Assembly: GCA_949299565.1 (NCBI GenBank)
Contig: OX437086.1
Location: 742,919 to 791,560 of the forward strand
Direction of reading: 5' to 3'
DNA length: 48,642 nucleotides
DNA from: an uncultured Bacillota bacterium
GTDB lineage: Bacteria > Bacillota_I > Bacilli_A > RFN20 > CAG-826
The notes beneath the pieces are model-generated. The model worked only from the letters and a program-made list of their open reading frames with translations, had not been told where the DNA came from and did not search any database. The translations under genes were made by a program, and so were the position numbers. Of this stretch, positions 1-48,642 are shown in pieces; within the stretch, counting starts at the first letter, position 1; the number at the start of each line of letters is the position of its first letter.

Positions 1-824
1 CCATGGAAACGATCGATGATACAGTGCAGATAACGGAGGTCGACATCATCAAGACCCAGCTCATCGATTTTTAAAGCATTCAAGGCTTTTAAAGCCAATT
101 TTTCATCGATGATATCTAATCCTTCAAAGGAAGCAAAGTCGCGGACGCGTTTATAGATGCGATTGGCGATTCGCGGAGTTCCGCGGCTTCTAGTCGCTAA
201 TAAATAACAAGCTTTTTCATCGATCGGCATCTCTAAAACTTTCGCGGTCCTTTGAATTATTTGCTCAAGCTCTTCGACTTTATAAAAATCAATTTTTGCC
301 GAAATGCCGAAACGATCGCGGAGAGGAGAAGAAAGATCGCCGGCTCGCGTTGTCGCACCGACGAGCGTGAAAGGCGGCAAAGGCAAGTTCAATGATTTTG
401 CCATTCCATCGCGATTGATGAGAATCGTCAAAGTGAAATCCTCCATCGCGCTATACAAAACTTCTTCAACGACGCGCGGAAGACGATGAATCTCATCGAT
501 AAAAAGGACATCTCCGGCTTGTAATTCAGACAAAACAGCGGCTAAATCACCGGTTTTTTCGACTGACGGACCATTTATTACTTTAATTTTTCCATGCATT
601 TCGTTCGCGATGACATAAGCCAAAGTCGTTTTTCCAAGTCCCGGAGGACCATACAAAAGAACATGGTCAAGCGTCTCCTCACGCTTGCGGGCCGCGCCCA
701 TAAAAATCTCAAGGTTATGTTTTAATTCACTTTGCCCGATGTATTCTTTCAAACGCTGCGGACGCAATGTCGTTTCGCTTTTGAGATCAGCTTCTTCGCG
801 ATGGGCATCTAATAAGCGCGACAT
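1..824 (-). CDS. ruvB: Holliday junction branch-migration ATPase RuvB (3' part cut by window edge)
   Basis: RuvB is the hexameric AAA+ motor that, with RuvA, drives branch migration of Holliday junctions. Translating from the ATG at 822-824 gives [17 protein letters not shown], then [12 protein letters not shown], the Walker A region [12 protein letters not shown], Walker [11 protein letters not shown], sensor-type GATTRAGDL and the arginine-finger region [10 protein letters not shown], all RuvB hallmarks in the usual order. About 274 codons are visible and the C-terminal winged helix is lost past position 1. The start lies 3 nt after the ruvA stop, with GGAG upstream, so the two genes are cotranscribed and probably translationally coupled. 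No oddities were seen in the visible part. Confidence 0.97.
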
Positions 825-827
825 TCC

Positions 828-1391
828 CTACTCTCCTTTATGTAGATATTTCAAGGCTTGGCGAAGAATCTCTTGGTTGTTGAGATTTAATCCATCGACA
901 CGAGCCAAAGCATTATCGATCTCTTTGCCTTTAAAGCCTAATTCTAAAAGAGCCAAACGAACTTCTTCGAATTGACGCGGATTTCCTTTTTTGTCGCTTG
1001 AAGCTAAATGCCCTTTTAAATCAAGAATGATTTGGGAGGCCGCCTTAGCGCCAATGCCAGGCAGTTTCTTCAAATAGGCGGTGTTATTAGAAGCTATCGC
1101 TTTAAAAAGCAATTCAGGCGTTGTTTCGCGGAGAGCCATAATCGCCGTTTTTGGACCGATGCCTTTAACGCCGATAAGCGAAAGGAAAGCTTCGCGGTTA
1201 GCCTTGTCTTTAAATCCAACAAGGTAATGATCGTTTTCAGTATATATCTCGTGGCAATAAACAAGCACTTGATCGCCATAACGAAAGTCTTCAGGACGCG
1301 AGACCGTCAAAAGATAGCCGACGTCATGGACGTCGAGTGCGATTTCTTGCTCGAAAATCGCTGTAACTTCGCCTTTAAGAGAATAAATCAT
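828..1391 (-). CDS. ruvA: Holliday junction DNA helicase subunit RuvA
   Basis: RuvA is the junction-recognition subunit that loads RuvB. The 187-residue protein has the N-terminal OB-fold (MIYSLKGEVTAIFEQ), two helix-hairpin-helix motifs (GVKGIGPKTA near residue 73 and LPGIGAKAASQIILDLKG near 108) and a C-terminal domain III (LLELGFKGKEIDNAL) that contacts RuvB. Length is slightly under the usual 195-205. I see no Shine-Dalgarno sequence before the ATG. Instead the stop codon of a 28-codon reading frame (1397-1483) ends 5 nt upstream, so ruvA translation may depend on ribosomes finishing that frame. ruvB follows 3 nt downstream. Confidence 0.97.
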   Translation of the reverse strand: MIYSLKGEVTAIFEQEIALDVHDVGYLLTVSRPEDFRYGDQVLVYCHEIYTENDHYLVGFKDKANREAFLSLIGVKGIGPKTAIMALRETTPELLFKAIASNNTAYLKKLPGIGAKAASQIILDLKGHLASSDKKGNPRQFEEVRLALLELGFKGKEIDNALARVDGLNLNNQEILRQALKYLHKGE

Positions 1392-1396
1392 ACTGA

Positions 1397-1483
1397 CTAA
1401 TTGATTAAAACATGAAAAATGATCAAGAGAATGATGAGACCGCTAGTTAGAAATGCAAGATATGGCAGCAAGCGTTCTTTCAT
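1397..1483 (-). CDS. 28-residue single-span membrane microprotein upstream of ruvA
   Basis: The frame encodes MKERLLPYLAFLTSGLI followed by ILLIIFHVLIN: a short basic/polar start and one continuous hydrophobic helix of about 20 residues, with no known family that I recognise. The ATG is preceded by CGGAG at 5-nt spacing, a good ribosome-binding site, whereas the next gene (ruvA, 5 nt downstream) has none. It fills the gap between obgE and ruvA. It could be a genuine membrane microprotein or mainly a translation-coupling leader for ruvA. Support is compositional and contextual only. Confidence 0.55.
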   Translation of the reverse strand: MKERLLPYLAFLTSGLIILLIIFHVLIN

Positions 1484-1501
1484 CTAAACTCCGAATATAT
1501 T

Positions 1502-2767
1502 TTACTCGTAATACGTGCTAACAAAACTCCCAATTATCACTGTATCGCCCGGAGCAACGCCGGCTTCTTTCAGTTTGGCGTCTAAATCGTAACGTTCTAA
1601 GGCCTTTAAAAAGCGCTGAATTCCTTCTTCGGTTACAAAACTTGCACGTTTCAAGAGCTCAGTTACTGCTTTTCCTTCAACATGATATTCATGAGCTTTG
1701 TCTTTTTTTACAAGGAGCGGAGTTTCCTCCTCTTTAAATTCGTAAATTTGATATGCAGACGTCTCTTCTTCTTTTAAAGGGAAAGAGGGAGTCACATCGG
1801 CAAGATAACGTGCTTTAGATAAAATCTCATCTATGCCTTGGCGCGTATAAGAAGAAAGAGGAAAAGAAGCAAAACCCAATTTAGCGTCAAATTCTTTTTT
1901 TCGAGCCTCTGCAAATTCATCATCCATTTTGCTAGCGATCACCACTTCTGGTCGGTCTTCTAAATGAGCGCCATATTTCATCAATTCCTCGCGGATAATT
2001 TTATAACGCTCATATGGATTGTCTTCGCTCATCGAAACAAGATGCAAAAGAACCCGGCAACGTTCAGCGTGCCGCAAAAAGGCAAGTCCGAGTCCTTTTC
2101 CTTCGCTTGCCCCTTCAATAAGACCCGGTAAATCAGCAACGATATAGCGTTTCCCTTCATCGCTATAAAAAGTTCCGAGATTTGGAGAGATAGTCGTGAA
2201 AGGATAGTCGCCAGTCTCAACATTCGCGCGCGAAACGACGTTTAAAAAGGTGGATTTTCCGGCATTGGGAAAACCGATTAAACCAATATCAGCAATCGAT
2301 TTTAATTCTAAAAGGATTCGAAAACGCTCTCCCGGTTCACCGCCTTCAGCAAAACGAGGAATCCGACGCCGCGACGATTTAAAGGAGGCGTTGCCGCGTC
2401 CGCCGCGTCCGCCTTTTGCGACCAATAAGATTTCTCCTTCTTCTTTTAAGTCGCCGAGTAGAAAATGATCGCTTTCGCGAATTAGAAGCGTGCCGAGAGG
2501 AACATCGACATAAAGGTCAGCGCCTTGAAGACCGTTCATGTTTTTCTTCCCGCCTTTTTTTCCGTCTTCAGCGCGGAAGAGCTTTCCGTGCCGAAAGCGA
2601 TAAAGATTATTTAAATTGTGCGTAGCGCGGAAATAGACATGACCGCCGCGTCCGCCGTTTCCGCCATCGGGACCGCCATATTCAGTGTTTTTATCATGCA
2701 AAAAAGAGACAGCGCCATCGCCACCGCGTCCAGAAGCAACTTCAATAAGCGCGTGATCGATGAGCAT
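1502..2767 (-). CDS. obgE: Obg/CgtA GTPase, 50S ribosome assembly and stress GTPase
   Basis: Obg is an essential large GTPase of late 50S assembly. The 421-residue product has the glycine-rich Obg fold at residues 1-158 (VASGRGGDGAVSF, GGPDGGNGGRGG), the G domain with G1 GFPNAGKST near 168 and G3 DLPGLIEGAS near 215, and a C-terminal OCT domain from about 340 to the end. The G4 element reads SKMD near 279 instead of the usual NKxD, an Asn-to-Ser change in the guanine-binding loop. The ATG overlaps the glycosyltransferase stop by one base (TAATG), so the pair is translationally coupled. Confidence 0.97.
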   Translation of the reverse strand: MLIDHALIEVASGRGGDGAVSFLHDKNTEYGGPDGGNGGRGGHVYFRATHNLNNLYRFRHGKLFRAEDGKKGGKKNMNGLQGADLYVDVPLGTLLIRESDHFLLGDLKEEGEILLVAKGGRGGRGNASFKSSRRRIPRFAEGGEPGERFRILLELKSIADIGLIGFPNAGKSTFLNVVSRANVETGDYPFTTISPNLGTFYSDEGKRYIVADLPGLIEGASEGKGLGLAFLRHAERCRVLLHLVSMSEDNPYERYKIIREELMKYGAHLEDRPEVVIASKMDDEFAEARKKEFDAKLGFASFPLSSYTRQGIDEILSKARYLADVTPSFPLKEEETSAYQIYEFKEEETPLLVKKDKAHEYHVEGKAVTELLKRASFVTEEGIQRFLKALERYDLDAKLKEAGVAPGDTVIIGSFVSTYYE

Positions 2768-3528
2768 TATTTAAGTTCCTCCAGCTCTATTTTCTCTTCA
2801 GCGGTCAATATGTAATTCTTCTTGTTCCGTTGAATTTTTCTTAAATCTTTCACGAAAAGACGACTGCTTTTAAAAGGGTGACCGATTGTTGAAGATGGAT
2901 AATCAGTCCAACGGCAAGGGATTTCCAAAACGCGATAATCGTTCAAGAAAAGGAAATATAAATATTCAACATCAAAAGCAAAGCCGTCGATAATCTGTTT
3001 CTCCGCCATTTTTTTCGCAACTGACGTTTTGAATGCTTTAAAACCGCACTGCGTGTCAGTAATGCCTTTAAATTTGAATTTGTGCCTGATCAAAGAACGA
3101 GAAACGCGCCCCATCAAGCGTCTCAAAAATCCTTGCTCGCCAAGAATTAGACTTCCTTCATGATGACGAGAAGCGATAATCGCCTCGTAATCATCAATGT
3201 AGGGCAATAATGTTTGGAAAGCATCAAGGTCAGTCGCAAGGTCAGTATCCATAAAGACGAACCAATCGCTTTCAGCCTCTTCAATTAAGCGTTTGACGTT
3301 ATGACCTTTGCCGCTATGACCCTGATATGTTAAAAAACGGACCTTTTCGGGAAGACGAGCTTTCACTTGTTCAAGCGCTTTTTGATTCGGTTCATCAGAC
3401 CCGTCAGAACAGACGAGAATCTCGTAATCAATGCCCAAAGAATCAAAATAGGGAACAAGGTGTTCTTCGAGATTTTGAATCAAGAGAGCCGTTTGATTCA
3501 TTGTTGGAATAGCAATAGTAAAACGCAT
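2767..3528 (-). CDS. Family 2 glycosyltransferase, dolichyl-phosphate glucosyltransferase-like
   Basis: This 253-residue GT-A enzyme starts with the family 2 fold (FTIAIPTMNQ, then EILVCSDGSDEPN) and has the metal/nucleotide DxD motif as DTDL at residues 94-97. The DTQCGFKAF stretch near 158 is characteristic of the dolichyl/polyprenyl-phosphate glucosyltransferase (ALG5/DPG-synthase-like) branch. It probably moves a hexose from an NDP-sugar to a lipid carrier or diacylglycerol at the inner membrane face. It lacks the C-terminal membrane helices of some relatives. It is the first gene of the GT-obgE-microprotein-ruvAB unit. No ribosome-binding site precedes the ATG, but a -10-like box does (see promoter). 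The exact acceptor cannot be read from sequence. Confidence 0.85.
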   Translation of the reverse strand: MRFTIAIPTMNQTALLIQNLEEHLVPYFDSLGIDYEILVCSDGSDEPNQKALEQVKARLPEKVRFLTYQGHSGKGHNVKRLIEEAESDWFVFMDTDLATDLDAFQTLLPYIDDYEAIIASRHHEGSLILGEQGFLRRLMGRVSRSLIRHKFKFKGITDTQCGFKAFKTSVAKKMAEKQIIDGFAFDVEYLYFLFLNDYRVLEIPCRWTDYPSSTIGHPFKSSRLFVKDLRKIQRNKKNYILTAEEKIELEELK

Positions 3529-3537
3529 AACACTGAA

Positions 3538-3546
3538 AATATACCA
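3538..3546 (-). promoter_or_regulatory. Extended -10 promoter, probably giving a leaderless glycosyltransferase mRNA
   Basis: On the minus strand TGG-TATATT (extended -10, 5 of 6 matches to TATAAT) ends 9 nt before the glycosyltransferase ATG. The -35 region is poor, as tolerated for TGn promoters. Initiation 6-7 nt after the box would leave 2-3 nt of leader, and no Shine-Dalgarno sequence is present. It sits just after the terminator of the starch operon, so a new start is needed here. Confidence 0.5.
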
Positions 3547-3548
3547 TA

Positions 3549-3584
3549 GTGAGAGAAAGAAAGCGCCCCTTTCGAAGCGCTTTC
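3549..3584 (-). terminator. Rho-independent terminator of the starch operon
   Basis: An 8-bp stem GAAAGCGC / GCGCTTTC (3577-3584 with 3559-3566) closes a 10-nt loop and is followed on the minus strand by TTTCTCTC. It lies 9 nt after the stop codon of the last amylase gene. Confidence 0.8.
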
Positions 3585-3593
3585 CCGATTCTT

Positions 3594-6317
3594 TTATAAC
3601 TTGATTGCAATAGCTGATAGAGGCGGAATTCGCGTCAAAGTCGCTCCGTTATAAGAAGCAGCCACTTCACCAGTGAATCCGGCATCAAGCGTTGCCGTCG
3701 GCGAGAAATTGATGACGATGCTGTAACTTTCAGCACCGAGAGTTCTTTGAAAGTTGAAAACGTAATCAACTTGTTGATTGTTGACTTTCCAATCATAAGC
3801 AACATAGTTGCCACGAATGAGCGTTTGAGAGGCTGATTTCAAAGTCGCAAAATCTTGAATCGCCAGATAATGCTCGCTAGTTGCCGCTTCATCAGCTGAA
3901 ACAACAAGCGAAGAAGCGTTGATTTCATCCCATTCTACAGCAACGCCAGAACCAGTGACGCCATAACCCGTTGTCATCGAGCCATCGCCGACTGCGCCGT
4001 CCTCGACCCACTTCATCGGTTGACGATAGGCCAAATCCGCGTAATCGCTGTTGCCGTTTTGTCCTTCCTTGAAGTTTCCAGTCATCCCCAGTTCATCGCC
4101 GTAATAAATCCAAGTCAATCCCGGAAGCATTAATTCCGCGATTTCAACTAAGGTGGCGCTTTGGAGATAACTATCATAATTTGTAGGAGTTAGATTGCCT
4201 TGCGCTTGAATTCCACTGCTATCGCCAGTTCCAGCCACTCGATTGATGCAACGCGCAATATCGTGGTTAGACGTAAAACTGCCCATTAAAGTTGAGAAAC
4301 CCTCATCATCAGTAGGCAAGTCTCCACCCGTGCGATACTGATTATATGAACGCATGACGTGATATAAATCCCAGTTCCCGTTATAGCGGAGAGCTTCTGT
4401 TGAACCAGAAATTCCAGCATCGCCGCCAATTTCGGAATCGGGATCATACATTGAGCCGTAAGCACCGGAAATCCCGCTCCACCAAGCAACAGCCGTTCCG
4501 ATGCTCCCGTTTCGCGCGTGAGCAGCAGCGCTTGTCAAATTGAAATAAGAATAGAAGTCGAAAAGAGAATCGAACCCTTCATAGAAAGGCGCGACATGAT
4601 AGGCATGGCCATCAAAATTCTCGCCGACTAAGAAGCAATTCGGATAATCTTTTTTCACTTCGCTATTGAAATAACGCCAGAAATTCAAATTCTTCGTTAA
4701 ATTGGAACTATAATCTTGTCTTTCACCTTCGCTATTCGTTGAGCGATCGTTGATGATGGTGTCGCCGCTATCAGCTTCCACCTCATCGTTCATATAAATA
4801 TGTTTGACCGCATCGACACGGAAGCCATCGACGCCGATTGAGCACCATGTCTTAGCCATGCTGACGACCGCTTCGCGAGTTGGAATGTAAGAGAAATTAA
4901 GTTCCGGCATCGAAGAACCGAACTTTGCGTAATAGCTATAAGGATGCGAACCATACGGATACCAAAATTTATCTTCGTTGATGTTAGTAGAATTCGTCTC
5001 GTGGTTGCCCCATTGATAATAGCCGCGATATTCTTCATCAAGTTGAGCCGATCTGATGAACCAATTATTTGAAGTCGAGGTATGATTGAGGACTAAGTCC
5101 ATGATAACAGCCATTCCCCTTTCGTGCGCGCCATCCAATAAATCTTTATAGTCTTCCATTGCTGTGGCGCTCGTTACGCGTCCCCCAGAAAGAGCGTTTG
5201 GCGAAACGCTGGAGCCAAACTTTGGATCAACCTGCGTGTAATCGGAAATGTCGTAACCGTGATAAGAATCGCTCAATTGAATCGGCGTTAACCACAGGAC
5301 GTTGACGCCAAGTTCCTGAATGTAATCAAGCTTTTGAGTAATTCCATAAATATCGCCGAAACCATCACCATCAGAATCGGCAAAAGAAGAAACCATGATC
5401 TGATAACCGACGCCCGCTCCGTTTTCTAAATAATTCACCGGAGTTTCGCTTTCGCCCTTAAGGAAAAGCGGCGAAGTTTCAGCAAGCGCTTCTTCTTGAT
5501 TCCAATCGACATTATCATAACGACTATCGCCATAGGTAACGTTAGTTCCATCATCGTTTGCAAACGGATCCTCAATTTCAACAGAAGGCAAGGGACTCGG
5601 CGACTGAACGTTATCTTCTGAGACGAAAACGTGATATGAAGTCGAGCCATCTGCATTCGCAAAAGCGTAGTCAGCAAGAGCGACCCTTAAATCGCCGCCG
5701 TCGTTTGTCCAGAAACCACTGCCGGAAACCCTGGTCGAAGATTTGACAATCTGGAGTCCGATCCGCGTGCAAATCTCATTATTGTGCATGTAAGAGACGA
5801 CATCGCCGCCGATTGTTCGCGTGCTAGCATCCCAGCCGCCATCGTAAGTCTCCGTTAAATCAATGTCGATATAGGCACCGCCGATCGGATCGACAACCGC
5901 ATCGCCTGTCGCGCTGAGTTTATCGCTAGAAGTTGTTCGTCCAACCCAATCGAATTTAGCGCCTTCGCCCGAACGCGGGGCATTTTGAAAGGCCCAAACA
6001 TCCCAGTCGCTATAAGAAGACGGCTGATTGTCATGCCGACGATAATGATAATAAAGATGATCAGCTTCAGAAGTCTCAGAAAGTTCTTGAAGATATTCCT
6101 CTATTTCTTGACTCGTATAGGCACTGCTTGTCGAAGAATTTGAACTTTGACCACCTGTAGAACTCGTAGAAGAACTGGAACTAGAATCTTGATTGCTAGA
6201 ACTCTCACTGCTAAATGATGTTGAATCGCTAACACTTGAACTGTCTGCACCTCCACCGCAAGAAGTAAGAGCAAGCAAAAGGGCAGTACTCAAGCCAAAG
6301 ATTATTTTCCTTTTCAT
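3594..6317 (-). CDS. Alpha-amylase-family (GH13) surface lipoprotein with CBM41-like domain
   Basis: This is a 907-residue secreted enzyme. The signal peptide ends in lipobox LTSC (Cys20), and a Ser-rich linker of about 45 residues tethers it to the membrane. Residues about 85-240 resemble a CBM41 alpha-glucan-binding module (LYYHYRRHDNQ, then SDWDVWAF). The GH13 barrel begins at GVGYQIMVSSFADSDGDGFG. It carries region I DLVLNHT near 407, region II GFRVDAVKH near 500 (nucleophile Asp), region III VGENFDG near 566 (acid/base Glu) and region IV TSNHD near 684, so the catalytic triad is intact. It should hydrolyse alpha-1,4 links in starch or maltodextrin outside the cell. It is the last gene of the malEFG operon, 17 nt after the pullulanase gene and before a terminator. 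A neopullulanase-like specificity is possible. Confidence 0.92.
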   Translation of the reverse strand: MKRKIIFGLSTALLLALTSCGGGADSSSVSDSTSFSSESSSNQDSSSSSSTSSTGGQSSNSSTSSAYTSQEIEEYLQELSETSEADHLYYHYRRHDNQPSSYSDWDVWAFQNAPRSGEGAKFDWVGRTTSSDKLSATGDAVVDPIGGAYIDIDLTETYDGGWDASTRTIGGDVVSYMHNNEICTRIGLQIVKSSTRVSGSGFWTNDGGDLRVALADYAFANADGSTSYHVFVSEDNVQSPSPLPSVEIEDPFANDDGTNVTYGDSRYDNVDWNQEEALAETSPLFLKGESETPVNYLENGAGVGYQIMVSSFADSDGDGFGDIYGITQKLDYIQELGVNVLWLTPIQLSDSYHGYDISDYTQVDPKFGSSVSPNALSGGRVTSATAMEDYKDLLDGAHERGMAVIMDLVLNHTSTSNNWFIRSAQLDEEYRGYYQWGNHETNSTNINEDKFWYPYGSHPYSYYAKFGSSMPELNFSYIPTREAVVSMAKTWCSIGVDGFRVDAVKHIYMNDEVEADSGDTIINDRSTNSEGERQDYSSNLTKNLNFWRYFNSEVKKDYPNCFLVGENFDGHAYHVAPFYEGFDSLFDFYSYFNLTSAAAHARNGSIGTAVAWWSGISGAYGSMYDPDSEIGGDAGISGSTEALRYNGNWDLYHVMRSYNQYRTGGDLPTDDEGFSTLMGSFTSNHDIARCINRVAGTGDSSGIQAQGNLTPTNYDSYLQSATLVEIAELMLPGLTWIYYGDELGMTGNFKEGQNGNSDYADLAYRQPMKWVEDGAVGDGSMTTGYGVTGSGVAVEWDEINASSLVVSADEAATSEHYLAIQDFATLKSASQTLIRGNYVAYDWKVNNQQVDYVFNFQRTLGAESYSIVINFSPTATLDAGFTGEVAASYNGATLTRIPPLSAIAIKL

Positions 6318-6334
6318 TTAAAATGTTCTTTCTT

Positions 6335-9300
6335 TTATGAAATACGACGAACAATCATCATCTGATATTCGCTGACATCAATCGTATTGCTCGCGCCGAC
6401 GCTGATTGTTGAACCAGCCTCAGCAGTTGTTGAATAAAGAACCTCTAATTGTCCTTGACCCATTCCTAAACTTCGCGTTTCTCCGTTCATCCGTCCGCCA
6501 AGAACAACATAAACATCGTTTCCGCCGCTTGGCATCTTCGAGAATTCTGTTTGAACGGCGAGAACTTCACGATAACCGCCGCTTGTTAACGGACTGACCA
6601 TATCATCCCAACAACGCGTATATTTGAGTTCAGTGCCCCAGTCGCTTGTGTAAGAGCCTTGAATCGTATCGTAATCAACACCTAAAATTCCTTCATCAAG
6701 AAGTCTTGCCCGTGTTTGGCACGCCTCAGCGTATTTATCAAAATAATCTTTGAATTCAGCTTTCCGATCCCATTTGTAGGAGTTGACAGCGTCGCCATAG
6801 GCATAAGAATTGCGGATGAGACGGACGTTATCGTCAACTGTCACGTAATCATTTTCTTCAATCGCGTCCCAATAAGGATCACCTTCATACATCAATTTTT
6901 GTCTGAGAATTTCTTCTCCGCCATGAATGAAGGCAATGCCTTGCGACATCAAGACGAAGGCAGTAGTCGCTAATGTTGCCTCTTTGACGCCGGGATTTTC
7001 ATCAGTAGAAGCGCCGTTACCAGCGTAATAACAATAATTCAGTTGATCATAAAGCGTGTAATTATCGTGGCAAGAGACATAATTGACAGTCTGATCCGGA
7101 TAAGAATTGACCGGAACTTCATTTTGCGTCATGTGGCGATTTTCACCTAAATAAACGGTAGCTGCGTTATAGAGAGTATCGGGATTTAAATCGTTGGCGC
7201 CTTGTGACATAAAACCATAAGAAGGCGCAACGCTGCCCCATGTTGTATTGCCTTTTAAGCCATCGCGTCCGCAGTCATTGAAAACGCCGACACTGCCCTT
7301 GCCGTTATCAGCAAGATCGCGATATGCATTGTAGATGCCCGCCTGCGTGTCGCTTGGAGAACCTGAACCTCTCCAACCCTCACCATAGACTACAATCTCC
7401 GGATCAATATCATATAGGGCATCTTTTACATCACGCATTGTGGATGTCTCAATACAACCCATAAGGTCGAAGCGGAATCCTTTGATTCCATATTCTTCAG
7501 CCCAGAAACAAACAGAATCAACAACAAAGCGCGAAGCCATCAAACGTTCTGTATTAAAGGTATTATGAACGCCTGTTTCATCGATATAAGAGCCATCCTC
7601 AGCTACTTTAAAATAGTAACGCGGCATCAATTTGTTAAAAGCGTTATTGCCAACGCTCGACATATGATTATAGACAACATCCATAATCGTACGGATGCCG
7701 TTATCAGCTAAAATTTGAACAAGTTCTTTATATTCAAGCATTCTTTGAGTTGCCGAATAAGGATCGCTTGAGTAAGAACCTTCGACAACGTTGAAGTTCC
7801 ACGGATTGTAACCCCAGTTATATCCAGGGAGAGTTGAAGTCACTTCGCCGTTGACGGTTTGATAGATTGTTCGTTCATCATTATCTTGGTCAAAAACCGG
7901 TAAAAGTTGAACGGCGTTCACTCCTAATTCAAGAAGCGAATCAAAGCCCGTAGATACTCCAGCGTAACTTGTGCCGGATTCAACGAAAGCGGGATATGTT
8001 CCGCGCGGATTGTTCTCATTAGAAACCCAAGTTTCATCGATTGTGAAATCGCGAATATGGACTTCATAAACGGTCAAATTATTCGGACTGTCAAGCGGAT
8101 AGTCAGTAGCTAAGCCGGCAACTGATTCACGGAAACCGGAAGGATCGGTTGCTGAAAGTTGTTCGGGCGTCAAAATCGCGGCGCGTTGCCCGTTGATACC
8201 GGTGCTGATCGCATAAGGATCAACAAGTTCAACCGTTCCGCCGGCGACAATCGCTTCAATCGTGTAATAACGGTATAAACTGAGTTGTCTAGGATTCGTC
8301 AAAACCCAGACGCCGTGATCGCTCAAAGTCATCGGAACAGTCGTTCCGTTATCACTGCCATAAATTTCATATTCACGTTGTGCAAGGCTGTTCGGGGTTC
8401 CCGAATAATAAAGGTGAATTGAAACGCTAGAGGCGACAGGCGACCAAACTTTGAAGGTCGGAACGTCACCATCCCAAGAAACGCCTAAATCATCGCCGTC
8501 ATAAGTGTAATCGCTAATGAATTTCGGATCGTCATAAAGAAGGTCGAAAGTGGCGCCTAATGTTTTCGTAAGCGATGGATTGCTGCTCATCCGGGCTTCA
8601 AGGATATAGTCAGTATTCATGGCAATATCTTCAGTGAAGGTAATATCAAATTCTTTCGCGTTTGGTGAACCCGAGGCGAGAAGATAGTCATTCTTATGTC
8701 GAGTTTGATCTAGAGAATCCATCAAATAATACGATTGATCGAAACCGTATAAATCATAAGAAGAAACGATACCAATCTCTTCATCCGGACGACCGTCATC
8801 TTGACCTGTTCCCTCGACGTGAAGCGTTCGCCAATCAGTGAATGATAAGGAGCCGATGCGATCGCCGAGCGCAAGTTCACGGGCATGGGTGGCCGCTACT
8901 TGATTGCCACCGATATCATAAGCGTAAATCGTGATTAATTCACGTCCATCAGAGTCGGTTGTCACGTTCGAATAAAAATCATCCAAAGAGCAAACGACAT
9001 CCTGACTTTGATCGGCCCAAGTTCCAGCCATCTTGATGATGAAAGAAATTGAAGTGTGGTAAGTCGTTGACCATGGAGCCTCGCTGAAATCGATATCCTT
9101 ATAAACGCCATAGGCGTCCGGCTCGGTTTGATTGTCGAATTCTAATTCGCCGATAATTTTGCCGTCGACATCATTATCCCAAACCCAAAGGCGACGGTTC
9201 GCATAGTCTGAAGTATCATTGTGATAATAAATGCGCACCGTTCCTTGCCAGTTTTCCGGAAGCGGCGTTTCAACCGGAGGCTCTTCAATAGTCGAAGAAG

Positions 9301-9457
9301 AGTCGCTTCCGCCACTCGTCGTTGAACTATCGCTCATGCTGCTAGAATTCGAATCATTAAAAGAACTAGAAGCACTGCTACTTATGTCTTGGCCGTTACA
9401 TCCGCTTAAAACTAATGCGAGAATGGCCGAAGATAAAGCCAATACCTTTCCTTTCAT
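6335..9457 (-). CDS. Type I pullulanase surface lipoprotein (GH13, CBM41-CBM48)
   Basis: This 1040-residue protein cuts alpha-1,6 branches of starch or pullulan at the cell surface. The lipobox is LSGC (Cys20), followed by a Ser/Gly/Thr linker. A CBM41 module follows (TVRIYYHNDTSDY near 75), then intermediate beta domains and a CBM48-like module (TFKVWSPVASSVSIHL near 340). The type I pullulanase signature YNWGYNP is present. The GH13 motifs are region I DVVYNH near 590, II GFRFDLMGC near 662, III VYGEGW near 692 and IV SCHDNYTLYD near 795, giving a complete triad. The gene is preceded by GGGGG before AAAT-ATG and follows the 550-residue amylase by 25 nt. It is paralogous to the pullulanase at 16648-19338 but longer. 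Confidence 0.95.
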   Translation of the reverse strand: MKGKVLALSSAILALVLSGCNGQDISSSASSSFNDSNSSSMSDSSTTSGGSDSSSTIEEPPVETPLPENWQGTVRIYYHNDTSDYANRRLWVWDNDVDGKIIGELEFDNQTEPDAYGVYKDIDFSEAPWSTTYHTSISFIIKMAGTWADQSQDVVCSLDDFYSNVTTDSDGRELITIYAYDIGGNQVAATHARELALGDRIGSLSFTDWRTLHVEGTGQDDGRPDEEIGIVSSYDLYGFDQSYYLMDSLDQTRHKNDYLLASGSPNAKEFDITFTEDIAMNTDYILEARMSSNPSLTKTLGATFDLLYDDPKFISDYTYDGDDLGVSWDGDVPTFKVWSPVASSVSIHLYYSGTPNSLAQREYEIYGSDNGTTVPMTLSDHGVWVLTNPRQLSLYRYYTIEAIVAGGTVELVDPYAISTGINGQRAAILTPEQLSATDPSGFRESVAGLATDYPLDSPNNLTVYEVHIRDFTIDETWVSNENNPRGTYPAFVESGTSYAGVSTGFDSLLELGVNAVQLLPVFDQDNDERTIYQTVNGEVTSTLPGYNWGYNPWNFNVVEGSYSSDPYSATQRMLEYKELVQILADNGIRTIMDVVYNHMSSVGNNAFNKLMPRYYFKVAEDGSYIDETGVHNTFNTERLMASRFVVDSVCFWAEEYGIKGFRFDLMGCIETSTMRDVKDALYDIDPEIVVYGEGWRGSGSPSDTQAGIYNAYRDLADNGKGSVGVFNDCGRDGLKGNTTWGSVAPSYGFMSQGANDLNPDTLYNAATVYLGENRHMTQNEVPVNSYPDQTVNYVSCHDNYTLYDQLNYCYYAGNGASTDENPGVKEATLATTAFVLMSQGIAFIHGGEEILRQKLMYEGDPYWDAIEENDYVTVDDNVRLIRNSYAYGDAVNSYKWDRKAEFKDYFDKYAEACQTRARLLDEGILGVDYDTIQGSYTSDWGTELKYTRCWDDMVSPLTSGGYREVLAVQTEFSKMPSGGNDVYVVLGGRMNGETRSLGMGQGQLEVLYSTTAEAGSTISVGASNTIDVSEYQMMIVRRIS

Positions 9458-9482
9458 ATTTCCCCCTTTTTTATTTAAGTAT

Positions 9483-11135
9483 TCAACCGATAAGCACCGA
9501 AGAAGTGGGCTGAATGGTTAAAGCGTCGTTTTCTAAATGCGAAAGCGCATCATCAGCTTGGACATCTTCAATGATACTGAGACCGCCTGGAACTTTTATC
9601 GTCTGCGCCTCAGTGGCTTTTGAGTGGAACAAATAATATTCGCTCCCCTCATGAGTTATCTTGAGACACATGACATTATCTTCTAAAGCGGTTTCATTAC
9701 CCCAAAGCGTCATATCGCATTCACTGTATTTCCCATATTGGAAAAGTTCATTATGCGTGTTTCGGATGTAAATCAATTTACGAATATGGTTATAGAGGCT
9801 CTTCGAATCTGCTTTTGCCTCTGCGACACCGGTTGTCACTTGCATCTCGGAGTCGTTGTAATTTCCGGGATTGTCGCAGCGCGTTTCGTCGCCACCCCAA
9901 ACCATCGCTAGACGCCGAGCGTAGTCCTGTGAATCGCTGCTGGAACGGCTGCCCCATAAATCAATCTCCGAGCCATAATAAAGCCACGGCGTTCCCGGAG
10001 TCAAAATCGTTAAAGCAAAGGCTAATTTTCTTCGTGAAACCGCATCGGCGCGTTGTCCACGAATCGTTGGATTCGCCCTATTCGTATCGTGATTGTCAAT
10101 AAACATCGCTAACTGCGAAGTCGAAGAAGCGCTTTCAACTCCCGTTTGAGCATTAACCAAAGCTTCGCTGTAACGATTCCAAGAACTGCTGATGCTGACA
10201 GCAGCGCCAGGACCATTGCCGCGTGTTTCGGCAGTCGGAAAATTAAAGAAAGTCAAGCCGCTCTCAGCATATTGATTAATGCCGCTTTGAGTCGGTGAAC
10301 TCTCCCATGCCTCGCCGATCAAATACGCGCTTGGCTTAATGCTCCAACAATATTCGCCAAATTCACGGCAAAATTCAGTGTTTTTGCCTGTATCATTGAA
10401 GAAATAATAACGAACAGCATCTAAACGAAAGCCGTCAATGTCGTGATCGATTAGCCAAAAGGAAGCGATGCGTCTAATTTCGTCAATAACGGCAGGATTC
10501 GCCAAATTTAATTCAGGCATGCCAGATGAAAAATTAGCTTCATAATAAGCACCGTTTTGCTGATTTCGCTGATAGCCGCTTTTATAAGTATCGGACCAAA
10601 CATACCAGTCCTTCTTGCTATCGCTAGAAGTGTTGTTGTTGGCGTAGTCCTCTACCGATTGCTGGAACCAAGCGTGGGCAGTCGATGTATGATTGATGAC
10701 TAAGTCGAGGATGATTTCGATGCCGAGTTCATGAGCAGAACTCACAAGACTATCCAAGTCCTCCAGAGTCCCAAAACTTGCGTCAATTGCATAATAGTTC
10801 ACGCAGTCGTATTTATGATAAGAAGGAGAAGGAAAAATCGGAGTCAACCAAACACGTTTAATTCCTAATTCGCGAAGATACGGCAATTTCTCTTCAATGC
10901 CTTTGAGATCGCCGGTTCCGTCACCATTGCTATCTTTAAAAGAGCCAACAAAAATTTCATAACCAACGCCTTCGCGCACACCGGCAGGTAACTCTGAAAC
11001 CGGAAAACTTGACGACGGGTTGGAAGGCATTGTTTCTGAACTATTCGTTGGACCCTGACAACCAGTTGCAGCCACGCTCATAATCGTTCCAAGAAAAAGG
11101 GCAAACGCCCTTTTGAAAGAATTTAATGTTTTCAT
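9483..11135 (-). CDS. Alpha-amylase/alpha-glucosidase-family (GH13) lipoprotein
   Basis: This 550-residue enzyme has a lipobox ATGC (Cys26), a short linker and a compact GH13 catalytic domain starting GVGYEIFVGSFKDSNGDGTG. Region I DLVINHT lies near 145, II GFRLDAVRY near 236, III IGEAWES near 275 and IV IDNHDTNR near 348, so all catalytic acids are present. A short beta-sandwich C domain follows. No carbohydrate-binding module is visible, so it may act on short soluble maltodextrins rather than granules. The ATG overlaps the malG stop by one base (TAATG), which ties this enzyme directly to the transporter. Alpha-amylase and oligo-glucosidase activities cannot be separated from sequence alone. 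Confidence 0.92.
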   Translation of the reverse strand: MKTLNSFKRAFALFLGTIMSVAATGCQGPTNSSETMPSNPSSSFPVSELPAGVREGVGYEIFVGSFKDSNGDGTGDLKGIEEKLPYLRELGIKRVWLTPIFPSPSYHKYDCVNYYAIDASFGTLEDLDSLVSSAHELGIEIILDLVINHTSTAHAWFQQSVEDYANNNTSSDSKKDWYVWSDTYKSGYQRNQQNGAYYEANFSSGMPELNLANPAVIDEIRRIASFWLIDHDIDGFRLDAVRYYFFNDTGKNTEFCREFGEYCWSIKPSAYLIGEAWESSPTQSGINQYAESGLTFFNFPTAETRGNGPGAAVSISSSWNRYSEALVNAQTGVESASSTSQLAMFIDNHDTNRANPTIRGQRADAVSRRKLAFALTILTPGTPWLYYGSEIDLWGSRSSSDSQDYARRLAMVWGGDETRCDNPGNYNDSEMQVTTGVAEAKADSKSLYNHIRKLIYIRNTHNELFQYGKYSECDMTLWGNETALEDNVMCLKITHEGSEYYLFHSKATEAQTIKVPGGLSIIEDVQADDALSHLENDALTIQPTSSVLIG

Positions 11136-12055
11136 TAGCCCTTAACAGCTCCACCGGTAACGCCTGAAACATAATATTTCTGCATAAACATAAAGATGAG
11201 GGTTGTCGGAATGGCGACAATTACCGCACCGGCGCAGAATGAACGCCAATAGGCGGGGCGCGAAGGCATATCACCAGAGTTGAGCATTGCCCACAATGTC
11301 TTAGCGACTGTCCAGTTCGTCTTCTCAGGAGTTTGTCCGCCCATGAGGAAACTTGACGTAACATATTCGCCCCAAGGTGACATGAAGGCTGTCAAAGCGA
11401 CGTTGACGACAATCGGCTTCGAAAGCGGCAAAGTAATCTTATAGAAGATTTGGAAACGCGTCGCGCCATCAACCATTGCTGCTTCATCGATTTGCCGCGA
11501 GATCGTATCAAAGAAACCTTTCGAAATGTAGTAATTCATTCCGGCGCCACCGCAATAAATGATGACGAGGGCCCAAAGATTCTGCGAAAGACCGATCATT
11601 CCGAAAACTTCTTTTAAAACGATGAGGGTGATAAAACCAGGGAACATGCCAAGAATCAAAATGACTCGCATCATCTTTGTACGACTCTTGAAGCGCAAAC
11701 GCGAGAAGGCATAAGCGGCCATCAAAGTGAAGAGCGTCGAAACGATCATGACAACGATTGAAATCCAAATGGTGTTGAGGAAGGCTCCGGGATAGAAAAC
11801 GCCATTTTCAACGTAGCCGAAGAAGTTGTAATCGCTTGCTACCAGCTGCCCGTTCCTTTCAATCGTGTTTGTAAACAATTGAACGTAGGGATCCGTGCTC
11901 CAAGAAATCGGCATAAAACGGACGGAAGAACCTGATCCCGTTTCGCCAGAGAAACTTTGAAGAATTAACCAAATGAGCGGGAAGACCCACACGACCACCA
12001 TAAAGGCTAAGACAACGTAAACAATAGTGTCGCCAACAATTTTCTTTGCACGCAT
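11135..12055 (-). CDS. malG: Maltodextrin ABC transporter permease MalG
   Basis: This is a 306-residue inner-membrane permease of the carbohydrate-uptake (CUT1) type. It has an N-terminal helix (VYVVLAFMVVVWVFPLIWLI), an extracytoplasmic loop and five further helices. The cytoplasmic EAA loop EAAMVDGATRFQIFYKITLP docks the ATPase. With MalF it forms the channel for maltodextrins delivered by MalE. It is coupled to both neighbours by one-base TAATG overlaps (malF upstream, amylase downstream). The ATPase is not in the window, so a shared MsmX/MalK-type subunit encoded elsewhere is likely. Confidence 0.94.
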   Translation of the reverse strand: MRAKKIVGDTIVYVVLAFMVVVWVFPLIWLILQSFSGETGSGSSVRFMPISWSTDPYVQLFTNTIERNGQLVASDYNFFGYVENGVFYPGAFLNTIWISIVVMIVSTLFTLMAAYAFSRLRFKSRTKMMRVILILGMFPGFITLIVLKEVFGMIGLSQNLWALVIIYCGGAGMNYYISKGFFDTISRQIDEAAMVDGATRFQIFYKITLPLSKPIVVNVALTAFMSPWGEYVTSSFLMGGQTPEKTNWTVAKTLWAMLNSGDMPSRPAYWRSFCAGAVIVAIPTTLIFMFMQKYYVSGVTGGAVKG

Positions 12056-14832
12056 TATTGGAAATCCTCCTCGTTCTTAACCGCGCCTAAACGTCCATAA
12101 ACGATAAGCGAGAAGAAAGCACAAACAATGAAGACCATCAAGCCGATAATGGCGGCAAGCGAGTAGTCCTGTCGATCGTTTGTCAGTTTATATAACCACG
12201 TAATTAAGAGATCGGTCTGACCGGCCGGAAAAACAAGGTTCGGGTCACCGCTTGTCGGTCCGCCTCCTGAGAGGAAGTAAATAACGTTGAAGTTATTGAT
12301 ATTACCGACAAATGTCGTAATAAGCGAAGGTCCAGTCACGAAGAAGATATAAGGCATGGTAATTGAGACCAATTGCCGGAAAGGACCAGCGCCATCAATC
12401 TGAGCCGATTCATATAAATCATCAGGAATGTTCATCAAAATACCGGATGTCGAAAGCATCGTAAACGGCACGCCAATCCATATGTTAACGATGATAATCG
12501 TGATTTTCGGCCATATAGCACTATTGACCGAAGAACCGGTACCACCTAAAAGCGGAGGAGCGTAGGCACTCCAAACGCCTTCATTCCAAGTGCCCCAACC
12601 AAAGAATTTCGATAATCCATCGGCATAGAAATCTTGATTCTTCAACCACGTTCCGATGATTCCGCCATTCCCTAAAAGTCGATTCATGACAAGCAAGGAA
12701 ATAAATTGCGGAACTGCGATTGTGATAACAAAGAGAGTTCGCCACACTTTCGTGTATTTAATGCTCTTGCGGTTGATGATAAGAGCCAAGATGATGCCGA
12801 AGAAGTAGTTAGTGAAAGTAGCGAAGAATGCCCAAATTAAGGTCCACCAAAGAAGCGTGAAGAAAGTATAGGAATAGGAACCTGTGCCCGTGCTTCCAAA
12901 GGTGCCGAAAAGCATACCGAAGGAATCAAGCGACCAAATAAAGCGTCGATTTGTGTGATATTGATCCCAGTTGGTGAAACTAACAAAGATTGAACAAACA
13001 AGCGGCAAGATGACAGTCACAACGCAAGCAATCGTTGGAAGCGATAAAACGGTTATTGCAAATTTTTCGTCAGCAAATTCCTTAACTCGCTTTAAACTCC
13101 GCGTCGGTTGCCCATGGAAGGGAACAGTCTTTCTAAAAGACAAGACCGGTTCAAGATTAGTGATGACACGCGATAAATAAAGAGAGCCTTCGCCTGTTTT
13201 CTTCTTTTCAAGTTCGTTAGCGTGCTTTAAATTCCGATAAACTTCGCGCGCCAAAGAAGGATCCATCGCGTAATCATTTTCAAGCGTATGAATCAAATAT
13301 GATTTACCCTGCTTAAAAAGATCATCGAATTTAGTCGGACTTTGATAAATTTCCAAAGCCGTGTTGTAACCATTGATGACGTCTTTATAATTGGTGTCTT
13401 CAAACTGGTCGCGTTGAAGAGTATAGGAATCTTCCAATTTCTTAAAGGCGGCAAGGGCCAAATTCCGTTGAGTGTCTTCAGTCAAAGCAGAATTTTTCTT
13501 ACGGATTTTATCAATTTCGAAAATCGCAAGATGCGTAACTTTTTTGGCGATCGGAAGCGGCAATTCAAAAGCTCCGACGATCGAGGAAACACGTTTGCGA
13601 ACTGAAAGACGAGCATTCCACGGAAGCGGAATTTCGTTATTCTTGATTGAAACCGGATCCTGAGCAAAAAGCGCCTTATAGAGCAAATCAGCGCGCGAGA
13701 AAGCGTTTATTATTTGGCGATAATCGCGCATGACGGCCAAATAATCGTTGTATTTGTCAAATTTATGCGAGAATTTGATTAATTCCAAGCGAGTCTCTTT
13801 TATGACGGCTTCGCGTCCATAACGTTCCTCGGGAGCCTTCGGATAATATTCCAAATATCTCTCAAGAGGCGAAAAATAGTCATAATGAGCGAGCAAACTA
13901 TTCCTCAACGGATCATAAATCTCTGCGTACATCCAATCGCGAATTCTAATCTTTAATCTTTGATAACGACTGCGAAGCGCTTTTTCGCTCGGAACATTAA
14001 TTCGTTTGAAAGGAATCCTAGCGATGTAATAGGAAGCAAGACGCGAATACCCGTATTTTTCACGGGCTAATTTTCTTATCTTGAAAGAAGAAAGATGACT
14101 GAAATCTTCTTCAACTGCTGAAGGATGAGAAAGAATATTAAGCCCAGCCATCCGCGCTTGTTTATAATCGGCTTCTTTCGTTATTTGCCAGTTATCATAC
14201 ATCGCTTTGATAGCGATAACGTAGAGAATAACGAAAGCGATGATAATGAAGATTGTGAGGAAACCCATGACATAAGCTTCCGTATTTCTTGTGACTGAAT
14301 CCCAATATCCGGATGTCGGATTTTGAGCGGCGCCAATGTTGAAACTGAAGAAGTCAATCAAATTGTTGATTCCGAGCGGAACACCTGCACCGCTGAAAGG
14401 AATAAACATGAACATCAAGAAGGCGATTTCAAGAATCAAGAAAACAAAGCCATCAAGATATTGCTTTCTTTTTATCTGTCCAACGCCAAGGAAGAGGAAT
14501 GACAGTTTGCCAGCCCAATCCACTTCACGGAAAATTCGGAATGCGCCTCTAAAAACTTTGCCAATTCCAATAAAAAGTTTGAAGATTCCAACAAAAATGC
14601 CTTTGATGATAACACCAACAGCTCGAAGAACCTCAATTACAATGCCAAGCGAGAAAGCCAGAAGCTTCACGGCAAATTTAAGAAAGCCCATTCCGAATCT
14701 AACATAAAATGGATCGGGTTTTCCTGGTGGCGCGCCAATTGATCCGGCGGCCGAAAAATCTAAACCAGAATCGCGTTGCTCTTGATCCAACGTCGAAGAA
14801 GCAGGCGTTTCGTTTGTGTTCATATCGCTCAT
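12055..14832 (-). CDS. malF: Maltodextrin ABC transporter permease MalF with large N-terminal extension
   Basis: This is a CUT1 permease of 925 residues, about twice the usual 430-510. Residues 46-215 are hydrophobic, with the module GVGQIKRKQYLDGFVFLILE at 116-135 that also heads some Bacillota MalF/MdxF proteins. Residues about 215-585 form a long charged, mainly helical soluble segment that I cannot assign to a family. The MalF core starts at FAITVLSLPTIACVV near 591, and the EAA loop ESAQIDGAGPFRQLVSITMP lies near 817. No stop or frameshift interrupts the frame and codon use is like its neighbours, so it is a real single polypeptide. It follows malE after a strong hairpin and overlaps malG by one base. 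Confidence 0.9.
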   Translation of the reverse strand: MSDMNTNETPASSTLDQEQRDSGLDFSAAGSIGAPPGKPDPFYVRFGMGFLKFAVKLLAFSLGIVIEVLRAVGVIIKGIFVGIFKLFIGIGKVFRGAFRIFREVDWAGKLSFLFLGVGQIKRKQYLDGFVFLILEIAFLMFMFIPFSGAGVPLGINNLIDFFSFNIGAAQNPTSGYWDSVTRNTEAYVMGFLTIFIIIAFVILYVIAIKAMYDNWQITKEADYKQARMAGLNILSHPSAVEEDFSHLSSFKIRKLAREKYGYSRLASYYIARIPFKRINVPSEKALRSRYQRLKIRIRDWMYAEIYDPLRNSLLAHYDYFSPLERYLEYYPKAPEERYGREAVIKETRLELIKFSHKFDKYNDYLAVMRDYRQIINAFSRADLLYKALFAQDPVSIKNNEIPLPWNARLSVRKRVSSIVGAFELPLPIAKKVTHLAIFEIDKIRKKNSALTEDTQRNLALAAFKKLEDSYTLQRDQFEDTNYKDVINGYNTALEIYQSPTKFDDLFKQGKSYLIHTLENDYAMDPSLAREVYRNLKHANELEKKKTGEGSLYLSRVITNLEPVLSFRKTVPFHGQPTRSLKRVKEFADEKFAITVLSLPTIACVVTVILPLVCSIFVSFTNWDQYHTNRRFIWSLDSFGMLFGTFGSTGTGSYSYTFFTLLWWTLIWAFFATFTNYFFGIILALIINRKSIKYTKVWRTLFVITIAVPQFISLLVMNRLLGNGGIIGTWLKNQDFYADGLSKFFGWGTWNEGVWSAYAPPLLGGTGSSVNSAIWPKITIIIVNIWIGVPFTMLSTSGILMNIPDDLYESAQIDGAGPFRQLVSITMPYIFFVTGPSLITTFVGNINNFNVIYFLSGGGPTSGDPNLVFPAGQTDLLITWLYKLTNDRQDYSLAAIIGLMVFIVCAFFSLIVYGRLGAVKNEEDFQ

Positions 14833-14866
14833 ATAAAGCCTCTCCCTTTCTTCTTAGGACTTTCAA

Positions 14867-14904
14867 GAACAAGGGGCAACCATTGTACGTGGCGCCCCTT
14901 GTCC
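14867..14904 (-). terminator. Strong hairpin between malE and malF (attenuator or mRNA-stabilising)
   Basis: On the minus strand GGACAAGGGGC pairs with GCCCCTTGTTC (11 bp, one G-T) around a 16-nt loop. It lies 25 nt after the malE stop and 34 nt before malF. The downstream tract (TTGAAAG) is too poor in T for a full terminator. By analogy with other malE-malF junctions it may protect the malE 3' end or cause partial termination, so that binding protein exceeds permease. Confidence 0.7.
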
Positions 14905-14929
14905 CGAATACATCAACTAATTTTGTGAA

Positions 14930-16291
14930 TTAAAGATCAGGATTGCTGACCCAGCCAGTCTGATTGACAACATTGCCAAGGACATCGGCAGCACCACCGG
15001 TGTATTCACCCCAACCGCTTTGGAGATAAATAGCTTGTCCGATAGATTTGACAGGATCCCAGAAATCGGCAGTAACATTGACACCTTGAGCGATTGTCGC
15101 ACCATCAGCAAACATTTCATTTAAGATTGTGAGGTGTGGGTTATCAGTATATGGCGTCTCGTTGACGACGAGGTTGGTAACACCATGACCTAAAGTATCG
15201 CGACGGAGTTGCTGCGATTCTTGATTGGTGAGATAAGCAGCAAATTCTTTTGCTAGAACAGCGCGATCGCCAGTAAGACCTAAGGTCTCAGACTTGACAC
15301 CAACGTGTTTGTAACCAAGGAAGGTTCTAAGAGCTTGACCATTAAATGTCGGAAGCGGAGCGCATTCAATGTCTTCATTGAGAGCAACTGCATCGTCGTA
15401 ATGGTTCCAGCAAATGAAGGCACCAGTTCTTGTGGCAGCACCTTCTTGTAATCCAGCATCAATATCACCGGCATCTAAAGCTTCTTGAACAACCCAAGTC
15501 TCGCGATATTGATCGTAAAGGGTCTTGAAGGACTCAACGCCTTGAACAACCGTTTCGTTCAAGAAGTTAGCAACAATATCGCCATCAGCGTTGATTTCCC
15601 ATTTGCCACCGACAGCTGTCAAGAATGACGGGGTGTACCAAGAATCAGCGATTTCATAATAGAAGAGAGAACCGCTTTCTTGGCAAGCAGCTAAAATTCC
15701 TTCAAGCGTTGAAGCTTGTGTGGGAGTGATAATCGATGAATCGTAATAGAGAACGTAGCCATTGTCGTTACGATACGGGAAGCCATACGCTGTTTCGTCA
15801 ACACGGCCAGCATCAACGGCATCTTCGCCGTTTTCTTCAATAGCGGTTGCCACTTCTTCATCAGTGAGCGGAGCAATCATTTCCGCCTCGACCATTTGAC
15901 GAATGTTGTCGTCAGCCAAGCAGAAGACATCAGCTGTCGCTTCCTGCTCCTGATTAGCCAAGTTAGCGACTTCACCTTCACCGGGGTTAGCAATTACCCG
16001 GATATCGGCTGTTGCATATTCCGGATTGTCCTCTTTGAAATTGGTGATGATGGTGCTCATGTAGTTATTGTCGGTTGATGGGCACCAAATTGAGAGAGAA
16101 AGAGTACCACTTCCGCCTCCTGACGAGACTCCGCCGCCACTGGTGTTACTGCCAGTGCTGCTAGTTCCTCCTCCGCCGCCACTGGTGTTACTGCCAGTGC
16201 TGCTAGTTCCTCCTCCGCCGCCACAGCCCGCTAAAACAATCGCAGCTACAGCGCCAGCGGCCAGGAGAAGCCCCTTTTTTTTGTTAGCCAT
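14930..16291 (-). CDS. malE: Maltodextrin-binding lipoprotein MalE
   Basis: This 453-residue family 1 solute-binding protein has a basic signal peptide ending in lipobox LAGC (Cys23). A Gly/Ser/Thr linker with an exact internal duplication follows, then the binding fold from LSLSIWCPSTDNNYMSTII. The NFKEDNPEY and FICWNHYDDA segments fit the sugar-binding class. It should capture maltodextrins released by the surface glycosidases and pass them to MalFG. It is the first gene of the operon, and the ribosome-binding site AAAGGAG precedes the ATG at about 9 nt. Length exceeds the family mean only through the linker. Maltodextrin specificity is inferred from the operon. Confidence 0.92.
   Translation of the reverse strand: MANKKKGLLLAAGAVAAIVLAGCGGGGGTSSTGSNTSGGGGGTSSTGSNTSGGGVSSGGGSGTLSLSIWCPSTDNNYMSTIITNFKEDNPEYATADIRVIANPGEGEVANLANQEQEATADVFCLADDNIRQMVEAEMIAPLTDEEVATAIEENGEDAVDAGRVDETAYGFPYRNDNGYVLYYDSSIITPTQASTLEGILAACQESGSLFYYEIADSWYTPSFLTAVGGKWEINADGDIVANFLNETVVQGVESFKTLYDQYRETWVVQEALDAGDIDAGLQEGAATRTGAFICWNHYDDAVALNEDIECAPLPTFNGQALRTFLGYKHVGVKSETLGLTGDRAVLAKEFAAYLTNQESQQLRRDTLGHGVTNLVVNETPYTDNPHLTILNEMFADGATIAQGVNVTADFWDPVKSIGQAIYLQSGWGEYTGGAADVLGNVVNQTGWVSNPDL
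16129..16224. repeat. 42-bp tandem direct repeat (2.3 copies) in the malE linker
   Basis: Two identical 42-bp copies (16129-16170 and 16171-16212) plus 12 bases of a third encode GGGGGTSSTGSNTS twice just after the lipobox cysteine. The unit is 14 codons, so gain or loss keeps the frame and changes only tether length. The copies show no divergence, which implies a recent duplication or active homogenisation. Confidence 0.95.
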
Positions 16292-16369
16292 TAATTAACG
16301 CTCCTTTCTAAATTTACATGGAGTCGCCTAAACGAACCCCTTCGTAAATTAATTGCTTAACATGCCTAC

Positions 16370-16397
16370 ATTTTACTCGAAAGAAAAAATCAGTAAA
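16370..16397 (-). promoter_or_regulatory. Candidate proximal malE promoter
   Basis: On the minus strand TTTACT and TAAAAT are separated by 16 nt. Initiation would give a leader of about 70 nt ending in the malE ribosome-binding site. It is one of two candidates in the 356-bp gap between the second pullulanase and malE. Confidence 0.4.
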
Positions 16398-16427
16398 TAT
16401 CGAAAGTGGAAGGGCTTACATTCTTTC

Positions 16428-16442
16428 TGAAAGCGCTTTTAT
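16428..16442 (-). promoter_or_regulatory. cre-like operator (CcpA/LacI-family) upstream of malE
   Basis: The minus-strand 15-mer ATAAAAGCGCTTTCA matches the catabolite-responsive element WTGNAANCGNWNNCW at all fixed positions but one (G to A). It overlaps the -10 of the distal malE promoter candidate, which would suit repression. Confidence 0.6.
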
Positions 16443-16468
16443 AGAAAAAAAGAGAAAAATATCAGCAA
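16438..16468 (-). promoter_or_regulatory. Candidate distal malE promoter overlapped by two operator-like sites
   Basis: On the minus strand TTGCTG (16463-16468) lies 18-19 nt before CTATAA/TATAAA (16438-16444). The -10 overlaps the cre-like site and the -35 abuts the 15-bp inverted repeat at 16467-16481. The spacer is slightly long, so the promoter itself is only moderately supported. Confidence 0.45.
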
Positions 16469-16481
16469 ACATCGGATGTTT
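16467..16481. repeat. 15-bp perfect inverted repeat upstream of the malE promoter
   Basis: AAACATC-G-GATGTTT has 7-bp half-sites around one base and touches the distal -35. The size and symmetry suit a dimeric repressor or activator operator. It differs from the cre type, so a second regulator is possible. Confidence 0.55.
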
Positions 16482-16549
16482 ATTTACATAAAAAACCATA
16501 AAAACAAAAATTATTTTTTCTTGCGAGATAGTAGAAAAAGACCTTTGCT

Positions 16550-16574
16550 TTTATAGATTTCGTCAATCTATAAA
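16550..16574. repeat. AT-rich 10-bp inverted repeat with 5-nt spacer
   Basis: TTTATAGATT and AATCTATAAA flank TCGTC in the gap between the second pullulanase and malE. There is no T-tract in a useful place, so it is not a terminator. It may be another operator, or part of an RNA structure of read-through transcripts from the upstream pullulanase gene. The rest of this 356-bp gap outside the listed sites shows nothing recognisable. Confidence 0.5.
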
Positions 16575-16599
16575 GAGCGTTTTAAGATTTCTGCTTGAC

Positions 16600-16636
16600 A
16601 TAAAAAAGCACCCACTTCCTTAGAAGCGGGCGCTTT
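16600..16636 (-). terminator. Rho-independent terminator of the second pullulanase gene
   Basis: The 13-bp stem AAGCGCCCGCTTC / GAAGTGGGTGCTT (two G-T pairs) has loop TAAG and is followed on the minus strand by TTTTATG. It isolates the second pullulanase from the malE operon. Confidence 0.9.
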
Positions 16637-16647
16637 CTTAATAAGAC

Positions 16648-19338
16648 TTAAATATTTGAACTTATGACGATTTGGAAGGGATCGAATGAAATCTCACCAC
16701 CTCCGCCATAATTGGTGTCAAGTAAAATTTCTTCCCCGCTGAAGTCAATATTTATATCGGTGGTTCCATGTCCGTTTCTTGCAGCAAAATGCAAGTAATT
16801 GCCGGCGTCATCAACTATCCGATATTCAATGTGAGTAGCCTCTACTTCAACCGTCATCTGTTCTTCAATTTGTGCCTCGTTCAAATGAAGAAGAAGATTG
16901 CTAGTTTTAAGAGCGATGATTGTTCTCATAGCTTCAGCCAAGTCGCTATGTTCAAGCAAAAGATCATAATGGAAGGCATTGACGTCATACCCTGATTGAT
17001 AAGAGTTAGAGTCGCCTCCCTTGCTGCGCAAGAATTCTTCGCCTCCTTGCATGAAACTCGTTCCTTGGGAAAGAAGAGCCACGCTTTCAGCGAGGAGAGC
17101 CATTTTCTTCACTGTCTCTTCGTCCTCGATTTCATTCCCGTAATAGAAACGATCGTAAAGAGTGTAATTATCGTGACACGTCACGTAGTTGACTGTTTTA
17201 TCAGGGTCACTTTGCGACTGACCGGCTAGATATGTGATGCCTCTACTTCCCAGCGCGATTTTATTGAGCCACGTGCTATTGGTGGTTCCGGAGGTCGTAC
17301 TGACCCAAGCACGGTCAGTTGGCGCTGAAAGTCCGCCGGCAATCAAAGCATCGCGCATTTGATCATTAAAGCCACCATACCCATCCCAACTGCGGGCATT
17401 GGATTGAAGAGCCGCTTCACTCGACGGAAGAACATCGGTGCCGCCGGTCCAAGGCTCTCCATAGACAGCAAACGATGAATTGATTTCTTTTGTGGCAACG
17501 CTCACTTCGTGCATTGTTTCCATGTCGATACAGCCCATAAGGTCAAAGCGGAAACCGCCAAGTTTATATTCTTCAGCCCAGAAAGAAGCACTATCAACAA
17601 TGAACTTTCTAACCATCGAAAGTTCAGAAGCGACAACGTTTCCGCATCCGCTAGCGTTATTGAGACTGCCATCATTATTCGCGCGGAAATAATAGCCAGG
17701 GCATAACACATCGAAATTAGAGCCGGTTGCGCCGTTCACATGGTTATAAACAACGTCCATGATGATGCTGATGCCGGCTTCGGCATAGGCTTTAACGAGT
17801 TTTTTGAATTCAATGATTCGTTGATAACCGTCGGTTGGATCTGACGAATATGATCCCTCTAGGACATTATAGTTGAGGGGGTTATATCCCCAGTTAAACG
17901 CCGGAAGATCTTCTCCTTCTTGCGGACGCTCCTCATTAGCTTGATCAAAGAACGGCAAAATTTGAACAGCGTTGATATTCATCTCTTTCAGATGATCAAA
18001 GCCAGTCTTAACACCTTGATAATTCGTGCCTTCAAGCGCGAAGCCTTCATAAGTAGCCCTTAATTCATCGGGACCGCCCCACGTCTCATCGCTTGTTAAA
18101 TCAGCAATATGAAGTTCATAAACAACTAATTCTTTCCGATCATAGTGCGGTATTTCTAAATTTTGGAAGTCCAAAGAACTGTTGATTTCTTCAAAATCGA
18201 CAATTTGTCCGCGTAGACCATTAAGGCCAGCGCTTTTGGCATACGGATCAACGACTTCACGTCCAAGCGGATAGGTGTTTGATGTTGCAAAATACGTGTA
18301 ATATGAACCGGCTAAATCGCCACTTACTTCCGCTGTCCAGACTCCATTTTCAGTAAGAGTCATTGGGTACTCTAAATATTCATCGCTACCGATTGTTTCA
18401 TCGAGAGCTTCCGGGGTGCCGTTTTCGTATATCCGTAAAGAAATTGTTTTCGAAGTCGGAGACCAAACTTTAAATGTTGTTTTGCTCGGTGTATAAGTCG
18501 CACCAAGATCATCGCCATTATATGTATAGTTCTCAGCGAAATCGCTCATCCGATAAAGACCGTAATTGGAAACGTTTGCTTTTAAAATGTGGCTGCTTTC
18601 AGCAAAGGTTACTTCTACTTCATAGAGACTTCGGAAGTCAGGCGTCACTTCAAAATTCGCGAAAATAATATTCCAAGTCGTTCTCGGCGTTGCGTTCGTA
18701 CCGTCAATCACGAGATTCCCGTCCTGATATACACGATAGGAACTGACAGGAACCGTCGTTTCGACATGAATATTTCCGACTTCATTAAAGACTGCAGAAC
18801 TTATTATTTCAGCTTGTTCTAAATCAGCGTTGATGTAAATATTTGGGTCCGCAGTCATCAAATAGACGTGATATATGTCATTTTCATCGATCTCGAAGTT
18901 GTCGAGGTCTATAAAGCGATCACCGTCAGGATCTTTGCTCACCCAAGTGACAGTCCCGCCTTCTGGCGATTTATTTTTGACGATGAAACCGAGCCCGTTA
19001 GTTGCTACATCCGTCCAATGGCTGAGCGGATAAGCAGCAATCGCACCATATTCATCTTGGCCGTTGAACGTCAACTCTTCTCCTTCTCCAGCATTTGGTT
19101 CCCAAAGCCACAAAGCCCAATCATCATATTCGCCGTCGTTGCGATGATAATGGAAAGAGATCGATGGTTCCTCATAAGCCGGCGGATCAACATAAATTGG
19201 TTCTTCGCTTGTTACGGTTGAAGAAGATGGTGATGAAGTTTGGTTGCTAGAACTCGATGGAGTTTCACCGCAGCCACTCAAAAGAGTTGGCAGCAAGATA
19301 AAAACACCGAGAAATGCCCCAAAATGCTTTTTCTTCAT
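16648..19338 (-). CDS. Type I pullulanase surface lipoprotein (second paralogue)
   Basis: This 896-residue debranching enzyme has lipobox LSGC (Cys23) and a Ser/Thr linker. A clear CBM41 module follows (ISFHYHRNDGEYDDWALWLW near 60), then intermediate domains and a CBM48-like module (TFKVWSPTSKTISLRIY near 290). The pullulanase signature FNWGYNP is present. The GH13 regions are I DVVYNHV near 530, II GFRFDLMGC near 598, III VYGEPW near 628 and IV TCHDNYTLYD near 721, so the triad is complete. It is transcribed alone: an extended -10 promoter and a perfect cre match precede it and a strong terminator follows. The GGGGG before AAATT-ATG ribosome-binding site resembles that of the other pullulanase. 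It probably acts with the three operon glycosidases. Confidence 0.95.
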   Translation of the reverse strand: MKKKHFGAFLGVFILLPTLLSGCGETPSSSSNQTSSPSSSTVTSEEPIYVDPPAYEEPSISFHYHRNDGEYDDWALWLWEPNAGEGEELTFNGQDEYGAIAAYPLSHWTDVATNGLGFIVKNKSPEGGTVTWVSKDPDGDRFIDLDNFEIDENDIYHVYLMTADPNIYINADLEQAEIISSAVFNEVGNIHVETTVPVSSYRVYQDGNLVIDGTNATPRTTWNIIFANFEVTPDFRSLYEVEVTFAESSHILKANVSNYGLYRMSDFAENYTYNGDDLGATYTPSKTTFKVWSPTSKTISLRIYENGTPEALDETIGSDEYLEYPMTLTENGVWTAEVSGDLAGSYYTYFATSNTYPLGREVVDPYAKSAGLNGLRGQIVDFEEINSSLDFQNLEIPHYDRKELVVYELHIADLTSDETWGGPDELRATYEGFALEGTNYQGVKTGFDHLKEMNINAVQILPFFDQANEERPQEGEDLPAFNWGYNPLNYNVLEGSYSSDPTDGYQRIIEFKKLVKAYAEAGISIIMDVVYNHVNGATGSNFDVLCPGYYFRANNDGSLNNASGCGNVVASELSMVRKFIVDSASFWAEEYKLGGFRFDLMGCIDMETMHEVSVATKEINSSFAVYGEPWTGGTDVLPSSEAALQSNARSWDGYGGFNDQMRDALIAGGLSAPTDRAWVSTTSGTTNSTWLNKIALGSRGITYLAGQSQSDPDKTVNYVTCHDNYTLYDRFYYGNEIEDEETVKKMALLAESVALLSQGTSFMQGGEEFLRSKGGDSNSYQSGYDVNAFHYDLLLEHSDLAEAMRTIIALKTSNLLLHLNEAQIEEQMTVEVEATHIEYRIVDDAGNYLHFAARNGHGTTDINIDFSGEEILLDTNYGGGGEISFDPFQIVISSNI

Positions 19339-19357
19339 AATTTCCCCCTTGATTGCA

Positions 19358-19372
19358 TGTAAACGCTTTCAA
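19358..19372 (-). promoter_or_regulatory. cre operator at the start site of the second pullulanase gene
   Basis: Minus-strand TTGAAAGCGTTTACA matches the cre consensus WTGNAANCGNWNNCW at every fixed position. It begins 7 nt after the -10 box, so it would cover about +1 to +15, a classic repression position. CcpA or a MalR-like LacI-family regulator is the expected ligand. Confidence 0.8.
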
Positions 19373-19379
19373 TGGTCAT

Positions 19380-19388
19380 ATCATAGCA
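19380..19388 (-). promoter_or_regulatory. Extended -10 promoter of the second pullulanase gene
   Basis: TGC-TATGAT (TGn plus 5 of 6 -10 matches) lies on the minus strand, with no good -35. Start-site position and the adjacent cre make this the likely regulated promoter, giving a leader of about 35 nt with the GGGGG ribosome-binding site. Confidence 0.65.
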
Positions 19389-19406
19389 TACTATCGAATA
19401 ACGGAA

Positions 19407-19431
19407 ACAAAAAAAGGCCAAAGTGGCCTTT
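19407..19431 (-). terminator. Rho-independent terminator of rplU-prp-rpmA
   Basis: The 8-bp perfect stem AAAGGCCA / TGGCCTTT has a 3-nt loop and is followed by TTTTTG on the minus strand, about 30 nt after the rpmA stop. Confidence 0.92.
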
Positions 19432-19460
19432 AATTAAAAGATAGATAATTGGATAGCCGA

Positions 19461-19751
19461 TTATTGGGCGTAGACGCTGATGCGTTTGCCTTTTTTGCCA
19501 ACGCGTTCAAACTTCACGACACCATCGATCACACAATAAATCGTGTCATCGCCACCTTTTCGGCAATTGACACCTGGTTTCATCTTTGTGCCGCGTTGAC
19601 GATATAAAATGCTGCCAGCTGTTACAACTTGACCATCGCCAACTTTAGCACCCAAGCGCCGACCGGCTGAGTCACGTCCGTTTCTGGTGCTAGAAACACC
19701 TTTCTTTGAAGCGAAACGTTGAAGATCGGTTTTAAACATGAATTTCATCAT
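19461..19751 (-). CDS. rpmA: 50S ribosomal protein L27 with cleavable N-terminal extension
   Basis: L27 sits at the peptidyl-transferase centre, where its N-terminal tail supports tRNA placement. The 96-residue product has the family core [14 protein letters not shown] and [17 protein letters not shown]. It also carries the extension [14 protein letters not shown] ahead of SKKG. In Bacillota this extension is removed by the protease Prp after an F-A motif, and prp is the adjacent upstream gene. Two consecutive ATGs are possible starts. The first (19749-19751) is preceded by AAAGGA at about 10 nt and overlaps the prp stop. The expected processing site is between Ala and Ser of RFA|SKKG. Confidence 0.97.
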
Positions 19752-20065
19752 GGCGTTTCTTTCCTTTCTAGGCTTAGATGCTTGGAATATGCCTCCGCTA
19801 AGCCTTCAATTATGACGTAGATAGTTTCAATTACCGTCTCGTCATGCTCTGATAGCTCTTTCTTGGCCTTGAACAAGAAATAACCATCGCTTTCTTTCCA
19901 TTCACTTTCACATGGATCTAACTCAAGAGCGTTCAATGCACCCGGTAAAACCCCGCTGACGGCCGCGCATACGAGATCATGCCCATAAGGCGCAGAGTTG
20001 GCGTGACCTTTTACTTCAAGAGCAAAGAATTTCTTATTTTGATAAGTGAAAGTAACCTTGATCAT
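19748..20065 (-). CDS. prp: Ribosomal-processing cysteine protease Prp (YsxB)
   Basis: Prp removes the N-terminal extension of L27. The 105-residue protein contains the diagnostic GHA ([12 protein letters not shown], catalytic His about 20) and DLVCAAVSG (catalytic Cys about 33) motifs, spaced as in the family. It lies between rplU and rpmA as in most Bacillota, overlapping rplU by one base (TAATG) and rpmA by an ATGA-type overlap. Enzyme and substrate are therefore made from one message. Confidence 0.96.
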
Positions 20066-20373
20066 TAAGCTTCAATCTTTTCGATAAGTAAGCAAGTATA
20101 CGGCTGACGATGACCTTGTTTTTTGCGTTCGTTAGCTTTGGCCTTGTACTTATAAACAACCAATTTGGGGCTCAAACCATGTTTCTCGATTTTGGCTTTG
20201 ACAGTTGCACCTTCGACATATGGGTGACCGACAGTAAGTTTCTCACCGCCGAGCAAAAGCACATGATCCAAAGTGATTTCGCTGCCTAAAGGAGCTTCCA
20301 GCTTCTCGACAAAAATTTTGTCGCCAACGCTGACTTTGATTTGCTTACCGCCAGTTTCGACGATTGCGTACAT
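20065..20373 (-). CDS. rplU: 50S ribosomal protein L21
   Basis: L21 is a beta-barrel large-subunit protein that binds 23S rRNA. The 102-residue product has the typical start [19 protein letters not shown], the [14 protein letters not shown] segment and a basic C-terminus with [17 protein letters not shown]. The ribosome-binding site AGGAGG lies 6 nt before the ATG. It is the first gene of rplU-prp-rpmA and is preceded by a structured leader likely to mediate autoregulation. Confidence 0.97.
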
Positions 20374-20393
20374 GCATTTCCTCCTATATTATG

Positions 20394-20489
20394 CTGAGAC
20401 TCGCTTCTTGTGGCCCATCGTCAAGGCGATGCGTTCCTGCCTCAGAATGCGGTTGTAGCCCTCAAGAGGACGACAACGGTCATATTTTA
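20394..20489 (-). ncRNA. Putative L21 leader: two-hairpin autoregulatory element with promoter
   Basis: Minus-strand sequence between radC and rplU folds into two hairpins. The first joins CGTTGT with ACAACCG around an inner CCTC-TT-GAGG stem (20450-20482). The second is closed by CTGAG / CTCAG with an inner CATCG / CGATG stem (20394-20445). The strong ribosome-binding site follows 20 nt later. A -10-like TAAAAT (20484-20489) just before the first hairpin would start the transcript at it. Position and shape agree with the L21 leader known in Bacillota, which binds L21, but I have not aligned it to the Rfam model. Confidence 0.6.
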
Positions 20490-20520
20490 ATGTTCAAACA
20501 TGAAAATGGAAGAAAAACCG

Positions 20521-21210
20521 TTATTTTTCCATCATTTGATGCTCTAAAAACGAAAAATAGCCATCAGAGTTGACTATTAAATGGTCTAAAAGACGAAGTC
20601 CAAGTTTCCGCGCTTCCTTTGCAATTAAGTTCGTGGTCAATAAATCGCTTTTAGAAGGAAGAAGAGAACCCGATGGATGATTATGAACAAGCACAAACTT
20701 TGTGGCGCCATGTTTCAAAACGGCATGAAATAGAAACCTAAAGTCAAACGACAAAGAAGCATCGTTCCCTTGCATAAGCTCGCGATAGCCAAGAAAAGTT
20801 CCGCGTTTATCGTACAAAAATAAAGAAAGAACTTCCTCTTGGCTAGCGTTAGACAACGCATAGGCAGACGCCTTTTCTGGATTATATTGCTCAGGAGTTT
20901 GCGCTTGCTTGAGGCGCTTTGCAATCTCGAAAACCGATGCTAAGCGCAAACCTTGAACTTTAGAAATTCCACTAATCTCTGAAAAATCATCTGAAGTGGC
21001 TTTTTGCATGTTGTAAAGACATCCATACCTTTGAAAAAGATTATCAACGATTGTTAAAACATCGAAGTTTGCTGTGCCGGAACTGATGATTAATGCCAAT
21101 AATTCACGCTCGTCCAATATATTTAGGCCGAAAGCCTTAGCTTTTTCGCGCGGACGTAATTCTTTTGGAAGATGACTTAGACGCTTAACGCCACGAGAAG
21201 GTCCAGCCAC
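20521..21210 (-). CDS. radC: RadC family JAMM-domain protein
   Basis: The 229-residue product has the helix-hairpin-helix region (FSEISGISKVQGLRLASV) and the zinc-binding JAMM motif VHNHPSGSLLPSKSD near residue 170, the RadC signature. RadC proteins are widespread but their activity is uncertain; early links to DNA repair were not upheld for the E. coli protein. The only possible start is GTG at 21208-21210, inside the 3' end of the 60-codon gene upstream. The GGAGGAG serving as its ribosome-binding site is within that gene's coding sequence, so expression of the two is linked. Confidence 0.93.
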   Translation of the reverse strand: MAGPSRGVKRLSHLPKELRPREKAKAFGLNILDERELLALIISSGTANFDVLTIVDNLFQRYGCLYNMQKATSDDFSEISGISKVQGLRLASVFEIAKRLKQAQTPEQYNPEKASAYALSNASQEEVLSLFLYDKRGTFLGYRELMQGNDASLSFDFRFLFHAVLKHGATKFVLVHNHPSGSLLPSKSDLLTTNLIAKEARKLGLRLLDHLIVNSDGYFSFLEHQMMEK

Positions 21211-21367
21211 CCGGTATTTTCACTCCTCCAGCTGACGATTTGAGTAACTTATACACCACGATTGCAACAACGGCGATTACTAAAACCGCCATCACTGACG
21301 TTAGAGTCACAGCTTCACCGGGACGATGAAGCTCAAGTTCCCAATCTGCTAATTCGCGACCACTCAT
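21185..21367 (-). CDS. 60-residue single-span membrane protein of unknown family, between valS and radC
   Basis: I do not recognise this family. The product begins MSGRELADWELELHRPGEA, has one hydrophobic helix at residues about 20-39 (VTLTSVMAVLVIAVVAIVV), and ends in a basic, glycine-rich, aromatic tail (YKLLKSSAGG, then VKIPGGWTFSWR). Charge bias puts the acidic N-terminus outside and the basic C-terminus inside. The ribosome-binding site is GGAGGTGAT about 7 nt before the ATG, essentially perfect and among the strongest in the window. That argues strongly for a real, well-translated gene. It lies 62 nt after valS and overlaps radC by 26 bp. Its C-terminal codons supply radC's ribosome-binding site. 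Function is unknown. Confidence 0.8.
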   Translation of the reverse strand: MSGRELADWELELHRPGEAVTLTSVMAVLVIAVVAIVVYKLLKSSAGGVKIPGGWTFSWR

Positions 21368-21429
21368 TATTTATCACCTCCACCATTTTTATAGCGAGGT
21401 CAATAGGAAAGTGACCGCCAATTACTCGT

Positions 21430-24030
21430 TTACTCATCATTTTCTAAAGATGAAATTCGGCCACGAATCTCTGATAAAAGTTTCTTGTTTGCCTCTAATT
21501 TATCTTTTTCCAATCTTACCTTTGCACCCGGAGCTTTTGCTAAAAAGTTCGGATTATTGAGCATTTTTTCACCGCGTTCAACTTCAAGCTGCGTTTTATT
21601 TTCCTCGACTCTAAGACGCGATAAAAGCGCGTTTTTATCGATTTCTTCTTGAACTTGAAGTTCATAGCCTTCTTGGTATAAGAAAGTTGGTGTTTTAAGT
21701 GCGGCATTCGAAACAATCACTTTTTTAGCAAAAGCGAAGCGTTCAAGGAAAACCTCAACACCCTTAAAAATTGAATGTGGAGCAATTGAAACAACAATCG
21801 GGGCATTCGGCGCTAAATGTTCACGACTTTTGTAATTGCGGATGTCTTTGAGCATTTTCATCAAGACGCTGCTGGCTCTTGCGCTTTTTTCATCTTTAAA
21901 TTCTGATCGATATTCTGGATAAGTCTCTAACATTATGCTTTCAAGATGACTTGGAAGCGAAAGATACATTTCCTCAGCAACAAAAGGAGCGTAAGGATAA
22001 ATCATTAAAATGATGTTTTTAACAACGTAGTAAAGGGTGTCGCGTGTCGCTTTCTTAACTTCTTCATCCTCGCTTTGAAGAGCAACTTTGCTCATCTCAA
22101 GATAAAAAGAGCAGAAATCATCATAAACAAAGTCATAAAGAACCGATGAAGCTTGACCGAATTCATATTCATCCATCCGTGTGGTCACTTTCTTAATCGT
22201 CGTCATCAAACGATCAAGAATTCCCTTATCAAGCGTGCTCAATTTGGCGCCAGATGGGTCATTCGGCAAATAATCCTCGCCTAAAACCATTTCGACATAA
22301 CGAACAGAATTCCAAATTTTGTTGAGATAGTTCTGAGCAGCCTGCACTTTCTCTTCGCTATAGCGCATATCAAGGCCGGGTGTCGAATTCGTGGTAATGA
22401 AATACCTTAAGGCGTCAGCGCCATACTTTCTAATGACTTCGAGCGGATCGACGCCGTTCCCAAGCGATTTGCTCATCTTGCGGCCGAGCTCATCACGAAT
22501 AAGACCGTGAATCACAACTTTTTTGAAAGGAATCTGGCCGGTGAAATGGAGCGACTGAAAGACCATTCTCGAAACCCAAAAGAAAATGATATCGTAACCT
22601 GTTACAAGCACAGATGTCGGAAAATATCGACAAAAATCTGGAGAAGACGTATCGGGCCAATTAAGAGTCGCGAAAGGCCAAAGCGCGCTCGAAAACCAAG
22701 TGTCTAAAACATCAGGATCTTGCTCATAAAGATTGGGGTCAGGATTTTCATAGGCAACTAGTACTTCTTTAGTATCTTTTCGGTAATATGCTGGTATTCT
22801 ATGTCCCCACCATAATTGTCTAGATACACACCAGTCATCGACATTTTCCATCCACTGTTCCAAAACTTTGGCGAAACGTGTCGGCAAAAACTCAATGCCA
22901 TTCTTTGATCTCTGAGTTTCCAAGACTTTTTCAGCCAATGGTTTCATTCTCACAAACCACTGTTTAGAAAGCATCGGTTCAACGACGCTTCCGCTTCTTT
23001 CACTATGGCCAACACTATGGACTATCTCTTCGTTTTTTTGTAAATGTCCGTCGCTCTTAATTTGCTCAACCAACGCCTTCCTTGCCTCGTAGCGATCCAA
23101 TCCAGCATAACGACCACATTCTTTAGTTAAACGTGCATTTTCGTCAAAAATTTTACGAAGAGGAAAATTATATTTTTTAGCAAGATTAAAGTCGTTAGGA
23201 TCGTGCGCTGGCGTGCATTTCATAACCCCCGTTCCGAAACTCGTGTCGACATATTCATCGGCCATAATCGGCAGTTTCTCCCCGTTCGCGGGATTAATGA
23301 CTTCTTTCCCGATGTATTTTTGATAACGTTTATCATTCGGATTTACAAAAACAGCAACGTCACCAAACATCGTTTCAGGACGCGTCGTCGCGACCACTAA
23401 CTTTTCATCGCTATCAACCACGTCATAATAGAAATAGAAAAATTCGCCTTTATCATCTTGGTGAACGACTTCGATGTTGCTGAGCGCGGTTTTTAATTCA
23501 GGATCCCAATTGATGATTCTTTCGCCTTGATAGATGAGCCCTTCGTTATATAGGGTTATAAAAACCTTTTTTACCGCCTTTGCAAGGCCTTCATCAAGCG
23601 TAAAACGTTCACGCGAATAGTCTAAAGAAAGGCCAAGAGCCGCCCACTGGGAATGAATGTTTTTTGTATATTCTTCCTTCCATTTCCAAGTCTCTTCCAA
23701 AAAGGCTTCACGTCCTAATTCGTAACGGTTTTTTCCTTCTTCGCGCAACTTTTCCTCAACTTTGGCTTGCGTGGCGATTCCGGCATGATCGACTCCGGGA
23801 ACCCACAAAACATCGTAACCTTTCAAGCGTTTATAACGCGCGATGATGTCCATCGGGATTGTATCCATCGCATGGCCTAAATGCAGTTTTCCGGTTACGT
23901 TTGGCGGAGGAATTACTAACGAGAATGGTTTTTTTCTTTTGTCGAGACCGCCTTCAAAATATTTTCTTTTTTTCCAACTTTCATATTTGCCTTCTTCGAC
24001 TTTTTGCGGGTCATAACGTTTATCAAGCAT
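21430..24030 (-). CDS. valS: Valyl-tRNA synthetase
   Basis: This class I synthetase charges tRNA-Val and edits Thr. The 866-residue length is normal. It has the HIGH-type motif PPNVTGKLHLGHAMD near residue 45, the CP1 editing domain (TTRPETMFGDVAV), KMSKS as GRKMSKSLGNG near 520 (TGLDMRYSEEK follows), the anticodon-binding domain and the C-terminal coiled coil (ENKTQLEVERGEKML). It is the first gene downstream of a T-box leader and is followed by the 60-residue membrane protein and radC. Confidence 0.98.
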   Translation of the reverse strand: MLDKRYDPQKVEEGKYESWKKRKYFEGGLDKRKKPFSLVIPPPNVTGKLHLGHAMDTIPMDIIARYKRLKGYDVLWVPGVDHAGIATQAKVEEKLREEGKNRYELGREAFLEETWKWKEEYTKNIHSQWAALGLSLDYSRERFTLDEGLAKAVKKVFITLYNEGLIYQGERIINWDPELKTALSNIEVVHQDDKGEFFYFYYDVVDSDEKLVVATTRPETMFGDVAVFVNPNDKRYQKYIGKEVINPANGEKLPIMADEYVDTSFGTGVMKCTPAHDPNDFNLAKKYNFPLRKIFDENARLTKECGRYAGLDRYEARKALVEQIKSDGHLQKNEEIVHSVGHSERSGSVVEPMLSKQWFVRMKPLAEKVLETQRSKNGIEFLPTRFAKVLEQWMENVDDWCVSRQLWWGHRIPAYYRKDTKEVLVAYENPDPNLYEQDPDVLDTWFSSALWPFATLNWPDTSSPDFCRYFPTSVLVTGYDIIFFWVSRMVFQSLHFTGQIPFKKVVIHGLIRDELGRKMSKSLGNGVDPLEVIRKYGADALRYFITTNSTPGLDMRYSEEKVQAAQNYLNKIWNSVRYVEMVLGEDYLPNDPSGAKLSTLDKGILDRLMTTIKKVTTRMDEYEFGQASSVLYDFVYDDFCSFYLEMSKVALQSEDEEVKKATRDTLYYVVKNIILMIYPYAPFVAEEMYLSLPSHLESIMLETYPEYRSEFKDEKSARASSVLMKMLKDIRNYKSREHLAPNAPIVVSIAPHSIFKGVEVFLERFAFAKKVIVSNAALKTPTFLYQEGYELQVQEEIDKNALLSRLRVEENKTQLEVERGEKMLNNPNFLAKAPGAKVRLEKDKLEANKKLLSEIRGRISSLENDE

Positions 24031-24044
24031 CGAGGTATTTCCTT

Positions 24045-24248
24045 TCCAAAATAAAAAGCCGCCTCCGAGATAGGGACGCGGCGCGCGGTACCACCCTAAT
24101 TCTGATGTTTTTCCACCAGCACTTTATTTGTCCTTAACGCGCACTAACGATCGCCTCGATTTGAACGACTCAGGGAAGACTTCTACTGTTCTTGCAGCCA
24201 CGAAACAGTTCTCTTGAAGAAGCCTTGAATCCCCTCCCTTTCAAGCGA
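24045..24248 (-). ncRNA. T-box riboswitch controlling valS
   Basis: The conserved T-box AGGGTGGTACCGCG is at 24084-24097 on the minus strand. It is followed by a GC-rich terminator helix (GCCGC / GCGGC arms with a TTTTTATTTT run). The alternative antiterminator would form with the sequence just upstream. A long stem I lies at about 24170-24240, and a GTC at 24178-24180 on its 3' arm is the likely valine specifier. Uncharged tRNA-Val should stabilise the antiterminator and turn valS on. The specifier assignment is by eye. Confidence 0.93.
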
Positions 24249-24254
24249 CGCTTT

Positions 24255-24283
24255 ATTTTAACGGATATTCATCATCCTTTAAA
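24255..24283 (-). promoter_or_regulatory. valS promoter
   Basis: TTTAAA (24278-24283) and TAAAAT (24255-24260) are separated by exactly 17 nt on the minus strand, directly before the T-box leader. The -35 starts 1 nt after the stop codon of the phosphodiesterase gene. Confidence 0.65.
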
Positions 24284-24284
24284 G

Positions 24285-25364
24285 TCAAGAATAAATTCCT
24301 AGCATTATTTCGCGTTCATCTAACGTTTTTCCTGCGTGATGAGCCTTGAATATCGAATGGGGAAGGCGACTATCAAAAAGAATTTTCCTGTCGTACGTAT
24401 AAGCGAGGAAATCGCCGAGACTTTCTTCGAATAAAGAATTAAAAGGCTCTGGTCCTAAAATCTTCTCTTTTTTGACTTCTTCTCGATCCTTTAAAACAAA
24501 AGTTGGAAAATATTTTTGGAAGTTATTGTAAAATCTCTTTTGAGCCCCTGGCTTTACAAAGAAGGTAGGAAGGCGTCCCTCGATCGCAAACGTCCCGTCT
24601 AAATCGGCGATGATCTCCGGATATTTTGCGATATCAAGGTATTCTTCAACATCGATTAATCCATGATCCGCCATCGTCAACAAAAGAGTTTTTGGATGGT
24701 CTTTGTGGAAATCAGAAAGCAAATCATTTATTTCTTTAATTTTTTGATCGACAATCGGACTCATCGTGCCATATTCATGCATGCTTCCATCCGGTTCAGG
24801 ATAATAAAAATAGATAAAGTCGTATCCTTCTTGAAGACGTTTATCAAGAAGCGAAAAGCCATCTAAAAGATTCTTATAACCATCATGGGCAATATAATCC
24901 GGAAATAAAGAGCAACTCCGATAGCCCTTCTTCTCAATGCGCTCAATCAATGAAGAATATGGCGATAATTCAGCAACGCTTTTTTCGCTGGAAACTTCTC
25001 CTTTATAAATATCTTTGTTCGAAAAAACTTCAACGTAACGCTTTGGATGCAAAAGACGCATCGTCCAGCCTAAATATCCGTTTTCGCTAGGATATTTGCC
25101 GCTTAAAAACGCACTGGTAGAGGCAACAGTCGTTGCGGGAGTGACTGCCTCGATCACCATGAATTTGTGCTTCAGAAGAGATTCTGCGCTCTCTTCATGT
25201 TTCTCTAAAATCGCTCGCCCGAGGCCATCGAAAAGGAAGACGATCAAAGGACGACCTTTTTCTTTTTCTAATCTCTCTTTTAAAGGAGGGATGATCTCAT
25301 GAAAATGTTCAGCCTCATATAACGAAGCGATTGTCGATGAGAGATGCACTAAATCGTAAATCAT
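24285..25364 (-). CDS. Alkaline phosphatase superfamily protein (nucleotide pyrophosphatase/phosphodiesterase type)
   Basis: This 359-residue predicted metal-dependent hydrolase of the type I phosphodiesterase branch has the metal ligand in LFDGLG near 45 and the nucleophile Thr in TPATTVAST near 76. Further ligands lie in YPEPDGSMHEYG near 190 and in ADHGL near 233. It has no signal peptide or transmembrane helix, so it is cytoplasmic. The ATG lies 18 nt after the engB stop, with GGGAG somewhat far upstream, so it is probably cotranscribed with engB. The physiological substrate cannot be told from sequence. Related proteins hydrolyse nucleotide or phospholipid-type phosphodiesters. Confidence 0.8.
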   Translation of the reverse strand: MIYDLVHLSSTIASLYEAEHFHEIIPPLKERLEKEKGRPLIVFLFDGLGRAILEKHEESAESLLKHKFMVIEAVTPATTVASTSAFLSGKYPSENGYLGWTMRLLHPKRYVEVFSNKDIYKGEVSSEKSVAELSPYSSLIERIEKKGYRSCSLFPDYIAHDGYKNLLDGFSLLDKRLQEGYDFIYFYYPEPDGSMHEYGTMSPIVDQKIKEINDLLSDFHKDHPKTLLLTMADHGLIDVEEYLDIAKYPEIIADLDGTFAIEGRLPTFFVKPGAQKRFYNNFQKYFPTFVLKDREEVKKEKILGPEPFNSLFEESLGDFLAYTYDRKILFDSRLPHSIFKAHHAGKTLDEREIMLGIYS

Positions 25365-25382
25365 ATCAGCAACTTCAACTCC

Positions 25383-25952
25383 CTATTTATTTAAGATGCG
25401 CGCAATAAGCGAACGCAATTCCTTAATATTCGTTGATGGCGAGCTCAAATAAAATTCTGAAAAGTATTGGGCAAGTTCTTTTTTTAAACGGGCCAAATCT
25501 TTCTGCTTGCATTGGTCGGCTTTTGTGACAATCAAAGAGACAGCAACTTCTTGCTTCTTCAAAAAATCCAATAAAAGCAAGTCGTTGGCATTCAAACTTC
25601 TCCGCCCATCAAGAAGAAGAAAGGCTCCTTTCAAACGCGGGTTAAGGAAATAATTGTCCATCATCGTCGCAAAGCTCTCGTCTTCGCGATGTCCGTATGC
25701 TGTATAACCATACCCCGGCGTATCAACAAGAAAAAACGAATTGTCGACCAAAAAATAGTTCAGCAGCTGAGTCTTACCGGCTTTTTTAGAAGAAAAAGCC
25801 AACTTCTGTCCTAACAAACGATTTATAAGCGTGCTTTTCCCGACATTGCTCCGGCCAAGAAAAACAATTTCCGGAACAAGAAGGAGAGGTTTCTCGTCAT
25901 ATGATTTTTTGGAGGTAAAAAAAGAAGACGCTGCAAAGTTAATAACACTCAT
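25383..25952 (-). CDS. engB: Ribosome biogenesis GTP-binding protein EngB/YsxC
   Basis: This 189-residue essential GTPase of 50S assembly has G1 GRSNVGKSTL near residue 33, G3 DTPGYGYTAYG near 77 (typical EngB) and G4 TKAD near 143. Length is normal. lon-engB is a common Bacillota gene order, but here a terminator separates them. The ATG has no ribosome-binding site and follows a TGT-TAAAAT box by 6 nt. It lies in the loop of a short hairpin (AACAC-ATGA-GTGTT). Confidence 0.96.
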   Translation of the reverse strand: MSVINFAASSFFTSKKSYDEKPLLLVPEIVFLGRSNVGKSTLINRLLGQKLAFSSKKAGKTQLLNYFLVDNSFFLVDTPGYGYTAYGHREDESFATMMDNYFLNPRLKGAFLLLDGRRSLNANDLLLLDFLKKQEVAVSLIVTKADQCKQKDLARLKKELAQYFSEFYLSSPSTNIKELRSLIARILNK

Positions 25953-25958
25953 GTGTTG

Positions 25959-25967
25959 ATTTTAACA
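25959..25967 (-). promoter_or_regulatory. Extended -10 promoter immediately before engB
   Basis: TGT-TAAAAT on the minus strand ends 6 nt before the engB ATG, which would place the transcription start at or next to the start codon. It overlaps the T-tract of the lon terminator. No Shine-Dalgarno sequence is present. Confidence 0.5.
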
Positions 25968-25994
25968 AAAAAGATCTCCGCGGAGGAGACCTTT
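25962..25994 (-). terminator. Rho-independent terminator of lon
   Basis: The 10-bp stem AAAGGTCTCC / GGAGATCTTT (one G-T pair) has a 5-nt loop and is followed by TTTG on the minus strand. It starts 11 nt after the lon stop. Confidence 0.82.
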
Positions 25995-26005
25995 TTCTTT
26001 ATCAA

Positions 26006-28366
26006 TCAAGCAAGCAAGGCGATTTTTAAAGCATCGTCCACTTCTTTCATGTAATGAATCTTGAGTTTCTTTTTAACTTCTTCTGGCAGTTCGCCAACAT
26101 CCTTCTTGTTAGCTAGCGGAACAATAATCGTCTTGATGCCGCTTCTGAGAGCAGCCAAAGACTTCTCACGAAGACCGCCAATCGGAAGCGCGTTGCCGCG
26201 TAACGTCACTTCCCCCGTCATCGCAACGTTGTTATCGACATGACGTTTCGTAAGACAAGAGACAATGGCTGTCGTAATCGCGACACCAGCCGAAGGTCCA
26301 TCCTTTGGAACCGCGCCTTCTGGCACGTGAATATGAATATCGTTTTTCTCGAAAAGCGAAGAATCAATACCATACTTCTCGGCATTGGCCCGCACATAAT
26401 CAAGAGCGATCGTGCATGATTCCTTCATGACATCTCCAAGCTTGCCGGTTAAAATCAAGCCGCCTTTGCCGGGGAAATAATTGACTTCGATCGGGAGAAT
26501 GTCGCCGCCGAATTCGGTATACGCTAACCCGGTAACGACGCCGATTTGCGGTTCTTTCTCTTTCTTTGTATCTTCAAAGATTTCAACGCCGAGCCAGTTG
26601 CGGACTTTTTTATCATCCACGATAATCGGTTTCGGAGTTTCTGGATGCGTCAATAATTCAACCACTGCTTTTCTCAAGCATGAGGCAACTAAGCGCTCCA
26701 ACTCGCGAACGCCGGCTTCGCGGGTGTAGAATTCGATGATTTCTTTGATTCCTGATTCACGGAACTCGACTTCGCCTTCTTTAACACCGTTATCACGCAT
26801 CTGTTTTTTAACTAAGAAACCGGTTGCAATCTGAATTTTCTCAAGTTCAGTGTAAGAAGGAACTTCAATGAGTTCCAAGCGATCTCTTAAAGGAGCCGGC
26901 ACGTTTTCAAGATAATTCGCAGTCGCAATGAATAAAACATGCGAAAGGTCATACGGTTCCTCTAAATAATTGTCGTTGAAAAACGAATTTTGTTCCGGAT
27001 CTAAGACTTCAAGAAGAGCTGAAGCCGTATCTCCTCGATAATTCGCGTTCCCGACCTTATCGATCTCGTCGAGAAGGAAAACAGGATTGCGAACGCCGGC
27101 CTTCGTCATTCCTTGAATGATGCGCCCAGGCATTGAGCCGACATAAGTTCGTCGATGACCGCGAATTTCTGCTTCATCAGAAACGCCGCCTAAACTGGCC
27201 TTCACAAACTTTCGCCCTAAAGCGCGGGCAATCGATTTGGCAAGGGACGTTTTGCCGCATCCAGGCGGACCATAAAAGCAAAGAATCGGAGCCTTCAAAG
27301 ACCCGGTCTTAGCCTTGACGGCTAAATATTCGATAATTCTCTTCTTCACTTTGTTGAGGCCATAATGATCCTCGTCTAAAATTGCTTGTACCTTTGAAAG
27401 ATCGTCATCATCAATCGTTTCTTGATACCATGGAACATTCATCAAGACATCGATGTAATTCATGATGAGGCTTGCTTCTAAAGAAGATTCAGGCATCATT
27501 TCATAACGCGCTAGTTCTTTTTCGACTTTTTTCTTTACGCTTTCGGGATACGGATTGTTCTTTAACTTCTCGCGAATCGCGTCTTCATCATCGCCGAGAT
27601 TTTTTCCTTCACCGAGTTCGTCTTTGATCGCTCTCATCTTCTCGCGCAAGAAATATTCTTTTTGCGATTTCTCAGCACGGTCGCGGACAGTATCGTCAAG
27701 TTTGGCGTCAATGTCCCAAAGCTCTTTTTGTTGCTTTAAAGATTTAAGAAGCAGCTCGAGACGCGTCTTAACGTTATCGGAAGCTAAAATATCAGCCTTA
27801 TCATTCATCGGCAACGGAAGATAGGCAGCTAAAACATCCGCCAATTGCTCGCTATCAGTCCCGTTCGTGATTGAATTTAAAGCATTTTTCGGGAGTCTTC
27901 GCGCTAAAACAGGCGATTGCTGAATAATTCTCACAATTTCCTCGAGCGTTCCGCGCACCGCTTCTTGTTCAATGCTCGAAAGGGCGTCAAATTTTGTCTC
28001 TTCAATAACCTCAACGCTTGCGCGGTAACAGCCGCTAGAAGAGTCGAAAGCCATTTCCTTAATCAACGCGCGTTTGGAGCCAGAAACACGCACCCGATAA
28101 ACGCCATCCTGTGCCACGTAATTTAAAATGCGACAAACGGTGCAAACCGGGTATAAATCATCTTTATTTTCAATTTTGTCCTTGTTTTCATCGATTTGCG
28201 AAGCGACGAGCAAAAGAGAATTCGTATCAGCGCGAGCTGTTTCAATTGCTCCTTTAGAGAAGTCGCGTCCAGCCTCTAATGATTCCGTCACTGAAGGAAA
28301 TACCAAAAGGTTTTTGGCAATCAGAACGGGTAAGGAAACTTGTTCATTATTCGTTACTTCCTTCAT
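26006..28366 (-). CDS. lon: ATP-dependent protease Lon
   Basis: Lon is a cytoplasmic AAA+ serine protease degrading damaged and regulatory proteins. The 786-residue length matches LonA. An N-terminal substrate domain (LPVLIAKNLLVFPSV) and a coiled-coil middle lead to Walker A GPPGCGKTS near 369 and Walker B FLLDEIDKVG. The C-terminal protease domain carries catalytic Ser in PKDGPSAGVAI near 691 and Lys in GGLREKSLAA near 735. It is transcribed from a near-consensus promoter overlapped by a CIRCE-like HrcA operator. This is heat-shock control as known for lon in some mycoplasmas. Confidence 0.98.
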   Translation of the reverse strand: MKEVTNNEQVSLPVLIAKNLLVFPSVTESLEAGRDFSKGAIETARADTNSLLLVASQIDENKDKIENKDDLYPVCTVCRILNYVAQDGVYRVRVSGSKRALIKEMAFDSSSGCYRASVEVIEETKFDALSSIEQEAVRGTLEEIVRIIQQSPVLARRLPKNALNSITNGTDSEQLADVLAAYLPLPMNDKADILASDNVKTRLELLLKSLKQQKELWDIDAKLDDTVRDRAEKSQKEYFLREKMRAIKDELGEGKNLGDDEDAIREKLKNNPYPESVKKKVEKELARYEMMPESSLEASLIMNYIDVLMNVPWYQETIDDDDLSKVQAILDEDHYGLNKVKKRIIEYLAVKAKTGSLKAPILCFYGPPGCGKTSLAKSIARALGRKFVKASLGGVSDEAEIRGHRRTYVGSMPGRIIQGMTKAGVRNPVFLLDEIDKVGNANYRGDTASALLEVLDPEQNSFFNDNYLEEPYDLSHVLFIATANYLENVPAPLRDRLELIEVPSYTELEKIQIATGFLVKKQMRDNGVKEGEVEFRESGIKEIIEFYTREAGVRELERLVASCLRKAVVELLTHPETPKPIIVDDKKVRNWLGVEIFEDTKKEKEPQIGVVTGLAYTEFGGDILPIEVNYFPGKGGLILTGKLGDVMKESCTIALDYVRANAEKYGIDSSLFEKNDIHIHVPEGAVPKDGPSAGVAITTAIVSCLTKRHVDNNVAMTGEVTLRGNALPIGGLREKSLAALRSGIKTIIVPLANKKDVGELPEEVKKKLKIHYMKEVDDALKIALLA

Positions 28367-28385
28367 AGATACCTCACTTTCTCCT

Positions 28386-28415
28386 TAAAAAAGGCCCTCT
28401 CATAATAGGGCCCTT
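28386..28415 (-). terminator. Rho-independent terminator of tig, containing the lon -10
   Basis: On the minus strand AAGGGCCCT pairs with AGGGCCTTT (9 bp, one G-T) and is followed by TTTAAG. The loop contains TATTAT, the -10 box of the lon promoter, so tig read-through and lon initiation are physically overlapping. Confidence 0.8.
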
Positions 28416-28430
28416 CTTTAGCAGTGTCAA
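28402..28430 (-). promoter_or_regulatory. lon promoter
   Basis: A perfect -35 TTGACA (28425-28430) and -10 TATTAT (28402-28407) have the ideal 17-nt spacer on the minus strand. The start falls near 28395, giving a leader of about 30 nt. This is the best vegetative promoter in the window. Confidence 0.88.
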
Positions 28431-28444
28431 TGTTTAAGTGCTAA
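28418..28444 (-). promoter_or_regulatory. CIRCE-like HrcA operator at lon
   Basis: TTAGCACTT-N9-CACTGCTAA matches the heat-shock operator TTAGCACTC-N9-GAGTGCTAA at 15 of 18 arm positions with the exact 9-bp spacer. It covers the -35 TTGACA and starts directly at the tig stop codon. HrcA binding would block the lon promoter. Confidence 0.8.
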
Positions 28445-29734
28445 TTAACTATTCTTGCTGATGAGGAGATCATGAGCCTTCTTTTCAAGGAGAGAAGAGA
28501 TCCATTCATTCTTATTCCGATTGATGATATTGCGGACATCATCCTCTTTCATTTGATATTGATCGGCAAGGCGTTTGATTTCAGCATCAAGATCATCATC
28601 GCTGACGCTTAAATTTTCTTTAGCACTTATTGCTCTTTCGATTAAGAAATTCTTGAAATTCCTCTCGGTGTCATCATGCATTTTCGCACGTAAGGCCTCG
28701 ATGGTCTGACCGGATATCTCAAGATATTGTTCGAAAGTTAAGCCTTGAGCTTCGACATTTTTCTTCAAATTCTCTTCGCTTCTTGCAACTTCGTCTTTCA
28801 AGATCTCTTCGTTGATGAAGAACTTGCTGCCTTTCGCGATTTCCTCAAGAAGCGCGCTGTAGTAACGACGTTCGCTTTCTTGAAGCTTTTGCTTAAGAAG
28901 CGTTTCTTTTTCGTAATTTCTTAATTTTTCAACCGTATCAACATCCTTGATTCCGAGTTCTTTCGCGCTTTCGTCATTAAGTTCAGGAATTTGTTTTTCC
29001 TTAACCTCATGAATCTTCAATTTGAAGATGGCTTTTTTGCCCGCTAATTCTTTTACATAATTTGTTGGGAAAGTTACTTCGATATCCTTCTCATCGTTCG
29101 ATTTCAAACCGACAACTTGTTCTTCAAAACCCGGGATAAATTGATGGGAGCCTAATTCCAAATTAAAGTTCTTCGCGCTTCCGCCTTCAAAAGGTGTCAA
29201 TTTTCCGTCATCAGACGGCAAGAAACCGTCAAAATCGAGAGTCACGGTATCGCCCATTTTGGCTTCGCGTTCCACAAGAGCCAAATCAGCATTGTTGCTC
29301 AAAAGCCGTTTGATTGTGTTTTCAACTTCTTCATCGCTGACGCTTGGAGCCTCTTTTGTCACGCCTAATTTCTCGTAATTCCCCACTTCGCAATGCGGAA
29401 CTTCAATGATGTCAATTACCATTTCAAGTTCATCATCGCTGATTTTCGTAATTTCTAAGCGCGGTTGCCGAGCTGCCGTTACTTTCGTTGCAGCCGTTGC
29501 TTCGCGATAAACATCGGGGAAAACTTCCTCAATCGCTTCATTCCAAATTTTTTGAAGAGAGATTCTTTCGCGAAGTAAAGCTTCTGGAGCTTTTCCTTTG
29601 CGGAAACCCGGAACCTCGACGTTCTGTGCAAGTTTCCGGAAAGATTTTTCCTGCGCCTTTTTCCATAATTCATTGTCAACTGGACACGTAAGTTTGACTT
29701 CTGTGTCATTGACGCGTTCAATTTTTGTATCCAT
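28445..29734 (-). CDS. tig: Trigger factor, ribosome-associated chaperone
   Basis: Trigger factor binds L23 at the ribosome exit and helps nascent chains fold. The 429-residue protein has the ribosome-docking signature GFRKGKAPE near 44, a central FKBP-type peptidyl-prolyl isomerase domain (about 155-240, GDTVTLDFDGFLPSDDGK) and a helical C-terminal chaperone domain. It precedes lon in the direction of transcription and ends exactly at the CIRCE element. A weak AAAGG ribosome-binding site is present. It probably shares a transcript with the helical protein upstream. Confidence 0.97.
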   Translation of the reverse strand: MDTKIERVNDTEVKLTCPVDNELWKKAQEKSFRKLAQNVEVPGFRKGKAPEALLRERISLQKIWNEAIEEVFPDVYREATAATKVTAARQPRLEITKISDDELEMVIDIIEVPHCEVGNYEKLGVTKEAPSVSDEEVENTIKRLLSNNADLALVEREAKMGDTVTLDFDGFLPSDDGKLTPFEGGSAKNFNLELGSHQFIPGFEEQVVGLKSNDEKDIEVTFPTNYVKELAGKKAIFKLKIHEVKEKQIPELNDESAKELGIKDVDTVEKLRNYEKETLLKQKLQESERRYYSALLEEIAKGSKFFINEEILKDEVARSEENLKKNVEAQGLTFEQYLEISGQTIEALRAKMHDDTERNFKNFLIERAISAKENLSVSDDDLDAEIKRLADQYQMKEDDVRNIINRNKNEWISSLLEKKAHDLLISKNS

Positions 29735-29792
29735 ATAAACAGCCTTTCTTACTACCGGAAGAAACTATACGCTTTCCCAATCTTTTTTTGTA

Positions 29793-30749
29793 TCAAAAAG
29801 GAAGAGGAAAATCGAGAAACGGCAAGAAAAGCCGTAAAAACTTTTGATACTTCTCAATCTTTTCTTTTCCTGCTTCTCTTTCAAAAAGAGAGAAATCGGA
29901 ACTTTTATCTTCCCCGAGAGAATAAAAACTCCAATATAAACACGCTTCAGCGGTTTCTTCTGTCTTAAAGCCTTCCTCCTCGATTGTTCCCGGGAAAACT
30001 GCAAAAGTTAAATTTTCATAAAGCTTTATCGCGTTTCTTGTACGGGAAATATCGTCTATTGAAGCCGAAAGCTGACGAATGACTTCTTTGTCGTAAGCAT
30101 TTTGAAGAGGAACTTTAAGCGCGCTTGGCGAAAGTTCTCTCTTTATTTCGCCAAAATCAATGAGCAACGGCTTTTGATCACCGGCTTCCTTCAATAAAAG
30201 CAAAATAAACTTTCTTATTTCTTTTTCTTCTTTTTCGTCGAGATAAATCGTTCGAAGAAAAGAATTGGCTTCCTTGATTTCAGAAGAAGAAAGCACGGAG
30301 AGAACTTTGAATTTTTCGTTGATTGAAGAAGCGTTGCGATAACGTTCTTCTAGAGACATCGCTTTTTCTTTAAGGCTTTTTAGAACGGCTTCCTCTTTTC
30401 TTTCAAGCGTTTCTTTCGCCTCTTTAAAAGTTTCCTCCACTATTTGCGAAACGTAGGGAAAATCCTCGAGAATCGCTAATTCTTGACGGGCCCTTTTAAA
30501 ATTTTCGTCATACGTAAATAGTTCAAGGGCCGTTTTAATCGTTAGACGCGGATTGTAACTCCAAAGTTTTTGTCGATGCACCTCATAAAAGGAGATTGCT
30601 TTTTGAAGTTCACCTTTAAATAGATAAGATGAAATGACTAAAAACAGTTCGTCATCATGCGGATCTTCTAAAATCTCGAGAGCCTTATCAACTTCGTTTG
30701 AGGCTAAATATTTTTTAGCTTCTTCACTCCGCTTCATTTTTAAAAACAT
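29793..30749 (-). CDS. Helical repeat (TPR-like) protein, possibly YsoA-like
   Basis: This 318-residue, strongly helical and charged protein opens with a tetratricopeptide-like pattern (EEAKKYLASNEVDKALEIL, then GELQKAISFYEVH). The rest is long amphipathic helices rich in Glu and Lys. It has no signal peptide or membrane span. In Bacillus the TPR protein YsoA sits beside tig, so position and fold suggest the same family, though I cannot confirm it. The start overlaps the HAD gene by 26 bp. The second Met (residue 5, near 30737) is an alternative start. Function is unknown. Confidence 0.7.
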   Translation of the reverse strand: MFLKMKRSEEAKKYLASNEVDKALEILEDPHDDELFLVISSYLFKGELQKAISFYEVHRQKLWSYNPRLTIKTALELFTYDENFKRARQELAILEDFPYVSQIVEETFKEAKETLERKEEAVLKSLKEKAMSLEERYRNASSINEKFKVLSVLSSSEIKEANSFLRTIYLDEKEEKEIRKFILLLLKEAGDQKPLLIDFGEIKRELSPSALKVPLQNAYDKEVIRQLSASIDDISRTRNAIKLYENLTFAVFPGTIEEEGFKTEETAEACLYWSFYSLGEDKSSDFSLFEREAGKEKIEKYQKFLRLFLPFLDFPLPF

Positions 30750-31386
30750 CCTCGACGAGAGACGGAAGTTCCTCTAAATCAGCAATTCGGTATTTAGCGT
30801 TTATCAGAGACCCAAAGCCATAGGAAGCGTGAATAAAAGGAATCGCGGCATATTCAGCAGCCTCATAATCTTTGAGCGTGTCGCCGATAAAAATCGCCTT
30901 TTTCACTTTTTGACGTTTCATAATCGCTATGACGTTCTCGCCTTTGCTTTTTTGCGTTTCGCCCCACGAAATCCAATCGGAAAAATAGTTGTCATTCAAA
31001 CTGTGAAGAAAAGCCTCAATATAGCCGAGTTGGCAGTTGCTAGCGATCAACAAACGATATTTATTTTTTAATTTTTTTAAAGTTTCTTCGAGGTGTGGAT
31101 AATGACGTCCAGGATGCTCGATTAAATAGTCATTTTCTTCTTTAAAAGCTAGAAGCGCTAAGTCGTGATCAACGTGTCCTAAACGCGTGTAAATAAGGCG
31201 TTCGGCAATCTCATTCATCGTAAGACCCATCGTTTCAATCATATCTTCTTTTTTGATTGCCGGTGCATTTGGATGACGCCTTCTGATTGTTTGATCCCAT
31301 GAAGAAGCAACCTCTTTCGATGAATCCCAAAGCGTGCCGTCTAAGTCGAAGATAAGCGCAAATTCGTTCTTTAAATTACTTTCCAT
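30724..31386 (-). CDS. HAD superfamily hydrolase (subfamily IA, phosphatase)
   Basis: This 220-residue phosphatase has motif I FDLDGTLWDS (nucleophile Asp14, acid Asp16), motif II IASNC near 115 and motif III FIGDTLKDYEAA near 163, with a helical cap between motifs I and II. It resembles phosphoglycolate-phosphatase-like proteins, but the substrate cannot be deduced. There is no obvious ribosome-binding site before the ATG, and an AT-rich stretch precedes it. It ends inside the start of the helical protein gene, so the two are coupled. Confidence 0.87.
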   Translation of the reverse strand: MESNLKNEFALIFDLDGTLWDSSKEVASSWDQTIRRRHPNAPAIKKEDMIETMGLTMNEIAERLIYTRLGHVDHDLALLAFKEENDYLIEHPGRHYPHLEETLKKLKNKYRLLIASNCQLGYIEAFLHSLNDNYFSDWISWGETQKSKGENVIAIMKRQKVKKAIFIGDTLKDYEAAEYAAIPFIHASYGFGSLINAKYRIADLEELPSLVEDVFKNEAE

Positions 31387-31412
31387 AATAAATTAGTGTC
31401 CATCTAAATATT

Positions 31413-31859
31413 TTATTTAACATTAGTAACTTTTAAGTTGTTTTTTAGTTCTTTTTCCTTTTTTAATATCGTCTCAATCATCGTCTCATGATCTTCAACA
31501 TTCAAAAGAGCTTCCTCCATCGGACATAAACCAGTTTTTTGCCGATTGATGATGAATGGAACTTTTGTTTGATAATCGACATCAACGTTATGTTTTTTAA
31601 GTAAAGCAAAAGCACTATCAGAGAGCAATAAGGCATAGACGCTTTTGACTTGAAGTTTTAAAAAAATTGCAGCGGCTGCTTTCCCTACAACCGTATCATA
31701 AGCTTCGTAATCATCAAAAGATCTTCCACTTTCTAACAAATTTATAAGGGCTGTTAAATGTTCTTCTTTAAAGCCAAGAACCTCTTGATTAGAAACAAGG
31801 TATAAGCAATATCCGTCTTCTTTTTTCGTCAAGGAAGCAATGATTTCTTCTTTATTCAT
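31413..31859 (-). CDS. DUF1893 family protein
   Basis: The 148-residue product from the ATG at 31857-31859 shows the DUF1893 pattern: KEDGYCLYLVSNQEV, then DTVVGKAAAAIFLKL, SVYALLLSDSAFALL and FIINRQKTGLCPMEEALL. The family is cytidine-deaminase-fold-like and found mainly in Bacillota and Bacteroidota. Its role is not established. An upstream in-frame ATG at 31901 would add 14 residues, but it lies within the tRNA terminator region. The inner ATG is preceded by a TAAAAT box 7 nt away and is preferred. The next gene (HAD) starts 26 nt downstream. Confidence 0.85.
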   Translation of the reverse strand: MNKEEIIASLTKKEDGYCLYLVSNQEVLGFKEEHLTALINLLESGRSFDDYEAYDTVVGKAAAAIFLKLQVKSVYALLLSDSAFALLKKHNVDVDYQTKVPFIINRQKTGLCPMEEALLNVEDHETMIETILKKEKELKNNLKVTNVK

Positions 31860-31866
31860 CCTCTTA

Positions 31867-31872
31867 ATTTTA
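31867..31872 (-). promoter_or_regulatory. -10 box directly before the DUF1893 gene
   Basis: TAAAAT on the minus strand ends 7 nt before the chosen ATG and follows the tRNA terminator, so a new start is expected. There is no clear -35. A GAGG just before the ATG could act as a ribosome-binding site only if the start were further upstream. Confidence 0.4.
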
Positions 31873-31882
31873 CCCCTTAAAT

Positions 31883-31911
31883 AGAAAAAGCCCACATTCA
31901 AGAAGAGGGCT
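31883..31911 (-). terminator. Probable terminator after tRNA-Arg
   Basis: AGCCC / GGGCT (31907-31911 with 31889-31893) closes a 13-nt loop and is followed by TTTTC on the minus strand. The short stem makes this moderate. Confidence 0.55.
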
Positions 31912-31915
31912 AGAT

Positions 31916-31992
31916 TGGCGCGCCCGAGCCGACTCGAACGGCTGACCTACGGCTTAGAAGGCAGTTGCTCTATCCAGCTGAGCTACGGGCGC
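31916..31992 (-). tRNA. tRNA-Arg(UCU), CCA encoded
   Basis: A full cloverleaf is present: acceptor GCGCCCG / CGGGCGC, D-stem GCTC / GAGC, anticodon loop CTTCTAA (anticodon UCU, reading AGA/AGG), T-arm AGCCG-TTCGAGT-CGGCT, discriminator G and encoded CCA. The anticodon stem ACTGC / GCCGT has one U-C mismatch at position 29-41. The 5' end is 10 nt after the uvrC stop, so the tRNA is probably excised from the mutS2-uvrC transcript. Confidence 0.95.
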
Positions 31993-32002
31993 ATCCCCGC
32001 TA

Positions 32003-33796
32003 TTATCCATCTAAGCCAGCCTTTTGACAAGAAAGGCTCGCGATTTTTTCTTTTAAATCTTTCGCGACTTTAAGCGGCAAAAACTGTGAGAGCTCCTCGA
32101 CGCTCGCGTTTTTTAAACTTTCGAGAGTCGGATAATGCTTCTGAATTTTTTCTTTGCGCACGACTCCTAAACCACTGACATCATCTAAAAAACTATGACG
32201 TAAACTCCGGCTTCTTTCTGAACGATGAAACGATATGGCAAATCGATGAACTTCATCTTGCATCCGCATCAACATAAAAAATAAGGAACTCCGACGATTC
32301 AAAGGGTAAAGATTCCCTTTTTCATCAATGATGCCTTCTGTCTGATGGTGATCGTTTTTATATAAGCCAAAAAGCGGCAAATCAAGTTCCAATTTCTTTA
32401 AGGAATTCAAACAAGCATGAACCGCCGTTAAACCGCCGTCCACTAAAATAAGATCGGGAAAAGCGCTGTTTTCTTCTTTGAGCCTTTTGTAACGCCTGTA
32501 AGTAATCTCTTCCATTGAATGGAAATCATCGCCAGCCACTTCTTCTTTAAGATGAAATTTTCGATACATTTTTTTGGCTGGCTCGCCGTTGACAAAAACA
32601 ACAAGCGCGCCGACGGGATTCGTGCCTTGCAAATGCGAATTATCAAATAATTCGATTCGATACGGAGTTTTGATCTTAAGCAGTTGTCCAAGTTCTTCAA
32701 GCAGAGAAAGTTGATCATCGTTAAGGCGAGCAGAAGCAAAATGCGAATCCAAAGCTTGCTGAGCGTTTAAAAGAGCAATGTCCAGCATTTCTAACATCCG
32801 CCCTTCTTTCGGATGAATGAGTTTAATTTCCGGGTATAATGGTTGAAACTCGTCGGCAAATCCTTCGATATTTTCAACAATTTCCCGCGGTTTGTCCGCT
32901 TCTAAATAGTATTCGGCCATCAGTTCAGCGATTTCGGTCCCGTCATCTATAAACGTCGGAACCACAAATGACTTTTTGCCAAGCAATACGCCATTGCGAT
33001 AAGTCAAAAGCGAGATCGCGCGATAGCCTTCTCGTTCCGCGATCGCTAAAACATCACGCGCAATTTTATCTTCTTTACGTTCAACATTTTGTCTGGCTAC
33101 CGTCTCGCGAATCGAATCAAGTTGATTTTTATATTGTTGTGCGTCTTCATATCGTTCCTCATCGCTTGCTTCTTTCATCTTTCTTTCAAGCGTGGCGATC
33201 GCTTCTTCCACGTGACCATTAAGGAAAGACCGAATTTCTTCCCGCATTTTGATGAAATCATCGTCGTCTATTTTATGCGTGCAAGGTGCTAAACATTGAC
33301 CTAGATGATAATAGAGACACTCCCTACGTCCCATCGTCTGACATTTTCGAGTCGGATATAGAGAATTCAAAAGATCAATCGTCTTATAAGCTTCTTTTGC
33401 GCGCGGGAAAGGACCGAAATAAAAGTAACGCTTATCATCCATTTTTCTTGCGATTTTTAAAGAAGCATCATCTTTTTTCAAGGCAATATACGGATAATGC
33501 GAATCATCTTTCATCACGATGTTATAACGAGGATAGAATTTCTTGATGAGATTCATTTCCAAAATGAAAGCTTCTTTATCGCTATGGACAATAATGAAAT
33601 CGAAATCATGAATATGGGCGACCATTGCTGCAACTTTTCCCGTTTGTGGCCGCAAAAAATATTGAGAAACCCGCTTTTTTAAATTTTTAGCTTTCCCAAT
33701 ATAAATAATCCGGCCTTCGCTATCCTTCATCTGATAAACGCCTGGTTTATCAGGAAGCAAGGCAATCCGTTCTTTCAAAAGAGGCGTCAAAATCAT
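32003..33796 (-). CDS. uvrC: Excinuclease ABC subunit UvrC
   Basis: UvrC makes both incisions in nucleotide excision repair. The 597-residue protein has the GIY-YIG domain at the N-terminus (PGVYQMKDSEGRIIYIGKAK), a Cys-rich segment (CQTMGRRECLYYHLGQCLAPC), the UvrB-binding UVR motif near 205-235, the RNase H-like 5' incision domain (ELFDNSHLQGTNPVGALVVF) and a C-terminal helix-hairpin-helix. The ATG overlaps the mutS2 stop by 4 bp (ATGA), so both repair genes share a transcript, with the tRNA gene at its end. Confidence 0.98.
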   Translation of the reverse strand: MILTPLLKERIALLPDKPGVYQMKDSEGRIIYIGKAKNLKKRVSQYFLRPQTGKVAAMVAHIHDFDFIIVHSDKEAFILEMNLIKKFYPRYNIVMKDDSHYPYIALKKDDASLKIARKMDDKRYFYFGPFPRAKEAYKTIDLLNSLYPTRKCQTMGRRECLYYHLGQCLAPCTHKIDDDDFIKMREEIRSFLNGHVEEAIATLERKMKEASDEERYEDAQQYKNQLDSIRETVARQNVERKEDKIARDVLAIAEREGYRAISLLTYRNGVLLGKKSFVVPTFIDDGTEIAELMAEYYLEADKPREIVENIEGFADEFQPLYPEIKLIHPKEGRMLEMLDIALLNAQQALDSHFASARLNDDQLSLLEELGQLLKIKTPYRIELFDNSHLQGTNPVGALVVFVNGEPAKKMYRKFHLKEEVAGDDFHSMEEITYRRYKRLKEENSAFPDLILVDGGLTAVHACLNSLKKLELDLPLFGLYKNDHHQTEGIIDEKGNLYPLNRRSSLFFMLMRMQDEVHRFAISFHRSERSRSLRHSFLDDVSGLGVVRKEKIQKHYPTLESLKNASVEELSQFLPLKVAKDLKEKIASLSCQKAGLDG

Positions 33797-36120
33797 TTCA
33801 AATAGAAGATGGTCGCGCCACCTCCGCCCTCCTTTTCGCTGGCTTCTTCAATTCTTTCGATGAAATCACGATGTTTTTCATAATAAGCGCGCGTCATTCT
33901 TGAAAGAGCCAGCGATCCGTATCCATGAATAATTCGCACGCGTTTAAGATGATGAAGACGGCATTCATCAAGATATTTATCAAGCGTTGTCTCGGCCTCT
34001 TCATAACGCAAGCCGAGAAGATTCAATTCTAAGGGGACGCTTTTTAACAATAAATCAACATTCGTTTCTTCTTTTACGACGTGTTGTTCTTTAGGAAGCG
34101 GGTGATTAAGAGGCTTTATAAGAGAAAGCGGCACTTTAAAGGTTTTGCCGCCAGGCGCCGCAACAAGAGCCTTGTTGGCCTTTATCTCAATAATCTCTCC
34201 TTCCAAAAATAAACTTTCAACTTTGACGTTATCGCCTGTTTTAGGTGTGTATTTTTCAGTTTCTTCTTCGGGTTTTATTGTCTCTTTCTCTTCAACGATC
34301 AATTGATGCATCTCCCCTTGAAGACGCGCTTTAAGAGGCAATGGAAGTGAAGATTCGGCCAAAGAAAGAAGATTTTTGAGGCGTGTTTCATATTCTGAAC
34401 TTAGACTTTCAATCCGCGCTTCTAATTCGCTTTGAAAATTGCGATTTTTAAGTCGATAGGCTTCTAGATTCTTCTTCGCTTCTTTTTCTTTTTCAAGGAG
34501 GAGCTTTCTTTCTTCTTCGAGTTTTCTTTCTTTTTCTTGATATTCCCTTTGCAATTTCCGCAAACGCTCTAAAGCTTCTTCTAAACTCGATGGTCGTTTG
34601 TTTTTCAAAAGACTCTCGGTTCTAGCGATTATTTCTTTTGGAATTCCGCATTTATTCGCGATCTCTAAACCATGGCTCCGTCCCGGGACTCCCATCTCCA
34701 AGCGATATAGCGGAGTCATTGTTTTTTCATCATAAGCCATTGAGGCATTTTCTAAACCCTCATTCAAGAGCGCGAACGATTTAAGTTCTTCAAAATGCGA
34801 TGTCAAAAGAGCGATGAGCGGACGCTTTAAAAGTTCCTCGGCAATCGCTTCGGCAAGAGAAGCGCCTTCCTCAGGAGAAGTTCCCGTTCCGACCTCGTCG
34901 AGAAGAACTAAGGCTCCGGGCTTCAAAAGGCGAAAAATCTTGCTGATTGCCGCCATATGACCAGAGAAAGTCGAAAGAGCGTCATCAAGCGATTGCGAAT
35001 CGCCGATATCAACGAGAACTTGAGGAAAAAAAGATAGACTGCTTCCCTCCGCTACCGGAAGCGGCAAAGCTGCTTTCGCCAAAAGAACAAGCAATCCGAC
35101 TGTTTTAAGCGCCACTGTCTTTCCGCCAGCATTCGGACCGGAAATAATCAAAATCCGTTTTTCTTTGTCAAGAATAAAGTCGTTGGCAACGACATTTTCT
35201 TTTTTAAGATAGGGATGACGAGCTTGATATAGCTTTAAAGACAATGGTCCCTTCTCTAATTTAAAAAGCGTTGCCTCATGTGCTTCTTGAAACTTGAGTT
35301 TGATCGCGAGAATGTGAAAAGTAGTCAAAACATCGTCGTTCCATTCCAATTCTTCTAATTCATCTCTTATTTTGCCACTCAATAAATCCAAAAGACGTCT
35401 TTCTTCCTCCTCTTCTTCTTTTTTAAGACTCAAAAGACGTGCGTTGTGCTCTAAAAGAGCCTCCGGCTCGATGAAATAAGTATTGCCGCTTGAAGAAATG
35501 TCTTGGACAACGCCCTTGACGCGTGAACGGAAAGAAGCGTTGACCGCCAAAGTGTGATGTGCATTTTTTAAAGTCGGCAAAGGAGAGGAAAGAAAGGATG
35601 AAAAGCGTTCCGCCAACGCTTTGATCAAACTTTGTTCTTCTTTTTCTAGTCGTTTGATTTCTTGACGTGTGGTTTTTAAAAATGGCGAAGCGTTGTCGCT
35701 GAAGGTTCCATCATCCAACAATAACTTTCTGATTTCGTTATCAAGAGTTTGAAGATCATAAAGCGAAATCAATAAATCGCGGATCTTTTCAAATTCAGGA
35801 TCGAGTTTGATTCGCTTTAAGCGCTGCGTTTCTTCAATGTGCAACGCGATTGCTAAAAGTTCTTGACCATTTAACCTTCCGCCCTTCTTCAAGCGCGTTA
35901 ATAAAGGTCGGATATCCTCTAAATTATTCAAAGACGGAAAAAGCAATAAGGAAGCGAGACGCGAGCCTTCTTCTAAAAGTTTAAGGGCCTCCCGCAACTC
36001 AACTTCTTCACGATATGGTTTGAGAGTCAAAGCCCATTCATAAGAACGTCTGCTCTTCGCGTATGAGGCTAGTTCATCGCGCACTAAATTGAAATCTAAA
36101 ACATCAAAAAGTTTAGCCAT
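33793..36120 (-). CDS. mutS2: MutS2 family ATPase with Smr domain
   Basis: MutS2 acts in suppression of recombination and, in Bacillus, in rescue of collided ribosomes. The 775-residue protein has the clamp region and a MutS-type ATPase with Walker A SGPNAGGKTVALKT near 330 and Walker B LVLLDEVGTGTSPEEG. A long coiled coil (about 510-590), a KOW-like linker and a C-terminal Smr domain (about 700-775, ending GGGGATIFYLK) follow. The Smr LDLR-type motif reads LNLLG here. An extended -10 promoter directly precedes the ATG with no ribosome-binding site. It is divergent from rnhC. Confidence 0.96.
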   Translation of the reverse strand: MAKLFDVLDFNLVRDELASYAKSRRSYEWALTLKPYREEVELREALKLLEEGSRLASLLLFPSLNNLEDIRPLLTRLKKGGRLNGQELLAIALHIEETQRLKRIKLDPEFEKIRDLLISLYDLQTLDNEIRKLLLDDGTFSDNASPFLKTTRQEIKRLEKEEQSLIKALAERFSSFLSSPLPTLKNAHHTLAVNASFRSRVKGVVQDISSSGNTYFIEPEALLEHNARLLSLKKEEEEEERRLLDLLSGKIRDELEELEWNDDVLTTFHILAIKLKFQEAHEATLFKLEKGPLSLKLYQARHPYLKKENVVANDFILDKEKRILIISGPNAGGKTVALKTVGLLVLLAKAALPLPVAEGSSLSFFPQVLVDIGDSQSLDDALSTFSGHMAAISKIFRLLKPGALVLLDEVGTGTSPEEGASLAEAIAEELLKRPLIALLTSHFEELKSFALLNEGLENASMAYDEKTMTPLYRLEMGVPGRSHGLEIANKCGIPKEIIARTESLLKNKRPSSLEEALERLRKLQREYQEKERKLEEERKLLLEKEKEAKKNLEAYRLKNRNFQSELEARIESLSSEYETRLKNLLSLAESSLPLPLKARLQGEMHQLIVEEKETIKPEEETEKYTPKTGDNVKVESLFLEGEIIEIKANKALVAAPGGKTFKVPLSLIKPLNHPLPKEQHVVKEETNVDLLLKSVPLELNLLGLRYEEAETTLDKYLDECRLHHLKRVRIIHGYGSLALSRMTRAYYEKHRDFIERIEEASEKEGGGGATIFYLK

Positions 36121-36129
36121 GCATTAGGG

Positions 36130-36138
36130 ATTATATCA
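36130..36138 (-). promoter_or_regulatory. Consensus extended -10 promoter of mutS2 (leaderless type)
   Basis: TGA-TATAAT on the minus strand is a perfect -10 with the TGn extension, ending 9 nt before the mutS2 ATG. The mRNA would have a leader of about 2-3 nt and there is no Shine-Dalgarno sequence. Confidence 0.7.
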
Positions 36139-36168
36139 CAAGTCGAAATCACCATTTCGCTTCCTAAG

Positions 36169-36177
36169 TGTTAGGAT
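36169..36177 (+). promoter_or_regulatory. Extended -10 promoter of rnhC inside an inverted repeat
   Basis: TGT-TAGGAT ends 6 nt before the rnhC ATG. The stretch TGTTAG-GATA-CTAACA is a 6-bp inverted repeat around it. The AGGA could alternatively be a weak ribosome-binding site (7 nt from the ATG) if transcription started further upstream. Confidence 0.4.
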
Positions 36178-36183
36178 ACTAAC

Positions 36184-37050
36184 ATGAAAGAAACTATTGT
36201 CCGAAAAATCGAAAAAGAAGAAGCGACTTCTCTAAAAGAAAAATATCAAAAATGGGCGCTTCCTTCATCTCAATATGTTTTCTTTGCCGCGGAAACGCCG
36301 TCTTTGCGTTTAACGATTTATGAAAACGCAAAAGGCGAAGTGACAAAAGCTGTTTATCTTTATAAAAACGCAAAAGAAACTGACGAAAATAAGGAAAAAA
36401 CTTTTTCCTCCTTCCCGCAAATCGGCTCTGATGAAGTCGGAACAGGCGATTTCATCGGACCTTTGGTCGTCTCTGCTTCTTATCTTGAAAAGAAAGACTT
36501 AAAACTTCTTAAAGAACTTAAAATCACCGATTCTAAAAAGATGAGCGACGATTACATCTTAGAAATCGGACCGACGCTTTTGAAAAGTTTTCAGCATGTG
36601 ACCCTTGTTTTAACGCCCAAAAAATATAACGAGATCTCCTCTCAATACAACATGAACGCCATCAAAGCGATCATGCACAATCATGCTTTTTGTCTTTTGA
36701 AAAAGAAACATCCGCAAGCTCAATGTTATCTCGATCAATTTGTTGAACCAAAGACTTATTATCGCTACTTGAAAGAAAGCGAGGAAATCATTGATGAAAT
36801 CGTTTTTCACACAAAGGGTGAACTTTATTTTCCGAGCGTCGCTCTTGGCAGTTGTTTAGCCCGCTACCGCTTTCTCCTTGAACATCAATCGTTAGAAGAA
36901 AAATACGGACCGCTCCCGAAAGGAGCAGGCCCAATTGTCGATAAATGGTTAGAAGGTTTTCTCAACAATCACGATGAAGGAATTTTAAAAGAGCTCGTCA
37001 AATTGAATTTTAAAAATTTCAAGAAACTCGAAGAGAAGCCAGAACACTGA
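36184..37050 (+). CDS. rnhC: Ribonuclease HIII
   Basis: RNase HIII removes RNA from RNA-DNA hybrids. The 288-residue protein has the family signature IGSDEVGTGDFIGPLVV near 80 (catalytic Asp and Glu), ITDSKKM near 117 and YLDQFVEP near 184, completing the DEDE-type site. An N-terminal TBP-like substrate-binding segment precedes it. It is the only plus-strand protein gene in the window, divergent from mutS2. Its last 32 bp overlap the 3' end of rluD on the other strand. Confidence 0.96.
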   Translation: MKETIVRKIEKEEATSLKEKYQKWALPSSQYVFFAAETPSLRLTIYENAKGEVTKAVYLYKNAKETDENKEKTFSSFPQIGSDEVGTGDFIGPLVVSASYLEKKDLKLLKELKITDSKKMSDDYILEIGPTLLKSFQHVTLVLTPKKYNEISSQYNMNAIKAIMHNHAFCLLKKKHPQAQCYLDQFVEPKTYYRYLKESEEIIDEIVFHTKGELYFPSVALGSCLARYRFLLEHQSLEEKYGPLPKGAGPIVDKWLEGFLNNHDEGILKELVKLNFKNFKKLEEKPEH

Positions 37051-37927
37051 GAAAATCCTCTGGCAAAGGCGCATAAAAATTCATAATTTCCCCACTTCGC
37101 GGATGCTTTAATTCTAAACGATAAGCGTGCAATAACTGCCCTTTGTTAAATAGATCGTGATTGTTTTTGCCGTATAATAAATCGCCCTCAATCGGCAGAT
37201 TAAGATAATTCAGATGAACACGAATTTGATGTGTGCGACCAGTTCTTAAATTAACGTCAAGAAGCGCATGCTTTCCGTATTTTTTTAAAAGACGGAAATC
37301 CGTGATTGCTTCTTTCCCGTTAGAAACCACCGCTTGCTTCAAAGGATTATGCGGATCGCGTCCTAAAGGAGCAATGATCGTCCCTTTGAGCGAAGTCGGA
37401 ATTCCATGCGTCAAACAAAGATAATGCCGCTTCATCTGATGACCGATTAATTGTTTGCTCAAGATGCGAAGCGCTTCCTCTTTTTTGGCAACAACCAATA
37501 AGCCCGTCGTTTCTTTATCAATGCGATGAACGATTCCCGGACGCGCCGGATCGTCATTATTCAGCGGGAGATTCTGATAATGAAATAGAAGCGCGTTGAC
37601 AAGCGTATGTTCATAATTCCCGTTGCCGGGATGGACAATTAAGCCGCGCTGCTTATTGACGACTAAAATATCTTCGTCTTCATAAACGATGCTTAAAGGG
37701 ATTGCCTCCGGCTTTAAATTTAATGGCTGAGACGTCTTTTCTTCATAGCTTATAGTTTCGCCAGTGCGGCACATATAGCCGGCTTTTTTATTCTTTTGTC
37801 CAACGAGAACCTTTCCTTCATGAACAGCGAGATTGGCCTGGCTTCGCGATAAATAAATTCCGCGTTTAAAAAGGAGCTCGTCGAGCCTTAAACCATTTTC
37901 GCTTTCTTCGACAATCAGAGTTTTCAT
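37019..37927 (-). CDS. rluD: RluD-family 23S rRNA pseudouridine synthase
   Basis: The 302-residue enzyme has an N-terminal S4 RNA-binding domain (RLDELLFKRGIYLSRSQA) and the RluA/RluD catalytic domain. The catalytic Asp is in HRIDKETTGLLVVAK near 135 and the conserved GRTHQIRVHL near 232. It probably modifies 23S rRNA helix 69 or a related site; relatives (YlyB) follow lspA in many Bacillota, as here. It overlaps lspA by 4 bp and is the last gene of the ftsA-ftsZ-ileS-lspA-rluD unit. No terminator lies between it and convergent rnhC; the coding regions overlap instead. Confidence 0.95.
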   Translation of the reverse strand: MKTLIVEESENGLRLDELLFKRGIYLSRSQANLAVHEGKVLVGQKNKKAGYMCRTGETISYEEKTSQPLNLKPEAIPLSIVYEDEDILVVNKQRGLIVHPGNGNYEHTLVNALLFHYQNLPLNNDDPARPGIVHRIDKETTGLLVVAKKEEALRILSKQLIGHQMKRHYLCLTHGIPTSLKGTIIAPLGRDPHNPLKQAVVSNGKEAITDFRLLKKYGKHALLDVNLRTGRTHQIRVHLNYLNLPIEGDLLYGKNNHDLFNKGQLLHAYRLELKHPRSGEIMNFYAPLPEDFLSVLASLRVS

Positions 37928-38574
37928 CCCCGTTTTTCTTTAGCGTCCTTCACGATATGAATGATGAGATAAACAATCGCCAAAAGAAGACCGACAGTCA
38001 AACAAGCATCCGCGACATTAAAGACCGCGAAAGGCGGATTTTCATGGCCGAAAAGATAAAATTCAAAAAAATCGACAACGCCGGAAAAACCGACAACATT
38101 TTCCCAATAAAAAGCCCGATCAAGCAAATTGCCGAACGCGCCAGACCAGCAAAGAGCGAAAATGACATTGAGAAAAACATCGCGTCGCGGCAAGATGCGT
38201 AACCAAAAATAGAAAATGAGAATCGAGGCAATTAAGGAGATGATGATGAAAATGATTCGCGCTAAAAAACTCCCGTCGCCAAGCCCGAAAGCCATCCCTT
38301 CATTAAAAACGAGATGAATATAGAAAAAATTAGGAATTACGGCGATAGAAGTTCCGCTGATAACTCCGTTTGCGTCAACTGATCCTAAATTCCAAACAAC
38401 GAGCCACTTGCTCAATAAGTCCAAAAGGAAAAGCAAAAGCCCCAGCCAAAGACAAGTCCGCCAAAAAGCGTGATGATAATCATACTTCGGGAGTCGAATT
38501 TTCTCAATGAAGCGCGCATTGTTGCTTTTTTCTTCGTTGACTATTTTTTCCTCTTCGCTTTTCTTAATCGCCAT
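37924..38574 (-). CDS. lspA: Lipoprotein signal peptidase LspA
   Basis: LspA cleaves prolipoproteins after lipid attachment, and would mature MalE and the four glycosidases here. Four membrane helices carry DLLSKW near 52, NEGMAFGLG near 91 and the catalytic Asp residues in GNLLDRA (Asp152) and FNVADACLT (Asp189). At 216 residues it is longer than the usual 150-170, owing to a charged N-terminal cytoplasmic extension of about 38 residues. It overlaps ileS by 11 bp and rluD by 4 bp. Confidence 0.95.
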   Translation of the reverse strand: MAIKKSEEEKIVNEEKSNNARFIEKIRLPKYDYHHAFWRTCLWLGLLLFLLDLLSKWLVVWNLGSVDANGVISGTSIAVIPNFFYIHLVFNEGMAFGLGDGSFLARIIFIIISLIASILIFYFWLRILPRRDVFLNVIFALCWSGAFGNLLDRAFYWENVVGFSGVVDFFEFYLFGHENPPFAVFNVADACLTVGLLLAIVYLIIHIVKDAKEKRG

Positions 38575-41281
38575 CGATTTCTCCTAAAACTTCTTGGCAA
38601 CGCTTGCAAAGAACGCCGTCTTCTAATTCCTCAACGTCATCGCGAAGTTGCCGACAACGTTCGCAACGTCGGAAATCAGAACGCTTAACTTCCACGCGCT
38701 CTTCTTTTCCTAATTCGAAATGAATATCCGCGACGCCGTATAGACGTAAAACTTCGCTCTTCTCTTCTTTTTCCAAAAGTTTTAACAACGCTCTATTTGC
38801 TTCGTTATCATCTAATTTCATCGTGACAGCGGCTTCCGAAGAAGATCCGATCAAGCCTTGTGCCCGCACTTCTTCAAGTGCTTTAAGAAGGAGATCGCGA
38901 GAAGCAAAGAAACTCTTTTGTTCTTTATCTTCTTCTTTTGCCTGAGGCGCCGTGAAAACTTCTAATTGAATCGATTCTTTTTTAGGACCTGGCATATAGC
39001 GATAAACTTCTTCCATCGTGAAAGGAATAAACGGCGTGAATAAAAGCGCAAGTTCATGTCCTAACTGGTAAAAGACCATCGTAACAGCCTTCCTTCGCTC
39101 TGAATGTTCGCTTTCACAATAAAGGATATCTTTTGCAAAATCGAGATAGAAGGAAGAAAGATTGCTGAGGAAATTCATGAGAGTCATCAAAGCGCTCGGA
39201 TAAGCAAAATGTTCATAACTTTCGTAGACGCTGGCCTTTACTTCTTCTAGAGAATTAAGAATCCAGCGATCAACTGTCCTGTAATTCAATTGCTCGGGGT
39301 GATATTTCATGTTCGCTAAAAGGAAACGGAAAGTGTTGCGGATTTTCCGATATTGTTCTTGACAAGTTTTGATGATGTCCTCCGAAAGGCGAACATCGCT
39401 CATGTAATTCACGCCCGCCGCCCATAAGCGCAAGACGTCAGCGCCGGTTGCTTCAGCGACTTTTAAAGGATCGATGCCGTTGCCTTTGCTTTTTGACATC
39501 TTCTCCCATTTTTCATCCATGACCCAGCCATGCGTCAAACATTTTTTGAAAGGCGCACGTCCATCGCGAGCCACAGCCAAAATCAAGGAAGAATTAAACC
39601 AGCCTCGATATTGATCGTTTCCTTCTAAATATAAATCGGCAGGATAATGCAGTCCCCGCGCTTCAATAACGGCATGGAAAGAAGAACCGCTGTCGAACCA
39701 AACATCCATGATATCATTCTCTTTTGAATAGATGTCGTGAGGACTATGGGGCGAGTGATAATTTTCAGGCAATAATTCTTTGGCTTCTTTGCTGAACCAG
39801 ATTGAAGAACCGTGCTCACGGAAAAGTTTTGCAACGTGTTCAAAAAGTTCACGTTCTAAAAGCGGCGTGCCATCCTCACCATAGAAAATCGGAAGCGGGA
39901 CGCCCCAACTCCGTTGACGAGAAATACACCAGTCCGTGCGGTCTTTGACCATGTTTTCCATTTTGACGCGGCCCCATGACGGATTCCATTCGACTTCTCC
40001 GATCGCTTTCAAAAGTTTTTCGCGGATTGGAGCGATCGAGCAAAACCATTGTTCAGTGGCCCGGAAAATGACCGGTTTATGAGTCCGCCAATCGTGCGGA
40101 TAGGAGTGAACGATCTTTTTCTCCTTTAGGACATAGCCCTTCTTTTCAAGAATCTCTGAGGCGCGGTCATTGGCCTCCTCATAGAAAAGTCCGTCTAACG
40201 GATCGCCCTTTTCAAGATGCAAAACGCCATGCGCGTCGACTGGACCAAAAGGTTTGATTCCATATTTCTGACAAGCATTGAAATCATCGGTTCCGTGATC
40301 TGGCGCGGTGTGGACGCAACCGGTGCCTGAATCATCCGTAACAAAATCAGCCAAAATAATCGGACTCCGTTTCGTCGGATATAAAGGATGGACAAGCAAG
40401 AGGTTCTCTAATTCTCGTCCTTTAAAACTTTGAAGGCATGTCTCGACATGGAAACCAATTTCTTTTTCAAGTGTTTCCTTTAATGAAGCAAGGAAAAGGA
40501 AATTGCCGCGATCAGTCTTGAAAAGACCATAGGTGAAATCAGGATTTAAAGTGACGGCTAAATCGGCGGGAATCGTCCAAGGAGTCGTTGTCCAAATGAG
40601 AGTCGCTGCTCCTTTAAAGATTGCTGGTGCATCTTCAGCGAAAGGAAAGGCTACATAAAGAGTTCGGGCTTCAACATCGCGATATTCAACTTCTGCCTCT
40701 GCTAAAGCCGATTCGCTGGACGGGCTCCAATAAACGGGTTTTAAACCTTTATAAATCAAACCTTGAAGAGCCATTTCGGCAAAAAGTTCCACCTGGGCTG
40801 CCTCATATTCGGGCCTTAAAGTCAAATAGGGATTTTCAAAATCGCCCAATAGTCCAAACCGCTTGATTTGACTCTTCTGTTTTTCTACTTGCGTTAAAGC
40901 GTATTTTTCACATTCTTTGCGGAAAGCGACAACGCCGAGTTTATGACGATCAATCCCGTTTTTGCTAACTTGTACTTCAATCGGCAGTCCATGCGTGTCC
41001 CAGCCGAAAATAAATGGCGTTCTCTCACCCTTCAAAGCGTGATAACGGACAGTAAAATCCTTTAAAAGACGATTTAGCAAATGCCCGCAATGCACATCGC
41101 CATTTGCATAAGGAGGGCCGTCATGCAAAACATATTCCGGCATGTCTTTGCGCGAAGACAAAAGCTTTTCGTATATTTTCTGACTTTCCCATTCTTCTAA
41201 TTGCTTTGGCTCTTTGAGCGGCAAATTACCTCGCATCTCAAAGGGCGTCTGTGGCATTCTCAAAGTTTTTTTAACATCCAT
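38564..41281 (-). CDS. ileS: Isoleucyl-tRNA synthetase
   Basis: This class I synthetase charges tRNA-Ile with CP1 editing of Val. The 905-residue bacterial-type enzyme has HIGH as PYANGDVHCGHLLNR near 58, editing motif LIWTTTPWTIPADLAV near 228, KMSKS as WEKMSKSKGNG near 595 and a C-terminal zinc finger (CERCRQLR, then CKRCQEV). The ribosome-binding site AGGAGG precedes the ATG. Unlike valS it has no T-box leader: only 95 nt separate it from ftsZ. Confidence 0.98.
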   Translation of the reverse strand: MDVKKTLRMPQTPFEMRGNLPLKEPKQLEEWESQKIYEKLLSSRKDMPEYVLHDGPPYANGDVHCGHLLNRLLKDFTVRYHALKGERTPFIFGWDTHGLPIEVQVSKNGIDRHKLGVVAFRKECEKYALTQVEKQKSQIKRFGLLGDFENPYLTLRPEYEAAQVELFAEMALQGLIYKGLKPVYWSPSSESALAEAEVEYRDVEARTLYVAFPFAEDAPAIFKGAATLIWTTTPWTIPADLAVTLNPDFTYGLFKTDRGNFLFLASLKETLEKEIGFHVETCLQSFKGRELENLLLVHPLYPTKRSPIILADFVTDDSGTGCVHTAPDHGTDDFNACQKYGIKPFGPVDAHGVLHLEKGDPLDGLFYEEANDRASEILEKKGYVLKEKKIVHSYPHDWRTHKPVIFRATEQWFCSIAPIREKLLKAIGEVEWNPSWGRVKMENMVKDRTDWCISRQRSWGVPLPIFYGEDGTPLLERELFEHVAKLFREHGSSIWFSKEAKELLPENYHSPHSPHDIYSKENDIMDVWFDSGSSFHAVIEARGLHYPADLYLEGNDQYRGWFNSSLILAVARDGRAPFKKCLTHGWVMDEKWEKMSKSKGNGIDPLKVAEATGADVLRLWAAGVNYMSDVRLSEDIIKTCQEQYRKIRNTFRFLLANMKYHPEQLNYRTVDRWILNSLEEVKASVYESYEHFAYPSALMTLMNFLSNLSSFYLDFAKDILYCESEHSERRKAVTMVFYQLGHELALLFTPFIPFTMEEVYRYMPGPKKESIQLEVFTAPQAKEEDKEQKSFFASRDLLLKALEEVRAQGLIGSSSEAAVTMKLDDNEANRALLKLLEKEEKSEVLRLYGVADIHFELGKEERVEVKRSDFRRCERCRQLRDDVEELEDGVLCKRCQEVLGEIDGD

Positions 41282-41307
41282 ATGCCCTCTCCTCCTAAAG
41301 AAAAGTC

Positions 41308-41354
41308 AGCTTTCCCTCACATTAGAAAGACGCCTCAAAATGCTAAGGGAAGCT
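41308..41354 (-). other. Imperfect hairpin between ftsZ and ileS
   Basis: On the minus strand AGCTTCCCT can pair with AGGGAAAGCT (9 bp with a one-base bulge) around a 28-nt loop, followed after 3 nt by TTTTCTTT. It could attenuate read-through from ftsAZ into ileS, but the loop is large. Confidence 0.35.
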
Positions 41355-41376
41355 TCAAGAAAAAACAAGACAAGTT

Positions 41377-42537
41377 CTAATTGCCTTTCAAGAAAGTCGG
41401 AAGAATATCGCTCGCGATATCATCGTTATCATCATTTTTTCCTTCGCCGTCATGCATCGCTAATAAATCTTCTAAATCTTTCTCCTTGGTTGCATCGACC
41501 CCGCTTCCAAGAACCGATGGATCTTTCGGCATTTGAAAGGAAGGGACCTTCGTGAAATCATATTCTTCAGTAAAATCGGCAGCAATCACAGAAACTAAGA
41601 GCGAATCATCAAGATTCGGATTGATTGAGACGCCAAATTTGATGTCAATCGCCCCGCCTGCTTGTTCATTGATCCGCCGCACGCATTCTTGCGCTTCATA
41701 AAGCGTGACGCCGCGTCCGCATGTCACGGCGCAAATCGCGCGCCTGGCGCCAGAAATCGAAGCCTCAAGAAGCGGCGAATTTATTGCATTTTCAGCGGCT
41801 TCTTCCGCTTTATTGGGCCCTCGCCCGGTTCCATAACCGATAAGAGCGATTCCGCTTCCTTTTAAAGTCGAACGGACGTCAGCAAAATCGAGATTCATCA
41901 AAGCGGGGACCAAAATTAAATCGGCAACCGTCTTTACCGATTGGGCTAAGATGCCGTCGCTTTCTTTGAAAGCTTGATCGATCGGAGCATTCCCCGAGGC
42001 CATCAAAAGCTTGTCGTTGCTGACAATGATTATCGAATCAACCGCATCCTTCAAATTATTCAAGCCGTCTGTTGAATTCGCGATTCGTCTCGGTCCTTCA
42101 AACGTGAAAGGCCGCGTGACGATTGCAACAGTTAAAGCCCCGCTTTCCTTAGCAACGCGCGCGATGACGGGCGAAGCGCCGGTGCCGGTTCCTTTGCCCA
42201 TTCCGGCAGCGATAAAAACCATATCGGCGCCTTCGACAATCTTTTTGATTTCCTCGACCGATTGTTCAGCGGCCTTCTTTCCCATTTCGGGATCACCGCC
42301 AGCCCCGAGGCCCTTCGTCACATCGTTTCCTAAGATGATGCGGTTCGGAGCTTTCGAAGTAGAAAGAGCTTGCATGTCAGTATTCGCGACATAAAATTCG
42401 ACGTTTTGAATATCCTCGTCAATCATGCGATTGACAGCGTTATTCCCCGCGCCTCCGACACCGATAACGACGATGCGGGCAACTGGTTGGAAGCTGTCCA
42501 AATCCAAATCTCGTTTTCCTGAAAAATTCTCCGTCAT
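41377..42537 (-). CDS. ftsZ: Cell division protein FtsZ
   Basis: FtsZ is the tubulin-like GTPase that forms the Z ring. The 386-residue protein has GVGGAGNNAVNRMI near 26, the tubulin signature region AAGMGKGTGTGASP near 112-125 and the T7-loop region. A C-terminal peptide DILPTFLKGN resembles the conserved FtsA/SepF-binding tail. The signature has Lys in place of the first Gly of GGGTGTG. It follows ftsA by 4 nt with a GGGAGGAG ribosome-binding site. The tail and the presence of ftsA argue for conventional Z-ring division. Confidence 0.97.
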   Translation of the reverse strand: MTENFSGKRDLDLDSFQPVARIVVIGVGGAGNNAVNRMIDEDIQNVEFYVANTDMQALSTSKAPNRIILGNDVTKGLGAGGDPEMGKKAAEQSVEEIKKIVEGADMVFIAAGMGKGTGTGASPVIARVAKESGALTVAIVTRPFTFEGPRRIANSTDGLNNLKDAVDSIIIVSNDKLLMASGNAPIDQAFKESDGILAQSVKTVADLILVPALMNLDFADVRSTLKGSGIALIGYGTGRGPNKAEEAAENAINSPLLEASISGARRAICAVTCGRGVTLYEAQECVRRINEQAGGAIDIKFGVSINPNLDDSLLVSVIAADFTEEYDFTKVPSFQMPKDPSVLGSGVDATKEKDLEDLLAMHDGEGKNDDNDDIASDILPTFLKGN

Positions 42538-42541
42538 ACTT

Positions 42542-43768
42542 CTACTCCTCCCGCTGATTGCGGCTTAAGGTTGAAACGCCATGATAATTATCTTCTAAAG
42601 TGCCACGATAAACCCCTTCTGCCACAATCAACCCCAATAGGTTATTGGCGCCAGGATCGCGGGCTCCAAGAATGTTTGGAACAAAATGAATGTAATCGCG
42701 GTTATTGAAAAGCGGTTTTAAAAGTTGCGAGAGGCCGTTGAGAAGAGAGCCGCCGCCCGAAACGATAAGCGGCAATCGTTCACGGAGACTATCGCCATTC
42801 GGCTGCCGGGCAAATAAAGAATTGAAAGCTGCGCTGAGAAGGCTCGATAAACGCTCCTTGAAGAAAGAAGCGATAACTTGATTCAAATCATTTTGCGTTA
42901 AAGCTTTTTTGCCGCCCTCACCATCATCGATGCTCATGAGCGGCAAGGCGTATTTATGTTCGCGCGTATCGTAACCATATTTCTCTTTCAAAAGATTGGC
43001 TTCTTCTTCCGAAATGCCGAAAGCTGCGGCAATATCTTCAGTTAAATCATCGCTTCCGACCGGATAAAAGACACTGGCGTAAGGCTGTGTATTGCCAATT
43101 AAAGAAACTGTCGTAAGACGCGCTCCTAAATCGACATAAACGTAATTTTCCGGCAAGGCTTTGTCGCTTGCGAAAAGTTGAGAAACGCAATAGGTGGCAA
43201 CGCTGTTGCGACGGACGCGAACGCCGGCATTTTCAATCGCATGACGGAAAGCATAAACAATTTTTTCGGGGAGCGTGTGGACTTTGGCTTGAACGGTCAA
43301 AGTATCGCTTCTCTCGCCGATCGGCGGATTGCTGAAAACTTTCCCGTTTTGCAAAACGAAATCATCCGGAACGATGTCGACGACGACGTTGTTATTCGGA
43401 ATCGACTCCTTGCGAACAATCGCCATCACGTTGCTGATGTCGATGCGATCAATGCGGCTATCGGAAGCCACGACATTTGTCGTTTTGTCGTTTTGATATA
43501 TTTGAAGCCCGAGAGGCGGCAAGACCAACGAGACATTATCCGCGCTTATTTTGAGGGAAAGTTCCTCATCTTCTAAATGAAAAAAGGAAGCAAGAATCGG
43601 CGCCAAACGTTCTGGATCAATTATTTTTCCGTCTTTTAAAATTCCGTCTGGAAGTTTCTTCTTCCCGTAATAGAGAATGATCGGGCGATTGTTCAAGCAG
43701 TAGCCAACTGCGAATTTAGCGCCCGAGGAAGCAATTTCTAAAGCAGCCGTAACCTTGGTTTTTTCCAT
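42542..43768 (-). CDS. ftsA: Cell division protein FtsA
   Basis: FtsA is the actin-like membrane anchor of FtsZ. The 408-residue product has an actin fold with phosphate-binding loop 1 ALEIASSGAKFAVG near 10, the SHS2 1C subdomain, VYVDLGARLTTVSLI near 210 (phosphate 2) and IVSGGGSLLNGLSQLL near 335 (adenosine motif). Sequence is divergent from Bacillus FtsA and the C-terminal amphipathic helix is not obvious. It begins a new transcription unit after a terminator. A -35/-10 pair ends 8 nt before the ATG with no ribosome-binding site. Confidence 0.9.
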   Translation of the reverse strand: MEKTKVTAALEIASSGAKFAVGYCLNNRPIILYYGKKKLPDGILKDGKIIDPERLAPILASFFHLEDEELSLKISADNVSLVLPPLGLQIYQNDKTTNVVASDSRIDRIDISNVMAIVRKESIPNNNVVVDIVPDDFVLQNGKVFSNPPIGERSDTLTVQAKVHTLPEKIVYAFRHAIENAGVRVRRNSVATYCVSQLFASDKALPENYVYVDLGARLTTVSLIGNTQPYASVFYPVGSDDLTEDIAAAFGISEEEANLLKEKYGYDTREHKYALPLMSIDDGEGGKKALTQNDLNQVIASFFKERLSSLLSAAFNSLFARQPNGDSLRERLPLIVSGGGSLLNGLSQLLKPLFNNRDYIHFVPNILGARDPGANNLLGLIVAEGVYRGTLEDNYHGVSTLSRNQREE

Positions 43769-43776
43769 TTGCTATT

Positions 43777-43805
43777 ATGATAAACTTCATTCCTTTCCAC
43801 ATCAA
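43777..43805 (-). promoter_or_regulatory. ftsA promoter (leaderless type)
   Basis: TTGATG (43800-43805) and TATCAT (43777-43782) have a 17-nt spacer on the minus strand. The -10 ends 8 nt before the ftsA ATG, so the mRNA would have almost no leader. Confidence 0.6.
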
Positions 43806-43843
43806 TTGGCAATGATAGATAATTAGTAGTTTTTTAGGCGTTA

Positions 43844-43857
43844 TTCTCTATAGAGAA
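43844..43857. repeat. 14-bp perfect palindrome upstream of ftsA
   Basis: TTCTCTATAGAGAA lies between the terminator of the mraZ unit and the ftsA promoter, about 40 bp upstream of the -35. It has no loop, so it suits a protein-binding site better than an RNA hairpin. Confidence 0.45.
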
Positions 43858-43859
43858 AA

Positions 43860-43896
43860 GAAAGAAAACAAAAGGCGCCACGAGAGTGATGGCGCC
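43860..43896 (-). terminator. Terminator after the mraZ-rsmH unit
   Basis: The 7-bp perfect stem GGCGCCA / TGGCGCC has a 9-nt loop and is followed by TTTTGTTTTCTTTC on the minus strand. Confidence 0.8.
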
Positions 43897-43944
43897 ATAT
43901 ATGCACGCTGATTAATTATGGGAAAAGAGGTGAGGAAACCACAA

Positions 43945-44169
43945 TTAATCAAGGATTAAACTATATGAAGAATTTTCTTCTTCCTCATTTATTGAAGAAG
44001 AATCAAGGCGGCTATTTTCCTCCGCCACAGCTTCTGAGAGCTTAAAAGAAATTCCGACAGGAATAGCCGCTAACGCCGCGGTTGCGACAGCAAAAATCGT
44101 GATTGCCAAAACACTTTTCAAACGATAATAACCTTTTTTATGGCCAGTTTTTTCTAATTTGTCTTTCAT
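43945..44169 (-). CDS. Small single-span membrane protein at the ftsL position
   Basis: This 74-residue product has a basic cytoplasmic N-terminus (MKDKLEKTGHKKGYYRLK), one membrane helix at about 18-40 and an acidic, Ser-rich outer tail of 34 residues. It starts 2 nt after the rsmH stop, where ftsL normally lies. The topology (N-in, bitopic) fits FtsL, but the outer part is much shorter and has no clear heptad or leucine-zipper coiled coil. It could be a reduced FtsL or an unrelated small protein that replaced it. The AGGAAA ribosome-binding site lies inside rsmH. Confidence 0.65.
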   Translation of the reverse strand: MKDKLEKTGHKKGYYRLKSVLAITIFAVATAALAAIPVGISFKLSEAVAEENSRLDSSSINEEEENSSYSLILD

Positions 44170-44171
44170 AA

Positions 44172-45098
44172 CTATTTCCTCTCAAGAGCACGCAATTTAG
44201 CGCTGTGAGCGCGGATGTTGCTATCAATTTCTTTTTCCTCTGCCACAAGCGGTTTTCTTGTGACGATTCGGAAATCTTTTTTCTGGGGATTAACCGGGGA
44301 ATGGCGATCAATTTCTTCAACGCTCAATTCCCGGAAATTATTTTTGACTAAGCGATCTTCCAAAGAATGGAAGCTGATGATAACCAAGCGTCCGTTTTCT
44401 TTAAGATGGAACGGAATCTCTTCTAGCATTTTCTCTAGAGAAGATAATTCTTGATTGACCTCAATTCTTAAAGCCTGAAAGATCTTTTTGGCTGGATGTC
44501 CTTTTTTGCTCAATCTTTTATTGCTGAAACTATTTTTGAGAACTTCCACCAATTCAAGAGTTCTGGTAAAGGGAATCTCTTCGCGTCTATGAACGATTCC
44601 TTTCACGGCGCGTTTAGCCTCTTCTTCTTCGCCATATTTTTCAAAAATCTGCAACAATTTTTGAGGCGAATAAGTGTTGAGGACCATAGCGGCCGTCAAA
44701 GATGCGCTTTGATCCATCCGCATATCAAGCGGACCATCCATCCGATAGGAGAACCCCCGTTCTCCTTCATCAAATTGCGGAGACGAAACGCCGAGATCGG
44801 CTGTAATCCCGTCAGCCAATGGATAGTTATTGGCGGAGAGATATTCAGATGCTGAGCGATAATCGCTATGAACTAATTGAAGATTCGCATATTGCTTCTT
44901 TAAAGCAATGGCTTCAGGAGACGAAAGCGCTTCTAGATCTTTATCGAAGGCAAGAAGACGACCCCGCGGTCCGATCTTTTCAAGAATCGCTCGGCTCGTC
45001 CCGCCTCTTCCAAACGTCAAATCGACATAGAAGCCGCCTGGTTTAGGATTTAGAAGAGCGATGCTCTCCTCCAAAAGAACGCTTTGATGTCCGCTCAT
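44172..45098 (-). CDS. rsmH: 16S rRNA (cytosine-1402-N4) methyltransferase RsmH (MraW)
   Basis: RsmH methylates C1402 in the 16S decoding centre using S-adenosylmethionine. The 308-residue protein starts HQSVLLEESIALLNP and has motif I YVDLTFGRGGTSRAIL near 30, GVSSPQFDEGERGFSY near 104 and the C-terminal FHSLEDRLVKNNFREL near 243. It overlaps mraZ by 4 bp, as in the conserved mraZ-rsmH pair. Confidence 0.97.
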   Translation of the reverse strand: MSGHQSVLLEESIALLNPKPGGFYVDLTFGRGGTSRAILEKIGPRGRLLAFDKDLEALSSPEAIALKKQYANLQLVHSDYRSASEYLSANNYPLADGITADLGVSSPQFDEGERGFSYRMDGPLDMRMDQSASLTAAMVLNTYSPQKLLQIFEKYGEEEEAKRAVKGIVHRREEIPFTRTLELVEVLKNSFSNKRLSKKGHPAKKIFQALRIEVNQELSSLEKMLEEIPFHLKENGRLVIISFHSLEDRLVKNNFRELSVEEIDRHSPVNPQKKDFRIVTRKPLVAEEKEIDSNIRAHSAKLRALERK

Positions 45099-45532
45099 TG
45101 CCGGTCAAGATCAGTCAAACGTGCCACTTCTTCATATTCACCGGCGTGAAGTTTGAGATAAGCGTCATAGCTTTCAGCGTCCCATAGTTCGAAGTGGTCA
45201 AGAACTCCGATCACTACGACTTGATCGCCGATGTTATAACGTGACAAATATTCAACCGGCAGAGTGATGCGTCCATGAGCGTCAACATCTAATTTTGTCG
45301 CACTGCTCAAAGCGAGACGGATGTAGGTACGGGCTGTCGGATTTTGATAACTCAATTTCGAAAGCCGCGCTAAGAGGTCATTGAAGGCAGCCTCCTCGTA
45401 TATTTCGAGCGCTCCTTCAAAGCCGCGGAGAATGTAGAGGCAGTCAGGGAGAGAGGAATTGAGTTTGGAGGGAATCTGCAAACGATGTTTTTGATCGAGG
45501 TTCCGTGTATATGTTCCAAAATAGTTTCCCAC
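45095..45532 (-). CDS. mraZ: Transcriptional regulator MraZ
   Basis: MraZ is the DNA-binding regulator of its own division-gene operon. I place the start at the GTG 45530-45532 (product MGNYFGTYTRNLDQKHRLQ, 145 residues, the normal length) because AGGTGGG lies at a good distance and the family begins there. An upstream ATG at 45586 would add 18 hydrophobic residues foreign to the family. Two SpoVT-AbrB-like halves are visible: RNLDQKHRLQIPSKL near 10, and KLDVDAHGRITLPVEYLSRY near 83. It heads mraZ-rsmH-small membrane protein. Confidence 0.93.
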   Translation of the reverse strand: MGNYFGTYTRNLDQKHRLQIPSKLNSSLPDCLYILRGFEGALEIYEEAAFNDLLARLSKLSYQNPTARTYIRLALSSATKLDVDAHGRITLPVEYLSRYNIGDQVVVIGVLDHFELWDAESYDAYLKLHAGEYEEVARLTDLDRQ

Positions 45533-45541
45533 TTTTTCCCA
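45527..45541 (-). promoter_or_regulatory. MraZ-box pair at the mraZ start
   Basis: TGGGA occurs twice on the minus strand (45537-45541 and 45527-45531) with a 10-nt period, the repeat spacing bound by MraZ. AAAGTGG, as in the Mollicutes box, is included. The boxes overlap the ribosome-binding site and GTG start, about 10-20 nt after the -10, so binding would autorepress. Confidence 0.65.
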
Positions 45542-45552
45542 CCTGCACCATA

Positions 45553-45581
45553 AAAATAACAACTTATAAGCGAAAAGTAAA
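45553..45581 (-). promoter_or_regulatory. mraZ promoter
   Basis: TTTACT (45576-45581) and TATTTT (45553-45558) have a 17-nt spacer on the minus strand, following the terminator of the pheST-yceD unit and preceding the MraZ boxes. Confidence 0.55.
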
Positions 45582-45605
45582 ATCATTTTTCCTTAATTTA
45601 AGGGA

Positions 45606-45645
45606 CGCAAAAAAGAAAACCGGAATTGTTTAGTTTAATTCCGGT
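45606..45645 (-). terminator. Rho-independent terminator of pheS-pheT-yceD
   Basis: The 9-bp perfect stem ACCGGAATT / AATTCCGGT has a 9-nt loop and is followed by TTTCTTTTTTG on the minus strand. The 76 nt between it and the yceD stop are AT-rich and hold no gene. Confidence 0.9.
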
Positions 45646-45721
45646 ATTTTATTAGTATTTAATATTTAAATATTTATGCGATAATAACTATTTTTTTAAT
45701 AGAAGTATTCACTTTGTTTAT

Positions 45722-46159
45722 TTAATTTTCTTGTTTTGTATAATCGTCCTCGCTATAAACATCTACTCCGTCATAGTTGATGGCTGCTCCCGGATGTTCA
45801 AGACCAAATTCAAGATCGGAAGTCCAGATTCGCAGAAGCAACGCCCCGGCATTAAACTCATCCTCGGAAACGATATAGCCATCGTGTTCTCCATCTTCTT
45901 TTCGAAGAAGAAGCACTTCTCCGTCTTTTTCAATTTGATAAGGGAAAGAAGAAGCGTCACGACGATCGCTGGCAACTACCGCTAACGAAAGATGATAGCC
46001 TAACAAAAACGTTCCGTCTCGTTTCTTTTTAAGCGTTATGGTTGCTTCTCCGCCTTTTGTTTCTAAAAGAGGATAAGGCAAGGGAAATCCTTTGAAATCT
46101 TCACTTGTTAAGTGAAAACTTTCATCTTTAAAAGAAATTGCGTTAAGTTTTACAATCAT
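45722..46159 (-). CDS. YceD/DUF177-like protein
   Basis: This 145-residue protein follows the YceD (DUF177) pattern. An N-terminal strand-rich part leads to LSLAVVASDRRDASSFPYQI, corresponding to the family CxRC segment, and then to an acidic region and FNAGALLLRIW, corresponding to the family ExLLLALP helix. The usual Cys pair is absent (ASDRR instead of CxRC). YceD is normally followed by rpmF (L32), and none is present here. It overlaps pheT by 4 bp. YceD proteins are implicated in 23S rRNA accumulation in chloroplasts and bacteria. Assignment is by pattern and moderately secure. Confidence 0.6.
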   Translation of the reverse strand: MIVKLNAISFKDESFHLTSEDFKGFPLPYPLLETKGGEATITLKKKRDGTFLLGYHLSLAVVASDRRDASSFPYQIEKDGEVLLLRKEDGEHDGYIVSEDEFNAGALLLRIWTSDLEFGLEHPGAAINYDGVDVYSEDDYTKQEN

Positions 46160-48558
46160 CCGCGGACCTCAGCTTGAAAATCGCTTCTTAAAATTTCAAG
46201 AGCCTTTTCAATCTCTTTATTCACTTCCTCTTCTGAAAGGGTGCGATCATCGGATTGGAAAAGGAAATTCAAAGCTAGAGACTTCTTGTTTTGACCAAGG
46301 CTTTGATCGCGATACAAATCAAAAAGAGAAACACTGGCTAGATTATGAAGTTGCTTTCGGAGGCTATTGATAATCGTCGAAACTTCAACTTCTTCATCTA
46401 CGACAATTGCTAAATCGCGAGAAACAAACGGGAATTTTGAGAAACGCGGTGCTTTCGGAGTCCCGATCGGCAATTCCAAAAACGCCCGAAGATCAAGTTC
46501 CATCACAAGCGTCGTACTTGTAAGTTCATACTCCTTTAAGGCATGTGGATGAAGTAAACCCATATATCCTTCTAATTTCTTGCCGAGATAAATTCCAAGA
46601 TTTTGATAGGGATGCAGATCATCGTGAAGAATTGAAACTGGAAGCGGAGCAAGGCGATATCGTCCTTCTTTAATCCCCAATAATCCCATTAAGCTTTGGA
46701 AAATGCCTTTTATGTCATAAAAGTCAAAAGGACGTGCATGCAATTCGTCTTGTTCTAATTTTTTGCCGCTGACGACCACTGCTAAACGTTCGCCATCATA
46801 TCCTTGATGATGCACTTCTCCGCACTCGAAAAACCGGAGATTGTCCATTTGCCGCTTATGATTGTAACTTAAAGATTCAAGAAGCGAAGGAACAAGGCTT
46901 TCGCGGTATGAGCTGCGCTCCACTGTCAAAGGATTATTGAGCGTCAACGGTTCCCCTTCATCTAAATACGCAAATCTTTTTGCGTTTTCTTTGGCAACTA
47001 AAGAATATGTCAAAGTTTCATCAAAGCCACGATTGCGCAAGAAAGTGCGGATGAGACGTTTCTTCTTTTGAAATTCAGTCAAACCATTATCTTTCGTCAT
47101 CGAGATATCAGGGAGGTGCAACGGAACATTCTCATAGCCTAAAAGGCGAATCACTTCCTCAGATAAATCCGCGGGGATATGTAAATCCAAACGATATGAC
47201 GGAACATGAGCCTCATACAAGCCGTCTTTTCGTTCGGTAATCATCAAATGATCACGCTTTAAGGTATAGACAATCACGTCATCTTCAAAAGATGTGCCTA
47301 AGCGTTCATTAATCTCCTTCGAAGTAAAAACAATCGTCTCTTCTTTTTTGGATACAGCACAATAAGGTTTTAAAATTTCAATCTCTTCTGGTTCCACTAA
47401 TTCTTTAAGAAGCGCAACAGTGGCTTCTAAAGCACGGACAGGAGCCGCTTCAGAAACTCCTTTAACAAAACGCGCACTGCTTTCGCTATTTAAACCAAGT
47501 CGCGAGCTTGTTCGACGAATGCTCGCTCCATTGAAGGAAGCCGCTTCAACAATCAATGATTTTGTCTTTTCGTTGACTGACGCTTTCTTTGAAGTCATGA
47601 TGCCGGCTAAGCAAAGCGCTTCATCTCCTGAATAGATAACTAAATCGCCAGGAATCAGATGGTAAGTTTTTTCATCCATCGCCAAAAATTCTTCGCCGCG
47701 CGATTCGTTGGCGACAAGCTTTTCTTCCGCTAAACTCGAAGCGTCATACATATTGAGCGGCTGTCCGGTTAAAAGCATCACGTAATTGCCGATATCAACG
47801 ATATTGTTGATGCTTCTGATTCCGGAAGATAAAAGGCGCTCTTTCAACCATTGAGGCGATTCCTTAACCTTGACATTCGTCGCCTTTAAACCTAAAAACT
47901 GTGAGCACTTAGAAGTTTTAGATGCGAGAACAAAAGAAGATTTGCTCTCCTCTAGAGGAGCAAAAGAAGGCAATTTAACTTCCTTTTCATAAAGCGCGCC
48001 AACCTCTAAAGCAACGTTTTCCATCGCGTTGAGATCTGGACGATTCGCTAATAATTTCAAATCAAGAATCACATCGTCTAACCCTAAATAAGCTAGAACG
48101 TTTTCTTCGCCAATCGGGGCATCTTCTTTGAGTTCGTGGATTCCGGAAATTTCTTTCTCATCTAAATATTTTCTTTCAACGCCGAGTTCAAGAAGCGAAC
48201 AGCACATTCCTTCTGACGCTTCGCCGCGGATTGTGCCGCTTTCAATCGTTCCATTAGGCAATTTAGCACCCGGGAGAGCAACGATGACTTTGAGTCCTGA
48301 GCGCGCGTTAGGAGCCCCACAAACAATCCGTCTGATTCCATGTTTTGCACCTAAATCAACGCGCAAAAGATGAAGGTGATCGCTATTAGGATGTTTTTCA
48401 CAACTGATGATTTGACCGATGCAAAGCCCTGTAGCCGCGGCTAAAGGCTTCACTTCTTCTACTTCGACACCGGCAAAAGTCAATTTATCAGCCACTTCCA
48501 ACGGACTAACATCTTTTAAATCTAAGAACGTTTGAAGCCATTTATATGAAACTTTCAT
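46156..48558 (-). CDS. pheT: Phenylalanyl-tRNA synthetase beta subunit
   Basis: PheT edits mischarged Tyr and forms the alpha2-beta2 synthetase with PheS. The 800-residue protein has the N-terminal VSYKWLQTFLDL, the EMAP-like tRNA-binding domain (CEKHPNSDHLHLLRVDLG near 53), B3/B4 editing domain, B5 (near 400-475), the core and a C-terminal FDX-ACB domain (FSKFPFVSRDLAIVV near 710). The start overlaps the pheS stop (ATGA) and has a GGAGG ribosome-binding site. Confidence 0.98.
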   Translation of the reverse strand: MKVSYKWLQTFLDLKDVSPLEVADKLTFAGVEVEEVKPLAAATGLCIGQIISCEKHPNSDHLHLLRVDLGAKHGIRRIVCGAPNARSGLKVIVALPGAKLPNGTIESGTIRGEASEGMCCSLLELGVERKYLDEKEISGIHELKEDAPIGEENVLAYLGLDDVILDLKLLANRPDLNAMENVALEVGALYEKEVKLPSFAPLEESKSSFVLASKTSKCSQFLGLKATNVKVKESPQWLKERLLSSGIRSINNIVDIGNYVMLLTGQPLNMYDASSLAEEKLVANESRGEEFLAMDEKTYHLIPGDLVIYSGDEALCLAGIMTSKKASVNEKTKSLIVEAASFNGASIRRTSSRLGLNSESSARFVKGVSEAAPVRALEATVALLKELVEPEEIEILKPYCAVSKKEETIVFTSKEINERLGTSFEDDVIVYTLKRDHLMITERKDGLYEAHVPSYRLDLHIPADLSEEVIRLLGYENVPLHLPDISMTKDNGLTEFQKKKRLIRTFLRNRGFDETLTYSLVAKENAKRFAYLDEGEPLTLNNPLTVERSSYRESLVPSLLESLSYNHKRQMDNLRFFECGEVHHQGYDGERLAVVVSGKKLEQDELHARPFDFYDIKGIFQSLMGLLGIKEGRYRLAPLPVSILHDDLHPYQNLGIYLGKKLEGYMGLLHPHALKEYELTSTTLVMELDLRAFLELPIGTPKAPRFSKFPFVSRDLAIVVDEEVEVSTIINSLRKQLHNLASVSLFDLYRDQSLGQNKKSLALNFLFQSDDRTLSEEEVNKEIEKALEILRSDFQAEVRG

Positions 48559-48642
48559 CTTCCATTCCTCCGTTCTTCACCCTCAAAGCCTGAAATAAAT
48601 CGCACGTCATTTTGATAAAAACGCCGAATATCATCGATGCCG
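48555..48642 (-). CDS. pheS: Phenylalanyl-tRNA synthetase alpha subunit (3' end only)
   Basis: The last 28 codons visible at the window edge read GIDDIRRFYQNDVRFISGF and end EGEERRNGR. GIDDIRxFYxND is the conserved C-terminal end of PheS. The TGA at 48555-48557 overlaps the pheT ATG. The tail after the family end is about ten residues, slightly longer than usual. Confidence 0.93.
   Translation of the reverse strand, partial: GIDDIRRFYQNDVRFISGFEGEERRNGR

Follow-up and report, generated by a model that had tools for sequence, protein, structure and literature searches.

A conserved small-protein gene between valS and radC

The window analysed here, a stretch of 48,642 nucleotides, carries on its minus strand a gene of 60 codons with an ATG start, which we call smp (21185-21367). 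Its conserved upstream neighbor is valS (21430-24030, minus strand). Downstream lie radC (20521-21210, minus strand), which is absent at this locus in several relatives, and the conserved rplU (20065-20373, minus strand), followed by ysxB and rpmA. The smp and radC reading frames overlap, as the first-pass annotation of this DNA had noted; the overlap measures 26 nt, with the radC frame starting at GTG. That annotation had also described a near-perfect ribosome-binding site, and the Shine-Dalgarno sequence GGAGGTGAT (21373-21381, minus strand) indeed stands 5 nt before the ATG; it occurs once in the whole window, against 0.23 copies expected.

At E<=0.002, an smp homolog was detected for 86 of 97 relatives; among the 66 good-quality genomes (at least 90% complete) of the window's order, all but one have it, and many of the relatives' genomes are probably metagenome assemblies. 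The gene order valS-smp-radC-rplU-ysxB-rpmA is kept in most loci, and a Shine-Dalgarno sequence precedes the chosen start in nearly all smp copies. Between close pairs dN/dS ranges from 0 to 0.28, indicating strong purifying selection. Homologs, conserved synteny and low dN/dS together place the reading frame far above chance, and smp is a genuine, ancient gene. By the terms of the first-pass annotation, a lack of homologs in relatives or of purifying selection in this frame would have counted against it, and neither was seen. The window protein was assigned to no family by Pfam or NCBIfam, which returned weak matches only, and a search of the PDB with the smp profile gave only chance matches to transmembrane helices. 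The initial description of a real, conserved but unrecognized small membrane protein outside known families thus holds, with its homologs, its dN/dS and a single hydrophobic segment in agreement.

Several other features of the region were observed. An element of the form GTTGTCGCCCTCC...GGCCTCAACCG, located between smp and rplU and conserved just before rplU in five loci (L025, L027, L030, L034, and L044), resembles a ribosomal protein L21 leader; in the window itself, no Rfam family of the L21-leader type scored above threshold. Between valS and ysxC, a predicted alkaline-phosphatase/nucleotide-pyrophosphatase-like protein (24285-25364) is retained across many of the genomes in the window's genus. 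Positions 3594-19338 hold a cluster of several large alpha-amylase/pullulanase-like lipoproteins alongside the binding protein and the two permeases of a sugar ABC transporter, an unusual bulk for a 1.06-Mb genome.

The predicted precursor combines a leader, a membrane helix and a β-hairpin tail

In an alignment of 71 rows, the conserved positions are L6, E10, G17, G47, P52, G53, G54, F57, and W59. Counted back from G17, the first three occupy -12, -8, and -1 in the register of a double-glycine leader. Residues 1-17 (21317-21367, minus strand), which the first-pass annotation had described as an acidic N-terminus, are thus by register a double-glycine-type leader rather than a mature domain, with a predicted cut after G17. 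In the window protein the relevant residues are L6(-12), E10(-8), L11(-7), P16(-2), and G17(-1), with His at -4. Across 84 homologs from the order, Gly at -1 is invariant (84/84), Glu at -8 is present in 78, Leu at -12 in 73, and Leu or Met at -7 in 46.

This pattern agrees with published recognition motifs. Leu(-12)-x3-Glu(-8)-Leu(-7) is the consensus for ComA-type C39 proteases (PMC6363468), while LahT150 requires hydrophobic residues at -4, -7, and -12 (PMC10885120). The smp family shows the full motif, with L(-12), E(-8), hydrophobic residues at -7 and -4, and G(-1). In addition, nine family members match the NCBIfam lactobin/cerein bacteriocin model TIGR03949 (best E-value 4.5e-6), and seven match TIGR01847.

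Known C39 cleavage sites are GG, GA or GS. Position -2 is Gly in 33 of the 84 order members, Pro in 32, and Val in 10, so that many relatives have a true GG where the window genome has PG. Pro at -2, together with His at -4, makes cleavage in the window species somewhat less certain than in its GG relatives.

Downstream of the leader, residues 20-38 form the one strongly hydrophobic segment of smp (mean Kyte-Doolittle 2.91). An AlphaFold2 model built from a 22-row alignment (mean pLDDT 79) predicts a short leader helix at residues 8-14 and a long transmembrane helix at residues 17-43 (21239-21319, minus strand), in agreement with hydropathy. The tail, residues 47-59 (GGVKI-PGG-WTFSW region; 21191-21229, minus strand), is modeled as a β-hairpin with strands 47-51 and 55-59 joined at PGG, and it contains the conserved residues G47, P52, G53, G54, F57, and W59. 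The mean charge beside the helix is -0.6 before and +1.6 after it, which, by the positive-inside rule, suggests an orientation with the N-terminus outside and the C-terminus inside.

A C39 protease without an ATPase accompanies smp

A Peptidase_C39 domain is encoded in 88 of the 97 relatives, mostly in a single gene of about 400 codons. The window genome has one such gene, outside the window (G000:C1:694448-695605), directly upstream of ybeY-cdd-era-recO-glyS. Among 20 aligned C39 proteins, the catalytic residues C14, H89, and D105 are invariant. The C39 profile aligns to residues 16-350 of PCAT1, covering the C39 and transmembrane (TMD) domains (E 5.6e-16). The 389-aa C39 protein gave no match to ABC_tran, whereas proteins at the related locus in two other families, f20 and f17, do match. 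Judged from its sequence, the protein is a truncated PCAT, with the C39 and membrane domains but no ATPase. A single-sequence structure model of it was poor and unusable.

The smp and C39 genes usually lie in separate operons; in G004, G007, and G029, which belong to the window's genus, the C39 gene is found about 2 kb downstream of smp, shortly after rpmA. In G041, G095, and G075, C39 is apparently absent, which probably reflects assembly gaps since ybeY is likewise missing from these assemblies; in G051, a contig edge carries a fragment of a C39-membrane protein. The window genome also has, immediately ahead of its C39 gene, one for a large lipoprotein-like putative metalloprotease with an HEQGH motif (L124:4247-6409).

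The substitution of PG for GG raises the alternative that smp is not cleaved, its leader resemblance being vestigial in the window's genus. In its favor are the 32 PG and 10 VG sequences among the 84 order members. However, PG genomes, the window genome among them, still have the C39 gene, and its triad is intact wherever it was aligned; they also keep L(-12) and E(-8), and G(-1) never varies. We regard an uncleaved smp as unlikely.

The protease is reduced stepwise while the leader is retained

Class-level searches revealed full-length smp homologs in two further families, f20 and f25, whose gene content suggests that they are Erysipelotrichia-like. In both, smp lies near valS, and the gene directly after it is either radC or a SPOR-like gene followed by radC. 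The C39 gene that precedes ybeY in f20 encodes a complete PCAT of 660-690 aa (C39-TMD-NBD), with ABC_tran present. From there, the C39 proteins form a reduction series, with C39 plus TMD (390-430 aa), C39 plus one transmembrane helix (167-170 aa), and C39 alone (about 110-130 aa), encoded mostly directly upstream of ybeY. Families f2 and f4 of the window's order retain only the C39 domain, accompanied by a single helix or by no helix at all. Across the series the ATPase goes first and the membrane domain next, but the protease and the leader stay, which points to leader removal as the function kept by selection.

Copy number and gene context vary in some of these genomes. Two to four tandem or additional smp copies are present in some f20 genomes (G240, G334, and G412; L174, L215, and L216). 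Family f17 has full PCATs encoded in the rpsU-yqeY-ybeY-era region, with bacteriocin-like GG peptides next to them. At these loci (L201-L208) the small GG peptides are paired and have conserved cysteine-ending tails, such as ...RRITSNKYC and ...GFVHLKKCNK; the pair resembles a two-peptide system of the bacteriocin type that has been retained as part of the core genome.

Leader and protease are lost together

Family f25 includes 25 genomes with the peptide, 10 leader-bearing and 15 leaderless. The leaderless reading frames are about 39-45 aa long and start at the cleavage point, with a Shine-Dalgarno sequence directly before the ATG in most, and in several checked cases they are still directly upstream of radC. 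C39 was found in 9 of the 10 leader-bearing genomes and in none of the 15 leaderless ones (Fisher p 5e-6), or, counted by genus, in 6/7 against 0/9 (p 9e-4); these p-values overstate independence because the losses are related by descent. A tree of radC firmly supports a single loss, and three changes are required on the best tree, setting the number of losses at three or fewer.

The Pfam model detected the stand-alone C39 upstream of ybeY in six of the 10 leader-bearing genomes. Three further cases, missed by this model, had been classed as leader-bearing before their C39 was known, so that the leader predicted the protease: G473 and G504, where a profile of stand-alone C39 proteins located it next to ybeY, and G380, where it was found by inspection upstream of ybeY. 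In the tenth genome, G499, the leader is atypical and no C39 was found. Several leaderless genomes have a PhoH-like gene directly adjoining ybeY. In the f25 genomes without C39, G499 aside, the peptide lacks precisely its leader and begins at the predicted cleavage site.

Probably related peptides in Mollicutes

The mollicute-like genome G254, which uses code 4, has a gene for a GG peptide directly upstream of rplU-rpmA; its C39 transporter, of 686 aa, is encoded immediately before ybeY-cdd-era. Inspection of further mollicute genomes revealed GG peptides upstream of rplU. Of 21 f11 genomes sampled with a peptide profile, 20 had matches, and many of these matches were close to rplU; one of the matching genomes is that of Mesoplasma grammopterae. 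The mollicute and window peptides have in common their leader, their position, and a G-x-hydrophobic-K...W tail pattern, with no strong alignment, and it is from these three features that they appear homologous.

A 2019 study of JCVI-syn3A reported no candidate GG peptide for its C39 transporter 0401 or for other mycoplasma C39 proteins (PMC6609329). For want of such a substrate, 0401 was tentatively assigned to lipoate import (PMC6609329). The GG peptides upstream of rplU in related mollicutes are candidate substrates for these transporters.

Proposed function of the mature peptide

We consider it probable that the smp product is a precursor from which C39 removes the leader by cutting after Gly17, giving a conserved membrane microprotein with a housekeeping role. 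The C39 protease encoded elsewhere in the genome would recognize residues 1-17 and cut after Gly17, removing the charged 17-residue extension and leaving a peptide of roughly 43 residues. This peptide would span the membrane once, with its N-terminus outside and its β-hairpin tail (GxVKxPGGWxFxW) in the cytoplasm. As the ATPase of its transporter ancestor has been lost, the C39 protein of the window's order would act in maturation and not in ATP-driven export. In all these cases, even after loss of leader and protease, the mature peptide is retained, and it is thus the likely functional product. Its most likely role would be a housekeeping one in the membrane of its own cell, which conservation, single copy and housekeeping synteny favor over an antimicrobial one.

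An alternative is that smp is an exported bacteriocin or peptide pheromone, with another ATPase serving the C39-membrane protein. The leader does match bacteriocin models, the f17 transporters adjoin bacteriocin-like peptides, and the f20 transporter is complete. Yet smp is near-universal, vertically inherited and under purifying selection in a housekeeping operon, unlike variable bacteriocin loci, and no immunity gene was recognized beside it. The successive loss of ATPase and membrane domain from a retained protease, and the survival of leaderless forms, also argue against export, making this alternative distinctly unlikely.

The first-pass annotation had also proposed a role for smp as a small partner of RadC, and its placement of the gene between valS and radC holds for most loci. 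Adjacency to and overlap with radC are the usual arrangement, and the two genes stay together where valS has moved (L089 and L090), which favors smp as a membrane partner or substrate dedicated to RadC. However, in about ten genomes of the window's genus, smp lies between valS and rplU with radC not at the locus, and the mollicute peptides sit next to rplU. On this synteny we reject a RadC partnership as very unlikely; the evolutionary partner of smp appears instead to be the C39 protease at the ybeY locus. The Gly directly before the hydrophobic helix and the Glu at +1 also resemble a type IV pilin-like protein, but cleavage of that kind has a negligible probability and was rejected for lack of the enzyme: prepilin peptidase (PF01478) is above cut-off in only 2 of 97 relatives, and the window genome has none.

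The most likely reading remains that smp is a membrane microprotein, inherited vertically and matured by removal of its leader, rather than a RadC partner. The leader register, the protease triad, the missing ATPase, the deep synteny and the joint loss can be read directly in the genomes. Taken further, and with about an even chance of being correct, the pathway would be an ancient core one linking Mollicutes, the Erysipelotrichia-like families and the window's order, in which an exporter became a pure maturase and leader and protease disappeared jointly. If so, the mollicute peptides would supply the substrates that the mycoplasma C39 transporters have lacked, including the transporter kept in the minimal cell JCVI-syn3A, and would offer a direct candidate answer to the question of what those transporters act on. 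GG leaders and C39 proteases are familiar components of variable bacteriocin and pheromone loci. The pair described here would behave as a housekeeping set, retained through extreme genome reduction, and the stepwise paring of an exporter down to its protease would mean that leader removal, not export, is the retained function, for which we found no earlier description in the open-access papers searched.

Comparison with known systems

The smp precursor resembles class II bacteriocins and other GG-leader peptides (TIGR01847, TIGR03949, PF10439; ComC-type leaders) in its L(-12), E(-8), L/M(-7) and G(-1), in the GG of many relatives, and in its hydrophobic core. A C39 protease in the same genome, as is characteristic of GG-leader precursors, is likewise present, as one gene in the window genome. 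It differs from class II bacteriocins in being a core-genome, single-copy, vertically inherited gene with no immunity gene seen, and in its conserved PGG β-hairpin tail, the PG of the window's genus and its leaderless relatives.

The order's C39 protein is similar to PCAT/AMS transporters (PCAT1, LahT, and ComA) in its catalytic triad and in its membrane domain, alignable to PCAT1 16-350. In contrast to these, it lacks the nucleotide-binding domain, and some relatives lack the membrane domain as well. G254, like JCVI-syn3A with its transporter 0401, has a C39 transporter, encoded directly upstream of ybeY-cdd-era. While 0401 was reported to be without a GG-peptide substrate (PMC6609329), the related mollicutes examined here have GG peptides upstream of rplU.
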